Below are positions 1 to 64,000 of a stretch of 64,000 nt of DNA, piece by piece. The notes beneath the pieces are model-generated. The model saw only the letters and a list, made by a program, of their open reading frames with translations. It had not been told where the DNA came from and made no database searches. Position 1 is the stretch's first letter. Each line of letters opens with the position of its first letter. Both the position numbers and the translations under genes were made by a program. The DNA comes from Rhizomys pruinosus (lineage: Eukaryota > Chordata > Mammalia > Rodentia > Spalacidae), in the NCBI GenBank assembly GCA_009823505.1, contig VZQC01005743.1, positions 820,785 to 884,784 on the forward strand. The letters run 5' to 3'.

Positions 1-14
1 CCCCCCCCCCCCCC
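1..14. repeat. Poly-C tract
   Basis: Fourteen consecutive C bases open the window, followed by a short CA-rich run. It lies inside or next to the partial 3' LTR of the retroelement that follows and carries no gene. Confidence 0.9.
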
Positions 15-145
15 GCCACACACACCCTGTGTAAGCTAGTTGGGGAGGTATTTCTCCATCCAGAGCTCCACCCATCCTTCAGCAGACCTTTTGCTTCTTA
101 TGTCCGGGGACAGTCCTTCCAAAGGAAAGTCTAAATCATCCCACA
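1..145 (-). repeat. Partial 3' LTR of an old LTR retroelement
   Basis: Positions 85-145 are a diverged direct copy of 3052-3112, with matching edges: on the minus strand both begin with TGT and share a TTTAGAC block and a GGACTGTCCC block. A purine-rich stretch lies immediately upstream (about 146-170, minus-strand sense), where a polypurine tract should be. The LTR runs off the window start, so its other end is unseen. The pairing with the 3112 LTR is seen in the sequence; the family is not identified. Confidence 0.65.
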
Positions 146-2799
146 TGCACTGCCTTTTTCTAGCCCTTACTCTGTACATGCCCACCTCTTCTGCTAGAGT
201 TCCTGGGCCTTGGGGGAGGGGTAGGACAATCTAATTTTTCTCTGAGGTGAGACATCAAGCTTTCAGGTCTGTCCATGTCCCATTTCCAATGGACTTCTGG
301 CTCATTAGGGGCAGTTTTCCTACTAAGAAAACAAAATAGAATCACAAACATGTAAACAAACATTGACCATTACAAGAAGTCACAATATGGGCACAAACAC
401 AAGTGTTTGGATGGTACCTTAGCAGGAGCATTCACAGCCCTCTAATAAAACGATGGCAATGGCTTTTCTGTTGGAGCCTATAATGTCCCCTGCCGTGGGA
501 GGTCAACCTGGCTTAAGGTATAGGATTCATTTTCCTGCCCAAGGAGCGGGTTATACATCCAATTGGAATTTTCTTGGTCATACATATACCAGATCTACCA
601 GCTCACCCCCGTTTTCCAGCAGAACATCTTATTCAGCATGCACCACATGAAGTCTGTAGGAGAACTTTGGGGACCGTGTCTGCCTAGAGATGTGCATAGC
701 ACTCTCCAGCATTGTGAAGACCAGCTGTCCATTAACAGGGAGTCCTTAGAGTTATCTCTCTTTCTCATGCTCACATCATTCCATGCATTCAGCAATAGGG
801 TCTTACCATCTGCTTTCAGTGTCTAACCAACATCAGAGGCAAGAGCTTTTGTTTGTAGGCCTCCAGAGCCTCCCTGGCCAACAGCTCCTGGAACAGGGCC
901 AAGGAGGAATAGGTCTCCTATTGCCCTGCTATATTTTTCAGGTTCCCTGGATCAGACAGGCCCTGGCCTCAACTCCAGGCGATTGTCACACCTGTTATCT
1001 TTTCATCGACCCCTTCTCATTCCTGGGGCAGAACCCCTGCTGTGCCACCACACCCAGCATATCTTTTCTCAGCAGAGAAGGGTACTCTGTTTAATCTGGG
1101 GAAGTCATTATTTACCCCCTGGACAGTTTTCATCCTCCATAAGCCTTTTGTGAACTGTTCATAAGGCTTCAAAGCCTTCCAAGTGCTCTTTAGCATGGGA
1201 TTTAGCTTTTTATCACTTTTTTTTTTCCTTTAGGAACTTGGACTTTCCACAGATTTAGCCACATTTGGCTTCTAGTAACCCAAGGAGATTTATTCTGCTT
1301 TGTCCTTTTTATATTGACTTTAGGTTGTGTTGCTCTTCAACAGACATACTTTAGACTCTGGTCTAAGTCACTTAGATCTGACAAAGCCTCTCTTAGTTAT
1401 AAAAACTCTGTCCCATTAAGGGACTCAGAACAGCCATTAAAGGTTTACACCGATCTCAAGATTCTTCTTCAATCAAGCTTTTCCTTAAATCACTGGTAAA
1501 CACAGACCTATCCAGCCCAGTGAACTGGACACTACATATTGCTTTCTTCAGACCTATACCTCAGTTGCTGCCCCTCTCCTACCATTGCCCATCCCCTGGT
1601 ATTCATAGAAACCTCAATTGGGTATCTCTTATGCATTGTACAAGGCAGTCCATCAGAGACTGATTCCCCTGTGCTGCCTCAGGCTATGCAGCCTTTTTTC
1701 TTAAGGAAGGATAGGTGTATATTTCTCAGCTTCTGAAGAACTTAAAATAATTTCATCTGGCCCCAATCCCATAGTCTCACAAGTGAGGTGATTAGGGGCT
1801 CGTTCATTGCCTGATTGAAAGTCTTCCCCAATTCCAACTCCAGTGCTGAGTATTCTCTGACTGTCTTAGTTTCCTGGCACTTGGCCATGGTTAAGACCAC
1901 TATCAGCATGTTGAAACATGGGTTTGATTTTCTTTCATTGTATTAAAGTTCAAACCTGAGGGATATTTTGTGCTTTTTGTAAGTCATTCCTTTCCTCATT
2001 ACTATCTCCTTCTCCCATGGGTCCCAGGTTTTGAGGTCTCGAGATGAGCCTTGTATTATTGATCTAATCTGGGCTCTCTTCCCCTTCTGGTACACTAGGT
2101 GTAAAAAGTGGCGGGCTAACACTGCTACCTTTTTTTTCTCTCTTTTATGCAATTTACTGCCAAGATCAGAGGCCAATAAAAGGAGGCCAGTCTCATTCTT
2201 TCCTTGTTGTAATTCTCCCTTAAATTTTTCATCTATTTGGGCTGCCTCTTCTATCTGAGATAAACGTTTAATAACATAAAGTGAGGTCCAGACTCCCTCA
2301 GCTGTGGCTTGTTACAATTCTTGCCCATGGTTCTCAACTCACAGGGTTCGAAAAGCTAGCTTTAGACCTTCTGTTGTTTTCAAAGCATCTTTATATTCAT
2401 GTGGAGGTCCCCACTGATCAGTTAAGCATGCGACTCTCTACCACTTAGAAGTAGATGGACAGCTGGGACATTCTCCCATTGGCATTATCTGCCTAAGTGG
2501 CTTTCTTCTAGTTCTACATCTTACAGTCCATTGTCCAATCCGTACTGCTCGCCAATACTAAGTAGATTATCCACCATGCTGAAATTCCCTCTGCATCCTC
2601 CTCCAGCTTCATGTTGGTTTCTGGTCTCTTCCCCCACGACCGATAGAATCCCATCACCCTTCCCAAACACACTTTGCTCATTCCACAATCTCTCCTCAGC
2701 TCCATATCCTCCCAGACTAGCCAATGTTTTCTCAGTAATTTTCCCATCCTTGGAAAGCAGCATGCATTTGACTCAGATGTAAGCTTTGGCAGCCATTTT
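146..2799 (-). mobile_element. Internal region of a degenerate endogenous retrovirus-like element
   Basis: This 2.65-kb segment lies between two LTR-like direct repeats and is read on the minus strand. It holds only short broken frames (for example 2521-2763 and 1943-2176, the latter lysine/arginine-rich in a gag-like position, and 160-363 with a hydrophobic stretch near the 3' LTR). No protease, polymerase or envelope domain could be assigned with confidence. At under 3 kb it is internally deleted or non-autonomous. It cannot encode a working virus as it stands. Confidence 0.55.
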
Positions 2800-3112
2800 G
2801 CTGCTCCACCTCTCTCCTATTGCTATACTCTCAAAGATGGATGGAGGAACAGAGGCCCTAAGAGCTTCTGTTAAAGGGGAGTTTAGTGGAATATTTATAG
2901 AGAGAATGGGAGAAGTCTCCACTTATGGGGTCTCCTGGGTGTCCCCTTTATATCCATACCTGGCCAGGACTCTCTGCAGTCCCACACTCCATGGCGCCAG
3001 CAGGATCCCAGAGGGGCCACTGAATCTGTAGCTCTGCCTCTTGTGTAGTTGCACCTTCTGCATCTGATGTCCAGGGACAGTCCATTCAAAAGAATGTCTA
3101 AATTATCAGACA
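2800..3112 (-). repeat. 5' LTR of the same retroelement
   Basis: Read on the minus strand, the LTR starts with TG at 3112-3111 and shares about 60 bp of homology with the 3' LTR start at 145. It carries a TATA-like box (ATATAAAGG, about 2946-2955) some 160 bp inside. The inner edge is uncertain: a weak tRNA-primer-like TGG sequence sits near 2785-2795, and I place the boundary at about 2800 from it. It abuts a CA microsatellite. Confidence 0.6.
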
Positions 3113-3157
3113 CCACACACACACACACACACACACACACAGATTATATATATATAA
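3113..3157. repeat. (CA)n followed by (TA)n microsatellite
   Basis: A run of about 15 CA dinucleotides passes into a short TA run, starting exactly at the outer edge of the 5' LTR. Confidence 0.9.
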
Positions 3158-3167
3158 TATGTGTGGT

Positions 3168-3290
3168 TTGAGCTTTTTGAGACAGTTTGGACTTGGACTT
3201 CCAATGTAGTCAAGGATGGCTTTGAACTGATTCTCCTGCCTCAGCCTCCCAAATCATAGAATTACAGGTATGTACCACCATGCTAGTACA
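3168..3290 (-). mobile_element. Diverged B1-type SINE
   Basis: The plus strand shows the antisense B1 pattern: GAGACAG, then TTTGAACTGA, CTGCCTCAGCCTCCCAAAT, and an end resembling TACCACCATGC. It is well diverged from the young B1 copies elsewhere in the window and so is an older insertion. Confidence 0.7.
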
Positions 3291-3394
3291 CACATGTGCG
3301 CCTGCACACACTCACATATCTGAGATACGGTATGATGGTTAATCTTGTCAACTTGAAACAAATTTCTAAGTGTGTCTGTGAAAGACTTTCTAGG

Positions 3395-3616
3395 TTAGGT
3401 ACTGAGAACTGAACCCAAGAGTTTCCTCATGCTAAGCAAGTAAGCTACCACTAAGCCACATCCTTATCTTCAGCCCTTGATTTTTTTGAGACATGGTCTT
3501 GCTATATGGATTTAACTTGCTACACAGCCCAAGCAAGCCTCAAACTGGCCCTCCTCCAATCTCCATCTTCAGGTATTCTGGGAATTAAAAGTATGCACAA
3601 CCATGCCTGGCTTAAT
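3395..3616 (-). mobile_element. Composite tRNA(ID)-like + B1-like SINE (B4/RSINE type)
   Basis: Plus-strand positions 3395-3478 match the antisense of an ID-type tRNA-derived unit (ACTGAACCCAAG, then GCAAGTAAGCTACCACTAAG). Positions 3480-3616 match antisense B1 (GAGACATGGTCTTGCTATAT, ending near CATGCCTGGC). Their adjacency and same orientation suggest one composite SINE. Two separate insertions cannot be excluded. Confidence 0.6.
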
Positions 3617-3764
3617 TTCATCTTTTGTATATAATAGATTTTACTATCTTTTCCTTTGCTCCAGTAAATTATTTTAGGTACACCTAAATTTGAAAAACAC
3701 TGGTCAAGTGACAGAGATATAAACATTTGCTGCCTTAAAGCTATGAAGTAAGAAAGTGCTTATA

Positions 3765-3920
3765 GCTGGGCGTGGTGGCGCCATGCCTTTAATCCTAACA
3801 CTCGGGAGGCAGAGGCACGCAGATCTTTGTGAGTTCAAGGCCAGCCTGGACTACAGAGCAAGTTCCAGGACAGCTGGGGCTACAGGGAGACCCCGTCTCA
3901 AAAAGACCAAAAAAAAAAAA
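3765..3920 (+). mobile_element. B1 SINE
   Basis: A near-complete B1 element, with GCTGGGCGTGGTGGCG at its 5' end, GAGTTCAAGGCCAGCCTGG in the body and an A-rich 3' tail. The flanks carry a near-perfect target-site duplication (AAGTGCTTATA before, AAGTGTTTATA after). The 3' half has a CAGGGAGACCC motif that recurs in the other young B1 copies here. Confidence 0.9.
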
Positions 3921-4074
3921 GTGTTTATAAGTAGAAATAAGCACCGAGTACTCTGGAAATGCATACAGAAATAACACTTAATAAATGTGGGAATGGTGAG
4001 GCCTGGTTGCCTAAAGGAATTCAAATTAAATGGACACCTGAACAATCCACAAGAGATTAGATTAGGGTAAGGAT

Positions 4075-4075
4075 N
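4075..4075. other. Single-N assembly gap or ambiguous base
   Basis: One N sits in otherwise non-repetitive sequence. The other two Ns in the window (24839 and 51970) mark wrong or collapsed joins, so contiguity here should not be assumed. Confidence 0.9.
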
Positions 4076-4631
4076 GAAAGGTGTGGGATTCCTAACAGAG
4101 GAACTGCACAAGTTCAGAGATGAGAGAAGAACTTGTTCAAATTAATATAGTAGTAGTCTAAGGTACTGAAGGTGCAGTTTCTAGAGTGAGAACAGAGTGG
4201 AAAGTGATTCCAGAGATAGAGCTGAAAAGGAAAAACCACAAAGCCTTACTACCTTAGCATTTCATCTGAAGTCCAAATGAGAGATAGGTAGTAAAGGTAT
4301 GTAGTGAACAAATGAGCTTTGCCCAAAGAAAGGTCCAGGAGGTCCTGGGAGGAAGCCTTCAAATTCCCAGAATCTCCAGTTACATCAGAAGTACTCCCAA
4401 GTATAAATGTTAATGGTAACTCTGAAAACTGAAGCTTTGGGTTAGATTCTTGGATTGTCAGCACTCTGTGCATATTACTACATATTGATATAGGAGGGTA
4501 ATAATGAATTCATGAGGATAGAAAACATTTGACACCTGCCCCTCACCCACAGAGCACCTCTTCCTTTGGCTGGTTTTAATCAGTAACTTGTCCTTGAAAT
4601 AAACCCTATCTATGGGTATCAAGAGCTGTAG

Positions 4632-4791
4632 ATACTTCCTGGCGGGAGATACCAAGATATCAAGAGGTGGTTTTCCCAGGGCAGGCTTATCCATTGCACC
4701 CGGATGTGCTGACCCCTGCGATTTCCCCAAATGTGGTAAACTCGACTGCATAATTTGTGGTAGTGGGGGACTGCGTTCGCACTCTCCCCTG
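4632..4791 (+). pseudogene. RNU1: Retroposed U1 snRNA pseudogene
   Basis: About 160 bp are colinear with the whole vertebrate U1 small nuclear RNA, the 5'-splice-site-recognising RNA of the spliceosome (normally about 164 nt). The 5' end, the GGTTTTCCCAGGGC region, the Sm-site region ATAATTTGTGG and the 3' stem are all recognisable. The extreme 5' end lacks one A in the ACTTACCTG recognition segment and there are several substitutions and small deletions. An A-rich tail (from 4794) and a short flanking repeat based on AGAGCT on both sides point to L1-mediated retroposition. No U1-type upstream promoter elements are apparent, so it is almost certainly not functional. Confidence 0.9.
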
Positions 4792-4944
4792 ATTAAAAAA
4801 AAAGAGAGCTTTCAGAATATTGTTTGTCTTTCTAGAGAATTAAGAATTTAAGGGCATTTTGGGTTAACTACCAAGCTTACAGCTGGCATCAGAGATGAAG
4901 ATGGTCTTATATGGATTCTTCTAAACACTGTTAAACCCTACTTT

Positions 4945-5165
4945 TTTTTTTTTAATGTGTATGAGTGTATTCCCTGGATATATGTAAGTGCATCCATGTT
5001 GTGTTGTGCAATGCCCAAGGAAGTCAAAAGAGGGTGTCCGGATCCCCTGTAACTGGAATTACAGACAGGTGTAACCTGCCATGTGGGTGTTTGGGAATTG
5101 AACCTTGTGTCCCTCAGCAAAAGACACCATAGTTCTTTTACTTGCTGAACCATCTTACCACGCGC
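4945..5165 (-). mobile_element. B3-type tRNA-derived SINE
   Basis: Antisense B3 pattern: a T-rich end, TGTGTATGAGTGTATTC, AGAGGGTGTCCGGATCCCC, CCATGTGGGTG, and a tRNA-like head ending in GAACCATCTTACCA. Diverged about 15-20% from the young copies. Confidence 0.8.
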
Positions 5166-5204
5166 CTGAACACCCTATGCTTTAACCGTTGGGACCAGAA
5201 GTAT

Positions 5205-5430
5205 TGGAATTTACTTCCACATAATAATCTTCTAGTTCGCCCCATTTAACCTGCAAATGTTCATGATGTTGCCTCTTTTTTCGCTGCATAGAAAACTCGC
5301 ATGTGTAGAATGTACCACATTTTCTTTCTATCTATCCCTTGTCGGTTGAAGGGTACCTGATGTGCTGGTTCCAGCTTTTGCTGTGGAACAGAGCTGAAAT
5401 AAACATGCACATGCATGTAGCATCTGTGTA
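5205..5430 (-). mobile_element. L1 ORF2 3'-end fragment
   Basis: Matches, with many small differences, the antisense end of L1 ORF2 seen at 24515-24730 and 39460-39670 (landmarks: ATCTTCTAGTTC, TGTACCACATTTTCT, AACAGAGCTGAAATAAACAT). A short truncated piece. Confidence 0.75.
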
Positions 5431-5644
5431 AGATTAGAGTCTGTTCATAAAACTAAGCAACCAGTTGGTTTACAATGAGTTTAGGTAAGTTAATTTTTAT
5501 ATGGATTAAGAATAGGTATGTTATATTTTCTAGTAATTACGATAAAAGGAATGCGCAAAACTATTGGACTGACAAATTATATCTAAACCATAGTAATTAT
5601 TATGGGATTGCTGTTAGTTATTTAATTTATTTATTTGTTTTGTG

Positions 5645-5765
5645 AATTTTTGGTCTTTTTTGACCATGGTCTTCCTCATACCCCAGCTGTCCTGACCCTC
5701 ACTCTATCGACCCGGCTTGGCCTGAACTTACCCAATCTAGCCTGCCTCTGCTCTAGTAGTCTTAT
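5645..5765 (-). mobile_element. Degenerate B1 SINE
   Basis: The antisense B1 order is visible: GGTCTTTTTTGACCATGGTC, CCCCAGCTGTCCTGACC, ACTCTATCGACCCGGCTTGG, CTGCCTCTGCTC. Divergence is heavy and the 5' end is missing. Confidence 0.65.
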
Positions 5766-5832
5766 ACAAGAGCTGCTTGAGCGTGTTGTCAAGCATTTTC
5801 TAAATAGTAATAAAATTTAAAAGTCAAAATCA

Positions 5833-6088
5833 GGCTATGGGCTTGAGAGATACGCCAGTGGTTAGCACGCTGCTCTTGCAGAGAGACCCAGGTTCAATTC
5901 CACAGCACCCACAGGGTGGAATAAGAACCGTCTGTGACTCCAATTCAGGAGAACTCCATTTCCAGGGGAATCCAACACCCTCTTCTGAACCTCCACGGCA
6001 TTGCACGAACACGGGTGCAAAAACACTACATGCAGAAAGTACATTTCTACACATACAAAAAAATAAAAAAAACAAAAATAAATAAAAG
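5833..6088 (+). mobile_element. B3-type tRNA-derived SINE
   Basis: Sense B3: a tRNA-like head (GCTTGAGAGATACGCCAGTG, GGTTCAATTCC as B box), the shared middle (GGAGAACTCCATTTCCAGG), ACCCTCTTCTGAAC, then CATACAAAAAAATAAA and an A-rich tail. Confidence 0.85.
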
Positions 6089-6090
6089 TA

Positions 6091-6715
6091 TCAGGCTGGT
6101 GTAACTTATGGCCTTTCTGGATGCTTAACGACCATCTTAATGCCCATACCAATTTGCCCAAGGGTCATTAAGGATACTTGTTCACTGTGCCGCTCAGAGT
6201 TTCAATAGTCCCAGAGACTATGCGTGGGTCATCTCTTGAAATGTCCTGCAAATGATAGTCACCAGTCTTCCTTTCTTACATGTGGAATCCATAATGGGAG
6301 CTCAGGAAATCAGCCAGCCGTCCAGGCTAGAAAGAGGAAAGTCTGCGCATATGTCAAAAAGGGAAGCCTGTTCAGCAAGACATGATTTTGTCCTCATGTG
6401 GAAGGAACTGGTGATTGAAAAGCACAAAAGGAACCAGTGACTACCCCATCCCTCTCCCCAAAAAATCCTGATGACCCTTGAGGACCAGATCCCCACTGGA
6501 CCTTGAAAAACAAAAACCTTGGTTAATCTGGGCTAAACTGTGGGTGGCCTTAACATCCAAAAGGAAAGTATAAACCAGAAATAATAAATAGTAAGGCCTG
6601 AAAAATTGTACTTCATGTATAAAACAAGATCTTAGAAAAAGACAAAAAGGCAGTTGTTTTGCCGGTCCCTTACTGGAAAGTGCAGCTCCCCTGTGGCTAC
6701 CACTGCTTTTGGCTT

Positions 6716-6765
<50 letters not shown>

Positions 6766-7059
6766 ACATAGGCAAGAAACCATTGTTAGATGATCACTGC
6801 TGGGTGAGGGAAAGTTGGTCTTCTCTAAGGGAGGGGCTCTAGGTAGGCTGAATAGGCTTCAGTGGATGAACTCACACAGAGGGACATCTGGGCACACAAA
6901 CTTGACTTAATAAGTAAGTCTTAACATATATGACAAAATGCATAGACCTGTGGACAGGCTATGGGGGAGTTCAGGTAGGCAGGGAGGGATAAATATGATT
7001 AAGAATATTTTATGAATTCCATGAAAATAAATAAAAAATACTTGTAGAAAAAGAGTTCC
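6091..7059. other. Single-copy spacer with no recognised gene; contains (TA)20
   Basis: No gene or known repeat is recognised apart from a perfect TA dinucleotide run at about 6722-6762. Open frames here are short and one of them crosses the TA run, so they are not credible genes. Confidence 0.6.
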
Positions 7060-8935
7060 CCTCACCGATTTCACTGGCACCTATGCTAGTTTGTAGTCAC
7101 ACCAGCATTGAATGAGGGTTCTGCTTTCCCTTCTTCTCCACCAGCATTTACTATCATTTGTTTACTTGATCTTAGCCATTCTGTCTGGGATAATATGAAT
7201 TCTTAAAATAGTTTTAATTTGCATCACTTTAATTGAAAATTATGTCAAACAATTTCTTGGATATTTCTTAGTCACTTGTATTTCTTCTTATTAGAACTCT
7301 GTTCAGATCTTTAGCCATCTTTTAATTGGGTCGTGTGTTATGATTCTTTTTTAATTCATTGTATATGCTAAAATTAATTATTAATCAGATTTATAGCTGG
7401 CAAGAATTCTTTTGCAGGCTGTGGTCTTCCTCTTCAACTGATTGGTTGTTTCCTTTTATGTAGAGAGGCTTTTTACTTAACGAGGTATACTTTGACAATC
7501 ATTGACCTTTATTCCTGGCCTAATGAAGTCCAATTTAGAGAGTCCTTTCCTATACCTATATGCTATAGTGTACTTCCTATGTATTTTTTAAGTTTCAAAG
7601 CTTCTGGTTTCTTATTGAAGTCTTTGATCCTATTAGAGCTGCTCTTTGTCCATGTGATCAATATGGTTCTAATATCATTCTACACATGGAAGTCCATTCT
7701 TTTCAGCACAGTTTTTGAAGATGCTCTTCCTTCAGTGTGTATTCTTGGGATTTTTGTCAAATATCAGATGGCCTACATTGCATGCACTCATGTTTGAGTC
7801 TTCTATTTTGATCTATTGATCTACATCTTTGTTTTTTGCCAATAATAAACCACATTCATTATTTACCTGGGATCCCATATCTTGTTTATCTTTTCAAAGA
7901 TTCAGCTCTCAGACTCATCAATTCTTTGTAGTAATTTCTTAATTTCTGCTCTGATTTTCATTATTTCTTCTCATATGCTACATTTTCTTCTTTTTTCTTC
8001 CTATATTCTGGATTTGTAAAACTAAGTCATTTAATTTCATTCCTGCTGATATTTTAATGTAGGTAGTTAGAGCTAAAACTTCTGTCTTAGAATTGCTTTT
8101 AATATGCCCCAAATATTTTTTGTTTTAATTTTTGAATGTCAATTTTAGTATCAAGAACTTTTTACTTTTGGTTTCTTCTTTCACCCATTCATTGTTTAAT
8201 ACTGTGCTATTTAATCTCCTTGAATTTGTGCATTTATAGAACCTCTTTTGCTGTTGTTAAGATTTATTTCATTATAGTTCAATTGAATCCATGTAATTAA
8301 TTCATTTTTGTATTTGTTGTATTTTATTTCCAGCTCCAGTATATGGTATATTTTAGAGAAATTTTCATACATTACTGAGTACAATGTGTATTCTTTAGTC
8401 TTGGGTGGAATGTTCTGTAGATGTCTGTTAGGTCACTTAGATATATGATGTTTCATTCAGATGTTTCTCTGCTTCTTTTTTTTACAGATGAACTGGAATT
8501 GGAGGAAGTGGGTTATTGATGTAACACACTATTACTGTGCTGGGGTTAATCTGTGTATTGATGTCCAGTAGTGCTCTTTTTATGAAACTGAATGCACCAG
8601 AGCTTTGTGCATGTAGTTCATGATTGCAATGACTTTGTGGTCAATTGATCTGAATGAAGTGACCTTTATCTTGTCTGATTATTTTTAGTTGAATTCTATT
8701 TGGTCAGACATTAGGATAGGATACATGCTTCTTCTTTGGTTATGTTTGCTTGGAATATCTTTCTCATTATTTCACTCTAAGAATTTGACTCTCCTTGATA
8801 TTATAAAGAGCACTGGCAGACAAGAAAATGATTGCTTTGTTTCTTAATCTTTTCAATTACCCTGAGTCATTTCATTGGAGAATTGAAGATATTGATGCTT
8901 ACAGAAATTATGAAAAGTTGTGTATTGGGTAGTTA
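7060..8935 (-). mobile_element. Old L1 element, ORF2 with a large internal deletion
   Basis: The plus strand is antisense to L1 ORF2 from its 3' region (CACCAGCATT, CTTGATCTTAGCCATTCTG) up to about 7855, where it jumps to sequence equivalent to the N-terminal and endonuclease-side part (about 7905-8830, including TCTGCTCTGATTTTCATTAT and TCAGACATTAGGATAGGAT). Roughly 1.4 kb or more of the middle, including most of the reverse-transcriptase core, is missing. It is more diverged than L1-A, B or C, suggesting an older Lx-like family. Confidence 0.8.
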
Positions 8936-9039
8936 TTTCCTCATCCATCTGCTGTTTCTCCAGCTTCCCTTAGGCTCACAAACTGTGCTATGTATATACC
9001 ACACCAGAACTGAGGAACAAGACATAGAAACTCTATTTT

Positions 9040-9276
9040 TAAGATTTTTAAATTTTTATTTATTTCTGTATGCATATGAATGTACTGTCTGCATGCAGGT
9101 TTGTGCACCCATGCCATGCAATGCCGCGGAGGAGGTCAGAAGAGGGTGTCGGATTCCCCTGGAACTGGAGTTCTCCTGGAATTGGAGTTTCAGACGGTTC
9201 TGGGCCGCCATGTGGGTGCTGGGTCCTCTGTAAGAGCGGTCGTAGCACTTAACCGCTAGGCCATCTCTCCAGCCCA
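9040..9276 (-). mobile_element. B3-type tRNA-derived SINE
   Basis: Antisense B3: T-rich end, TGTACTGTCTGCATGCAGG, TCGGATTCCCCTGGAACTGG, CCGCCATGTGGGTGCTGGG, and AACCGCTAGGCCATCTCTCC at the tRNA head. About 20 bp around the B box appear deleted. Confidence 0.9.
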
Positions 9277-9454
9277 AGAAACTATTGTATGTAGTTTGTA
9301 TTACAGAAGTAAGTGGATGTTAGATAACAGACAAATATGCAAATTAACTTCTAACTACAGCATGAGAAAGGAAGTGGAAAGCTCTGACAAATAGCAATTA
9401 TAGTCAACATCTAATTCTGTCCTAACTCTCCTGGCAGGGGGCAAGTTATTCTTT

Positions 9455-9570
9455 GTTTTTTAATAAAATACCTTTATTGATATGTTGTGTATTTCATACA
9501 TCATTTTTAAGTCCAATTTAGAGTTATTCCCCTTTCCTTGCCCCCATCCCACCCCACCCCAGTACATGCA
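9455..9570 (-). mobile_element. L1 3'-terminal fragment
   Basis: Resembles the outer L1 3' ends at 12605 and 59640: a T-rich start, TTTCATACATCA, then a C-rich tract (CATCCCACCCCACCCCAG) and ATGCATTGTACCATACATGT. In L1 sense orientation the C-rich tract is the G-rich polypurine tract typical of rodent L1 3' UTRs. Confidence 0.6.
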
Positions 9571-9957
9571 TTGTACCATACATGTCTGGGAGATTATTCT
9601 TAAGAGCGACACTTGTGCCTCCTTGCTTTGGTTAGCAGATTATTGGAACAATAGATCTCAAACAATTGGAATTTTCCTATCTCCTAGAAGACACTGGAGC
9701 CTAGCCAAGCATGGGTCAGTGAGAGGTGGTGCCACATACTGAGCCGCCTACTTTTACATACCAACTCCAAAGATGGACTGCGGAAGGGAGGTCACTGACC
9801 CTCCAGATTTGTTCCTCTTCCCAATGTGACCACACTAAAAAAATCTTTCTCTGCTTTTTGCTAAAAAAATTTTGTGTATTAGCTACTGTCATTTTATTTT
9901 CTGTTTGTGTTCTTAATTTTGTTTTTCCATAAATATTAGTTCATTTGTTGGCTTTTA
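9571..9957. other. Spacer with no recognised gene
   Basis: No repeat family or gene recognised; AT-rich towards the minisatellite. Confidence 0.5.
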
Positions 9958-10355
9958 TAGCCTCTTGGTATGGTTTTCTTTTCTATAGTTCTTGGTATGG
10001 TTGTCCTTTCTGCAGCCCTTGGTATGGTTGTCCTTTCTGCAGCCCTTGGTATGGTTATCCTTTCTACAGCCCTTGGTATGGTTATCCTTTCCACAGCCCT
10101 TGGTATGGTTGTCCTTTCTACAGACCTTGGTATGGTTGTTCTTTCTACAGCCCTTGGTATGTTTATCCTTTCTACAGCCCTTGGTATGGTTATCCTTTCT
10201 ACAGCACTTGGTATAGTTGTCCTTTCTACAGCACCTTGGTATGGTTGTCCTTTCCATAGTCCTTGGTATGGTTGTCCTTTCTACAGCCCTTGGTATGGTT
10301 GTCCTTTCTACCGCCCTTGGTATGGTTGTCCTTTCTATAGCCCTTGGTGTTGCTT
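9958..10355. repeat. 27-bp minisatellite, about 15 copies
   Basis: A 27-bp unit built on CTTGGTATGGTTGTCC followed by TTTCTACAGCC repeats about 15 times. One 28-bp unit (near 10225) breaks the phase. Because 27 is divisible by three, several frames on both strands stay open for 75-134 codons and give artificial repetitive peptides. There is no start context, splice signal or flanking coding sequence to support translation. Confidence 0.95.
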
Positions 10356-10384
10356 CCATTATTTTCTGTAGGCCTGGTTTGGGA

Positions 10385-10770
10385 CATAAATGCTTTCAGC
10401 CCATTTGTGTCATGGAAAATTTTCTTTCTCCTTCAGATATGATAGAGAGTTTTGTTGAGTAAAGTATTCTTTTTTTTCATATTTTCGAGACAAGGTTTCC
10501 CATTAGTCCTAGCTGGCCTAGAGCTCACTATGTAGACCAGGCTGGCCTTGAATTCACAGAGATCCACCTGCCTCTGCCTCCCAAGTGCTAGGATTAAAGG
10601 CATGTGCCACCACGCCCAGAGAGCAAAATATTCTTAATGGGCATGTGTAGTCATTGAGAACTTGGAATTTAGTGTTCCACTCTCTTCTGGCTTTTAAAAT
10701 TTGCTTCGAATTTTACTTTGGGTTATATATTGGAAGGTCAAGCTAACTCTTTCTTTTCTGCTCTGAAGGT
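10385..10770 (-). mobile_element. Old L1 fragment (ORF1 3' half into 5' UTR)
   Basis: Plus-strand sequence resembles the antisense of L1 ORF1 as at 43400-43620 (GTCATGGAAAATTTTC, GTTGAGTAAAGTATTC) and then the antisense 5' UTR (TATATATTGGAAG, CTCTGAAGGTT, compare 44593-44650). It is interrupted by a B1 at about 10485-10620, and TATTCTTAATGGGCA resumes after that B1. Confidence 0.6.
10485..10620 (-). mobile_element. B1 SINE inside the L1 fragment
   Basis: Clear antisense B1: GAGACAAGGTTTCCC, GAGCTCACTATGTAGACC, CTGCCTCTGCCTCCCAAGTG, CATGTGCCACCACGCCC. Short AAATATTCTT / AAGTATTCTT matches flank it, consistent with a target-site duplication. Confidence 0.9.
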
Positions 10771-10779
10771 TTGCTGGAG

Positions 10780-12604
10780 ATCAGATAGGTAATAAGCAGG
10801 CCAGTTAACCAATGAGTGTTATGCCCACTCTGTTTCCCTTTGGCCACATCCTCTTGGTTGGATGTGAAACCTGGTGTGCTGGGACTGGAGTTATGGAAGT
10901 TTCCTGTCTCTTATAGTTCCTTGCCTCTTGGACTGACTACCTCTATTCCCAAGAGACACTCTCACTTCAGCATAAGGGGAGGGGGGGATTAAGTTTGTTC
11001 CCTTGGTGCACATGCCAGTCTCCCCTCCTTGTCCCTTCTGCTGTACTGGCTGGGAGACTCTGCCCAGGCCTATCATGCAGATGCAGGCAGGGTGTGGGGG
11101 TGTGGTTTCTCCTGCTTGGTTGAACCCAGGCCACTGAGGACTGGCTTCCCACAAGGCCACAGGCTGTCCCTCACCTCTCCTGATTGTCAGTTTTCCCTCA
11201 TACCTTCTTCCAATACATAGCCAAAAGTGAAAACCAGAAAATGAGACCAGACAGCCTCCATCACAAGGAGAAGGCAAAGAAAGCACCTGAAGGAAACAAG
11301 CAAAGCAAGCCTCCAAAGCAACAAAGCAACGAAGGAAAAGTTGAGATTTGCATCAGAATACAAAGAGTAAAATAAACCCACATGCTAAATACACAAAGAA
11401 AAAACTAAATGGGAAACACACAGAATAAATCCACACCAAACTTTACCAGTCCTGTAAAAGGAGAAGACTTTCTAAATCAGGCTTCAGCTGCACAGGAACA
11501 CAATGATATTTCCCTAGAAATAACCTACACACAGATATTAGAGGAACAATCTTAGATATACTTAAAGAAATCAAAGAATATAAAGAACAAAACAAATAAT
11601 TAAAGGGAGGGAATGACAAACTCAGGAAGGAACTAGAGGGAAAGAATAACAAATTCAGGAAGGAACTCAAGGGAGAGAATGACAAACTCCAGAAGGAAGA
11701 GGAAACACTGATGAGATACAAGGCTGAAATGAAAAAGGAAACAGACCAGAGAAGCAAGGAGCTACACAAAAAGAATGACAAGCTCCAAAAGGAAATGGAA
11801 ATAGTAAAGAAATCACAGCATGAAAGGAAACTGAACATTCACCCAACCAACAGGAAAGAATGGGAGAAAGGCTCAGGAACAGATTAGAGGAAGGAGAAAA
11901 TAGAATATCAGCACTGGAAGATAAAGTGGAAGAACTGCAATGAACAAGAAAAGAATATGAAAATTAAAAAAAACAAAAACAAAAACAAAAAACAAAAACA
12001 AGAGTGGAACAATCAGGAAATGTGGAGCACTATGAAAACACCAAACCTCTGCATCATAGGGATAGAGGAAGAAGAAGAATCCCAATTCAATGATATTGAT
12101 TAACTCTTCAACAGACTAATAAACTAAAATTTCCACAAACTGAAAAAATACAAACCCATACAAATACAACAAGCACATAGAACACCAAATAGAAAAGACC
12201 AGGAAAGAAACTCCTCACCCCATATCAGAGTTAAAACTCTAGACGATCAAAACAAAGACAAAATACTCAAAGCAATGACTTTACATATAAGGGGAAAATC
12301 TATCAGAATTACAACAGACTTTTCAATGCAAAGTATGAAAGCCAAAAGAACGTGGACTAAGTACTTCCAGTATTAAATGACTATAGATGCCAACCCAGAT
12401 TATTATACCTGTCAAAAATGTTAATCATAGTTGAAGGAGAAAGAAAAAAAAATACATGACATAAACAAAATGAAAGAATACACGTTCAGGAGACCAATCC
12501 TTCAAAAAATACTTGAAGCATTTCAAAGGACAGAAGAAAGGATCAACTATCTCCAAACAGTGAGAGAGAGAAACTAATAAAAGTAAAACTATAAAAATAC
12601 AAAT
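10780..12604 (+). mobile_element. L1-A, 5' portion (5' UTR and ORF1), plus strand
   Basis: From about 11205 the plus strand matches the sense 5' UTR and ORF1 of L1-C (reverse of 44640-43290). The ORF1 region (about 11400-12420) encodes the Lys/Glu-rich coiled-coil repeats and then the RNA-binding C-terminal region (around 12270-12400), but stops and frameshifts break it. The GC-richer 10780-11200 is probably its 5' UTR. The element stops at 12604 where L1-B is inserted and resumes at 19764, so the two parts were once continuous across the ORF1-ORF2 junction. Confidence 0.85.
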
Positions 12605-14700
12605 TTTTTCTATTCCCCCCACCTCACCCCACCCCATCCCAGATCATGCATTCTGCCATAACTGTCCTGCATCTTTCTCTCATTTTTTTTCATTTTTTAG
12701 CAATACATGATAATTTATGAGTACAAGCACCCTTCATGTAAAACCAAGTTGCAGGCAGTTGTGCCCAAACCCACACAGCCCATGGGTCCCACCATCCAGC
12801 GGGGGGGGGGAGGGGGGCTGTATGTTCAACCAAGTTGATCAAATGAGTGTCCAGACTATATTGCTGTAGTTTCACCATTCACCCCAATCGCAGCCCTTAC
12901 ACTTTCTACTCAGCCACCTCTTCCGCAGATTTTCCCTAGGCTTAGAAAAGGCAAACAGGTGGATGAGAAGCAAAAACAGTCCACTCTCTCTGAATCTGTT
13001 GTCTGACTCTGAATATACTGTTTCCTTTCATGGCTGACAGTTTTGTCCAGGAATAACCTACCTACTAAGAAGCACAAGCAATTTAACTATATAGTATTTA
13101 AAATAGTACTACATATTGTTATGGTAGGTTACTTGTATAGACACAGATGGTGGATGGTATGCTAATCCATGAATAAAATTTTCTCTTTAAATATGCAGGT
13201 CTTACGGACTTATAACATCTCTTAACCATAGAGGACATAAGCTTCTCACTCACCGTGTTTCCTCCAAGGAAACACCAATATCCAATTAATTGGGATAATT
13301 GAAGGCAATGGTCGCCTCTGCTGCACAGTATTTCCAGGCAGTGATGAAGCTGTGTTGATGGAAGAACTCTTACCAAGGACCCATATTGCTTATTCGGTTT
13401 AGACCTTGTAACACTCTCTGGTATTCCAGAGCCATCTGTACACTTGCATGTTTCTCAAACATCTTCCCATAACTCAGCTTTGCAGCAGCCTTATTGCCTC
13501 TCTTCTTGCATGTATTCCAGTTTACAGGCAATAGCCTTTACCTTTTGAATGAATCCCCTGGCAGACGTCTCCTTGGTAGAATAAACCATTGCTGATGTCA
13601 AAGCTCCCGTATTAATATATTGTGCCTGAGTGCATAGCCCTAAGACGACTTAGGATTATTTGGCTTTAAATAGAGAATTAACCTTTTACAGTTCCTATGT
13701 CTATTGTCAATTAAAGAAGGCAGTTTATTGGTTTTATAAGATTACCTCTATAATAGTGTCTCCAAGTACAGTTGAACACATCATCATCATCATATTCTCC
13801 TTTTTATGGGGGTAAGAAATTCTCTCATATTAAAAACCTTGCAGCACCTAGAAGTAAGTTTCGTTAGATCCCATTATAAAATTGTTAAAAAGAAACCACA
13901 GAGGGGTGTGTTGACAATCTGAGCTTTCTCCTCATTTTAGCAGTCAATCTTCTCTTGCACTTTCTGATACATCCCTCAATCCAAACTTATCCTCTTCTTC
14001 TCACGTTAAGTGTGACTTTACTGTTGGAACAATAATCTTCCGTATAGTTTTAATTGAATGCAAGGTTTGATGAAGAAAACTGAAATTTCAAAATATTTAT
14101 ATCTCCCACCTCTTGTGTAGGGTTTTTTTTCCCATGAGTCTCCAGAAGACAATTGCATTATACATACCGATAGGAATCACAGCACAGATTTCATCAAATT
14201 CACCCATCTGTTTTGGGTTACTGTATGATTAACTGGAAGCAAACTTAATTTACGTTAAATCATCTTATAGTGAAAAGACTGCTATAAGTATACTGTTACA
14301 ACAGAAAAAATTTACAGAGAAACATTTGTATTGCCAATCCTAAATATTTATACAATTATGGAAACAAATTGACAACAGCATTTAATCTCCATTAACTCAG
14401 AGCACTTACCATTTTTATCAGACCTGAAACATGTTAATATATAACACATATTTACTTCTTACTAATCCTAAAAACACCATCAACCTGGTAGACAGAGGCG
14501 GGCAAAATGATACTGGTATTAACCACTCAATAATATGCATTAATGAATAACACCCATACCTCCCCACCTACTCCCACTCTTCCAATCACATTCATCAGTT
14601 TTCTGAGCACTCGCTGTTGTTGTTCTTACTATCATCCCCTCCCATGAAAAATATTTATCCGTTATGCACTAAATCCACATATAGACACCATTTTTTTTTT
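12605..14700 (-). repeat. Long 3' UTR of L1-B
   Basis: About 2.1 kb separate the end of ORF2 (TGTGTTACTTTACTTAACAT near 14710) from the element's outer end. The segment is shared, with divergence, with 37211-39390 and 59607-61560. It has one C-rich tract at its outer end (about 12616-12640) and another near 14555-14585. In element sense these are two G-rich tracts, each followed by a possible terminus. No coding frame is visible. Confidence 0.75.
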
Positions 14701-15669
14701 TTTCTTTGACTGTGTTACTTTACTTAACATAATACCTAGCCACCATTACCGCAAGTCATATGTGTCCCTCTACCACGGCATAAACTCATTGAACATTACC
14801 AATCTTATCCACTCGTCAGTAGGCACCTGAGCTTTCCGCTTTGCTATGAACAGAGCTCAATAAACATAGCTGTGTATCTCTGCAGTAAGATGTTCTTTGA
14901 ATACCAGAGTCATACTGTCAAAGGCAGCTCATTGATCTAATTCTCCACACTGCTTGTCCAATGGCTGACAGTGTACATCCCACAGCAAGGAGGAGTCCCT
15001 TTCCCAAAACCTCTCCAGCACTTAGTTCATCTATTCCTATCCTAGCCAGTACTTAATGCAGAAGATGATACCCAAAGTATTAATCTTGCATTTCCTAAGA
15101 TTAATTGATCACTTTTTAAGATGTTCGAGCCATCATCTATTCCTCCTCTGTAATCCTATCAGTCTTTATCCATCTTGATGATTTATTGTTTTCTTCTTCT
15201 TTGTTTATACATGATATCTGGAAATAATCTGTCAGATACTGCAATTGATTTCCTCACTCTTGTTTTCCTCACTGTCTTTTATGTACAAGTTTACTAAGAG
15301 TCCATTGGTCAATGTGATCATTATCTGGCAGCATGCGTTATAGACTCCTATGCCTATGTTTGTAGTCTGCTACCAACTTATTTCTTCTATCACCTTCAAG
15401 TTTGGGGTTTCACGTTGAGTCTTATCCACTGATGATCGGTATGTCCATTGAGTGTTAACGAGTTTAAGTCATTCTACAAAGGCATCCATTTGCCAACACC
15501 ACACCAACACGTCCCCCACTGTGTCTTATCCCCCTTGGCAAAACTCCTAGGGGCTTCGAGCAAATCATATCTATGCATTACTCATGATCTCATATGCCAA
15601 ATTCAATCCTGTCTTTTTGCCACATCTCAGCTGCGGTATACTATACCCTTCAAAATATTATCGAACCGT

Positions 15670-16290
15670 CGTTTTGTTTTCTAGCGCTCCCCATTATTTT
15701 TGGTTCGCTCCACGTGCCTCTATTCAGGCGGGGTTCCAAATAAGAAGGCCAACCTTAAAAAAGGGATGGGAGGAGGATGAAACGACACTATGGGGAGAGA
15801 CGACTAGATGAGGGCAGCACAGCGGAGGTCCATCGGGGGAGGGGGGAAGGGCAGCGAGGAAAAGTGAAGCCTGAGGCTGGAGTCCCGAGTATGGAGGGTG
15901 GACATGGAAGAAGCCGAGCACCACGTGCAGGGGTTGCTGAAGAAAGCGACGAAGGTTCGAATAGACGCCACTGGAGAAAACGTTAGCTCGAGGAAGGGTC
16001 GGGGCTTTAGCACCGGAGAACATCAGATCAGCAAAAATAGATTGACTCAGGTCAGGAACATGAGCATTGATGTATAGCCGAAATTATACTCATAACTTGT
16101 TTGAAGCGTCTTACGCTACAACCATGCCAAGCAATCGCAAGAAGAGAAAAAAGAGGGGAGGCAGCCTGGCTGCAGGTCTACCCTTTAAGAATGGCGGCGG
16201 CCCCAGTGAGCAGGTAACGCAATTTTAATATATAGTGACCCATTCCCGTTTCACATATACTTCAACTATCTTTCTACATCATCCCCCTCA
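15670..16290. other. Non-L1, CpG-containing block replacing part of L1-B ORF2
   Basis: L1 homology stops near 15665 (equivalent to 40600 in L1-C) and resumes near 16295 (equivalent to about 41310). The 620 bp between are GC- and CpG-richer than all the surrounding DNA, contain a G-run (15834-15849) and do not match L1. On the plus strand 16122-16213 reads as an ATG frame rich in Lys/Arg then Gly, ending at CAG/GTAACG, which resembles a first exon and splice donor; an ATG frame of 56 codons starts at 15904. I do not recognise either peptide. It could be a gene-conversion patch, an inserted exon-like fragment, or a mis-assembled segment. Confidence 0.5.
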
Positions 16291-17808
16291 AACCACTTTC
16301 CACTGTTCCTATATGGCTTGAACATTGATAAATCCCCAGCCAATTTCCAAGACTTAAACACGAAGATGTGATTTCAAGCTTTCTTCGCCTCAATTGAATA
16401 TGTTGTTTTCCTTCAGTCCGTTTATATTGATAAATATTATTTCTATGTTAACCATCCTGCATCCCTGTATAATCAACTTTCATCTATGATTTCTTGATTG
16501 CTGTATGCCTTTGCCAGACTTTAAGAATTTGCACATTGTTCATTAGAAGAGAAAGACATCGCACAATATATCTATATTCTCCTTTGTTTTCCCTTTTGTA
16601 AAATGTATGCGCTTCATAAGAATCTGAAGAACTCCTCATTTATCCTTCAAACAATTTGAGTAATAATTAATGGTTGTAAGTCTTTTTCGAATATTTTATA
16701 GAATTCTGCCGTTAAAACCTTCTTCCTGTCATTTGTTGACACTATACATCGTTCATCTTCCTATATGGTCATTGCTTCATCTTTCTTGTTGCTTATTCCC
16801 AGGATTTCAAATATTCATCATTTCTCTAGGTCAAAAGATAGAAGTAAGTTTTAAAAATCCAGTATCATGTCTAGATCTTGTCATTTTCTTTTGATATTTT
16901 CCCCTTTCATCACAGACATCTATATGAATTGTTTCCCCCTTCTTTTTCCTGTACTTGGCTAGAAGTCTGTCTATCTGGTTTATTTTCTCAAAGAACCACC
17001 TGTGTCATGTGGTATGGTTTCTTCTATTTCCATTAATCTCGCCTTTTTTATTCTTCTCTCTCCTTAGTATTGTTTTGTTCTCAAGATTTTAGCACAGTTA
17101 AATTCCTTCTCTTCTGTTTTTAATGTAGCACTAGACTATAATCCTCTAGGATTAAAATTGCCCATAGTTTGCGCTTGTAGTATCATCGGCATCATCCGAA
17201 GTTTTTATTTCTTTTCTTATTCTCCTTGACTCACATTAATCAGAGATGTTTAATCTCCATGTTCTGTAGGTAGGTATCCTGTGTTAATGATCTTATTGCA
17301 CTGTGTCTTGAATGCATGAATATTCAACATTTATATTTAGGTTTTTTTTTTATGTGTCCCAGTATATGTCCATTTTGAAAGTTCTGAGTGCGATAGCAAA
17401 GGATTCTCGTGTTTGGAAAATTGAAAGTCTTAGCCTATTTGGTGTGTCACATTAGTTCAGAAATTTCGTTTAATCCTTTCCCCTTTATCTATCTAGACTA
17501 GTGTACTAAAGTCCCCACATTAATCTGGTTAATCTGTGCCTTGAATCCTGAAGAATGTCTTTATAAAGTTTGTGCACCAAAGTTTGGTGCACACATATTT
17601 ATGATTGTGAGATCTTCATCAATCATTCCTTTAATAAACATGTAATAGCCCTCTGTCTTGATTCTTTTCTCTTACCGTCTATTGTCCGATCATTGCAAAC
17701 CACACCTCTTCTTTTTACATGCTTGAACTACTCTCATCCCTTACTTACAGTTCATATCCTTGAAATTGAATGGGTTCTGTACGAGCAGCATATAAGATGT
17801 ATTGTACC

Positions 17809-19238
17809 TCATCCAGTCTCCAGCTCTACCTTTATTGATTTAAGTCCCATAATACTTAAGGTAAATCTGAAGATGATGCTTTCTGTCACTTTATTATCCA
17901 TTGGTCTTCTAGCCTCTGATTTCACACCTATGGTTATGTTTAAGTTTCTTTTCCTAGGTGTTTGAGGATTGTTGCTCCTCTCTTCTGCCCTTTGAATTGC
18001 TTCAAGTATTTTATGAAGAGTTGGTTTTCCAGACATGTATTCCATCCTCTTGTTAATGTCAAGGAAGATTTTTCTCTCTCCTTCAACTATAGTCGACATT
18101 TTTACTGGGTAAAATATTCTGGGTTGGCATCCACAGTCCCTTAACACTGGGAATGCTTTGCTCCATGTTCTTCTTGCTTTCATGGTTTGAGCAGTCAGTT
18201 CTAATTCTGATGGGTTTCCCTTTGTATGTGACTTGTTTTTCTTTTGTAGCCCTCAAAATTTTGTTTTTGTTTTGGCCATCTAGCATTTTAACTATGATAT
18301 GGCGTGGGGTGTTTCTTTTCTGATCTGGTCTATTTGGGGTCCTATGTGCTTCTTGTATTTGTATGGGTTTGTCTATTTTTATTTTGGGGAAATTTTCATC
18401 TATTATTCTGTTGAAGATCTGATCAATACTATTCTTGAGATTCTTCTCCTTCCTCTATTGCTATGATGCAGAGGTTTGATCTTTTCATAGTGTCCCATAT
18501 TTCCTGGTTGTTCCACTTTTGTGTATTTTTAAATTTTTCATAATCTTTATTTGAGCTTTTTAATTGCTCTGTGTAATCTTCCAGATCTGATATTCTTTGT
18601 TCTGCTTCCTCAATTCTACTTCTGAGGCTTTTTCCTTTCCTTGCTTCTTGATTGGATGAGTATTCTAATTCCTTTTTCGTTTCATCCTGTGTTTTATTTA
18701 GTATTTCCATTTCCTTTTTGAGCTTCTCGATCTCTTCTTGGTGTTCCTTACTTCGTTGGTTGGCTTCCTTTGTCAGTGTTTCTACTTCCTTTCGGAGTTT
18801 GTATTTTTCTCCCTCTAGTTCTTTCTGGAGTTTGTCAATCTGTTCCTTTAGTTCTTTTCAAAGTTTGTCATTGTATCCCTCTAGGTCTTTTTTGAGTTTT
18901 TCATTCTCTTTCTTTAGTTCTCTGAATTATTCTTTATTTTTTTCTCCCTCTAGTTCTTTCTGGAGTTTGTCAATCTGTTCCTTTAGTTCTTTCTGATATT
19001 TGTCATTGTATCCCTCTATGTCCTTTTTGAGTTTTTCATTCTCTCTTTTTAGTTCTCTGAATTCTTCTTTATGTTCTTTAATTTCTCTGCATGGGTCTGC
19101 AATTATTCCTCTAAGATCTGTTCCTTGGGTCTCCTCCAAAGGGTTCCCATTGTAGCTATCTCCTACAGGTTTGGTAGAGCCTGGTGCAGAATTATCCTGT
19201 GCCTTTTCCATGTTGTCCCTTCGTCGTGTCCCTGGCAT
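17809..19238 (-). pseudogene. L1 ORF1: L1-B ORF1 (broken)
   Basis: ORF1 encodes the L1 RNA-binding chaperone. Here its pieces appear in several frames: an N-terminal segment and long Glu/Lys coiled coil (19238-18430) and a C-terminal RNA-binding region with a VTYKGKPIRI motif (about 18286-17965). Frameshifts separate these pieces. The coiled coil contains an internal tandem duplication (18811-19080). Confidence 0.75.
18811..19080 (-). repeat. 135-bp tandem duplication in the ORF1 coiled coil
   Basis: The block starting CCCTCTAGTTCTTTCTGGAG at 18811 recurs at 18946, exactly 135 bp (45 codons) later, and each unit runs on through TTTTTGAGTTTTTCATTCTC. L1-C has a single, shorter version of this region. 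The step keeps frame and lengthens the Lys/Glu heptad-like coiled coil. Confidence 0.8.
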
Positions 19239-19501
19239 GTGGGCTTCCCTTTTGTGGTTCAGATCACAAATAGTTTTTCACTATTTTAGCAGATGGTTTT
19301 GCTTTCCTCCTTCAGATGCTTTTTTTTTCTCCTCCTTGTTTATGGAGTATTTACTTGTCTAGTTTTCAGGCTTTCAATTTTGTTTATATATTGGATATTG
19401 GAAGCCAAAGCACTCTTCTCTTCTTGTTCCTAAGGTTCTCCAAAAAAATGTCCACTTGGATTCTCACTGATTACCAGGAGTGGTGGGGGGGGTATATGCC
19501 T

Positions 19502-19762
19502 GACCTAGCCTGCACCCCGGTACCTGCCTGAGTGAGTTCCAGCCAGCCTGCACAAAGGCGCAGAGTCACCAACCCAAACCTGCCGACCAAGACCAACTGT
19601 CTGGTCCTATGCAGAGGCACCGACCCAAACCCACTGACCTAGCCCGCGCCTCGTACCTGCCTGAGGGACTTCTGGCCAGCTCGCACAAAGCTGCAGAGGC
19701 ACTGACCCAAACCTGCCAACCAACCATCTGGTCAGGTGCAGAGGCACCAACCCAAACCCACT
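19502..19762 (-). promoter_or_regulatory. L1-B 5' UTR monomers (two tandem units)
   Basis: Two GC-rich tandem units (19502-19635, 134 bp; 19636-19762, 127 bp) share GACCTAGCC, GTACCTGCCTGAG, CACAAAG, AGAGGCACCGACCCAAACC and CACT. They end at the outer edge of the element next to the target-site duplication. Rodent L1 5' UTRs commonly consist of such promoter monomers, so this is the likely L1-B promoter. They are unlike the monomers of L1-C. Confidence 0.75.
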
Positions 19763-19763
19763 C

Positions 19764-22700
19764 AAAAATACAAATCTATACCAAGGATGCAAATAGAAAA
19801 TAGGGTGGACAGAAGCGACACACATCTCTCAAAAATAACCTTAAATATTAATGGGTTAAATTCTCCAATCAAAAGACATAGAGTGGGAGAATAGATTAGA
19901 ATTCAGAATCCATCTATATGCTGTCTGTAGGAAACACATCTCACCCTCAAGGATAGACACCACCTTAGAGCAAAAGGATGGAAAAAAAATATTCCAAGCA
20001 AATGGATCCAAAAAACAAGCAGAAGTTGACATTCTAATATTAGACAAAATAGACCTCAAAGTAAAACTAATCAGAAGAGACAAACAGAGTCATTACATCT
20101 TTATCAAAGGAACAATTAATCATGACGATTTCACAATCATTAATATATATGCACCAAACTCTGGTGCATGTAACTTTATAAACACAATCCTGCAAGACCT
20201 TAAGGCATAGATTAATCCCAACACATTAATATTGGGGTCTTCAATACTCCACTGAGCCCTTTGGATAGGTCAACTGGACACAGAATAGAGAGATATCTGA
20301 ACTGAACAATACAATACACCAAATGGACCTCATAGACATCTACTGAATATTCCACCCAAACACCAGAGAATATACTTTCCACTCAGCATTACATGGAATA
20401 TTCTCCAAAATTGACCACATACTAGACACAGAATAAACCTCAACAAATACAAAAGGATTGAAAAAAAATCATGCATTCTATTAGACCACAGGTCAATTAA
20501 GCTCAATATCAACATCAGGATAAGCCCTGCCACCTATAAGAACACATGGAAACTAAACAACACACTCCTGAATAACAAATGGGTCAAGGAAGAAATTAAG
20601 AAAGTAATAAAAGCATTCACGGAACTAAATGAAAATGACAATACAACACAACGAAACCTTTGGCATACTTTAAAAACAGTCCTAAAAGGGAGATTTATAG
20701 CCCTGGGTACCTACATTAAAAACAACAAAACAACAACAACAACAAAAAAATAAAGAAAAAGTGCAAATAAACAATCTAACACTGCAGTTAGAAACACTTG
20801 AGAGACAACAATAGATGAACCTTAAACCCAACAGACAGGAAGCAATAACAAAAATCAGAGTAGAAATCAATGAAATAGAAACAAAGAAAACAAAACAAAG
20901 AATCAATGAATTCAAAAGTTTGGTTCATTGAAAAGGTAAACAAGATAGACAGCACTCTAGCCGAGTTAATCAAGAGAAAGAAAGAGCAACTCCAAGTCAA
21001 TAGAATTTGTGATGAAGAGGGAAACATCACAACATTTAATAAAAAAATCCAGATAATCAAACGGGAATACTTCAAAACTATATATTCTACTGAATGTGAA
21101 AACCTAAGAGAAGTGGATGAATAATTGAAATCCTGAAAATCAACAAGCTTAACCAAGAAGAGATTGACAGTTTAAACAGACCCATAATATTTGAGGAAAT
21201 TGAAGATGTAATAAAAAAACCTCCCAAATAATAAAAGCCAAGGTCCAGATGGGTACACAGCAGAATAATATAGAACATTTAAAGAAGACTTACAGCCATT
21301 ACTTCTCAAACTGTTGAGAAGGATACAGAGGGAAATCTCCCAAATTCCTTATATGAAGCCAGCATCACTTTAATTCCCAAACCTGGCAAAGATACCAGCA
21401 AAAAAGAAAACTATAGACCCATCTCATTAACGAACACAAATGCAAAAATTCTCAACAAAATACTTGCAAACAGCATACAGACCCATATCAAAATGATCAT
21501 CCATCATGACCAAAATGGATTCATACCAGAGATGCAGGAATGTTTCAACATATGTAACTCAATAAATATCATAAAACACATAAATTAATTGAAAGACAAA
21601 AATCACACAATAATCTCAATTGATGCAGAAAAAAACCTTCAACAAAATCCAGCATCCCTTCATGATTAAAGTCCTAGAGGGAATTGGACCAGAAGAATCA
21701 TTCCTCAATATAATCAAAGCCATATAGGAGAAACACATAGCTATCATCAGCCTGAATGGAGAAAAGTTAGAAGCATTCCCCTTAAAGGCAGGAACAGGGC
21801 AAGGCTGCCCACTATCACCACTCCTCTTTGATATAGTGCTTGAAACACTTGCTAGGGCAATAAGGCAAGAAAGAGAAAATAAAAGAGTACTATGTAGAAA
21901 AGAGGTAGTCAAGATATCTCTTTTTGCAGATATGACAGTTTACCTCTTCGATATAGTGCTTGAAACACTTGCTAGGGCAATAAGGCAAGAAATAGAAAAT
22001 AAAAGATTACTATGTAGAAAAGAGGAAGTCAAGATATCTCTTTTTGCAGATATGACAGTTTACCTAAGGGGTGCTAAAGACTCCACCAGAAAACTCCTAG
22101 AAATGATTAAGTTTCAGTAAAGTTAACAAAATTAACCTAGAAAAATCAGTAGCTTTTCTTTACAGCAACAACAAGCAATTGGAAGAGGAATATAAGAAGA
22201 TCTTCCTACTCACAATAGCATCAAAACCCACAAAACACATGGGAACAAACATATCCAAAGACACCAAAGATCTGTACAACAAACAACAAAAATTTTAATC
22301 CCCTGAAGAAGGAGATTGAAGAAGACATCAGAAGATGGAATAACCTCCCACGCTCATGGATTGGAAAAATTAATACAGTAAAAATGTCCATTCTACCCAA
22401 ATTTATATACAGATTCAATGCAATCCCAATCAGAATCCCCAAGAGCTTTTTCACAGACTTGGGGGAAAAATCCTTAAATTCATATGGAAAAAAAGACCCT
22501 GAATAACCAAAGCAACCTGAGTGAAAAGGCAATACAGGGGGATCACTATAACAGATTTCAAACTATATTACAGGGCTATAGTCATAAAAACACCCTGGTA
22601 CTGACACAGGAACAGACCTGTAGATAAATGGAACGCAATTAAGGATCCAAACTTGAGCATACACAATTTCAGCCACCTCATATTTGACAAAGGGATCAAG

Positions 22701-23227
22701 AAGACTCAATGGAGGAAAGAGCACCTTCAGCAAATGATGTTGGCCAAACTGTATCACCACTTGTGGAAGAATAAAACTAAACCCCCTACCTCTCACCCTG
22801 CCCTGTACAAATATCAACTCCAAATGGATCAAAGACCTCAACATGAAACTGAAATTCTGAAGATGTTACAAGAAATGCTTCACAGCAACCTACAAGACAT
22901 AGGTGTAGAAGAATTCCTAAATCATACAGCTGCTGCATGGGAAGTGAGGTTCACAACTGACAAGTGAGACCTCATTAAACTCAAAGGCTTCCGTACAGTG
23001 AAAGAAACAATCAGTGAAGTGGAGAGAAAACCCACAGAGTGGGAGGAAACCTTCACCAGTGATACATCCCACAAAGCATTTACTTCCAGAATATATAAAC
23101 TACTCAAAAACCAAAGAAGTAAGAACACAAATGACTCACTCAAAAGATGGAATAAAGAGCTTTACAGAGAATTCACAAATGAGGAAATCAAGGTGGTTGA
23201 GAAACATCTTAAAAATGTTCAACATCT
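19764..23227 (+). mobile_element. L1 ORF2: L1-A, 3' portion (ORF2), plus strand
   Basis: The continuation of L1-A after the L1-B insertion. The frame around 19835-19900 corresponds to the start of ORF2 (endonuclease domain), the middle to reverse transcriptase ([12 protein letters not shown] region near 21405) and 22640-23220 to the Cys-rich C-terminal region. Numerous stops break it. The catalytic FADD motif reads FADM because of a substitution, and the motif region is duplicated (21830-22069). The element is cut at about 23227 by a B1. It is a dead pseudo-copy. Confidence 0.88.
21830..22069 (+). repeat. 120-bp in-frame tandem duplication over the RT catalytic motif
   Basis: GATATAGTGCTTGAAACACT begins at 21830 and again at 21950, and the two 120-bp (40-codon) units differ at only about four positions. 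Both include the mutated FADM version of the reverse-transcriptase catalytic FADD motif, so the duplication followed that mutation. The frame stays open across both units (21836-22120). Confidence 0.9.
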
Positions 23228-23380
23228 AGCCAGCGTGGTGGCACATGCCTTTAATTCTAGCACTTGGGAGGTAGAGGCAGGCAGATCTTTGTGAGTTCAA
23301 GGCCAGCCTGGTCTACAGAGTGAGTTCTAGGACAGCTGGTGCTACAGGGAGACCCTGTGTCGAAAAGACCAAAAAAAAAA
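23228..23380 (+). mobile_element. B1 SINE
   Basis: Sense B1 with CCAGCGTGGTGGCACATGCC, GATCTTTGTGAGTTCAAGGC, the CTACAGGGAGACCC variant motif and an A-rich tail. It inserted at the 3' limit of L1-A. Confidence 0.92.
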
Positions 23381-23690
23381 ATCTGGTATAGAAATTCCCC
23401 CTGTTGGCTGGAGGGATGGCCTAGCAGTTAACAGCACCGAGCGCTCTTGCAGAGGACCCGGGTTTGATCCCCAGCACCCACATGGTGGCTGAGAACCTTC
23501 TGTAACTCCAATTCCAGGAGAGCTCCAGTTCCAGGGGAATCCGACACCCTCTTCTGACCTCCGTGACATTGCACGACACGGGTGCACAGACCTGCATGCA
23601 GACATCATACACATAAAAAAAAAAAAAGAAGAAGAAATTCCCCCTGTTTTACTCTGCTCGGGGTTGCTTTGGCTATCCAAAATCTGTTGT
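23381..23690 (-). mobile_element. Short L1 ORF2 fragment
   Basis: TCTGGTATAGAAATTCCCCC and, after the inserted B3, CGGGGTTGCTTTGGCTATCC correspond to L1-C 40609-40670 in antisense. Its orientation is opposite to L1-A, so it is either part of a 5'-inverted L1 or a separate piece. Confidence 0.6.
23406..23632 (+). mobile_element. B3-type SINE with perfect target-site duplication
   Basis: Complete sense B3 with A-like and B-box (GGTTTGATCCC) tRNA promoter elements and an A-rich tail. The 15-bp target-site duplication GAAATTCCCCCTGTT is exact (23391-23405 and 23633-23647), indicating a fairly recent insertion into the L1 fragment. Confidence 0.95.
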
Positions 23691-23759
23691 TGGAACATTC
23701 TTTCTTATAATCTTAAATCTACTTGAGATTAAGTTGATAACCTTCTTAGCAAAGCCAAA

Positions 23760-24045
23760 CATCACTTTTTCAGTGTGGTAAGATATGTTTAACATACAAG
23801 TAAAAATCTGAACAAGTTCAGATCTGCAGTTCAGTGGCACTAGAGTCTCCATACTATTGAGTAACGGTCGCCAGCATAGATCTCTAGAGTCCTTCTTCTG
23901 TCTTCCTAACAGGAATTCTGTACTGAACAGTTCAGCTCTTTCTCTCCCCAAGCCCTGTGCACCGTGCTGTTTTCTCTGTGTGAATCTGACTTCTACTATC
24001 AATTACCTGTTTGTCTCCCACAAGCCATTCAGAATTCTATGACTA
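23760..24045 (-). mobile_element. Ancient mammalian-wide L1 3' UTR fragment (L1M-like)
   Basis: The order CACTTTTTCAGTGTGGTAAG, AGTTCAGTGGCACTAG, a Pro/C-rich stretch with CCCAAGCCC, and GTGTGAATCTGACTTCTACT resembles the well-known ancient L1M 3' UTR in antisense. Strongly diverged, as expected for an ancestral repeat. Confidence 0.5.
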
Positions 24046-24184
24046 TTGCACTAGCATAAGGCTGTGGGATCATTAGGAGATGAGAAGCCCCAACAGCATG
24101 CTTCAGAGGCTCTGTGCTTTCTGAGGTTAATTCTCTGTATGGAGACCTCAGGATTTTTTATGTGTATTTTTGTACAAAATTGTG

Positions 24185-24838
24185 TTACTATCAAATCTAG
24201 ACCTGTGTCCCCCTCCCTAACCCCCACTCTACCAGAGCTCATGCATTCTGCCAAACATGTTTTTCATCTTTTTCTCAGTCTTTCTCAAAATTCTTGATGT
24301 GGAAGTTGACTGTTTTGAGCAGAAGTTCACTGTTTCAGTCAGTTCTTTGACACAGTCTTTTCTGTTGTTGTTCTTCTTCTTCTTCTTCTTTCCAATATGC
24401 ATCACTCCCAACTACTTGGACAAAAGCTTAAGGGGCCGTGCACAAGAAGTACAGCTAGGTAATTGGCGCTAGCATCCACAGGTGAGGGTTAACATTTTTT
24501 GTTTGTTTTTCTGGGACTGTGTTACTTCACTTAACATAATATCTTCTAGTTCCATCCATTTACCTGCAAAGTTCATGATGTCATCTTTCTTTACTGCTGC
24601 ATAGAACTCCATTGTGTAGATGTACCACATTTTCTCTATCCACTTGTCAGTTGAGGGGCATTTGGGTTGGTTTCATCTCCTTGCTATTGTGAACAGAGCT
24701 GCAATAAACATGGCTGTGCATGTATCTCTGTGGGAAGATGAGTCTTGTGGGTATATACCCAGGAGTGGTATGACTGGGTCAGGTGGTAAGCTCATTTTGA
24801 GTCTTCCAAGGGTTCTCCACACTCCTTTCCATAGTGAC
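24185..24838 (-). mobile_element. L1 3' end (short 3' UTR form)
   Basis: Antisense 3' UTR beginning with GACCTGTGTCCCCCTCCC, the C-rich tract and ATGCATTCTGCC, a TTC-rich stretch (about 24373-24391), then the antisense end of ORF2 (24515-24835). The 3' UTR is only about 330 bp, unlike the 2-kb version of L1-B, C and D. The sequence stops at the N. Confidence 0.85.
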
Positions 24839-24839
24839 N
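24839..24839. other. Single-N gap joining two non-adjacent parts of L1
   Basis: Left of the N is the ORF2 3' region of a minus-strand L1; right of it (24840-25010) is ORF1-type sequence in the same orientation. About 4 kb of ORF2 that should lie between are absent, so the N probably stands for a collapsed gap. Confidence 0.7.
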
Positions 24840-25010
24840 GTCTGTGTGCTTCTTTTATTGTTCTTCTTATATTGTCTTTCCTTAATTTAGGGAAGTTTTC
24901 CTCTTTAATCCCATTTAAGGTCTGGTCAATGACATTGACCAAGTTTCTTGCCTTTCCTCTATTCATGTAATTTGTAGATGTAGTCTTTTCATGTGTCCCA
25001 CATTTCCTGC
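24840..25010 (-). mobile_element. L1 ORF1 fragment
   Basis: Sequence such as AAGGTCTGGTCAATGACATT, CTATTCATGTAATTTGTAGA and GTCTTTTCATGTGTCCCACA aligns, with divergence, to antisense ORF1 at 18400-18510 and 43740-43850. Probably the other side of the same L1 as 24185-24838. Confidence 0.65.
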
Positions 25011-25014
25011 ATAC

Positions 25015-25150
25015 TTCAGTCTTTAGTTTTATTACAGTGGAATTGTAGACAGATATTAGACATCATGTGGGTGCACAGAACTGATCCCAGCTTATCTGTA
25101 AGAGCAGCCAGTGCTAGTAGTCAACTCCTGAACCATCTCTCCATGTCCTT
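25015..25150 (-). mobile_element. Truncated B3-type SINE
   Basis: Antisense tRNA-head half of a B3: ACAGTGGAATTGTAGACAG, CATCATGTGGGTGCACAGAA, TCTGTAAGAGCAGCCAGTGC, GAACCATCTCTCCATG. The distal half is missing. Confidence 0.75.
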
Positions 25151-27090
25151 GCTACTGATATTTAATAGAGAAAGAAGAAAGCCAACTCTTGCTTGAAATA
25201 TTACTAAGAAACTGTGAATGGGTAAATAAGTTTAAATAGAAAAGGTTCTATACATACTTATGAATATACATGCTCAATATGTTTTTCACAGTAATTAATG
25301 TAGTATAATGATTCTATGTGTTGGCAATATAAATAATGCTTTTTCATTTTTCTTGATTGTAGTATATTTAATGCCACATGTCTTAGCCTCATGCTTTCAT
25401 TTTTAAATATATTTATTCCTGTGAAATTTCCACCAAGTCATTCAAATGGTTTGCAAAATGGCAACATAACAATTCATCAGGTGAAGGACTGCAAAAGACT
25501 AACTAGAAGTTTCAAAACCTACCTCTCACATTTTATTTTCAATGGCTTTATGACATGTGTGTTCACTTTGAAAATATGATCCAACTGTAATGGCCTGAGT
25601 CAAATGCTGATTCAGGCTTTTGAAAGGAAATTACCTCTAACTTTGATTACCAAAGCAAAAGACAAATATCAATATAAAGGTTAGGATTAAATGCACTGGC
25701 TTATTGAATCAGTGTTCTCTTGTGTACTTTTGTTGAACATAAAACAAGTGAGAATTGTTTTGTCAATTTTATTGTGGACCTGTGGGCATTTTAAGTTAAA
25801 AGATTGATTTTAATATCGTCCCCCCCACCTTATTCGAGAAGCAAATATAAAGCCTTCAACCATCAGAGACTGAGTGATGCTAAAGAAGTATTTGCACTTT
25901 CATTTCTATTTATATAGAAATAGATGGGAAATTAGAAAATCAGAAAAATTACCTCACTCTACTTTTTCCGATATATTTTAGATGTGTACTTCAGCTTTTC
26001 TGAAAATAACTGTGGGACAAGCATGGAGTGAATGTGAAAAATGAAGAAATGCTTCTGTTCTAGGTTTGCTACCTGAACCAGGATGTCCTAGAATCAATCA
26101 CAGTCCAAACCAGAGCAAGATATAAATCATAATCATGCAGTTTTAAGAAAAATGATTTTTTTCTCTCATAAAATACCTCACATGGAAGAAAGAGTCAATG
26201 CATGTACCTCATCAAACATAGCCTGTCTTCCTTTCTGGTAAAATGGATGAGCCATCTTTCCAGTTTTCTCTCTGACTTCAGCTATGATCTTGATTCCATT
26301 CAATTTTTCCCATTCCACTGACTATTCTCTGACAATTTTCCATCTTTCTTATATTTCACAATTTTCTCCTCTTTTAACTAAATAATAGATAGTGCTTAAA
26401 ATGTTCCAGGAAGCATTATCAGCAGATTACACATTTCTTGCCTCATGAGTCCCCATTAACCCTTGGGCTACTGCCAAAGGAAAAGTTAAGATTTGAATCC
26501 AGGCACTGTGTCTCCAACCTGTGTGACCTGAAACTCTGAGCTGTTCATCATAGGATTTTCATTCTTAGTTCAGGAAAGGACTTCCAAATCTCTTATCTGC
26601 AAGGAAATATAAAAGAAAGTCCATTCTCTTTTCTCAATGTCCTCCAGTGACACTCTAAAGTTGTTCACTCTTCTGATGCATAGGATCCCTAGCCAACATC
26701 TAACTCAGGGGATCAACAGCAGTCAACATTGCTGTTTATCTTTAGAAGTATAAATAAAGACCTTTCAATCCACATTATGTACGATATTGATTGGTTCCTT
26801 CTGGGCATCCTAGAGACCACAGAGAACAAGATCTGTAAGAGGAGGCCCTGGCACTCTCCTAGTTTTGTTCTTCCCTCTCCCTTCTTCGATCTAACAGCAG
26901 TGTAGCATTCTCCTTTCTCAGACTCTTACCCTGCTATTTGCCTCTTGTAGGGAGAGGGAAAGAAGATGGAGACATATTCTTCTCTTGTAACTTAATGTGT
27001 AAACTCGCTGTCATTGCAGACGTAATGTTGGCTTACCTCTAGTCAACATTTTTGGTCATACAGATGGAAAAGAGCTTTCGGAACCTTAGT
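25151..27090. other. Single-copy AT-rich DNA without a recognised gene
   Basis: About 1.9 kb with only short open frames and no splice-supported coding pattern. Apart from a probable MIR fragment (26395-26515) I recognise no repeat. Confidence 0.5.
26395..26515 (-). mobile_element. MIR-like ancient SINE fragment
   Basis: TGCTTAAAATGTTCCAGGAA, CCTCATGAGTCCCCATTA and AAGATTTGAATCCAGGCACT follow the antisense MIR order (frequency-of-use end, then tRNA-like head). Divergence is high, as is normal for this ancestral family. Confidence 0.5.
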
Positions 27091-27200
27091 GGTAGCCAGG
27101 TATGGTGGCTTAAGACAGTAAATCCAATACTCCAATGGTTGAAATAAAAAAAAATGCCCATGAGTTTTAGGCCAGCTGGAGCTGCACAGTATTAGGTAGA
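27091..27200 (+). mobile_element. Degenerate B1-like SINE
   Basis: GCCAGGTATGGTGGCTTAAG, then CATGAGTTTTAGGCCAGC and GCTGCACAGTA, resemble an old monomeric B1 with a substitution-rich middle. Confidence 0.5.
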
Positions 27201-27867
27201 TGGTAAGCATGAGGCAGCCACCAGATCAGGCAAAACACCTTGAGTAATGTCAAAAAGGAGTAGACTTCTCCTGCAAGTTTTTTCTAGGAAAATGTGGTGC
27301 CCAGAGTGTCAAGGACAGCTTTCACAGAATGGGCAGGATAGATAAAAGGGAAGAGCTCAGACCCAGCAGACCCATCCTTAGAAACGCTGTTCTTGCCTGT
27401 GCATGTGTGGCTAACTCCACAGTTAGGTAAGGAATTACAAATGGACACTGAGCCATGACCAGGAGAGAACCCCAAGTGTAGTTAGCACATAATGCAGCTG
27501 ACCTGCCTGGATAGCTAGATAAAGGATTCTGGCATAGGCTATATGATCACTCAAAGACAAACAGCCCGGAAACAAGGGACTTGGTCAGGAGTGAGGTCAA
27601 GAAACCCTTCTTAAATTAGTATTGGTGACAGATAAGATGACAAAGAGAAAGGTTGAAAACATATTGTCTAAAATCTGCCAATGAGTCTCAAAGCCCCTTC
27701 AGCCTCAGGTTTAAGGGAATGTCTAGCTCCTGGGAGATTGAGTTCATATCCTCAGGAACAGATGAGTCCGCAGAGGATGAGATGAAAAGATCTAAGCAAC
27801 TAAAAGTAAACTAAGCACAGTGAGGGGAAGAAAAAGTGATGGGGAGGTCTGGGGCAAAGTCAGGGGG

Positions 27868-28352
27868 AAGGGTGGAATGGAAGACTAATGTCTACAGAGA
27901 CATACTGAGGGAGGTAGACCATAAAGAAGGGTGGAATAAAAGACTAATGTCTACAGAGAGGTATTGAAGTAGGTAGACCATAAAGAAGGGTCAAATGGAA
28001 GACTAGGATATCTACAGAGAGGTACTGAGGGAGGTAGACCCGTAAAGAAGGGTCAAATGGAAGACTAATATCTACAGAGAGGTTACTGAGGGAGGTAGAC
28101 CCATGAAGAAGCATCGAATGGAAGACTAATATCTACATAGAAGTTACTGAGGGAGGTAGACCCGTAAAGAAGGGTCAAATGGAAGACTAATATCTACAGA
28201 GAGGTTACTGAGGGAGGTAGACCCATGAAGAAGCATCGAATGGAAGACTAATATCTACATAGAAGTTACTGAGGGAGGTAGACCCACAAAGAAGGGTCAA
28301 ATGAAAGACTAATATCCACAGAGAGGTACTGAGGGAGGTAGATGTAAAGAAG
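27868..28352. repeat. About 60-bp minisatellite, eight units, with a 122-bp higher-order dimer
   Basis: Eight units of 58-62 bp share GGAAGACTAATATCTACA, GAGAGG, ACTGAGGGAGGTAGACC and AAAGAAG. Units beginning GGGTCAAA and GCATCGAA alternate twice (about 28042-28286), so a 122-bp pair was itself duplicated. No gene overlaps the array. Confidence 0.95.
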
Positions 28353-28524
28353 TGCAGCCAGAAACATGCTGGGCTACTTTGTGGTTAACTGGTTTCATAA
28401 AGGAACTAACTGTCCAGGGATGCAGGCAGTGTGTAGTTTCACAGAATGCCTGGCTACATTCTCCAGTGTCTGGTGAGTACTAACTTCCAAACTCGATCAT
28501 CAACGGGACTATCATTATTAGAAT

Positions 28525-29120
28525 TATTAATGCTTTTGATGCTTTGTATATTTCAGACATCATTTTTCAGTTCAATTAGACATATTCCTTCCCATCCACC
28601 CACCCACCCTAGACATCATGCATTTTAAGCCCATAAATGCCTTTGGTATCCTTCTCTCAGTCTTTATGTTTAGGCGAATACACATTTTCCTCTTTTAACC
28701 TTTCTATATTATTCTAACCAATATGATACATCACCTTCCACCCGTATACAGCAATTACAGAGTCTGAAAATAATTGGTGGGTTGATTCTAGAGCTCGTTA
28801 AGAGATTTAAATTATAAAAACATAGTTGCTATCAGATAAAAAGAAATTATAGCACGTAATGTTCAAGTCAGCTTCCGCTTTCAACGGGCGATTATTCGGC
28901 GTTAGCATCCACAAGCAATGAGGCTTACCACTTCACGCACCTTTTTTCTGGTAACTGTGTTACTTCACTTAGCCCTAATTGCTTCAAGTTCCATTCATTT
29001 TTTACCTGCAAAGTTCATGAACATCTATTCTTTACCACTGAATAGTACTCATTGCCTGTAAGACATGTACCACAGAATATCTTTACAGGCATCTTCAAGA
29101 CTTGGTATTTTAACATCTGC
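28525..29120 (-). mobile_element. L1 3' end fragment, noisy
   Basis: Outer C-rich tract (CCATCCACCCACCCACCC, about 28592-28610), then sequence leading to GTAACTGTGTTACTTCACTT and CCTGCAAAGTTCATGA, the antisense ORF2 end. Short 3' UTR form. Differences from other copies include many single-base indels. Confidence 0.7.
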
Positions 29121-29134
29121 ATGCCCTCTATTCT

Positions 29135-29545
29135 AGTTTTCTCTTCAATTGACCTGACCTACACCGACTTGGGGAGGAAAAGGTTAATTCAGCTCACATC
29201 TCTCTGCCCCGTCAAGTTCATCACTCAGGGAGCAAAAGGTAGGAACTCAGGGCAGTAACCTAGGGGCAGGAGCTGAGGCACAGGGCATGGAGGAACAATG
29301 TTTACTGACTCGCTTACTGGCCTGTGCTCAGCCTAATTTCTATACAATACAGGACCACCTACACAGGGTGGCACCACCCACAGTGGGTTGGGCCTTCCCA
29401 CATTCCTCAACAGTCAAGACTCAAGACAATATTCCATAGATGTAGCCACAGGCCAGCTCTCCATTGCAGACAATTCCCCAATTGCAGCTCCCTCAAACCA
29501 AGTGTGCCAAGTTGACAACTAAAAGTCTATCCAGCACAGCATAGT
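29135..29545 (-). mobile_element. URR1-like DNA-transposon remnant
   Basis: Landmarks in the order seen in rodent URR1 (non-autonomous hAT-Charlie) copies: AGGTTAATTCAGCTCACA, GGGGCAGGAGCTGAGGCA, GGTGGCACCACCCACAGTGG, GGCCTTCCCACATTCCTC, and GTGCCAAGTTGACAACTAAA. The family name is from memory of the consensus pattern, not a search. Confidence 0.6.
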
Positions 29546-29639
29546 TACATTTTGGAGTGGTTTCTCTCTCAAGACACCCCTGGAAAGAGTAGAGAGTTTT
29601 GAAAGTTTAATGGGTTGGAAATACAACTCTTAATTTTTG

Positions 29640-30170
29640 ACTGGCTCACCAGCTGCTTACAGAGTTCCTGTACACTGTGGTGAGTTTGGGGGTTTTGCAC
29701 CTCTAAATGGAATACTAATGCACCTCCTTCCCTGGATCTTACAATCTTTCACTATTCCCTTCTCTCGTTTCCTATCCCTGATTCAATGTGGGAGAGGTTC
29801 AATCCAGGAGTCCTGTCCAGGTACCAACGCTCATCAGACTCTCTTCGTACTATTCATCTAGGCTTTGGCCATTTATGTCCCTTTGTGTTCATTAATTTCT
29901 GTTGCATGAGGGAGCTCTCTATTTGATGCAGATTGAGAAAATCTATAGTATTCCCTTTCTATCCCCTGTTCCTACCTTATGTCTGTTCACCTTAAGTTGA
30001 TAGAGTTTTGCCGTAGTAGATGTTATCACATAGGGTTGGCACTCACATTGATACTCAGTCTTTTTTTCCTCTGATGTTTTCATATGCGCCAGATTGGAAA
30101 CCTCTGTAGTTAAATTAGTGCAAAAGTCAAGCATTCGTTTCGATGATATCGGTAATTGGCATACTTTCTG
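29640..30170 (-). mobile_element. L1 3' UTR-like fragment, noisy
   Basis: GGATCTTACAATCTTTCACT, TAGGCTTTGGCCATTTATG and GTTGCATGAGGGAGCTCTC resemble, with many indels, the antisense Lx-type 3' UTR at 55840-56220. The assignment is tentative. Confidence 0.45.
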
Positions 30171-31329
30171 TACATACCAAGGCTTCCATATTTAAGCGCA
30201 CCATGTTTAGAACTATATTTTCTCAAGCGTCATATGTGACAGAGTCTTGTGCCGGTGAGTTTTTCCCAGCTCGCAGACTTTAGTCCTTTCTCCACGGCTC
30301 ATGTGTATTTTGGCTATGTTTAAAAAGAAACACATATATGTCTCCTCCCACTGAGTGTTCTATCACTCCAATTAGGTAAAGCTGTTGATACCCACTAAAA
30401 AAAGTGCCATGGATGCTCCAGGTATTGTTGTGCAGGTCATCTGAAGTGGTGTAGTCAGGGCCTTACAGAGTGGACTGATGAACCATTGACTTATTTCTCC
30501 CTTAGAGAGAGAATAAATAAGCTTTAGCTGGTGTAAAAAAACAGAGAGAAATGCATTAGTAAGAAATCTACGAGAAATGCAATACAACTACTCACCTCAT
30601 GTGTCCATTATCGCATAGCTGAGATGGCTATACACACAGGAAATTAGTGGCACACTGGCAAAAACACTTTCTCTGACGCGATGTAGGACATGGTAGTCCT
30701 AAGAGACTCCTTCTAAGTACTACACGGTATATTTGCCAGAAGGCCTTAATTTCCTTCGTTCAGGAACTATGAAGATAAGGACCCACACAGACAATGGTAG
30801 CACCATGCAATTCGGAGCGCATGAAAAATATCTGAGCTTACCCACGTGTAAAAAGTCTAGGCATCTCGTTATTTTGGTCAGTCACTAATCGCAAGCCAGT
30901 TTTTGCTATCTTTGCTAATTATTCGCAAATGTCAATATCATTGTTCTTGAGCTACCTTTCTATGTTGTTTCTAGTACAAGCATCCTCAGATTGCCTGCAA
31001 TTGTCTCATGGGGTTCTTGGTCTTCTTGCTATAGGGTCAAATAGGCTTGTTGTTAATTCTATTGAGTCCATCTTTTCAATCTGGGTCCATGGGTTAGGAA
31101 ATGTGATTGAGTTAGAGACTTAATGTTCTTCACACCACCCTTGTCATATATATACTGGTAGAGCAATCTTATTTCTATTGTGAGTTATATATACTATATA
31201 TATTAGTTATATAAAACATGTTCTATTTATTATGAACCACCAGCCGACTTTATTGTGAGGAAGTGATCATGACTTATGTATCTACGACTTAAAAACAGGG
31301 AGTTTTGATTCTTCAAAAGAAACTAGTAT
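30171..31329. other. Unassigned sequence with unusual CpG content
   Basis: No gene or repeat recognised. It has more CpG dinucleotides (ATTCGTTTCGATGATATCGG, GACGCGATG) than the surrounding single-copy DNA, as in other stretches I suspect of noisy consensus. Confidence 0.4.
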
Positions 31330-31555
31330 CTAAGCAGGAGCCTGTGTGGTTGCCCACGCCTTTAGATCCTAGCACTTGGGAGACAGAGAGGCAGGTAGAT
31401 CTGTGTGTGAGTTCAAGACCAGCAGTTCCTAGACAAGCTATGCATGGCAGACCAGTACATTCGGAAAGTCGAGAGTGTCAGGACAGCTGGGTCCAAACAG
31501 AGAGTAGGATACCTGTCTAGAAAAGACACAAAAAAAAAAAAAAAAAAAAAAAAAG
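31330..31555 (+). mobile_element. B1 SINE with inserted bases and long A tail
   Basis: B1 landmarks in sense order (GCCCACGCCTTTAGATCCTA, GTGTGTGAGTTCAAGACCAG, GGACAGCTGGGTCC, CCTGTCTAGAAAAGAC) with about 50 extra bases in the middle, followed by about 24 A. The length of the tail suggests a young copy, which conflicts with the body divergence unless the body is noisy consensus. Confidence 0.75.
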
Positions 31556-32014
31556 AAACATGTTCTAAGATAACCTTTCTCCAAAAATGTTTAACTCAAT
31601 TTTGAATATGAGTAACATTTAAAATGAGCAAAAATTCCTTTTATTGTATAAGATTTAAACAAATATAAAAGTTAAATTTTTTAAATTACAAAATTAAATA
31701 TCATAAGGATTATAAATACATATGGCTCTTGCTTTATTGTTAAAAACTTAAAATAATCTCTATGTTTCTAGGTTTCAAATATAGCTTTTTGAGACGTTTA
31801 AAGTGTTTTTATCGATGTTACACTGATAGCATTTAAGAAAATGCTGTAAATCATTTTGTATTATCTAAAGATTATTACTTTTGCTTTCTGATATAATAGT
31901 GAGGCTTTTAACTACAATGGAAACTGACTTAAAATGAGGATGTATTAAAAACTGCTTTTATAAGCTTCACCCATATGTTTTGTAATAGCTAAAAGTTAGA
32001 GCACTATTAAATAT

Positions 32015-32222
32015 TTTATTTTAATATGTATGGGTGTATTGCCTACATGTATGCAAGTCACCGGTGACAGGCAATTCCCAAAGAGGTCAGAAAGGTCATG
32101 GGATACCCTGGATATGGAGTTACATAAGGTTCTTAGCTGTCATGTGGGTGATAAGAACCAAATCCTGGTTCTCTGCAAGAGCAGCCAGTGCTTTTAATCA
32201 CTGAGCCATGTCTCCAGCCACT
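32015..32222 (-). mobile_element. B3-type SINE, diverged
   Basis: Antisense B3: TATGTATGGGTGTATTGCC, GGCAATTCCCAAAGAGGTC, GTCATGTGGGTG, CTCTGCAAGAGCAGCCAGTG, CTGAGCCATGTCTCCAGCC. Confidence 0.8.
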
Positions 32223-32399
32223 ATTCCCTCTTATAGACTGTCATAACTTACCTTTTGGGTGTTCAACACCCATACTCAGAGACCAAAGTGGATAAGAATA
32301 AAGGGTCATAAGCAGAGATATAACTTTGACAACTAATCCAGGGACTTCGGAATGGGATGGATATGGTTAGACATACTCATTTGATGGAATTCAGAAACA

Positions 32400-32665
32400 A
32401 ACATCTAGGCATATCTGAGGGATTTTCTAGATTAATCTTTGAGGGAGTCATCATTTCGTGGACTGGGGTCCACAGGAGAAGGGGGCTTGAGCAGCTACAT
32501 TAGTCTCTTTCTGTTTCTTCATGGTGGATACAATATAACCTTTCCTTCCTTAGCCATCTTCCTGAAATGATGGACTTGGACCCCTGAGGAGCCAAAAAAA
32601 ACTCCTCCTTAAGTTGTTTTCCCTGAGTATTTTATCAGAGAAATGAGACAAATCTAAGCAGACAC
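32400..32665 (+). mobile_element. URR1-like DNA-transposon remnant
   Basis: TTTTCTAGATTAATCTTTGA, GGACTGGGGTCC, CTCTTTCTGTTTCTTCATGG, ATGATGGACTTGGACCCCTG, CTTAAGTTGTTTTCCCTGAG and ATCAGAGAAATGAGA follow the sense order of rodent URR1 copies. Non-coding. Confidence 0.65.
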
Positions 32666-34049
32666 TGATAACAGAGACTGACTCCTCCAGGTTCTATCTC
32701 CCATGACATTTCATTCACCTAAAATCATACAGCAGGTACAATGTTTTTCATGTTTTGTCAGTGTGAATTCCTCTTTGAGGATGATTTTGGTTTTGGTACT
32801 CGAGGCTGTTGGAAATGAAATCTGAGTTCCAAGGGTGTTCCCAAAGCCACAGGAAGACCAGGATGACATGAAAGGAACTAAGCAAGACAAGTTTTACTTT
32901 TGCAAACAGGTGTGCTGCCTCATGTGGATGGGGACCAGTACACCAAGCAGGAAGCAAGTCAGTGTTGGTCCTAACCCAGTAGTGTTTTTCTTCATTCACT
33001 GGGGCTAATCTCCCAATCTTTCCTGGTTGGGTAGTTTTACATGAACCAGTGCAAAGAAATGAAGGAAAAGAGGATGGGGTTGGCCACTTGGGGATATCCA
33101 GTTCCGGAAATGCGGCAGGCCCTTTGGATGAACGAAAGTTGTGCAAGGTGGAGAAGATGAAAAGATTTGAATTTCTAGTTGTGACCCAGAGTATTATAAG
33201 GTAGATGGGGGAATACAAATCAGAATCACAAAAGGTATCTTCCTGTTACGGATTTGTGATAGAAAAGATCTTAATTCTTCGTAAAGTTTTCCCTCAAGAG
33301 CATCTCTACACCATCTCTTACCAGATGAAGTTTAGAAACAGTTCAGTTTTCCAACCCTGCCTTTCACAGCAGCTCAAGGTCCTTCTTACCTGTCTGCTAG
33401 GGACCCAAAGAACACATCTTTCTGTAGAAATAAATACCAGCAATAGTAACCAAGTAATGTTAACAACGTGCTGTTTTTACTTTTCTTTCATTAAATTAAC
33501 AAGTCAATTAAACTTAATTAACTTAATTAGCAAGTTAATTAAAACAAAGCAGTAACAATGTCTGGTTGTTTGCATATGCTTATAGAGAATTAACTGATTT
33601 GCAGTCCTTCCTCTGTGAAAGAGATGAACTCTGTCCTCCTTCACTGTCACGTGCTCTTGTGGAGCCTGTACAATCCTGTTCCAAATGGTGAGAACACTTA
33701 CCAGCGGCCTGCCTCCATGGACACTTAACACTCCAGTACTATTGTTGCTTGTCTGGAAGCTGTGAAAACCAACCACATTGGACAAATTCTAATGTGTTAG
33801 TCTAATTTCAAATTGTATATATCCATGAAAGAAACAGCTTTCACTTAAAGGAATAAAAGAGAAAGATTTTATTACAGTGAACATGGCCGGTAATACAGAA
33901 TTGGGTTTACTCACATACCGTGTTCCACTGTGGTAGTATTTCCATGATATTTATGAGATAACAGATTAAAGGAAATCGCAAATCTCTTTCAATATACTGG
34001 TAGGTAATTAGGCAGGAGGGCTACAGAAAAGTAGGGATTCTCAATTGTA
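32666..34049. other. Single-copy DNA without a recognised gene
   Basis: Contains a 156-codon minus-strand frame (32748-33218), the longest in the window outside L1, but with no recognisable domain. Also a TTAATTAA-rich stretch at about 33490-33545. Confidence 0.45.
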
Positions 34050-34245
34050 TGATTTTGTTTGCATGTAGTTAAGTGCACCATGTGCATGTAACCCCTGTAG
34101 AAGCCAGACAAGGGCATCAGATGCCCTGGAACTGGAGTTATAGACCACTGATATCTGCCATGTTGGTGCTGGGAACTGAACCTGGGTCCTAGGCAAGCAG
34201 CCTGTGTTCTTAAGCACTGTGCTTTTCTCTAGCTCCTAGACATAT
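34050..34245 (-). mobile_element. B3-type SINE, diverged
   Basis: TTGCATGTAGTTAAGTGCAC, GGCATCAGATGCCCTGGAAC, TGCCATGTTGGTGCTGGG and TTAAGCACTGTGCTTTTCTC keep antisense B3 order. Confidence 0.75.
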
Positions 34246-34799
34246 ATTTATTGATATTTTTTTTCTGTTTGCTGCATTTCTACTTTACTCTTAATAGACA
34301 ATTTAAAAATCAGCTGGTGGACTTTAAAAACATTTTCTTTCATAGTTTGAAATTTTAACAGAACGATAAACATTGTTAAATTATTCAGCTTTGTTTGACT
34401 GCTTTCAGCACTTTTAAAAACTAGAATCCCATGCTTTTTCACACATCTTTTTTGTCAATATTGTTGCCCTAAATATAAATCTTTTAAATATGTTTTGTGC
34501 AATTTTGTTATAATTTCTCTTTTCTTTCTGTCGGTCATGTAGATATTCTTTGAAATAGCCCTTAGTCACTAAATGCAAAGTAACTTTATCATTTAGTTAT
34601 ACTGTTTACTTAAATAGACAAATTTCAAGATGTTCAAAAGCAATGAATGAATTTTAAGATTTTGGTGTTTCCAAAGTAACGTTTTTAACTTTTTGAGAAA
34701 AAAAAATAATTATAAGTGAATGCCCTTAGAAATAATAAATGTGTAAAACCACACTCCTTGTTTTGAATCATGCATTATTTAAAAATATTTGGTAAGCTC

Positions 34800-34990
34800 T
34801 TTGGAGCTGGTTTAGGGTGTAAAGGCCCTTGCTATTCAAGCTCGGTGCCCTGATTTTAAACACTGGAACTCAAGCAAAAGTGGAAGAAGGCAGGCAGGGA
34901 GGAAAGAAGGAAGGAAGTCCACAGTTGTTCTCTGATCTCTGTATACACACTGTGGCAGACTCACAACAGGTACACACACATATACATCAA
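34800..34990 (+). mobile_element. tRNA-derived SINE (B2/B3 relative), diverged
   Basis: GGTGTAAAGGCCCTTGCTAT, CAAGCTCGGTGCCCTGATTT, GTTGTTCTCTGATCTCTGTA and a CACACA-rich 3' end match the general plan of rodent tRNA-derived SINEs. A GGAA-rich stretch interrupts it (about 34890-34918). Confidence 0.6.
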
Positions 34991-37196
34991 GGCTTATCAC
35001 ACACACTTCCAGGCTTATCATAAATAAAGTTAAATTAAAATATATATTTGTATGCCAGAAAATATATTTTTGATGAAAAGTCTTCATTGAAATATTGATT
35101 TTATTGTCTATTGATTTGTTTACTCTATTACAGTGGAACCCAGTAACTGAAGTCCAGAGAAAATATACTTCTAATTATCATATGAACAAAGGTGCCATTT
35201 CTAAAATGATTGCAGTAACATTCTATTAAAATGCAAGGCAAGATTTAGAAATCATACTTCTAAATATACTTAATGTATTGCCTAATCTATGTCTCCTATG
35301 GAAGGACTAATTTCTAAATATTAGCCCAATAACAGAATAAAATTTGGAAATGTCACTTATAAAAATGAGAATAGTATTTTAATTTATACAGCAGATTATT
35401 ACATTTATATGCCAATTGTAATATATAAACATGAGTTTAAAACCAAGTGTACTTAATTTGAATATTTGCTCTGGCATTTGAAAGACTGAATTAACTGTAT
35501 TGTTTCTGTTTCATTTCTCAATATACAAACCTGTGTTAAAACCCCCAAATTCCTAGGATCATTGTGAAGAATTAAAATGGAATGGAAGTACAAGCAATGA
35601 CTGATAAATGGCAGATATAATGGCTATTTTATTTGTTATTACCACCAATGAACATCACAGTGGTGGAAAGACAGGATAAAAGAGATGACAGATACTCATA
35701 CATAGTTATATTTTGAAATTTGCTGCCTTTTCTTATTGCCTCATTCTTTCTCACATTTGACAAAGTCCAAGTAAACCACTGGACTGCATGGTGCATTAAC
35801 CATCTGGGAACTCTTATTATCACACTAATAGGACATTTTTTTTACAATGCTTTCATGAAATAGAAATGCAATTTAAACTAATATGATGTTATTTATGAAT
35901 AGTTAATTATATTTTATCTGGAGTTATTTCTCCATCTCATAATTTATTTCTGGCCATTGCTATAACAACTTGCAACATATACAGTAAGCTTCCAGTGTCT
36001 TTAGCAAAGGAAAGGAAAAACCAAATATTCACATGCAACTCTAAACAAAGTTATGGAGATTGTGTCAGGGCAGTGATCTGTCCCATGTCTGTTCACACTG
36101 TATGAGAGGAACCAGAGAGCAGACAGGAGGATGGTATAATAGGCAGAGGGAAGCTTGGCTCTGCTTCAGCTAGTTTTGCAAGGGGAATATTTTTATTTTG
36201 TATTCATGGAAAGTCAAAGAAAGTGAAAACTAACTTTTTGTATCTACAATTACATAATTGGAAAAATGTTTCTGAGACATTTTGCAGCTGACTGAAAATA
36301 AGTTCCTAATTGTAATTCGATGATATATTTTTGAAACATTGGACACATATTTTCTACAATTGCCTTTAAATTGCTTGTCTAAGATCTAAAGGGAGCCTTA
36401 TCACTAAAAGCCATTTTAAGTAATATAAACTTCAAGAGAGTCTGAAGAAAAATGAGAAGAGATGTCCCCAGTGGATCCCTAGGTCACAGTAGCAAGCAAT
36501 CGAGTCCATATTTGAGACGAATCCAAGTAAGGCTATTTCCTCAAAATCCTACAAGTGATTTCTTAGCGACTCTTTGATGTGGTTACATTAAATTACATAA
36601 ATAGAATGAGGAAATTAAAGAGGAAAGATTTCATGATATTTTATGTATTACATAATAATATGTATAATCCAAAATCCTAAAAACAAAGTTTCAAATTAAC
36701 TTCATTTGCAATGAAGGAATACCTCATACAACTACACATTTGATATTATGTGCATGCAAACATGTATTTTGTTTAGTTTTTTTTAAATGTGATGTTAGGA
36801 AGCTGTGAATTCCCAGCATGTTGTGTCACCTTAGGAAAGATGGTCAATTTGGTACTACGAACTAAAAAAATGGGTAAGGACTGAAAGAAAAAAAAATTAA
36901 CAACAGGCAAAGTTTCAAGGCTTTATATATACAAACCAATTTCTAAAGATAATAAAACTTGTCATTAATTAGCAAAGCATTTGTGTATGATATTCATAGA
37001 TTTCAAAAACAGAATTGAAGTGACCAACAATTTTGTAATCAAGGGAATTAAAATGGAATCAGATACTTTAAATCAAAATTTAAATGATATACTTTTCAGA
37101 TTTGCAAATATGAGAATTTCAGAATATTGTTATGAAAAAGTGACTTCCCATGCAGATCATGGGAAAATAAACTTAAATACCTACGAATATTGGAAA
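34991..37196. other. AT-rich single-copy DNA without a recognised gene
   Basis: About 2.2 kb with no repeat or coding region that I recognise. Sequence complexity and low CpG look normal for rodent intergenic or intronic DNA. Confidence 0.5.
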
Positions 37197-37210
37197 GAGA
37201 GTTTCAGTTA

Positions 37211-39390
37211 TTTTTTTCCTTCATTTTTTATTTGATTTTTTAAACAATAAGTAATAGGTAATGAATACAAGCATACTTCATGTAAAACCAGTTTGCAAGC
37301 TGCTATGCCCAAACTTATACAGCCCAAGGGCCCTGTTGTACAGCCGGAGGGGCTTGTATGTACAATCATGTTGATCAAATAAGAGTCCAGTCTATATTGC
37401 TGTAGTTTCACAATTCATCCCAATCGCAGCCCCTACATTCTACCATGCCCCCTCTTCTGCAGATTATTCCCTAGGCTTTAGAAAAGGGGCACAAGTGGGC
37501 AAGAAGCAAAACAGTCTACTTTCTCTGGAGATGTTGTTTTGGACTCTGATCAGTTCAGGCTATTTCCTTTCATGGGTTGGCAGTTTATCCAGGAATAACC
37601 TTTTAATCCTACTAATGAATCATAAGCAGTTAGATATACAGGCATTTAAACAGTACTAATTATTATGGCAGGTTATGTTGGTATAGACACAGATGTTTGG
37701 ATGGTATGATAATCCATGAACTATAGCTTTTCTATAAAGGTGACAATGTCTTACTGTGGCTTATAACATCTCCTAACCACTAGAGTACATAAGCTTCTGG
37801 CATCAGCCATGAATTACTCCTCCAAGGAGAGAGCTACTAATAGTGTCAACTAGATTTGGGATATACAGACACATGGCTGCTACTGCTACACAGTATTTAC
37901 AGGCAGGTGAGGTGTAGCTGGTGCTGACGGAGGAGTCTTGCTTGACTCAAGGAGACCAATATTTGCTTTATTGATTTAGTAGCCTTTGGTAACACTCTCT
38001 GGCATTCTAGAGATCAATTGTACACTTGCGAGTGCGGTGTCAGTACATCTTTCCAATGCTTACACCAGGTCTTCCACAGCAGGGCCTTACTCCCTCTCTT
38101 CTTGCAGGTATCCTAGTTTACAGGCAAAAAGCCTTTACCTTTTGGGGGGGGGGCTTGGATCCCCTACCCAACATCTTCTTGGCAGAATAATCCATTGATG
38201 ATATCAGAACTCTCCTGTATTAATATATTTTGCTTAATTACACAGCTTATAAAGACTTTAGTATTATATTTGGCTCTGAATAGAGAATTATCCTTTCCAG
38301 TTCCTATGTCTATCAGTCAATTAAAGAAAGCAGTTATACCAGTTTTATAAAGGATTACCTCTATAACAGTTGGCTCTAATTTACAGTTAGGTAATGACTT
38401 CATTACCATCATGTTTTACTTTGTTCTATGAAAAGGAGGTAAGAAAGTCTCTCATATTAAATTTTTTTGGCACCGGGAAGGTAAAGATAATTAGAACTCA
38501 TTATAAACAGTTGCTACAAATAGGATCCACAGATATGTTTGATGCCCATAGCAGTCTGAGGCTTTTCTTCCTTTTAATGTTTAGATGGGCCACCATCTCT
38601 GCTGTTATTTCTTGGTACATCATGCACAATGCAAAGCTGTATCTTTTCTTTCTCAGCCATTAAGTTGGTGATGTTTTGACCCATGGGAACATGCAAATCT
38701 TTTCCCATAGTTAGTTTTAAGATTTAAATTGAAAAATTTGACAAAAGCTTTAATATATAACTGTGTCCCCCCTTTTTTATTTTAGGTTTTATATTTTGAC
38801 CCGTGAATCTCAAAAAGGCAGTCATAGTACACATACCTATAGGCAGGAATCAAGGTGTAATTTTTCATTAAAATTACCCAAGCTGTTTATCATTGACTGT
38901 ATGCTGTTAATTTGGGAAGCAAAGTTATTTCATTAAGTTAAATTATCCTACAAGTAAAAGAAAATGTTACTAGATGATACCAAACAACACAAAAATTATA
39001 GAGAACATTTGTATACATTAACCCCAAAGTTGTTGTTATAAAATTATAAGGAAAACAAATGTTGACAAAAATTTATATTTCCAATTAGTTTAAATGTATT
39101 GCTGTTTTTATTAAAACATTTTAACCAATGTTGTTTAATATAGACATTTTTTACTTTTAGTAAGTCTTAAATACCATATAATATGTAGACAAAGTTTGGA
39201 CAAATTTAGATACCCATAAAACTCACATCAATTAAATATACATAAATGGAATATAGACCTGTGTCCCCCTCCCAACCCTCCCACACCACCAGAGTCAACA
39301 TTTCAGTCAGTTCCTTGATCCAGACTTTTCTGTTGTTGATGTTGTCGTTGTTCTTTCCAATATGCATCACTCCCCACAATAAATATTTAT
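37211..39390 (-). repeat. Long 3' UTR of L1-C with internal second 3' end
   Basis: Positions 39255-39295 carry the usual L1 3' end signature (GACCTGTGTCCCCCTCCC and a C-rich tract) also seen at 24205. Here the element continues a further 2 kb to the target-site duplication, through sequence shared with L1-B and L1-D. L1-C stops slightly short of the outermost C-rich tract present in those two copies. A G-run occurs at 38142-38152. Confidence 0.8.
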
Positions 39391-39392
39391 AA

Positions 39393-42300
39393 TTAGGTTA
39401 TTGGTGATAGCATCCACACATGAGGAATACTATTTGTCATTTGTTTTTTCTGGGACTGTGTTACTTCACTTAACATAATAACTTCTAGTTCCATCCATTT
39501 ACCTGCAAAGTTTATGATGTTGTCTCTTTTTACTGCTGCATAGAACTCCATTAAGTGGATGTACCACATTTTCTCTATCCACTCATCAGTTGAGGAGCAT
39601 TTGGATTGGTTCCAGCTTTCTGCTGTTGTGAACAGAGCTGCAATAAATACAGCTGCACATGTATCTCTGCAGTAAGATGAGTCTTGTGGGTATATACCCA
39701 GGAGTGGCATGACTGTGTCAAATGGCAAGGTCATTTTGAGTCTTGCAAGGGTTCTCCATACTGCTTTCCGTAGTGGCTGTACATGTTTACATTCACATCA
39801 GCAATGGATGAGTGTTCCCCTTTCCCCACAACCTCTCCAACACTTGGTGTTATTTATTTTCTTTATCCTAGCCAGTCTTATTGAGTGAAATGATATCTTA
39901 AAGTGGTTTTAATTTGCATTTACCTAAATATTAGTGATGTTGAACACTTTTTAAGATGTTTCTCAGCCATCTATAATTCCTCACTATGAAGTCTTTGTTC
40001 AGCTCTTTGCTCCATCTTTTGAGTGTTTCATTTGTTTTCTTTCTTCTTTGTTTTTTGAGTAGTTTACATACTCTTGAAATTAATGCTTTTTCAGATGTAC
40101 CTGTGGTGAAGATTTCCTTCCACTTTGTGGGTTTCCTCTTCACTTCCTTGATTGTTTCTTTGGATTTACAGAAGCTTTTGAGTTTAATGAGGTCCCATTT
40201 GTCAATTGTCGACCTTATTTCTTGTACAGCTGCTGTCTGATTTAGGAAGTCTTTTCCTATGCCTATATCTTGTAGTCTGCTGCCAACTTTTTCTTCTATC
40301 ACCTCCAGAGTTTGGGGTTTCACATTGAGGTCTTTGATCCATCTGGAATTGACTTTTGTACAGGGCGAGAGGTAGGGGTTTAATTTCATTCTTCTACAGA
40401 TGGTGATCCAGTTTTGCTAACACGACTTGCTGAAGATGCTGTCTTTCCTCCATTGTGTCTTCTTGGCCCCCTTGTCATATATGAGGTGGCTGAAATTGTA
40501 TTTGCTCAGGTTTGTACCTTCAGTTTTGTTCCATTCATCAACAGATCTGCTTTTGTGCCAGTACCAAGCTGTTTTTTATGACTATAACCCTGTAGTATAG
40601 TTTGAAGTCTGGTATAGAGATCCCCCCTGTGTAGCTCTTTTCACTCAGGGTTGTTTTGGCTGTTCGGGTTCTTTCGTTTTTCCAAATGAATTTAAGGACT
40701 TTTTTTTCCAAGCAAGTGAAGAAACTCTTGAGGATTTTCATTGGGATTGTGTTAAATCTATATAAGAGTTTTGGTAGAATGGACATTTTTACAATGTTAA
40801 TTTTCCCAAACCATGAGCATGGAAGTTTTTTCCATCTTCTGATGTCTTCTTCAATTTCCTTCTTCAGGGGTTTAAAATTTTTGTTGTAGAGTTCTTTGGT
40901 GTCTTTGTTTAGGTTTGCTCCTAGGTATTTTATTGTTTTTGAGTCTATTGTGAGTGGGAAGGTCTCCTTGAATCCTTTCTTCAGTTGTTTGTTGTTGGTA
41001 TAAAGAAAGGCTACTGATTTTTCTAGGTTAATTTTGTATCCTGCCACTTTACTGAAGCTCTTAATCGTTTCTAGGAGTTTTCTGATGGAGTTTTTAGCAT
41101 CCCTTAAGTAACAATCATATCATCAGCAAATAGGGATAGTTTGACTTCCTCTTTTCCAATTAATACTCCTTTAATTTCCTTTTCTTGCCTTATTGCCCTA
41201 GTAAGTGTTTCAAGCACTATATTAAAAAGCAGTGGTGACAGGGGGCAGCCTTCTGAGTTCCTTCATTTAAAGGGCATGCTTCTGTCGTTTCCTCATTTAG
41301 GATGATATTGGCTGTGAGTTTCCTGCATATGGCACTGATTACATTGAGGAATGATACCACCAATCCAATTTCCTCTTGGACTTTCAGCATGAAGGGATGC
41401 TGGATTTTCTCAAAGGCTTTTTCTGCATCAATTGAGATGATCCTGTTTTCTGTCTTTCAGTCCATTTATATGTTTGATGATATTTATTGATTCTCATATC
41501 TTGAACCATCCCTGCATTTCTGGTATGAATCCAACTTGTTTATGTTGGATGATCTGCTTGTTGTTGGTCTGTATGTGATTTGCAAGTATTTTGTTTAGAA
41601 TTTTTGCATCTGTGTTCATTAATGAGATGGGTCTATAGTTCTCCTTTTTGGTTGTATCTTTGCCTGATTTTGGTAGTAGAGTGAGGCTGGCTTCATAGAA
41701 GCTATTTGGGAGAATTCCCTCTGTTTGTATCCTTCTAAACAACTTGAGTAATAATGGTTGTAATTCTTTTTGAAATGTTTTATAGAATTCTGCTGTGAAG
41801 CCATCTGGGCCTGGGATTTATTTAGTTGGGAGGTTTCTTACTATATCTTCAATTTCTTCATATTTTATTGGTTTGTTTAAGCTGTCAATCTATTCTTGGT
41901 TGACCTTTCTTGATTCCCAGGATTTCAGATATTCATCCATTTCTTCTAGGTTTTCAAACTTTGTAAAGTATAGGTTTTTGAAGTATTCCCATTTGATTGT
42001 CTGGATATTTTCATTGTCTGTTGTGATATTTCACCTTTCATCACAGATTCTATTGATTTGAACTTGTTCCTTCTTTCTTTTGGTTAACTGAGCTAGAGGT
42101 ATGTCTATTTTGTTTATTCTCTCAAAGAACCAACTTTTGGATTCATTGATTTTTTTGTATGGTTTTCTTTGTTTCTATTTCATTGATTTCTGCTCTGATT
42201 TTTGTTATTTCTTCTTGTTTGCTGCATTTAGGGTTCATTTGTTGTTGTCTCTCAAGTGGTTTTACCTGCAGTGTTAGATTGTTCACTTGTGCTCTTTCTG

Positions 42301-43241
42301 TTTTTTTTTGATGTAGGCACTGAGGGCTATAAACTTCCCTCAGGGCAGTTTTTAAAGTGTCTCATATGTTTTGTTGTGTTGTATTATCTTTGCTATTCAG
42401 TTCCAGGAATGCTTTTATGTCTTTCTTTATTTCTTCCTTGACCCATACATTATTCAAGAGTGTGTTGTTTAGTCTCCATGTGTTCTTGTAGGTTGTAGTG
42501 CTTATCCTGGTGTTGATATTGAGCTTTATTGCACTGTGGTCTGATAGAATGCATGAGATTATTTCAATCTTTTTGTATCTGTTGAGTTTTTTCCTGTGTC
42601 CCAGTATGTGGTCTATTTTGTGGTATGTTCCATGGGGTGCTGAGTAGAAAGTATACTCTCTGATGTTTGGGTGGAATATTCAATAGATGTCTGTGAGTTT
42701 CATTTGGTGTATTGTATTATTCAGTTCAGATGTCTCTCTGTTTATTCTTTGTCCTGTTGATCTGTCCAAAGAGCTTGGTGAGGTATTTAAGTCCCCTGTT
42801 ATTAGTGTCCTGGGGTTAATCTGTGCCTTGAGGCCCTGAAGAATTATCTTTATAAAGTTTGGTGCACCAGGGTTTGGTGCACATACATTCATGATTGTGA
42901 AATCTTCATGGTCAACTGTTCCTTTGACAAAGGTGTAATGGCCCTCTTTGTCTCTTTTGATTTCTTTTACTTTGAAGCCTATTTTGTCTGATATTAAAAT
43001 AGCAACACCTGCTTTCTTTTTGCTAACATTTGCTTGGAATATTTTTTCCAACCCTTCACCTTAAGTTGGTTCCTATCCTTGAAACTGAGATGGTTTTCCT
43101 GTAGACAGCATATAGATGTTTTTTTTCCCTAATCCAATCTCCCAGTCTATGTCTTTTGATTGGGGAGTTTAGTCCATTAATATTTAAGGTTATAATTGAA
43201 AGGCAGATGTTGCTTCCTTTCTCTTTATTATCCATTCGCAT
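39393..43241 (-). pseudogene. L1 ORF2: L1-C ORF2 (endonuclease / reverse transcriptase), frameshifted
   Basis: ORF2 makes the endonuclease and reverse transcriptase that drive target-primed reverse transcription. Pieces in different frames show the start (MRMDNKEKG, then ITLNINGLNSP, 43241-43056), the endonuclease core with a GDLNT motif (43051-42680), RT motifs ([20 protein letters not shown], 41742-41494), FADD (41119-41130), and the C-terminal region (41047-39393). At least five frameshifts or stops interrupt about 1280 codons. Some may be consensus errors. Confidence 0.88.
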
Positions 43242-43321
43242 TTTTAGTCTCAGTTTCTACTTCTGCAGTTATGTTTTTATTAGTTTCTCTTTCTAGGTGC
43301 TTGGGGATAGTTGTTCCTCTC

Positions 43322-44415
43322 TTATGCCCTTTGAATTGCTTCAAGTGTTTTCTGAAGAGCTGTTTTTCTGGAGATGTATTCTATCATCTTTTTTATGTCA
43401 TGGAAAATTTTCCCCTCTCCTACTATAATCGACATTTTTGCTGGGTATAGTAACCTGGGTTGGCATCCATAGTCCTTTAATCCTGGGAATGCTTTGCTCC
43501 ATGTTCTTCTTGCTTTCATGGTTTGCACTAAGAAGTCAGTTGTAATTCTGGTGGGTTTCCCCTTATATGTGACTTGTTTTTCTTTTGTGGCTTTCATAAT
43601 TTTGTCTTTGTTTTGGGTGTCTAGCATTTTAACTATGATATGGCATGGGGAGTTTCTTTTCTGATCTTTTCTGTTTGGAGTTCTATGTGCTTCTTGTATT
43701 TTATGGGTTTGTCTTTTTTTGTTTGGGGAAATTTTAGTCTATTATTCTGTTGAAGATCTGATCAATACTATTCTCTTGAGATTCTTCTTCCTGTATTCCT
43801 ATGATGTGGAGGTTTGATCTTTTCATAGTGTCTAATATTTCCTGGTTGTTCCACCTTTGTTTATTTTTAAATTTTTCATAATCTTTATTTGAGCTTTTTA
43901 TTTGCTCTGTGTTATCTCCCAGGTCTGATATTTTTTTCTCTCCTTCCTCTATTCTATTTCTGAGGCTTTTTCCATTTGTTTCCTCTTGATTGGATGAGTG
44001 TTCTATTTCCTTTTTCATTTAATTCTGTGATTTCTTTAGTATTTCCCCTTCCTTTTGGAGCTTCTCAATCTCTTCTTGGTGCTCCTTTCTTCACTGGTTG
44101 GCTTCCTTTTTCAGTGTTTCCACTTCCTGCTGGAGTTTGTCATTTTTCTCCCTCTAGTTCTTTCTGAAGTTTGTCATTCTCTCCCTTTAGTTCTTTCCGA
44201 AGTTTGTCATTATCTCCCTCTCGGTCCTTCTTGAGTTTTTCATTCTCTCTCTTTAGTTCTCTGGCTTGTTCTTTATATTCTTTAATTTCTCTGAATAGGT
44301 CTGCAATTGTTCCTCTCAGATCTGTTTCTTGGGTCACCCCCAGGGGGATCCCACCATAGCAATCTCCTACAGGGTTGGTGGAGGTTGGTGTGCAATTATC
44401 CTGTACCTTTCCCAT
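43322..44415 (-). pseudogene. L1 ORF1: L1-C ORF1 (RNA-binding protein), frameshifted
   Basis: ORF1 encodes the trimeric nucleic-acid chaperone of the L1 particle. An N-terminal segment and Lys/Glu coiled coil lie at 44415-44140, more coiled coil at 44018-43734, and the C-terminal RNA-binding domain at 43627-43322 with VTYKGKPTRITTDF and AKMSIIV motifs. Two or more frameshifts separate these segments. Confidence 0.85.
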
Positions 44416-44679
44416 GTTGTCCCTTCATTGTGTCCCTGGCATGCAGGTTTCCATTTTTTTTTTTACTGTATTCCAATGCAAATCACAAATGTCTTTTCAC
44501 TGTGTTGAAAGCTTGCTTTGCTTGCCTCCTTCAGATGCCTTTTTTCCCCCTCCTTGTTTATGGAATGTTGACTTGTCTGGGTTTCAGGTTTTCAATGTTT
44601 ATATATTGGAAGTCTAATTCACTCTTCCTTTTATGTTCTGAAGGTTCTCAAAAAAAAATCCACTTGGACACTCTCTAAG

Positions 44680-45083
44680 CAATTCCAGTTGGCAGGGGGG
44701 TGGGGTATGCCTGACTTATCCTGTGCCTTTGTACTCTATGCTTCAGGTGGTCCTGGCAAGGAGCTGACCTAACCATTGCACATTCAAGTCTCACAGTGGT
44801 GACAGGCCCATGGGCTACAAGGGCGACTCCACCCAGACAGCCACACCGACAAGGGTTTAACAGGCCAATCTTTGATCCCAGCAAGCAGGGCCATTCCACC
44901 CCACCAGCCTTCACAAGAGAAATACTTCACTATCCAACAAACCAACAAATCAGTTATCCAGCAACTCAAGAGGAGACCAATCCTAAAATCTGCCTGGCTG
45001 AAGCTCCTGGCTCCTACCTGTGCTTCAGGTGGTCCTAGCAAGGCCCTGACCCAACCACTGCACACTAAAGTCTCACAGTGGCC
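44680..45083 (-). promoter_or_regulatory. L1-C 5' UTR with repeated monomer
   Basis: A block containing CTTCAGGTGGTCCT, GCAAGG, CTGACC, CCA.TGCACA and AGTCTCACAGTGG occurs at about 44741-44803 and again at 45021-45081, 280 bp apart, the second at the outer edge of the element. This is the layout of one full plus one partial promoter monomer. It shares no visible similarity with the 130-bp monomers of L1-B. Confidence 0.7.
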
Positions 45084-45207
45084 GAGAGTTTCAGTTACTT
45101 AAACTTGAGGAAATATTTCTATAAATCAGTCACTAAATGTAGTTAATTAAAAGGAGTTAAATAAAAGGCAATTTATTGGTAAAATCATGGAATTATTTCT
45201 TGCTACA

Positions 45208-45225
45208 AGGGAGAGAGAGAGAGAG
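45208..45225. repeat. (GA)n microsatellite
   Basis: A short GAGAGA run in AT-rich sequence just beyond L1-C. Confidence 0.85.
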
Positions 45226-45661
45226 AATAAATAACATATATATTTATTAACTACATTATGCCGTGAAAGCCTGTTTATCAAACCAGTAACATTAATTGCC
45301 AAGTCACCTATTTTCTGAACATTCAAAAAGTAAATAATTACTAGATTTTAAATTGTACATCATTATAAGTAGCATGGTCAACATTTTCACTATCCTGTTC
45401 TGATAACACAGATCTTCTTTCTGTCTGGAATATCTGCTGTCTGTGCTGTAATACCACCTGCTCATGCCTTCTTTGTCACCTGGGATCAGATGATCATCTG
45501 TCACAGTCTCACAGTGCTTGTACTCAATAGCCCTTGAATAGTGTCTAAAACTCTGTCCCAGAATTTCTGGCTTTACCTCACTTGATTCCAGGATTTAAAC
45601 ATTATGAAACATCTAATCATCACTAGAAGAAGATCAAATGCATTAAAATAACATATTTTTT

Positions 45662-45721
45662 AGAGAGGGGAGAAAGAGAGGGGAAGGGGGATGAGAGGAA
45701 AGGGAGAGAGGAAGAGAGAGG
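45662..45721. repeat. 60-bp purine-only tract
   Basis: An almost uninterrupted run of A and G (GA, GGGGA and GGAAGGGGG motifs, a single T near 45692) on the plus strand. Such tracts can form H-DNA. No gene is associated with it. Confidence 0.8.
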
Positions 45722-46182
45722 ATACATTCGACACTCACATGGACTATATATGGTACACGAGTGCATAATTGTCAAATTTTAAATATTGGTTATTGTTAAT
45801 CTCTTGTGGTGCATGAATTGAGAATACTTTTTTTTTTTAGAATACCTCTTTAACCTGACTATATGCACAGAAAAAAAGATTATGTAGAATAAGTTACAAT
45901 TATTCATAACCTTTGAACATACACTTCAAGTATCCTGGGAACAGCTGTAATTGCTAGAGTGAGTTTCAATTATTTGACCAGCAATCTTAAGCATCCTTCT
46001 CTGGGAACAATGGAATTGCTCGCAGTTAGCTTAGTGTCTCCATGATAGGAAGAACTCTCTGAAAACCTCCACAAGCAAAGAGAAGGGGACACCATCTCCA
46101 CAGTGCTTGCTTAAGAAGAAATAACTATTCAAATGTTGCTGTTCTCATAGTTAAATAATATACAGATTTGGTTGTCTACTTT

Positions 46183-46423
46183 ATTTTTAGTTTTTTATTT
46201 ATTTTTCTCTGTGTATGAGTGTACTGTCTGCATGCAGTTCTGTGCACCCGTGTCGTGCAATACCGCGGAGGTCAGAGAGGGTGTCAGATTCCCCTGGAAC
46301 TGGAGTTCTCCTGGAATTGGAGTTTCAGATGGTTCTCAGTCGCCATGTGGGTGCTGGGGATCAAACCTGGGTCCTCTGCAAGAGCAGTTGGTGCTCCCAA
46401 CCGCTAGGCCATCTCTCCAGCCC
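46183..46423 (-). mobile_element. B3-type SINE with target-site duplication
   Basis: Complete antisense B3 close to the young consensus (TGTACTGTCTGCATGCAG, TCCCCTGGAACTGGAGTTC, GGGATCAAACCTGGGTCCTC, AACCGCTAGGCCATCTCTCC). TGGTTGTCTACTTT flanks it on both sides (about 46169-46182 and 46424-46437). Confidence 0.95.
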
Positions 46424-46457
46424 CTGGTTGTCTACTTTTTATGCTTTAATTTGTCAT

Positions 46458-46611
46458 TTTTTTTTTTTGGTCTTTTCCAAACAGGGTCTCTTTGTAGCCC
46501 CAGCTGGCTTACAACTCACTCTGTAGACCAGGCTGACCTTGAACTCACAAAGATCTGCCTGCCTTTGCCTCCTGAGTGCTAGAATTAAAGGTGTGAACCA
46601 CCATGCCTGGC
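46458..46611 (-). mobile_element. B1 SINE
   Basis: Complete antisense B1: T-rich tail, GGTCTTTTCCAAACAGGGTC, ACTCACTCTGTAGACCAGGC, CACAAAGATCTGCCTGCC, ACCACCATGCCTGGC. Short TAATTTGT repeats flank it. Confidence 0.92.
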
Positions 46612-46619
46612 ATCTAATT

Positions 46620-48970
46620 TGTAATTTTTTTTACTGGTACCCCAAACCAAATATGTCTGCTTCAACTGCATTTGCGCTCTTTGAGCCTTGTATTGTTCAG
46701 ACATTGTAAGTCTTCTCTTACCTTAAATTTACAATACATAATTTAAAATAAAAGAAAGGAACAAATGTTTATAGAGTTATCCACAGTCTTCTAGGGTTTG
46801 GAACTGTAGCAGTAAACAAAACAAAGCCCAGTTTCTCTTAGTGTTCAGAAGCTCAGTAACAAACATGTGAGTTCTAAACAGGATTGTGTGTGCTATGGGG
46901 TGGGGGGGGGCTGGTAAAATGGGAACAGGATCTGAAGTGTCAAGCCTAAAAATGACCAAGGAAGAAGCAGTGAGGAAGGCGGAAGAGGTCCTAAAGAATT
47001 GAAAATAAAGACCTGTGGACAATTCTGAAAGCACCAGCAGGAGAAACAAATCCAAAGGATTCTGTTACTTGTTAGGATCCACACAGGGAACGGTCATGAG
47101 AGGAGGGTGAACAGCACAGGGAAGAACAGAAAGAATTTGGTCATGCAGCCAGCATGTATGCAGGCTTGTGCATGGCACAGTATAAACAAGCCCTCTGGCC
47201 AGGCTCAATACATCTGAGTACTTGCTACTGTCAATCAATAAATTTGCATTAGAATACAGACATACCTATTCATTGGGTCTTTTGTGCAATCAATTTCAGA
47301 ATACAATTCAGAATTGGTAGTAACAAGGAGGTGGCTGCTGGACAGTTTCCAGCTTGCTGACTCCTACATGAGGTCACTGCGAAAGCTTTTGAATTTTTTT
47401 TTCTCCTTTAATTCCATTGTGAAGCTGAGAGCAAGATCACCTCTTGTTTTGTATGTGAGGGGGCCATGACTAACATATTGGAGTTGTTATATGTTTAATT
47501 AGAAGTCCCTAGAGAATTTTAACTAGGGCATTCTTCAACAAGATAATACTAGTCACTTTCTGGAGAATTAACATAGATAAAACATTAAACAATTTAATAG
47601 TTCTCAAATTATGAAATCCCAGAGGCTTCATTTGACAAGATGGTACTGAAAGAATGACAAGGGAAAGCAATGTGAATTTCTTCTTAGTCATAGAGGCTAA
47701 GCTAAAGCAGACAATCACACCTTGTTTACGGCTTAGGCAATAGATGATATAGGAAACATAGGGAAGTTCGTATTTGGAGGGGGGACACATGACTGATGGG
47801 ATTATAGCACACAGTGTGCAAGTAGATTTCCTAAACAAACTGGAAATTAGGATTCAAGAGGGCAGAAATTCATGAACATTTATAGAAGTAGGTTTTTAGC
47901 ACATAGAAGTAGAAAACAGTGAGCAAAAGGGAGGATGTGGTCTGGGAAGGTATGACAAGGTCTCCAAGTGAAAACGCAGCGTGTTCACTTGGGAACGCAG
48001 ACCTCATGTAATGGAAGGTTCATTTTCAGAACAGTAGAGCTGGAAGCAGGAGGGGTAGGCTTGGAATGAGCATAGAGGATCTGGAGCTTGGGACTTGTAG
48101 AACATGGAATTTACAAGACTAAACCAGGTAAGTGCAGAGAATGAGACAGAAGACGAATGCTGAAAACAAGCCAAGATAAGTGAGACTCTACTGCTGAGTA
48201 AACAAAGCAGTCAAGGCTCCAGATGAGTTTCTGTTGCTCAAAGGTGACCTTGGGTTTTTCCTTTATGTATTCTGAGAGTCACTACCAATGAATGTAATTA
48301 ACATGTTATATTTAGGTATCATTTGTCAGATTAAAGGATGTTTATAAATATATCAGGATGTCTAAACATTAAATAAAATGGTGAATGAAGCATTGGACAT
48401 GGTGGTATAGATTTAACAAAGGAAGGTATTCTGCCTGTATTGAAAGTGTTCACAGCCAACCCAATGGAGGGAACTTCTAGGGCAATACAGGAAATTATCT
48501 AAAAAGTTAGCTGAAGATATGCTAAAGTTGGACTTCCTTTTGGAATGAATCATACTTATTTGAACTCCATTTTAAACCCCTGAATTGGATTGTGAATACT
48601 TGAATAATTAAAAACATTATTTTCTGCTTATTTCAGTGTGTAAAAATGAAAAACTATAACATAAAATATATGGACCCAGTAAAGTATGAAGTTTAGGGTT
48701 TATGGAGGTATGCCCCTAAGTTAAGAGGCTTTATATCCCCTATGAATTGCTGGGGATTAGATGGCAACACCAACACTGAGCCTCAGCAAAAATAGGTGGC
48801 ACTGGGCTAATCCTGCTTATTGGATTTTTTCTTAAATAGATGGGCCCTGTTCTTGAAGAGATATGATTCACACAACTTTCAGGGAAAAGTACCCCAGGTC
48901 CTTTGCCTTATTGGTAATATGCTCTCATTCTGTGTGAGTAGAAATAGAAATTAAGCATTAACCATATTTT
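46620..48970. other. Single-copy DNA without a recognised gene
   Basis: About 2.35 kb with several short frames (up to 109 codons, minus strand 47509-47838) but no recognised domain or paired splice signals. The 46790-46900 stretch vaguely resembles an ancient mammalian repeat, which I cannot name. Confidence 0.45.
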
Positions 48971-48985
48971 AAAAGTTTGTTTTAT

Positions 48986-49222
48986 GGGACTGGAGAGATA
49001 GCCTAGCGGTTAAGAGCACCGACGCTCTTGCAGAGGACCCGGGTTCGATCCCCAGCACCCACATGGCGGCTGAGAACCGTCTGTAACTCCAATTCCAGGA
49101 GAACTCCAGTTCCAGGGGAATCCGAGACCCTCTTCTGACCTCTGTGGCATTGCACGACACGGGTGCACAGACCTGCATGCAGACAGTACATTCATACACA
49201 TACAAAGATAAATAATTAAAAA
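48986..49222 (+). mobile_element. Young, intact B3-type SINE
   Basis: Complete sense B3 with both internal RNA polymerase III promoter boxes of the tRNA-like head (A-box region TAGCCTAGCGG, B box GGTTCGATCCC), the full body and an A-rich tail. The 15-bp target-site duplication AAAAGTTTGTTTTAT is exact (48971-48985 and 49223-49237). It is very similar to the copy at 51971, so the family has been active recently. Confidence 0.96.
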
Positions 49223-49571
49223 AAAAGTTTGTTTTATAAATGTAAGCACAGAATCAGCAAGTTAATCTGAGTGAACATGGGTAGTCTTTTATAAATGCTG
49301 CCGTTGCATAAGCATTCCTTACCACAAAGTTCTCTGCAATTTACTGAGCTGTGCGGCATACCCAGCTAACACAGCCCTTTTCTGCCTAACTGAAGAAACA
49401 CAGCCAGAATAGACACAGTTTCTGTTCTTTCTATCGGAAGTTAAAGGTGTGTCAGGATTTCCAGAATAAACCTGTTTATTGGGATTTATAAGCTTGTAAT
49501 TAATTGAATCTTAAAGTTAACTAGTAAATGGCTCTAAGGAGATAGCACATAGTTTCTAGAAAAAAAAATGC

Positions 49572-49655
49572 AATATTATATATATATATTATGAATTTAT
49601 ATATATAGATAGAATTTATATATATATATATAATATATATATAGAGTATATATGA
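49572..49655. repeat. AT-rich simple repeat
   Basis: TATATA runs interrupted by GAATTTA and GATAGA over about 84 bp. Confidence 0.9.
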
Positions 49656-50029
49656 ATAACAAAGAACTTCCAGTTTTAGTGTAACTTATTTGCTATTCTA
49701 TTTCCAACTTATTGTATAGAAGCTAACAGCAAATTTTTAGGAAAGAAGGAAGGAAGGAATAGCCCCTGTAACTTCAAGCACGGACCTAGACTACAGATAG
49801 AAATTTTCACAGCAACATGAGCAGGGCTACATCCTTTTAGAACGACACTCTCCACTTCTCCATTGAGGTTTTGTGGTGGTCCCTCTACAATCTTTTCTGC
49901 AGTATTAGGCTAATTTAGTTAGAGGAAGTTACTATTTTCTGTATCTTAATTCTTTATTCACGTTCTGAGTCCCACTGTCCTTTTTCATCTTTACTGTGTC
50001 AGGAAATCAACGTCTTATAATTAGTTCTT

Positions 50030-50277
50030 TTTTTTTAATTTTATTTATTCGGTATTTTGTAATGAATGTACTTGTGCTGCAGGCAGGTTTGTGCACCTAT
50101 GTGTGCAATGCTGCAGAGGTCAGAAGGGGCAATCGGATTCCCCTGGAACTGGAAGTTCTCCTGGAATGGGAGTATTTGGATGGTTACCTGCCGCCATGTG
50201 AGTGCTGGGGATCGAGCCGGGTCCTCTGCAAGAACAAAGTCGGTGCTTTAACCGCGTAGGCCATCTCTCCCAGCCCC
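50030..50277 (-). mobile_element. B3-type SINE with many single-base indels
   Basis: Antisense B3 whose differences from the young consensus are mostly one-base insertions and losses (for example GGAAGTTCTCC, CCGCGTAGGCC, CTCTCCCAGCCCC). This is an error-like rather than an ageing-like pattern. Confidence 0.85.
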
Positions 50278-50383
50278 GTATAATGTAATTCTTAAAGCAG
50301 GCAACCAGCAACATCGCAAATGTGAAAAAGTTATGAATGTTCTGCCCTTCATAATTCTTCCTTAAAAATTTTAAAGATGTTTG

Positions 50384-50640
50384 GGGCGGGAGAGATAGGC
50401 CTAGCGGTTAAGAGCACCGACGCTCTTGCAGAGACCCCACCCAGGTTTCGATCCCCAAGGCACCCACATGGCGTCTAAAACCGTCTGTAACTCCAATTAC
50501 CAGAGAACTCATTCCAGGGGAATCCTAGACCCTCTCTGACTCCGCGGCATTGCACGACATGGGTGCACAGACATCCATGCAGAAAACTGCATTCATACAC
50601 ATACAAAAAAAATAAATACATAATAATAAAAAAAAATTAA
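50384..50640 (+). mobile_element. B3-type SINE, copy 1 of duplicated block
   Basis: Sense B3 with numerous one- to three-base errors relative to copy 2 (GAGACCCCACCCAGG versus GAGGACCCGGG; AACTCATTCC versus AACTCCAGTTCC). Flanked by the target-site duplication AAAATTTTAAAGATGT. Confidence 0.9.
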
Positions 50641-50984
50641 AAAACAAAATTTTAAAGATGTCTACAGGTTCTGCTCATTTCTGAGAAATGTCAAGTACTC
50701 CAGTGAACTTCCATCTTTTAAAAAAAATTGTTGTGTGCCTCTATTTACCATCACATAAATGGTTAGCTTTCTTATACATCCCTGTCTTCTGAAGAGTTTT
50801 AGCATGTAAAACTCCATGAAATCACTTCAGTGAAACTTGTTTCTATTACCAAACTGCTTTTTATGTCTTCCAATTTTATGTATTCAGTTTTGAAAAAAAA
50901 ATATACCTTGTTATGTATGATATTCTGCGTTATAAAAATTAATTTAATTAATTAATTAATTATTTTATATTATTTAATTACTTA

Positions 50985-51175
50985 TAGTGTATATGTATAC
51001 CTGTATGTGTAGGTCCATGTTTGCACCTGTGGAGTCGGAGTCCAAAAGAAGGGGCATTGGATTCCACGGACCTGGAATTACAGAAGGTGGAAAGCAGCCC
51101 CATGCGGGTATGCAAAACCACTCATTCCCTGGAAGAAAGACAAAGAATAAACTGCTGATCCAGCCCCCCAGTCCC
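50985..51175 (-). mobile_element. Diverged B3-type SINE, copy 1 of duplicated block
   Basis: CTGTATGTGTAGGTCCATGT, CACCTGTGGAGTCGGAGTCC, GGAATTACAGAAGGTGG and CCATGCGGGTATGCAAAACC keep antisense order of an old B3. The second copy lies at 52560-52750. Confidence 0.65.
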
Positions 51176-51239
51176 CCTTGGTTTTCTTCTTACTACATTG
51201 TCTCCACCGAGGAGCCTAGGCTTATAACTGCTCTTCCTA

Positions 51240-51585
51240 GTCTCTTTTGATGCTGTGAAATAAAACTCTGATCAAACCCTTCTTGGAGAAAAGGTAATTG
51301 GGCTTAGGTATAACCTGATCCAGTTTTCCAGTGAGGAAAGACGGCGAGGAGCAGAAGCACAGACAATGGAAGAACCCTGCTTGGTAGTGACCTGTTCATG
51401 TGGACTGTGTTCATCCTGCTTTCCCATACAACCCAGAACCACCGTGGGCCCTGGGTAGCAGCACCATATACAGAGGGCTGGGTTCTCCCAAAAACTCAAC
51501 AATCAAGAAATGGTTCCTTCTTCCCATTTATCTCCATGGTTCCTTTCAATTTCGTGGCTCCTGCAGTTAGATCAGGTTACCATTG
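51240..51585 (-). mobile_element. URR1-like remnant, copy 1 of duplicated block
   Basis: AAACTCTGATCAAACCCTTC, GAGGAGCAGAAGCACAGAC, TACAACCCAGAACCACC, GGGTAGCAGCACCATA and CTCAACAATCAAGAAATGG resemble the URR1 layout seen at 29135-29545. The second copy is at 52810-53150. Confidence 0.5.
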
Positions 51586-51599
51586 AGTAGAACCTCAGG

Positions 51600-51760
51600 G
51601 TGTAAATGTAACATATTTTCACTATCCACTCATCAAAATGAAGGACATTTAGTTGTTTCCCATTTCTTGGTGTTTTGTGAAAGAGCAGCAATAAACATGG
51701 TTCTGCGAATATCTCTATACAAGGATGAATCAGTTGGGTACATGTCAAGTGGTACAGAGG
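51600..51760 (-). mobile_element. L1 ORF2 3'-end fragment, copy 1
   Basis: TTTTCACTATCCACTCATCA, AGCAGCAATAAACATGG and GAATCAGTTGGGTACATGTC match the antisense ORF2 end. The second copy is at 53170-53320. Confidence 0.7.
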
Positions 51761-51969
51761 GAGAGAGCAGGAGAGAGGTGTGTATTAAAGGGGAAATGGG
51801 GAAAGGGTGGTATTTTTAACATTGGGAAATCAGGAAGTGAAGGATTAGACAGAGGCAAAGTGAGAGGAGAGACAATAGTTTTAGATGATAGGAAAAAACC
51901 CCTGTTACCTATATTACGCTGTAAGTTCACTAAAAATATCATGCAGTTAATAGGTGAAAAAAAAAAAAA

Positions 51970-51970
51970 N
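51970..51970. other. Single-N gap at the duplication junction
   Basis: The N separates copy 1, which ends in an A run, from copy 2, which begins abruptly at the first base of the SINE without its left target-site duplication. This fits two overlapping contigs placed end to end without merging. Confidence 0.85.
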
Positions 51971-52215
51971 GCTGGAGAGATAGCCTAGCGGTTAAGAGCA
52001 CCGACGCTCTTGCAGAGGACCCGGGTTCGATCCCCAGCACCCACATGGCGGCTAAAACCGTCTGTAACTCCAATTCCAGGAGAACTCCAGTTCCAGGGGA
52101 ATCCGAGACCCTCTTCTGACCTCCGCGGCATTGCACGACATGGGTGCACAGACCTGCATGCAGACACTGCATTCATACACATACAAAAATAAATAAATAA
52201 TAATAAAAAAAAATT
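51971..52215 (+). mobile_element. B3-type SINE, clean copy
   Basis: Near-identical to the SINE at 48986 with intact A- and B-box regions. The tail is interrupted by AATAAATAATAATAAA. Confidence 0.94.
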
Positions 52216-53522
52216 AAAAAACAAAATTTTAAAGATGTCTACAGGTTCTGCTCATTTCTGAGAAATGTCAAGTACTCCAGTGAACTTCCATCTTTAAAAA
52301 AAATTGTGTGTGCCTCTATTTACCATCACATAAATGGTTAGCTTTCTTATACATCCCTGTCTTCTGAAGAGTTTTAGCATGTAAAACTCCATGAAATCAC
52401 TTCAGTGAAACTTGTTTCTATTACCAAACTGCTTTTTATGTCTTCCAATTTATGTATCATTTTGAAAAAAAAATATACCTTGTTATGTATGATATTCTGC
52501 TTTATAAAAATTAATTAATTAATTAATTAATTTATTTATTTATTTATTATTTACTTATAGTGTATATGTATACCTGTATGTGTAGGTCCATGTTTGCACC
52601 TGTGGAGTCGGAGTCCAAAAGAAGGCATTGGATTCCACGGACCTGGAATTACAGAAGGTGGAAAGCAGCCCCATGCGGGTATGCAAAACCAGACTCAGTC
52701 CTCTGGAAGAACAGACAAAGACCTAAACTGCTGATCCATCCCCCCAGTCCCTTGGTTTTCTTCTTACATCATTGTCTCCAGCCTAGGAGCCTAGGCTATA
52801 TAACTGCTCTTCTAGTCTGCTTTTGATTGCTGTGATAAAACTCTGATCAAACCTTCTTGGGGAGAAAAGGTATATTGGGCTTAGGTATCCTGATCACAGT
52901 TCTTCCTTGAGGAAAGACTGGGCAGGAGCAGAAGCACAGACCATGGAAGAACACTGCTTAGTGACCTGTTCATGTGGACTGTGTTCATCCTGCTTTCCCA
53001 TACAACCCAGAACCACCTGCCCTGGGTAGCAGCACCCACACTGGGCTGGACTCTCCCAAATAACTCAACAATCAAGAAAATGGTTCCTTCTTCCCATTTA
53101 TCTCCATGGTTCCTTTGCAATTTCTTGGCTCCTGCAGTTAGATCAGGTTACCATTGAGTAGAACCTCAGGGTGTAAATGTAACATATTTTCATTATCCAT
53201 TCATCAAATGAAGGACATTTAGGTTGTTTCCATTTCTTGGTTTTTGTGAAAAGAGCAGCAATAAACATGGTTCTGCAAATATCTCTATACAAGAATGAAT
53301 CAGTTGGGTACATGTCAAGTGGTACAGAGGGAGAGAGCAGGAGAGAGGTGTTATTAAGGGGGAAATGGGGAAAGGGTGTATTTTAACTTGGGAAACAGTA
53401 GTGAGGATTAGACAGAGGCAGTGAGAGGAGAGACAAATAGTGTTTAGATGATATGAAAAACCACTGTGAAATATATTAGCTGTAAGTTCTACTGAAAAAT
53501 ATACATGCAGTTAATATGTGAA
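51971..53522. repeat. Direct duplication, copy 2 (cleaner)
   Basis: Repeats copy 1 in the same order: B3 (51971-52215), AATTA/TTTA stretch (52510-52552), reverse B3 (52560-52750), URR1-like (52810-53150), L1 ORF2 end (53170-53320). Homology ends near 53522, after CATGCAGTTAATATGTGAA. Differences from copy 1 are mostly small indels. Confidence 0.93.
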
Positions 53523-54119
53523 CAAATCTGTATGCTGAAGATTATATGACAAAAAGCACAGTCCCAGGTAGGTGAAACTTCCCTTTGAGTTATTGGCCAG
53601 GGTAATCCAAAAGACTCCCCAAATAACACGGGGCTATTACCAAACATCTTAATCGCCTCTTAGGACTTGAAGGTAAGATATTATTGCTAAAGATAGGCCA
53701 CATTTTGGACAAAGGACGTGGAGGAACTGACCTGGAACTGACATGGAAGCCTCCTCTCTGTAGACAAACTCTCATGGTATCAGAGGATACTGTATACACT
53801 GCCAGGGAGAAACTAATCAATGGTCCTCTCCAGGTCTGAAGCCAAATAAACAGTAGTGACTGACTGAGGAAATGACTGCATTTCCTGCAGTAGTGGCACA
53901 CTTATCTTCGGAGTAATCAAAAGCTGTCTAATTGAAATTAAGGCCCCACTCAGTGAGAAGAAACTCATGTGTGGTATTGTAAACATAACCAAATGCTCAT
54001 GGCTGGAGAGGTCCTGGATCCTAGAGAAAAAAAGTTACATTTGCCACATCCCTAGACCAATATAGTATCTTACATAATTCTAAATACGCATTGTCATATT
54101 TATAGGTAAGTGTACCTTT
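53523..54119. other. Single-copy DNA without a recognised gene
   Basis: A minus-strand frame of 103 codons (53590-53901) shows no recognised domain. No repeat recognised. Confidence 0.45.
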
Positions 54120-55104
54120 CACATCCCATGAATAAGCTTCATTTTTTGGAACAAATGAAGAGTATTACAGATTTCCAGAACTGGTCAAACACAGAGAATA
54201 ACTATCTATGAGATGTTTAACCCTACATAACACATCTTCAATGCAACATATGCACAATGGGGAATACATCTCTCAACTCTCACCAGAAAAGTTTCCTTAT
54301 ACGCTAGACGGTGACTAACACAGAAACCCACAATCAGATGTGTCAGAGAAAAAGAGGCCATGGAGTACTTATCCTAGACTAGACACCCATTTCAAACCTC
54401 TGCCTCCTGAAGCTCAGGCATCATTGCACAAGAGGAGACAGGAAAATTATAAGAATCCAGAGGGTTGGATGTCCACAAGGAAACAGAGTCTCCCGGGACA
54501 GCTGGTCTTTCATATAAACTAACAGATTTGGAGACTGCATGCATAAGTCCTATGCATGTTCAATCCAGACAAAATCCAAGCATAGACATGGGAAAGGAGG
54601 CAAAAAGTCCAAAACCAACCTGAGAAACTTTTGGAAATTAGTGGCATTTGATGAGTGCTGGGAGTGGGGAGACAGCATCTTACAGGGATGAGGCTCATTA
54701 TGGACTCATTGTGGGGTAAGTGGATGACACTATGCTGCAGGACTTGTGGAAACACAGTTCAGACACTATAAGCCCTGTTATATAACTATCTATATCTATA
54801 TCTATCTATATATATATATATATCACTATAACTTCTATATCTATATCTATATATTCTATATCTGTATCTATGTGGATATATATATATATAGATAGATAGA
54901 TAGATAGATAGATGTATATCTATATCTATATCTATATATATCTATATCTCTATATATATAGAGATATAGATATATAGATATAATGAATACATTAAATTGA
55001 GTAGGGGACAGTTGGGGAGGTGTGGATGGGGAAGGGGAATCTAAATACCAACAAACTACATAGTATAATTATCACAAAAATTCAACTAAAAAATAAAAAA
55101 AAAG
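54120..55104 (+). mobile_element. L1 (Lx-like) 3' UTR, plus strand
   Basis: The order AACTGGTCAAACACAGAGAA, GGCCATGGAGTACTTATCC, CTCCTGAAGCTCAGGCATCA, GTCCACAAGGAAACAGAGTC and ATTGAGTAGGGGACAGTTGG (a G-rich tract), followed by an A-rich tail at 55086-55104, matches my recollection of muroid Lx 3' UTRs. A TATA/TATC microsatellite (54780-54985) has expanded inside it. It belongs to a different L1 3' UTR type from L1-B, C and D. Confidence 0.7.
54780..54985. repeat. (TATC/TATA)n microsatellite with inverted symmetry
   Basis: About 200 bp of TATCTATA and TATAGATA units. The left half reads mainly CTATAT, the right half GATAGA then again CTATAT and GATATA, so the tract can fold on itself. Confidence 0.92.
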
Positions 55105-55215
55105 AAAATGCCTCACTGATATGCCCAGAGGCCAATCCCACAAAGTTCCCCAAATGAGTTTCCCTCTTCCTGTCTGTGTCAGGTTGACAAGTTAAGCTAT
55201 CCAGCAAACTGCTGA
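55105..55215 (-). mobile_element. URR1-like terminal fragment
   Basis: GATATGCCCAGAGGCCAATC, TCCCTCTTCCTGTCTGTGTC and AGGTTGACAAGTTAAGCTAT match the usual end of URR1-like rodent repeats. Confidence 0.55.
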
Positions 55216-55439
55216 CAAAAAAGTCTAAAAATAGGTTCAGTATAGAATATAAATGTTCATGATCCTATGTTCTGCTGGTTGATTTGGGTTGAATTTATTC
55301 AAAGCAGGTGTCTCTCTAAGGAATATTTTCCCAAATTTGCATTGTTACCATAAGGTCTCGTATTGAATAACTACTATTATCAAATGCTGTCTCTGATCTC
55401 TAAATAATTTAAATACGTATTTTACTACATATATTTTAT

Positions 55440-56490
55440 TTAATTTTTGGACATTTCATACAGTCCATATTAATCATATTATACCCCATCTTCTATCTGC
55501 AACTTCTGATACCCTCTGAGATTTCATGCATTCTGTCATACATGTCAAGGCCGATTGAATCAAGTCATCTCCAGATTTCCCTTGGTGTGAATTCAACCAC
55601 TGAAGCGTGGTCCGCCCACCTAGCATTATTTCCTTAAACAAGACCTACTCTCCCTAGGCAGAAGTGCTCGGCTGGAAATAGTTTCTCTTCTAATGTTGGG
55701 ACTTCTTATCCATTTCCACAATCCTATGTTGGAAATTTTTAGTGGTTTGAATTTGCATGGGTCTTGTGCATGCTGTTATCATTGCTGTAAATTCATATGA
55801 GCAATTTCCAGAAGCCTGGAAAACTCTGCTGCCTTGTGGTCATCTACCATCCTTGGATCTTGCAGTATTTCTGTTTCTTTTCCACACACAACAGTCCCTG
55901 GTAGGAATTTAATATTGGAGTCTTCTCCAGGGACACACTCTGAAGCCATTTATTCTCTATGCTTTGGCCAATTGTGGCCTCCTGTGTCCATCACCCTCCA
56001 TTACAAGAGGAAGCTTCCCTGATCAGAGTTAGTATTAGCATTAGTATTCTCTGTACAAATGTTCTACTATGTTTCATGATCCTTAGGTGTAGAGGTTCCA
56101 TAGTAGATGTGTCATTTAGGTCTGGGCATCTCACAGATACTTATTCTCTGTGTTTGACCAGCTGTAGACCTCTGTTGTAGTCTCCACCTGTTGCAAAAAG
56201 AAGCATCTTTGACGAGTGGTGATTTATTTAAGTACTAGGCAATGTCTATATTCCTCTTATAGGTTTACTAATTTAATTATTAAGGAAAGACATAGAAAAC
56301 AATCATATTTATCTCTTATTATTATTATTATTACTGAAGGGGAATCAGATGTTAACAAGACTAACTTAGAGTCACAGGGATGCAGGATGCTGATGTTTGG
56401 ACTTCCCTATTAGCCCATTTAGTTTGTAGCTTTATTCTGCTAGGGCCAAGCCATAGTAGTTGTCATGATGCTTGTCTGATTATTGCTTCC
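55440..56490 (-). mobile_element. L1 (Lx-like) 3' UTR, minus strand
   Basis: GGACATTTCATACAGTCCAT, ATTTCATGCATTCTGTCATA, ATGCTTTGGCCAATTGTGG, GTTTGACCAGCTGTAGACC and TTGCAAAAAGAAGCATCTTT follow the antisense of an Lx-type L1 3' UTR. A short (TTA)n run sits near 56313-56333. Confidence 0.65.
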
Positions 56491-56804
56491 ACACAGTCAT
56501 CCTTCCTCCCAGTCCTAGTTGTACAGGTAGTGTTTAATAAACACAAACTATAAATTAATTTAAGGATACATTATTTGAATTTTATGAAGTAGAGATGGTC
56601 TATTAAAATTATTTTGCTTGCAAACATAAATTGAAATGTAGAGAGTTAATAAATTATAAATAATTAAAAATACACAAACATAATACATTCATTAACTCTC
56701 AAGCAGTGGTTTTATATAATATTAGAATAAAGAAGTCGATTTCAGGTAGATAAAGAATGAAGTACTCAGGAGGAAATAGGAAATTGTAATAGATAACCAC
56801 TTCT

Positions 56805-57052
56805 TTTTTTAAATATATTTTTAAAATTTTATTTAATTTTTATGTGTATGAATATACTGTCTGCATGTAGGTTTGTGCACCCATGCCGTGCAATGCCCCA
56901 GAAGAGGGCGTCGGATTCCCCTGGAACTGGAGTTCTCCTGGAATTGGAGTTGCAGATGGTTCTCACCCAGCCATGTGGGTGCTGGTCATTGAACCCAGGT
57001 CCTTTGCAAGAGCAGTCAGCGCTCTTAACCGCTAGGTCATCTCTCCAGACCC
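56805..57052 (-). mobile_element. B3-type SINE
   Basis: Antisense B3: T-rich tail, ATACTGTCTGCATGTAGG, GTCGGATTCCCCTGGAACTG, AACCGCTAGGTCATCTCTCC. About ten bases are missing around 56900. Confidence 0.92.
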
Positions 57053-58479
57053 CAGATATTCACGTCTTTAGGACACATGAGCACAAAGTGCCTCTCGATG
57101 ATAAGCAGAAGAAATGAGAGAAAGTAGACTGGGGGATTGATTGAAATAAGGGAGAGACGAGTAAACAAAGATAAGATAAGGAGTGAAGGCTCCCCTCCCT
57201 TATCGTTTCTTGTCCCCCATGAAGGCATTCTATGCCATGGGAGAAATAATAGTAATATCCGTTGGCAATGGTTTGCTTTCCAGTGATTCTCAAGGAACAC
57301 TGATTTAAAATATTCAGCTGTTTGCTGATTTCCTGTATTCTTTACAAGGTCAGGGTTCAGTTTGTTGTTCTCCAAGTCAGCTCTCACCCAGTGCACATAG
57401 TACATGATAACTTGCCAACATATTTTCTGTCACAGATTTCATAATGAACCCGGCACCAATGACAAATGAACTGCTTTCTTCACCACGTGGGTTTGCTCTG
57501 CTCAGAAATGCTCTATTTTCAGTCTAAAGATCAACTTGTTCCTGTCTCCAAAGGCATTAACATGACAGAGTGGCTGGGGATGGGTTTTTGGATCTGTGGA
57601 TCTATATTCACATTCTACTTGTGCCTCTAGCTTCAATTCTCTCAAATAAAGTAAGACTAATTATGTTCCTCCCATGGCTTGATAAGAGCAGAATCAATCA
57701 AGTGCCTGCACTCCTCAGGATTCTCTTCACCATTAAAAAAAAATCAAAGTTTATTTTCCCATAAGGCCCCCACCTACATAGTCTACTTTCAAGCTTTTGC
57801 AGAGTTTCCATTATCATAGGATGTTTCTACAATGGATGCCATCTCACCTGTCGGCAGTCCCCCTTCTCTCATTGTTCACTCTGTTTTACTAAAAATTTGT
57901 CTCCTGCTTATCTCAGTTGGAAACCGGCTTTTCCATTTTGAGCATCACTGCTCAGGAATCCCTGCCTCTCTTTCTCAGTTAGAGTCCTGCTCCTCATTGA
58001 CACAAATTCACAGTCCATGAAGGGTTCCAGGCTTCCTTCCCCGCCTCCTTATTTCTCATTATTATGAACAATTTCTTCTCCTTCCTAGAGTGTCACATTA
58101 ATTTGTCCTCTCCTTCATCTTCTCTCCCATGAGTGCCAGCCTCAGTAACGCTCAAAGCAAGCATGCTATTTGGAACCAGTACAATACAGATGCAGACCTC
58201 TACTGTCTGTACCTCAACTGCAGTCTGATCGTAGTTACTTCGTGCAGCCAATAGCTGAAGACAAGCTTCATGGAGCCTCAGGAGCCCTCATCAATCCTGA
58301 GGAAATCATGCCATATGGACAAGTTTCATTCCTTTATTACTTAAATGCATTGTTTCTGAAAACCACCCTTGAGTATACTTCCATGCCCACCAGCACATGC
58401 CTCATCTTGTCAATGAGCACCCTCAGCACTGGTCAGAGGTTATCCAGATCAACTATCCCACAGAGAATCACCCCATGGT
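57053..58479. other. Single-copy DNA without a recognised gene
   Basis: Frames of 122 codons (minus, 57037-57405, partly SINE) and 103 codons (plus, 58170-58481) show no recognised domains or splice context. No repeats recognised. Confidence 0.45.
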
Positions 58480-58800
58480 AACGTCTTGCGGTGATAAAAA
58501 TACCCTAAATAAGCAGCACAAGGGAGGAAGGATCCACTGTGGTTTTAGTGGCAGAGGTGTCAATCCATGTGGTCAGGCAATACATCATGGCTGAAGTGTA
58601 TAGTGAAGCAGACCTACTCACTTCAAGGCATCAAGGAGGCAAAGGCAGACAGCTCCTGACATGCGAAACCATTCCAGGTCACACCCCAAGTCCCTCGCTT
58701 CACTTTTCAGGTTCCAGCAAATCCCAACAAGTCCACGCAAATTTTGAAATTTTCAAGGAATTAATCCATTGATGAATTTGGATCCCTTATAATCATTTCA
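58480..58800. mobile_element. Medium-reiterated rodent repeat, unnamed
   Basis: TACCCTAAATAAGCAGCACA, GAGGTGTCAATCCATG, TGGTCAGGCAATACATCATG, CAAAGGCAGACAGCTCC and CACACCCCAAGTCCCTC resemble a common rodent interspersed repeat of the MER/URR type. I cannot give a secure name. Confidence 0.45.
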
Positions 58801-59606
58801 TTTTTTTTTTCCTATGTGCAATACAAAACCATGGAACAATAGAATGTTTATTTTGGATCAAACACTTTGTACAAAGGTCCTGATTATGTTTTCCATCATA
58901 AAATCCTGCTTATAAATTAATAACACCCAAAAAGTCAAGAAAAACCATGACTTTGGCCTTTCTCTTTGGCCCAAATCTTTAATTTGGGGAATGCAATAAG
59001 CCTTTCAAAATCATTTTAATTTATCTAGTGAACTCCACAAATATGCCAAAACCTTCCCACTTCAAACTATTTCTGAAGACTGTTTGCTATATTATTCATA
59101 TAATCCTAATCTATACAAATTCATTTTATGTAACTAGTGATTTCAGCCCAAGTCATATATTCTCTTTTGAAACAAAAAGTGATTTTTTTTCTTTTCTTAT
59201 TTCATAATGGATTTTCCAAGCAAAGTAAAAGAAACTAAACTAAACCAAAATCAGCTTAAATAATAAGAAAAATATGTACCAAGGGTGTCTTCCATGGCCT
59301 GCTTTTATAGTCTATAAGCACTTTGGCAGATGAAAATCATTAGCAAGAAAAATAAAGCTTTTAAAAACCTGTCTTAATAGTTCAGGGAGGATCTATAGCA
59401 ATATAGACTTTTACAAACCTGAAGCAAACTTCTAAATTATACCTGAAAGACAGTGTAGTAGATGCTTGAAAGACCTAGAAGCAAAACTATGAATTCAACC
59501 TGTAAAGAAGCAAAGGGCATAGGCTTCATAGTATAGAACAGGGGAACCTATAACAGAGCCGTTGAAATGTGTGCAGTGTAGTTTGCCCACGTAATGTATT
59601 CTGCTT
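58801..59606. other. AT-rich single-copy DNA without a recognised gene
   Basis: No repeat family or coding frame recognised. Confidence 0.5.
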
Positions 59607-62600
59607 TTTTTTTTTTTCATATAACAATTTTTTTTATTGTGCTTGTGGCCATTTCATACTCATTTCTTCAAATCAGTTCAGGCTATATCCCTTTCCCTTC
59701 ACCCCTCGCCCCACTCCACCCCAACCTATCCCACGGATCATGCAATTCATGCCTATATCGGTCGCCTCACCTGAATTTCTCTCAGTTTTTTTTCCATTTT
59801 TTAGGCTATGAATGATCATTCACCTCCATTCGAGTACAAGATCCTCTCTGTAATAACCAATTTGCCAGTCTGCTCTGTGCCACAACCTACACCCACTAGT
59901 CCACCACCTCCAGCGGTGCCGTGACGGGTGTTGTATGTTTCAATCAGGTTATTGATAAATGAGGTTGTCCAGCTACTATCATTGCTGTAGTTCTCACCCT
60001 TCACCCCAATCGTTAGCCTCTTACATTTCTACCACAACTCCCCTCTTCCGCGCAGATTATTTCCCTGGGCTTTAGAAAAACGGGCACAACGTGAGTGAAG
60101 AAGGCAAGCGTCCCACTTCTCTCTGGAGTTCTGTTGTTCTGATATTCTGGGTCATCTTGGCTGTTTCCTTTCATGTGCTGACAGTTTCTGTAACTTCTAC
60201 GAATTACCTCTGATCTCAATTCAATGAAAGCACAAGCAATTAGAAATATATAGGTACTTTAAGAGTCACATTTAATAGTTATGGTAGGTTACTTTGTTAT
60301 CAGACATAATGTTAGATGAGATGTTGATCCCGAAACTACATTTTTTCCTGTTAAATTGACGGGGGTTTCTCTGTGGCTATGATATCTCCTAACCTGTGAG
60401 AATGTAAGCTTGTGGCATCAGCATCGGGTTCATTCCATCCAAGGAGAGAGCTACAAACGCAATTAGATTTGGGTATACAGCAATATGGCTGCCTCTGCTG
60501 CACCATCTATGTTGCCAGGAGGTGAGGTTGTAGCTAGCGTCTGATGGTGGTAAGTTTGCTTGGGCTCAAGCGATACCCGTATTTGCTTTAGTTTGTACGT
60601 GGCCCTTGGTTAACCACTCTCTGGTATTCCATAGGGCCATCTGTACACTTGCATGTGTGGTGGTCTCATTACATCTTTTGCCATGTTATCACAGGTCTTC
60701 ACAGCCAGGGCCTACTGTCCATTCTTCTTCTGCAGGTATCCCAGTTAGAGGCAAAGGAGCCTCTTTACATTTTGTGGGACACTCTCCTAGAGCCCGGCCT
60801 CAACATTCTCCTGGTGGAATAATCCAATGTACTGATTCAGCAGCTCTCTGTTTAATGACTATTATGTGCTTAATCATATACGGATTTAAAGATGTTATAT
60901 TTGCGTTATGTATTAGATGAGATTCTTCTTTTCACTGTGCTTATGGCTCATTAGTCCAATAAGTAAGGGCAGTTGACCCAGTTTCTTTAAGAGATTAACG
61001 ATCCCTATATGTTTGTCCTCACAATTTACCAGTTTGGCACGAGCAACCCCATTATTCTTCATATTTTTCCTTGCTGGTGGGGAGGAAGAAAGTCTCTCAT
61101 ATCAAAAACCTTTGTGGCACACTAGCAAATGTAAGTTTCATCAGGACCCCCTATAAATTAGTTGTTGACACTACAGTGACCTTTATATGCTCATTAATCT
61201 GTGGATGCTATTACCATTTATCAGAGTCTGTTTAAAACAATGTTTTAAATCCACATTATTTACTTTACTAATCCTTAAAACACCATGTATCCTGTAGAGA
61301 AGTGTCTAGGAAAAACTGGGCACTTGTTGAACTCATGTCAATAACATTATGCATTAATCGAATATTAACACCATGTGTTCCACCCCCACCCCGCTCCCTT
61401 CCCAATTCACCTTTATTTTGGTCCATTTTCTGATGCTATAGTACCTTCTGTTGTTGTTTTTTTACTACATCCCTCTCCATGAGCCAATGTTTACCCTATC
61501 TTGGGTTATTTGCGGAACTCAGTTCATCCACCACATATAGCGGACACCATTTGTCGTTGTGTTTTTGGGACTGTGTTACTTCATCTTAACATAAATGTTT
61601 CTAGCTCCAATCCCTTTACCTGCAATGTCATGAGTTGTCCATCTTTACCGCTGTCATAGAATCCATTGTATAACTGCCAATTTACTCTATACCACTCGTC
61701 AGTCGTGAGGGGCCTTGGGCTGGTTCACAGCTTTCTTGCTATTGTGAACAGAGCTGCAATAAAACATCGCTGTGATGTATCTTTGCCTTAGAGAAGATGT
61801 TTGTTTGAGGTATATACCCTGGAGTGGTATGGGACTGGGTCCCAAATGGAAGGCTGTTTTGAGTCTTTCTAAGGTTTCTCCACACTGATTTCCATAAGTG
61901 GTGTACAGTTTAGCATTCCCACCTCCAGCAGATTCGACTTGAGTGTCCCTCTTCCACACCTTCTCCAGCACCTGGTATCATTTGTTTCTTGTACGGTTTT
62001 TTTTTTTTGTTTATTGGTAAAGTTGATTCTCTCTTTTATTTTCATTTCTTAATTATTAGTTGGTGTTGAACACTTCTTAAGAGTTTCTCTGGCCCATGCT
62101 ACATTTTCCCCCCCTCCCTCCCCATGTGTGAAGTCCTCTATTTCAGTATTTGCGCCCACTTTTGAGTGTTCTTTCCATTTGTTTTCTTTCTTCTTTGTTT
62201 TTGAGTAGCTCCTGTATACTCTGGAGATTAATGCTTGTCCAGAGTGTTGTCTGCAGTGAAGGTTTCCTCCAATCTTGTGTGGTGGTCTCTTTTTCACTTA
62301 CTTTGTTGTTCTTTGTGAATGTACAGAAGCTTTTGAGTTAAAGATAGATCTCGATTTGTCAATTGTTGATTTATATATTCTTGTTGCAGCTGCTGTCGCT
62401 TTAGGCAGTCTTTTCCTACCACCTTTTACTGTTCTTGTAGTCTTGGCTGCCAAGTTTACTTTCTATATCACCCTCTCAGAAGTGGGGCCGTTTAATCGGT
62501 TGCATCTTAGGTACTTTGGCCATGCTGGAGTTGACTTTTGTTACAAGGTGAGAGGACTAAGGGGTTAATTTCATTCTTCTATACTAAGGCGCGTGATTCA

Positions 62601-62795
62601 TTCTCTTTAATTGGCCCTTTGCATACCATTGCTTAAGATGCTTCTGTCTTCCTCCATTGTGTCTTCTTTGGCCCCCTTGTCAAAATTATGTGCTCAGGTT
62701 ATGGGTGCCTGAATTGTTGTAGAGAGTCAGGTTTTGGATCTTCAGCTTTTATTCCATTTGGTAATCAAGCGTTGGTCTGTTTTTGTCGTGCCAGT
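59607..62795 (-). mobile_element. L1-D, 5'-truncated minus-strand L1 with long 3' UTR
   Basis: Poly-T at 59607 (element tail), the outer C-rich tract (about 59700-59730), the 2-kb 3' UTR shared with L1-B and L1-C, the internal C-rich tract (about 61381-61405) and the ORF2 3' region (61565-62795). L1 homology ends at GTGCCAGTATACC near 62795. The sequence is full of one-base insertions relative to L1-C (for example TTTGTTTGAGGTATATACCC), so ORF2 frames are fragmentary. No target-site duplication is visible. Confidence 0.85.
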
Positions 62796-64000
62796 ATACC
62801 TCAATCAGATTTTCACAACAGGCTTGGTCAAAATCACTGCAAAAGCTGTTCTAATTGAAAAACAAGACCTAACTCCCGAACAGATGATATACCCAGTAGT
62901 ATACGCCAATTTGAAGTCAATACCCTCTATGTATGTAGTAAAAGGCAATAAGCGAGATGGCGGCGACTCCGTATTGCGCTTCATTATTCCACTTCAGAGA
63001 TGATTGCTAAATATTGAGTACGTATCTACGGGCTATAGTCAGGGTCTTTATAAAGATACTATGCTCCAGGAATGAAAACTTGCAGGACATTTAAATTACT
63101 ATTCCAGATGCCTGTGAAGTTAGAGATCCATCTAATGGGTGGATATATAAATCTGAAATTTGTTTGGCGCGAATTGAGCATCTGAAGCTCATACATTGTA
63201 CACCCAATCAGAGTTATGATTGTAGAAGATCAGGAGGCATTGTGCCATACATATTTAATAGTATTTCCACACACAAATTTCGATAAGCATGGAGAGGAAG
63301 AGTGTACTTTTGGCCATGCATCTCTTCTGATGTTCTATACCGCAAATCACTGTTGTTGCAGGTCTTAAAAATTTTGTCGTGTCAACGAAAATCTTGGGGT
63401 TCTCCAATCTCAGTGTGTATAGAAGTTGAATGTTGAAATTCAAACTAGGTATTCCCCTACCTTTATTGTCTCATCGTCTTGTGAGTAGCTAAACACAGTG
63501 CGAGATGAGTCTGCAAGAGATGGATCACTCCCAAACGTAACTACGTCCTTTCGTTATACGTGAAACACTCTTTGCTTGTGTTGTATCGTGCTACGCTAAT
63601 ACGTGAAGGGTGAATAGCTAGCAAAGAAACTTGGCACTTAGCAGGACCTTTCTGGTATTGTTATTAGTGTTACTGCTGAGCGAACGACTATCCTATCAAC
63701 CTAAAGCCTCTTAGAAATCGAGCTAGTTCAGTATGGAGTCACTATTAGTACTGAGGTGAGGAGGATTCAACAGACATTCCGGTACTAGGTAGAAACATGC
63801 ATGAGTACTTCCAGCAAACAGGGGTAATTAGCTTGCACTCCTCTCAATTAATTCCAATAAGACAATCCTTTAATTTCTCTATTATTTACTGCCTTTATTG
63901 CGTGCCCTACATCACTAAAGAGAGACAATAAAGGGAGAGGTTGAAAATTCGCAACACTGAATAACTTCACACAACAGAGTGAGAGGAGGTAGGTAAGGAT
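62796..64000. other. Unassigned sequence with unusual composition
   Basis: No repeat recognised beyond the L1-D breakpoint. A plus-strand frame continues from L1 into 62796-63003 (stop at 63001-63003) and looks protein-like, but no domain is recognised. From about 63480 onward CpG content (CGTGAAACACTC, ACGCTAATACGTGAAG, GAGCGAACGAC) is higher than in ordinary rodent single-copy DNA. Confidence 0.4.

Follow-up and report, generated by a model that had tools for sequence, protein, structure and literature searches.

Introduction

Exchanges of 5' UTRs and of portions of the 3' UTR are known among L1 families, and a G-rich tract close to the 3' end is usual for mammalian L1. In L1 3' transduction, read-through beyond the L1 end takes flanking DNA along and a poly(A) remnant stays at the junction; such transductions usually comprise one or few copies. 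Old mammalian L1M families have kilobase-size 3' UTRs, and we know of no doubled 3' end among them.

Among the closest described systems, mouse L1 families exchange 3' parts and are reported to recombine where ORF2 meets the 3' UTR (Sookdeo et al. 2013, PMC3600994). In the horse family L1_Ec1_VII, the 5' UTR was lengthened by ~1.2 kb of upstream sequence, and the perissodactyl L1 3' UTR measures ~100 bp (PMC5872511). Chimeric L1 insertions with other RNAs have also been catalogued (PMC13174262).

Here, we analyzed a window of 64,000 nucleotides (the whole stretch of DNA given above) from Rhizomys pruinosus, together with the host genome assembly (3.67 Gb), and describe an L1 family with about 2 kb of additional 3' UTR. 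The A-run at its outer junction is like that of a 3' transduction; unlike a transduction, a whole family is involved and the inner junction carries no remnant. The L1M families share the kilobase-size 3' UTR, a likeness in size. As in the recombinant mouse L1, 3' parts have been renewed, but the consulted portion of the mouse study concerns like parts exchanged among L1s and describes neither a 2-kb addition nor a doubled 3' end (PMC3600994). The horse family was lengthened likewise, but at the 5' end (PMC5872511). In searches of an open-licence library, none of the titles and abstract starts listed described a doubled L1 3' end.

Results

Long L1 elements in the window

Copies with an outer L1-type 3' end are called O-ended, and copies closing in an A-rich tail are called A-ended. 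The G4-type runs were called by a simple pattern. The long elements and their parts are as follows.

37211..45083, minus strand: L1-C, whole element, A-ended long form, TSD-bounded, 7.87 kb, with ORF2 and ORF1 matches
37197..37210: TSD of L1-C, 3' side, 14 nt, adjoining poly(T)
45084..45097: TSD of L1-C, 5' side, 14 nt
39250..39292, minus strand: inner L1-type 3' end of L1-C, G-rich tract plus GACACAGGTCTATATT, G4-type run at 39265-39282
37242..39249, minus strand: extra 2-kb 3' UTR of L1-C, co-linear in L1-B and L1-D
37211..37241, minus strand: A-rich end of L1-C
12605..19763, minus strand: L1-B, O-ended long form (TSD; self-BLAST)
12593-12604 / 19764-19775: TSD of L1-B, 12 nt, adjoining poly(T), outside the outer tract
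12605..12697, minus strand: outer L1-type 3' end of L1-B, second G tract (G4-type) at 12615-12640
14557..14590, minus strand: inner G-rich tract of L1-B (MAFFT)
12698..14556, minus strand: extra 2-kb 3' UTR of L1-B (MAFFT and 2-kb profile)
59607..62682, minus strand: L1-D, O-ended long form, 5' limit being the limit of alignment with L1-C
59607..59806, minus strand: outer L1-type 3' end of L1-D, G tract (G4-type) at 59689-59732, AATAAA
61383..61403, minus strand: inner G tract of L1-D, G4-type run
59807..61382, minus strand: extra 3' UTR of L1-D, lacking ~0.8 kb of the middle (MAFFT)

The first-pass annotation had reported about 2 kb of shared sequence after ORF2 in the three elements and had made its reading depend on their being co-linear through the internal junction. 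MAFFT alignment agreed on both points: L1-B, L1-C and L1-D, all on the minus strand, run from the ORF2 end through the inner G-rich tract into ~2 kb, with L1-D lacking ~0.8 kb in the middle of the extra 3' UTR, around 61115-61188. The inner tracts announced for the three elements were likewise recovered by MAFFT, with G4-type runs in L1-C and L1-D; the inner tract of L1-B (about 14557-14590) and the tract of S24, a short L1 form listed below, are G-rich without matching the G4-type pattern. The inner 3' end of L1-C is homologous to the terminal tract of the short forms.

Two successive L1-type 3' ends had been proposed for this lineage. The second, outer end is present in L1-B, in L1-D and in many genomic copies, but not in L1-C, which terminates just short of that point in an A-rich tail without an outer tract. 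L1-B finishes directly past the second G tract, without AATAAA, and L1-D continues to AATAAA. The outer end of L1-B matches the O end of L018 at 85.7% and also matches a 96-nt segment of S24 (P95).

The ORF2 frame of L1-C reaches 39393, which gives a 3' UTR of ~2.18 kb (39392 to 37211). The ORF2 C-terminus (96 residues) matches residues 1166-1263 of human ORF2p (E 3e-33), and the Pfam domain Tnp_22_dsRBD of ORF1, upstream of ORF2, lies at 43322-43627 (E 4e-10). The endonuclease gave a weak Pfam match below the cut-off, and five of the seven ORF pieces scanned had no Pfam match. L1-B sits antisense within another L1 (11207-12603 / 19787-23226; self-BLAST). The exact TSDs first noticed outside L1-B (12 nt) and L1-C (14 nt) are present and adjoin poly(T). 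A control matched in size to the L1-C search, with adjacency not required, gave at least 14 shared nt in 1/185 random pairs and at least 12 nt in 6/185. The search for a TSD of L1-D found none.

Other repeats were noted in the window. A weak match to the 2-kb profile at 163-891 on the minus strand (E 3e-7) is perhaps an old fourth copy, a tandem array of ~60-nt units, 83-91% alike, occupies 27867-28352, and B1- and B2-like SINEs, recognized by eye, point to a rodent genome.

Short L1 forms

Two L1 pieces in the window had been described as having short 3' UTRs, at 24185 and 28525, and both proved to be of that form.

24185..24838, minus strand: S24, short-3' UTR L1, with ORF2 end, 96-nt P95 segment, G tract and terminus
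28525..29075, minus strand: S28, short-3' UTR L1, with a terminus of the O type like the outer ends, without the 2 kb

The O-end match in S28 spans 28536-28609 (83.5%). S24 is set apart by the P95 segment ahead of the G tract, and a rough first look at the genome gave 2004 candidates for its short 3' UTR. The stretch that contains S24 (23233-24842) recurs on contig C2931, 97% identical and with other flanks on both sides; in the window it ends near the N at 24839, as a misplaced or duplicated piece. The possibility that S24 is the flipped 3' end of the L1 hosting L1-B was ruled out, as the stretch occurs with a longer ORF2 on another contig. Two further ends were noted: in locus L027, the short L1 3' end at 1990-2330 looks, on visual inspection, like an intermediate of the S24 and O termini, and an O-type L1 3' end with AATAAA lies at 9440-9600 on the minus strand of the window, where no preceding 2-kb match was found.

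Genomic copies of the 2-kb sequence

Rough first-look searches gave 6223 candidates for the middle of the 2 kb and 7630 for the ORF2 end. Among the best 40 places scored for the middle of the 2 kb, the 39 others were 90-92% identical. An 801-nt query over the ORF2/2-kb junction was covered over at least 796 nt in 40/40 of its best places, at 87-100% identity with the window's own copy included, although best-40 lists favor whole-query matches, so that 40/40 and 39/39 counts from them, here and below, are biased towards joined copies. The longer form is thus a true L1 lineage that amplified, as the first-pass annotation had supposed.

The annotation had also asked how many copies are joined to ORF2 and how many stand alone. 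A first sample, chosen solely for the ORF2 end, took the first 20 of the 39 further best-listed places; 16/20 of these copies continue into the 2 kb. Two of the rest have a short 3' end (L037 and L045), L043 departs just past the tract, and L044 departs near the ORF2 end. A second sample comprised twenty 10-kb C-like loci out of the 39 other best-listed places found with the 2 kb. ORF2 is kept in 13/20, either straight or with a 5' inversion, 5/20 are 5'-truncated within the 2 kb, and the remaining two are an ambiguous locus (L014) and a locus cut by the contig end (L017). Nearly all 20 have one 3' end in common, beyond which lie an A-rich tail and then unrelated flanks. TSDs of 10-16 nt were found at the right place in 6/15 copies, each length being reached by at most 2 of ~180 controls; the other nine share only 4-8 nt, which proves nothing. 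The copies therefore carry the marks of target-primed insertion, namely A-tails, TSDs, 5' truncations and 5' inversions.

The absence of ORF2 from five of the 20 C-like copies is what would be expected if the 2 kb were an independent repeat or a SINE-like element that chances to adjoin L1s. These five, however, resemble 5'-truncated copies with the same 3' end, and joined copies dominate the C-like, junction (40/40 best-listed places) and ORF2-selected (16/20) sets, so we rejected this explanation on the samples and consider it extremely improbable. The junction-spanning places, the ORF2-selected copies, the shared 3' end and the TSDs together identify the 2 kb as the 3' UTR of an L1 family that has a high copy number and moves as one unit.

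The extra 2 kb of L1-C had no Rfam match, and no Pfam match was obtained for five of the longer ORFs among the 42 listed; a coding or structured-RNA insert was dropped on this basis. A scan of viral contigs with one 26-nt motif gave 0 matches in a collection that may omit records near this genome.

Inner junction

The short copies L037 and L045 match the long copies through the G tract and ATTCGATT and then diverge. Past ATTCGATT, the short forms read 30-45 nt more and a tail, and the long forms enter the 2 kb. A poly(A) remnant was sought at the inner junction of the long copies and no A-run was found; the remnant that precedes transduced sequence in a 3' transduction is thus absent there. 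In the window self-comparison of the 2 kb with L1, the only matches were its own copies in L1-B, L1-C and L1-D. Because the short forms share the tract and then diverge, and because there is no A-run, the inner tract seems to be a former L1 3' end minus its last stretch.

Outer junction

The 3' regions fetched for 15 copies comprised nine A-ended regions (L058, L060, L061, L062, L064, L065, L067, L068 and L070), one with the outer end (L066), one with a B2-like SINE immediately past the A-rich stretch (L057), and four in which the 2-kb end was absent. Many A-ended copies close in AATAAA within the A-rich stretch, some with AATAAAGAAGTAATAG. The unfilled AATAAAGAAGTAATAG end gave 1793 first-look candidates, and 39/39 of the other best-listed places align across it at 94-98% over 141 nt.

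In the O-ended form, all seven copies inspected (L1-B, L1-D, L021, L024b, L066, L018b and L067) have an A-run followed by an L1 end. The A-run is variable, with A-rich units containing C in L018b and L067. It leads into (C)TGAGA in L1-B, L1-D, L021 and L024b, and into variants of this motif in L066, L018b and L067. The (C)TGAGA start corresponds to the second half of P95 and is followed by a G tract and an S28-like terminus. The O end is related both to S28 and to the P95 segment of S24. The O fragment measures ~135 nt to AATAAA (135 nt in L018b, 134 in L021 and 153 in the noisy L1-D); an exact AATAAA is present in these three copies and absent from L066, L024b, L067 and L1-B. A G-rich tract lies near the 3' end in the short and O-ended forms, whereas A-ended copies have it ~2 kb away from that end.

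The two bases before the A-run of O-ended copies are TT in L066 and L018b, CT in L1-B, L1-D and L021, and GT in L024b, that is, TT in 2/6 copies where the pair is visible. Among 10 A-ended copies inspected, the pair is visible in eight and reads TT in seven and CT in one. By its anatomy, the outer end looks like a 5'-truncated L1 inserted in the A-rich tail, with a target motif that is not uniformly TT/AAAA, since CT or GT precedes the A-run in L1-B, L1-D, L021 and L024b.

The double-ended form is abundant and moves as a unit. The O end plus 40 nt of the 2 kb gave 2495 first-look candidates, and the 2-kb sequence with the outer end is present in 40/40 best-listed places. At locus C2554, ORF2 (L074), the inner tract with the start of the 2 kb (L040), and the end of the 2 kb with the O end (L066) follow one another within 3.6 kb, with a 1.05-kb gap in the reading between L040 and L066. 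L018b is nested within a known C-type copy and carries the 2 kb, the O end and a tail, all between short TSDs (10 nt by script, a length reached by 2/179 controls, and 12 nt by eye).

Assembly quality

Single-N joints occur in the window at 4075, 24839 and 51970. The same locus appears twice flanking the last of them (50386-51962 and 51971-53526), at 92% identity with 69 small indel events, and this doubled locus is probably an assembly artefact that gauges the local sequence noise. Over the last 345 nt, gaps per 100 nt number 4.3 in L1-B and 12.2 in L1-D, versus 0.3-0.6 within clean groups, and mismatches (9.5% in L1-B and 12.2% in L1-D) compare with 7.3% and 9.7% in the clean O-ended copies L066 and L018b. 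The small indels are mostly deletions in L1-B (12605-18943) and mostly insertions in L1-D (59607-62682), a noise that suggests a poorly polished long-read consensus.

Noisy or duplicated stretches could imitate a long family, and the single-N joints, the doubled locus and the gap-rich L1-B and L1-D would agree with such an artefact. The artefact does hold for the raw divergence of L1-B and L1-D, which is misleading because both lie in indel-noisy assembly. As an account of the family itself it is highly implausible, as the same structure is found in cleaner copies across many contigs. Dating by divergence, which the annotation had proposed, was rejected for the window copies, as it fails for the gap-rich L1-B and L1-D (4.3 and 12.2 per 100 nt).

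Age and phylogeny

A 1481-nt query from L018b was covered over at least 1466 nt in all of the best 40 places, and the 39 others were 96-98% identical, identities in best-40 lists being dependent on the query. The older O type shows 90-95% identity and is about as old as the C-type copies. Over the last 345 nt, the pairwise difference is 8.9% among C-type copies (19 copies) and 7.9% among other A-ended copies (7 copies). The most alike of the copies analyzed, which are thus probably the youngest, belong to the double-ended lineage. By the same measure, one A-ended type (94-98% over 141 nt) is nearly as young as the youngest O-ended copies.

The UTR tree, rooted at the midpoint only, has strong forks at 6/34 and places the O-ended copies near the root; the deepest copies (L1-D and L024b) are indel-noisy. 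L015, L020, L023b and L090 were removed manually from this tree, and a length filter took out five partial BLAST pieces. The O labels of L024b, L1-B and L1-D were set by hand, as their automatic scores (95, 106 and 89) were below the cut of 110. Because L001-L008 and L030 duplicate the window or other loci, subsequent counts exclude them. The ORF2 tree, which took in only copies with enough ORF2, is mostly unresolved (27/36 inner branches open) and therefore does not order the short and long forms.

Discussion

We describe an L1 family whose composite 3' UTR was, with a probability of about 0.6, built in at least two steps, including a nested L1 insertion. The first-pass annotation had interpreted the long form as an amplified lineage whose ancestor read once through its own poly(A) signal into downstream L1-like sequence. 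The true, amplified L1 lineage and its second 3' end stand, but a single read-through is not supported in that form, as the inner and outer junctions differ in kind.

In the first step, a short-3'-end L1, with a G tract and ~50 nt, would have had its last part replaced by ~2 kb, through read-through with loss of the old tail or through recombination. The new 2-kb end would have supplied a poly(A) signal of its own, AATAAAGAAGTAATAG in a common type, and so given rise to the A-ended long form. In the second step, as the anatomy of the outer junction suggests, a 5'-truncated L1 3' fragment of ~135 nt, comprising a second G tract and AATAAA, would have entered the A-rich tail of a long element by target-primed reverse transcription, and transcripts of the grafted copy would then have terminated at the grafted signal. 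A two-step history fits better because the inner junction has no A-run, the outer junction has an A-run and a truncated L1 end, and many copies stop earlier.

The older O-ended copies of about C-type age, the A-ended type that is nearly as young as the youngest O-ended one, and the varying target pair before the A-run stand against two steps, as do the missing poly(A) remnant at the inner junction and the fact that no source of the 2 kb was found. We favor an order in which the A-ended form came first and the O end was grafted later, given the A-run, an O end that looks 5'-truncated, and the well-defined A-ended terminus; the position of O-ended copies near the midpoint root of the UTR tree opposes it. 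The A-ended ends could instead stem from a new AATAAA in the O-ended form, and the A-ended terminus ATAAAGAAGTAATAG bears a weak likeness to the O-end start ATAAAGATGCAGGATAG.

The same observations bear on a one-step 3' transduction, in which transcription of an L1 would have continued, in a single event, past the poly(A) signal and across 2 kb of host DNA to include a downstream L1 3' end, with A-ended forms arising later via a new poly(A) signal that removed the outer end. The rooting, the existence of older O-ended copies (90-95%) and the weak resemblance of one A-ended terminus to the first nucleotides of the O end would fit this course of events. However, the inner junction shows neither an A-run nor a complete short terminus, one of the A-ended termini is clearly defined and common, with 1793 candidates at first look, and the A-run ahead of the O end resembles a tail or a target site. 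We regard one-step transduction as unlikely, though a serious competitor of the two-step history.

A further proposal, which we hold to be quite doubtful, builds on the two-step history. The G tract of the A-ended lineage would have been stranded 2 kb away, a chance L1 3' fragment would have restored a tract by the poly(A) signal, and the repaired form would now be among the youngest lineages. Should such a repair have been driven by selection on a tract near the 3' end, the family would represent a natural loss-and-regain experiment on the conserved L1 G tract.

Short, A-ended and double-ended L1 copies coexist in this genome, where a family gained a 2-kb 3' UTR and many of its copies a second L1 3' end. 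Counts of natural copies thus allow a comparison of how L1 amplification uses poly(A) signals and the G-rich tract, and the second ends suggest that L1 elements can reconstruct their termini by grafting.
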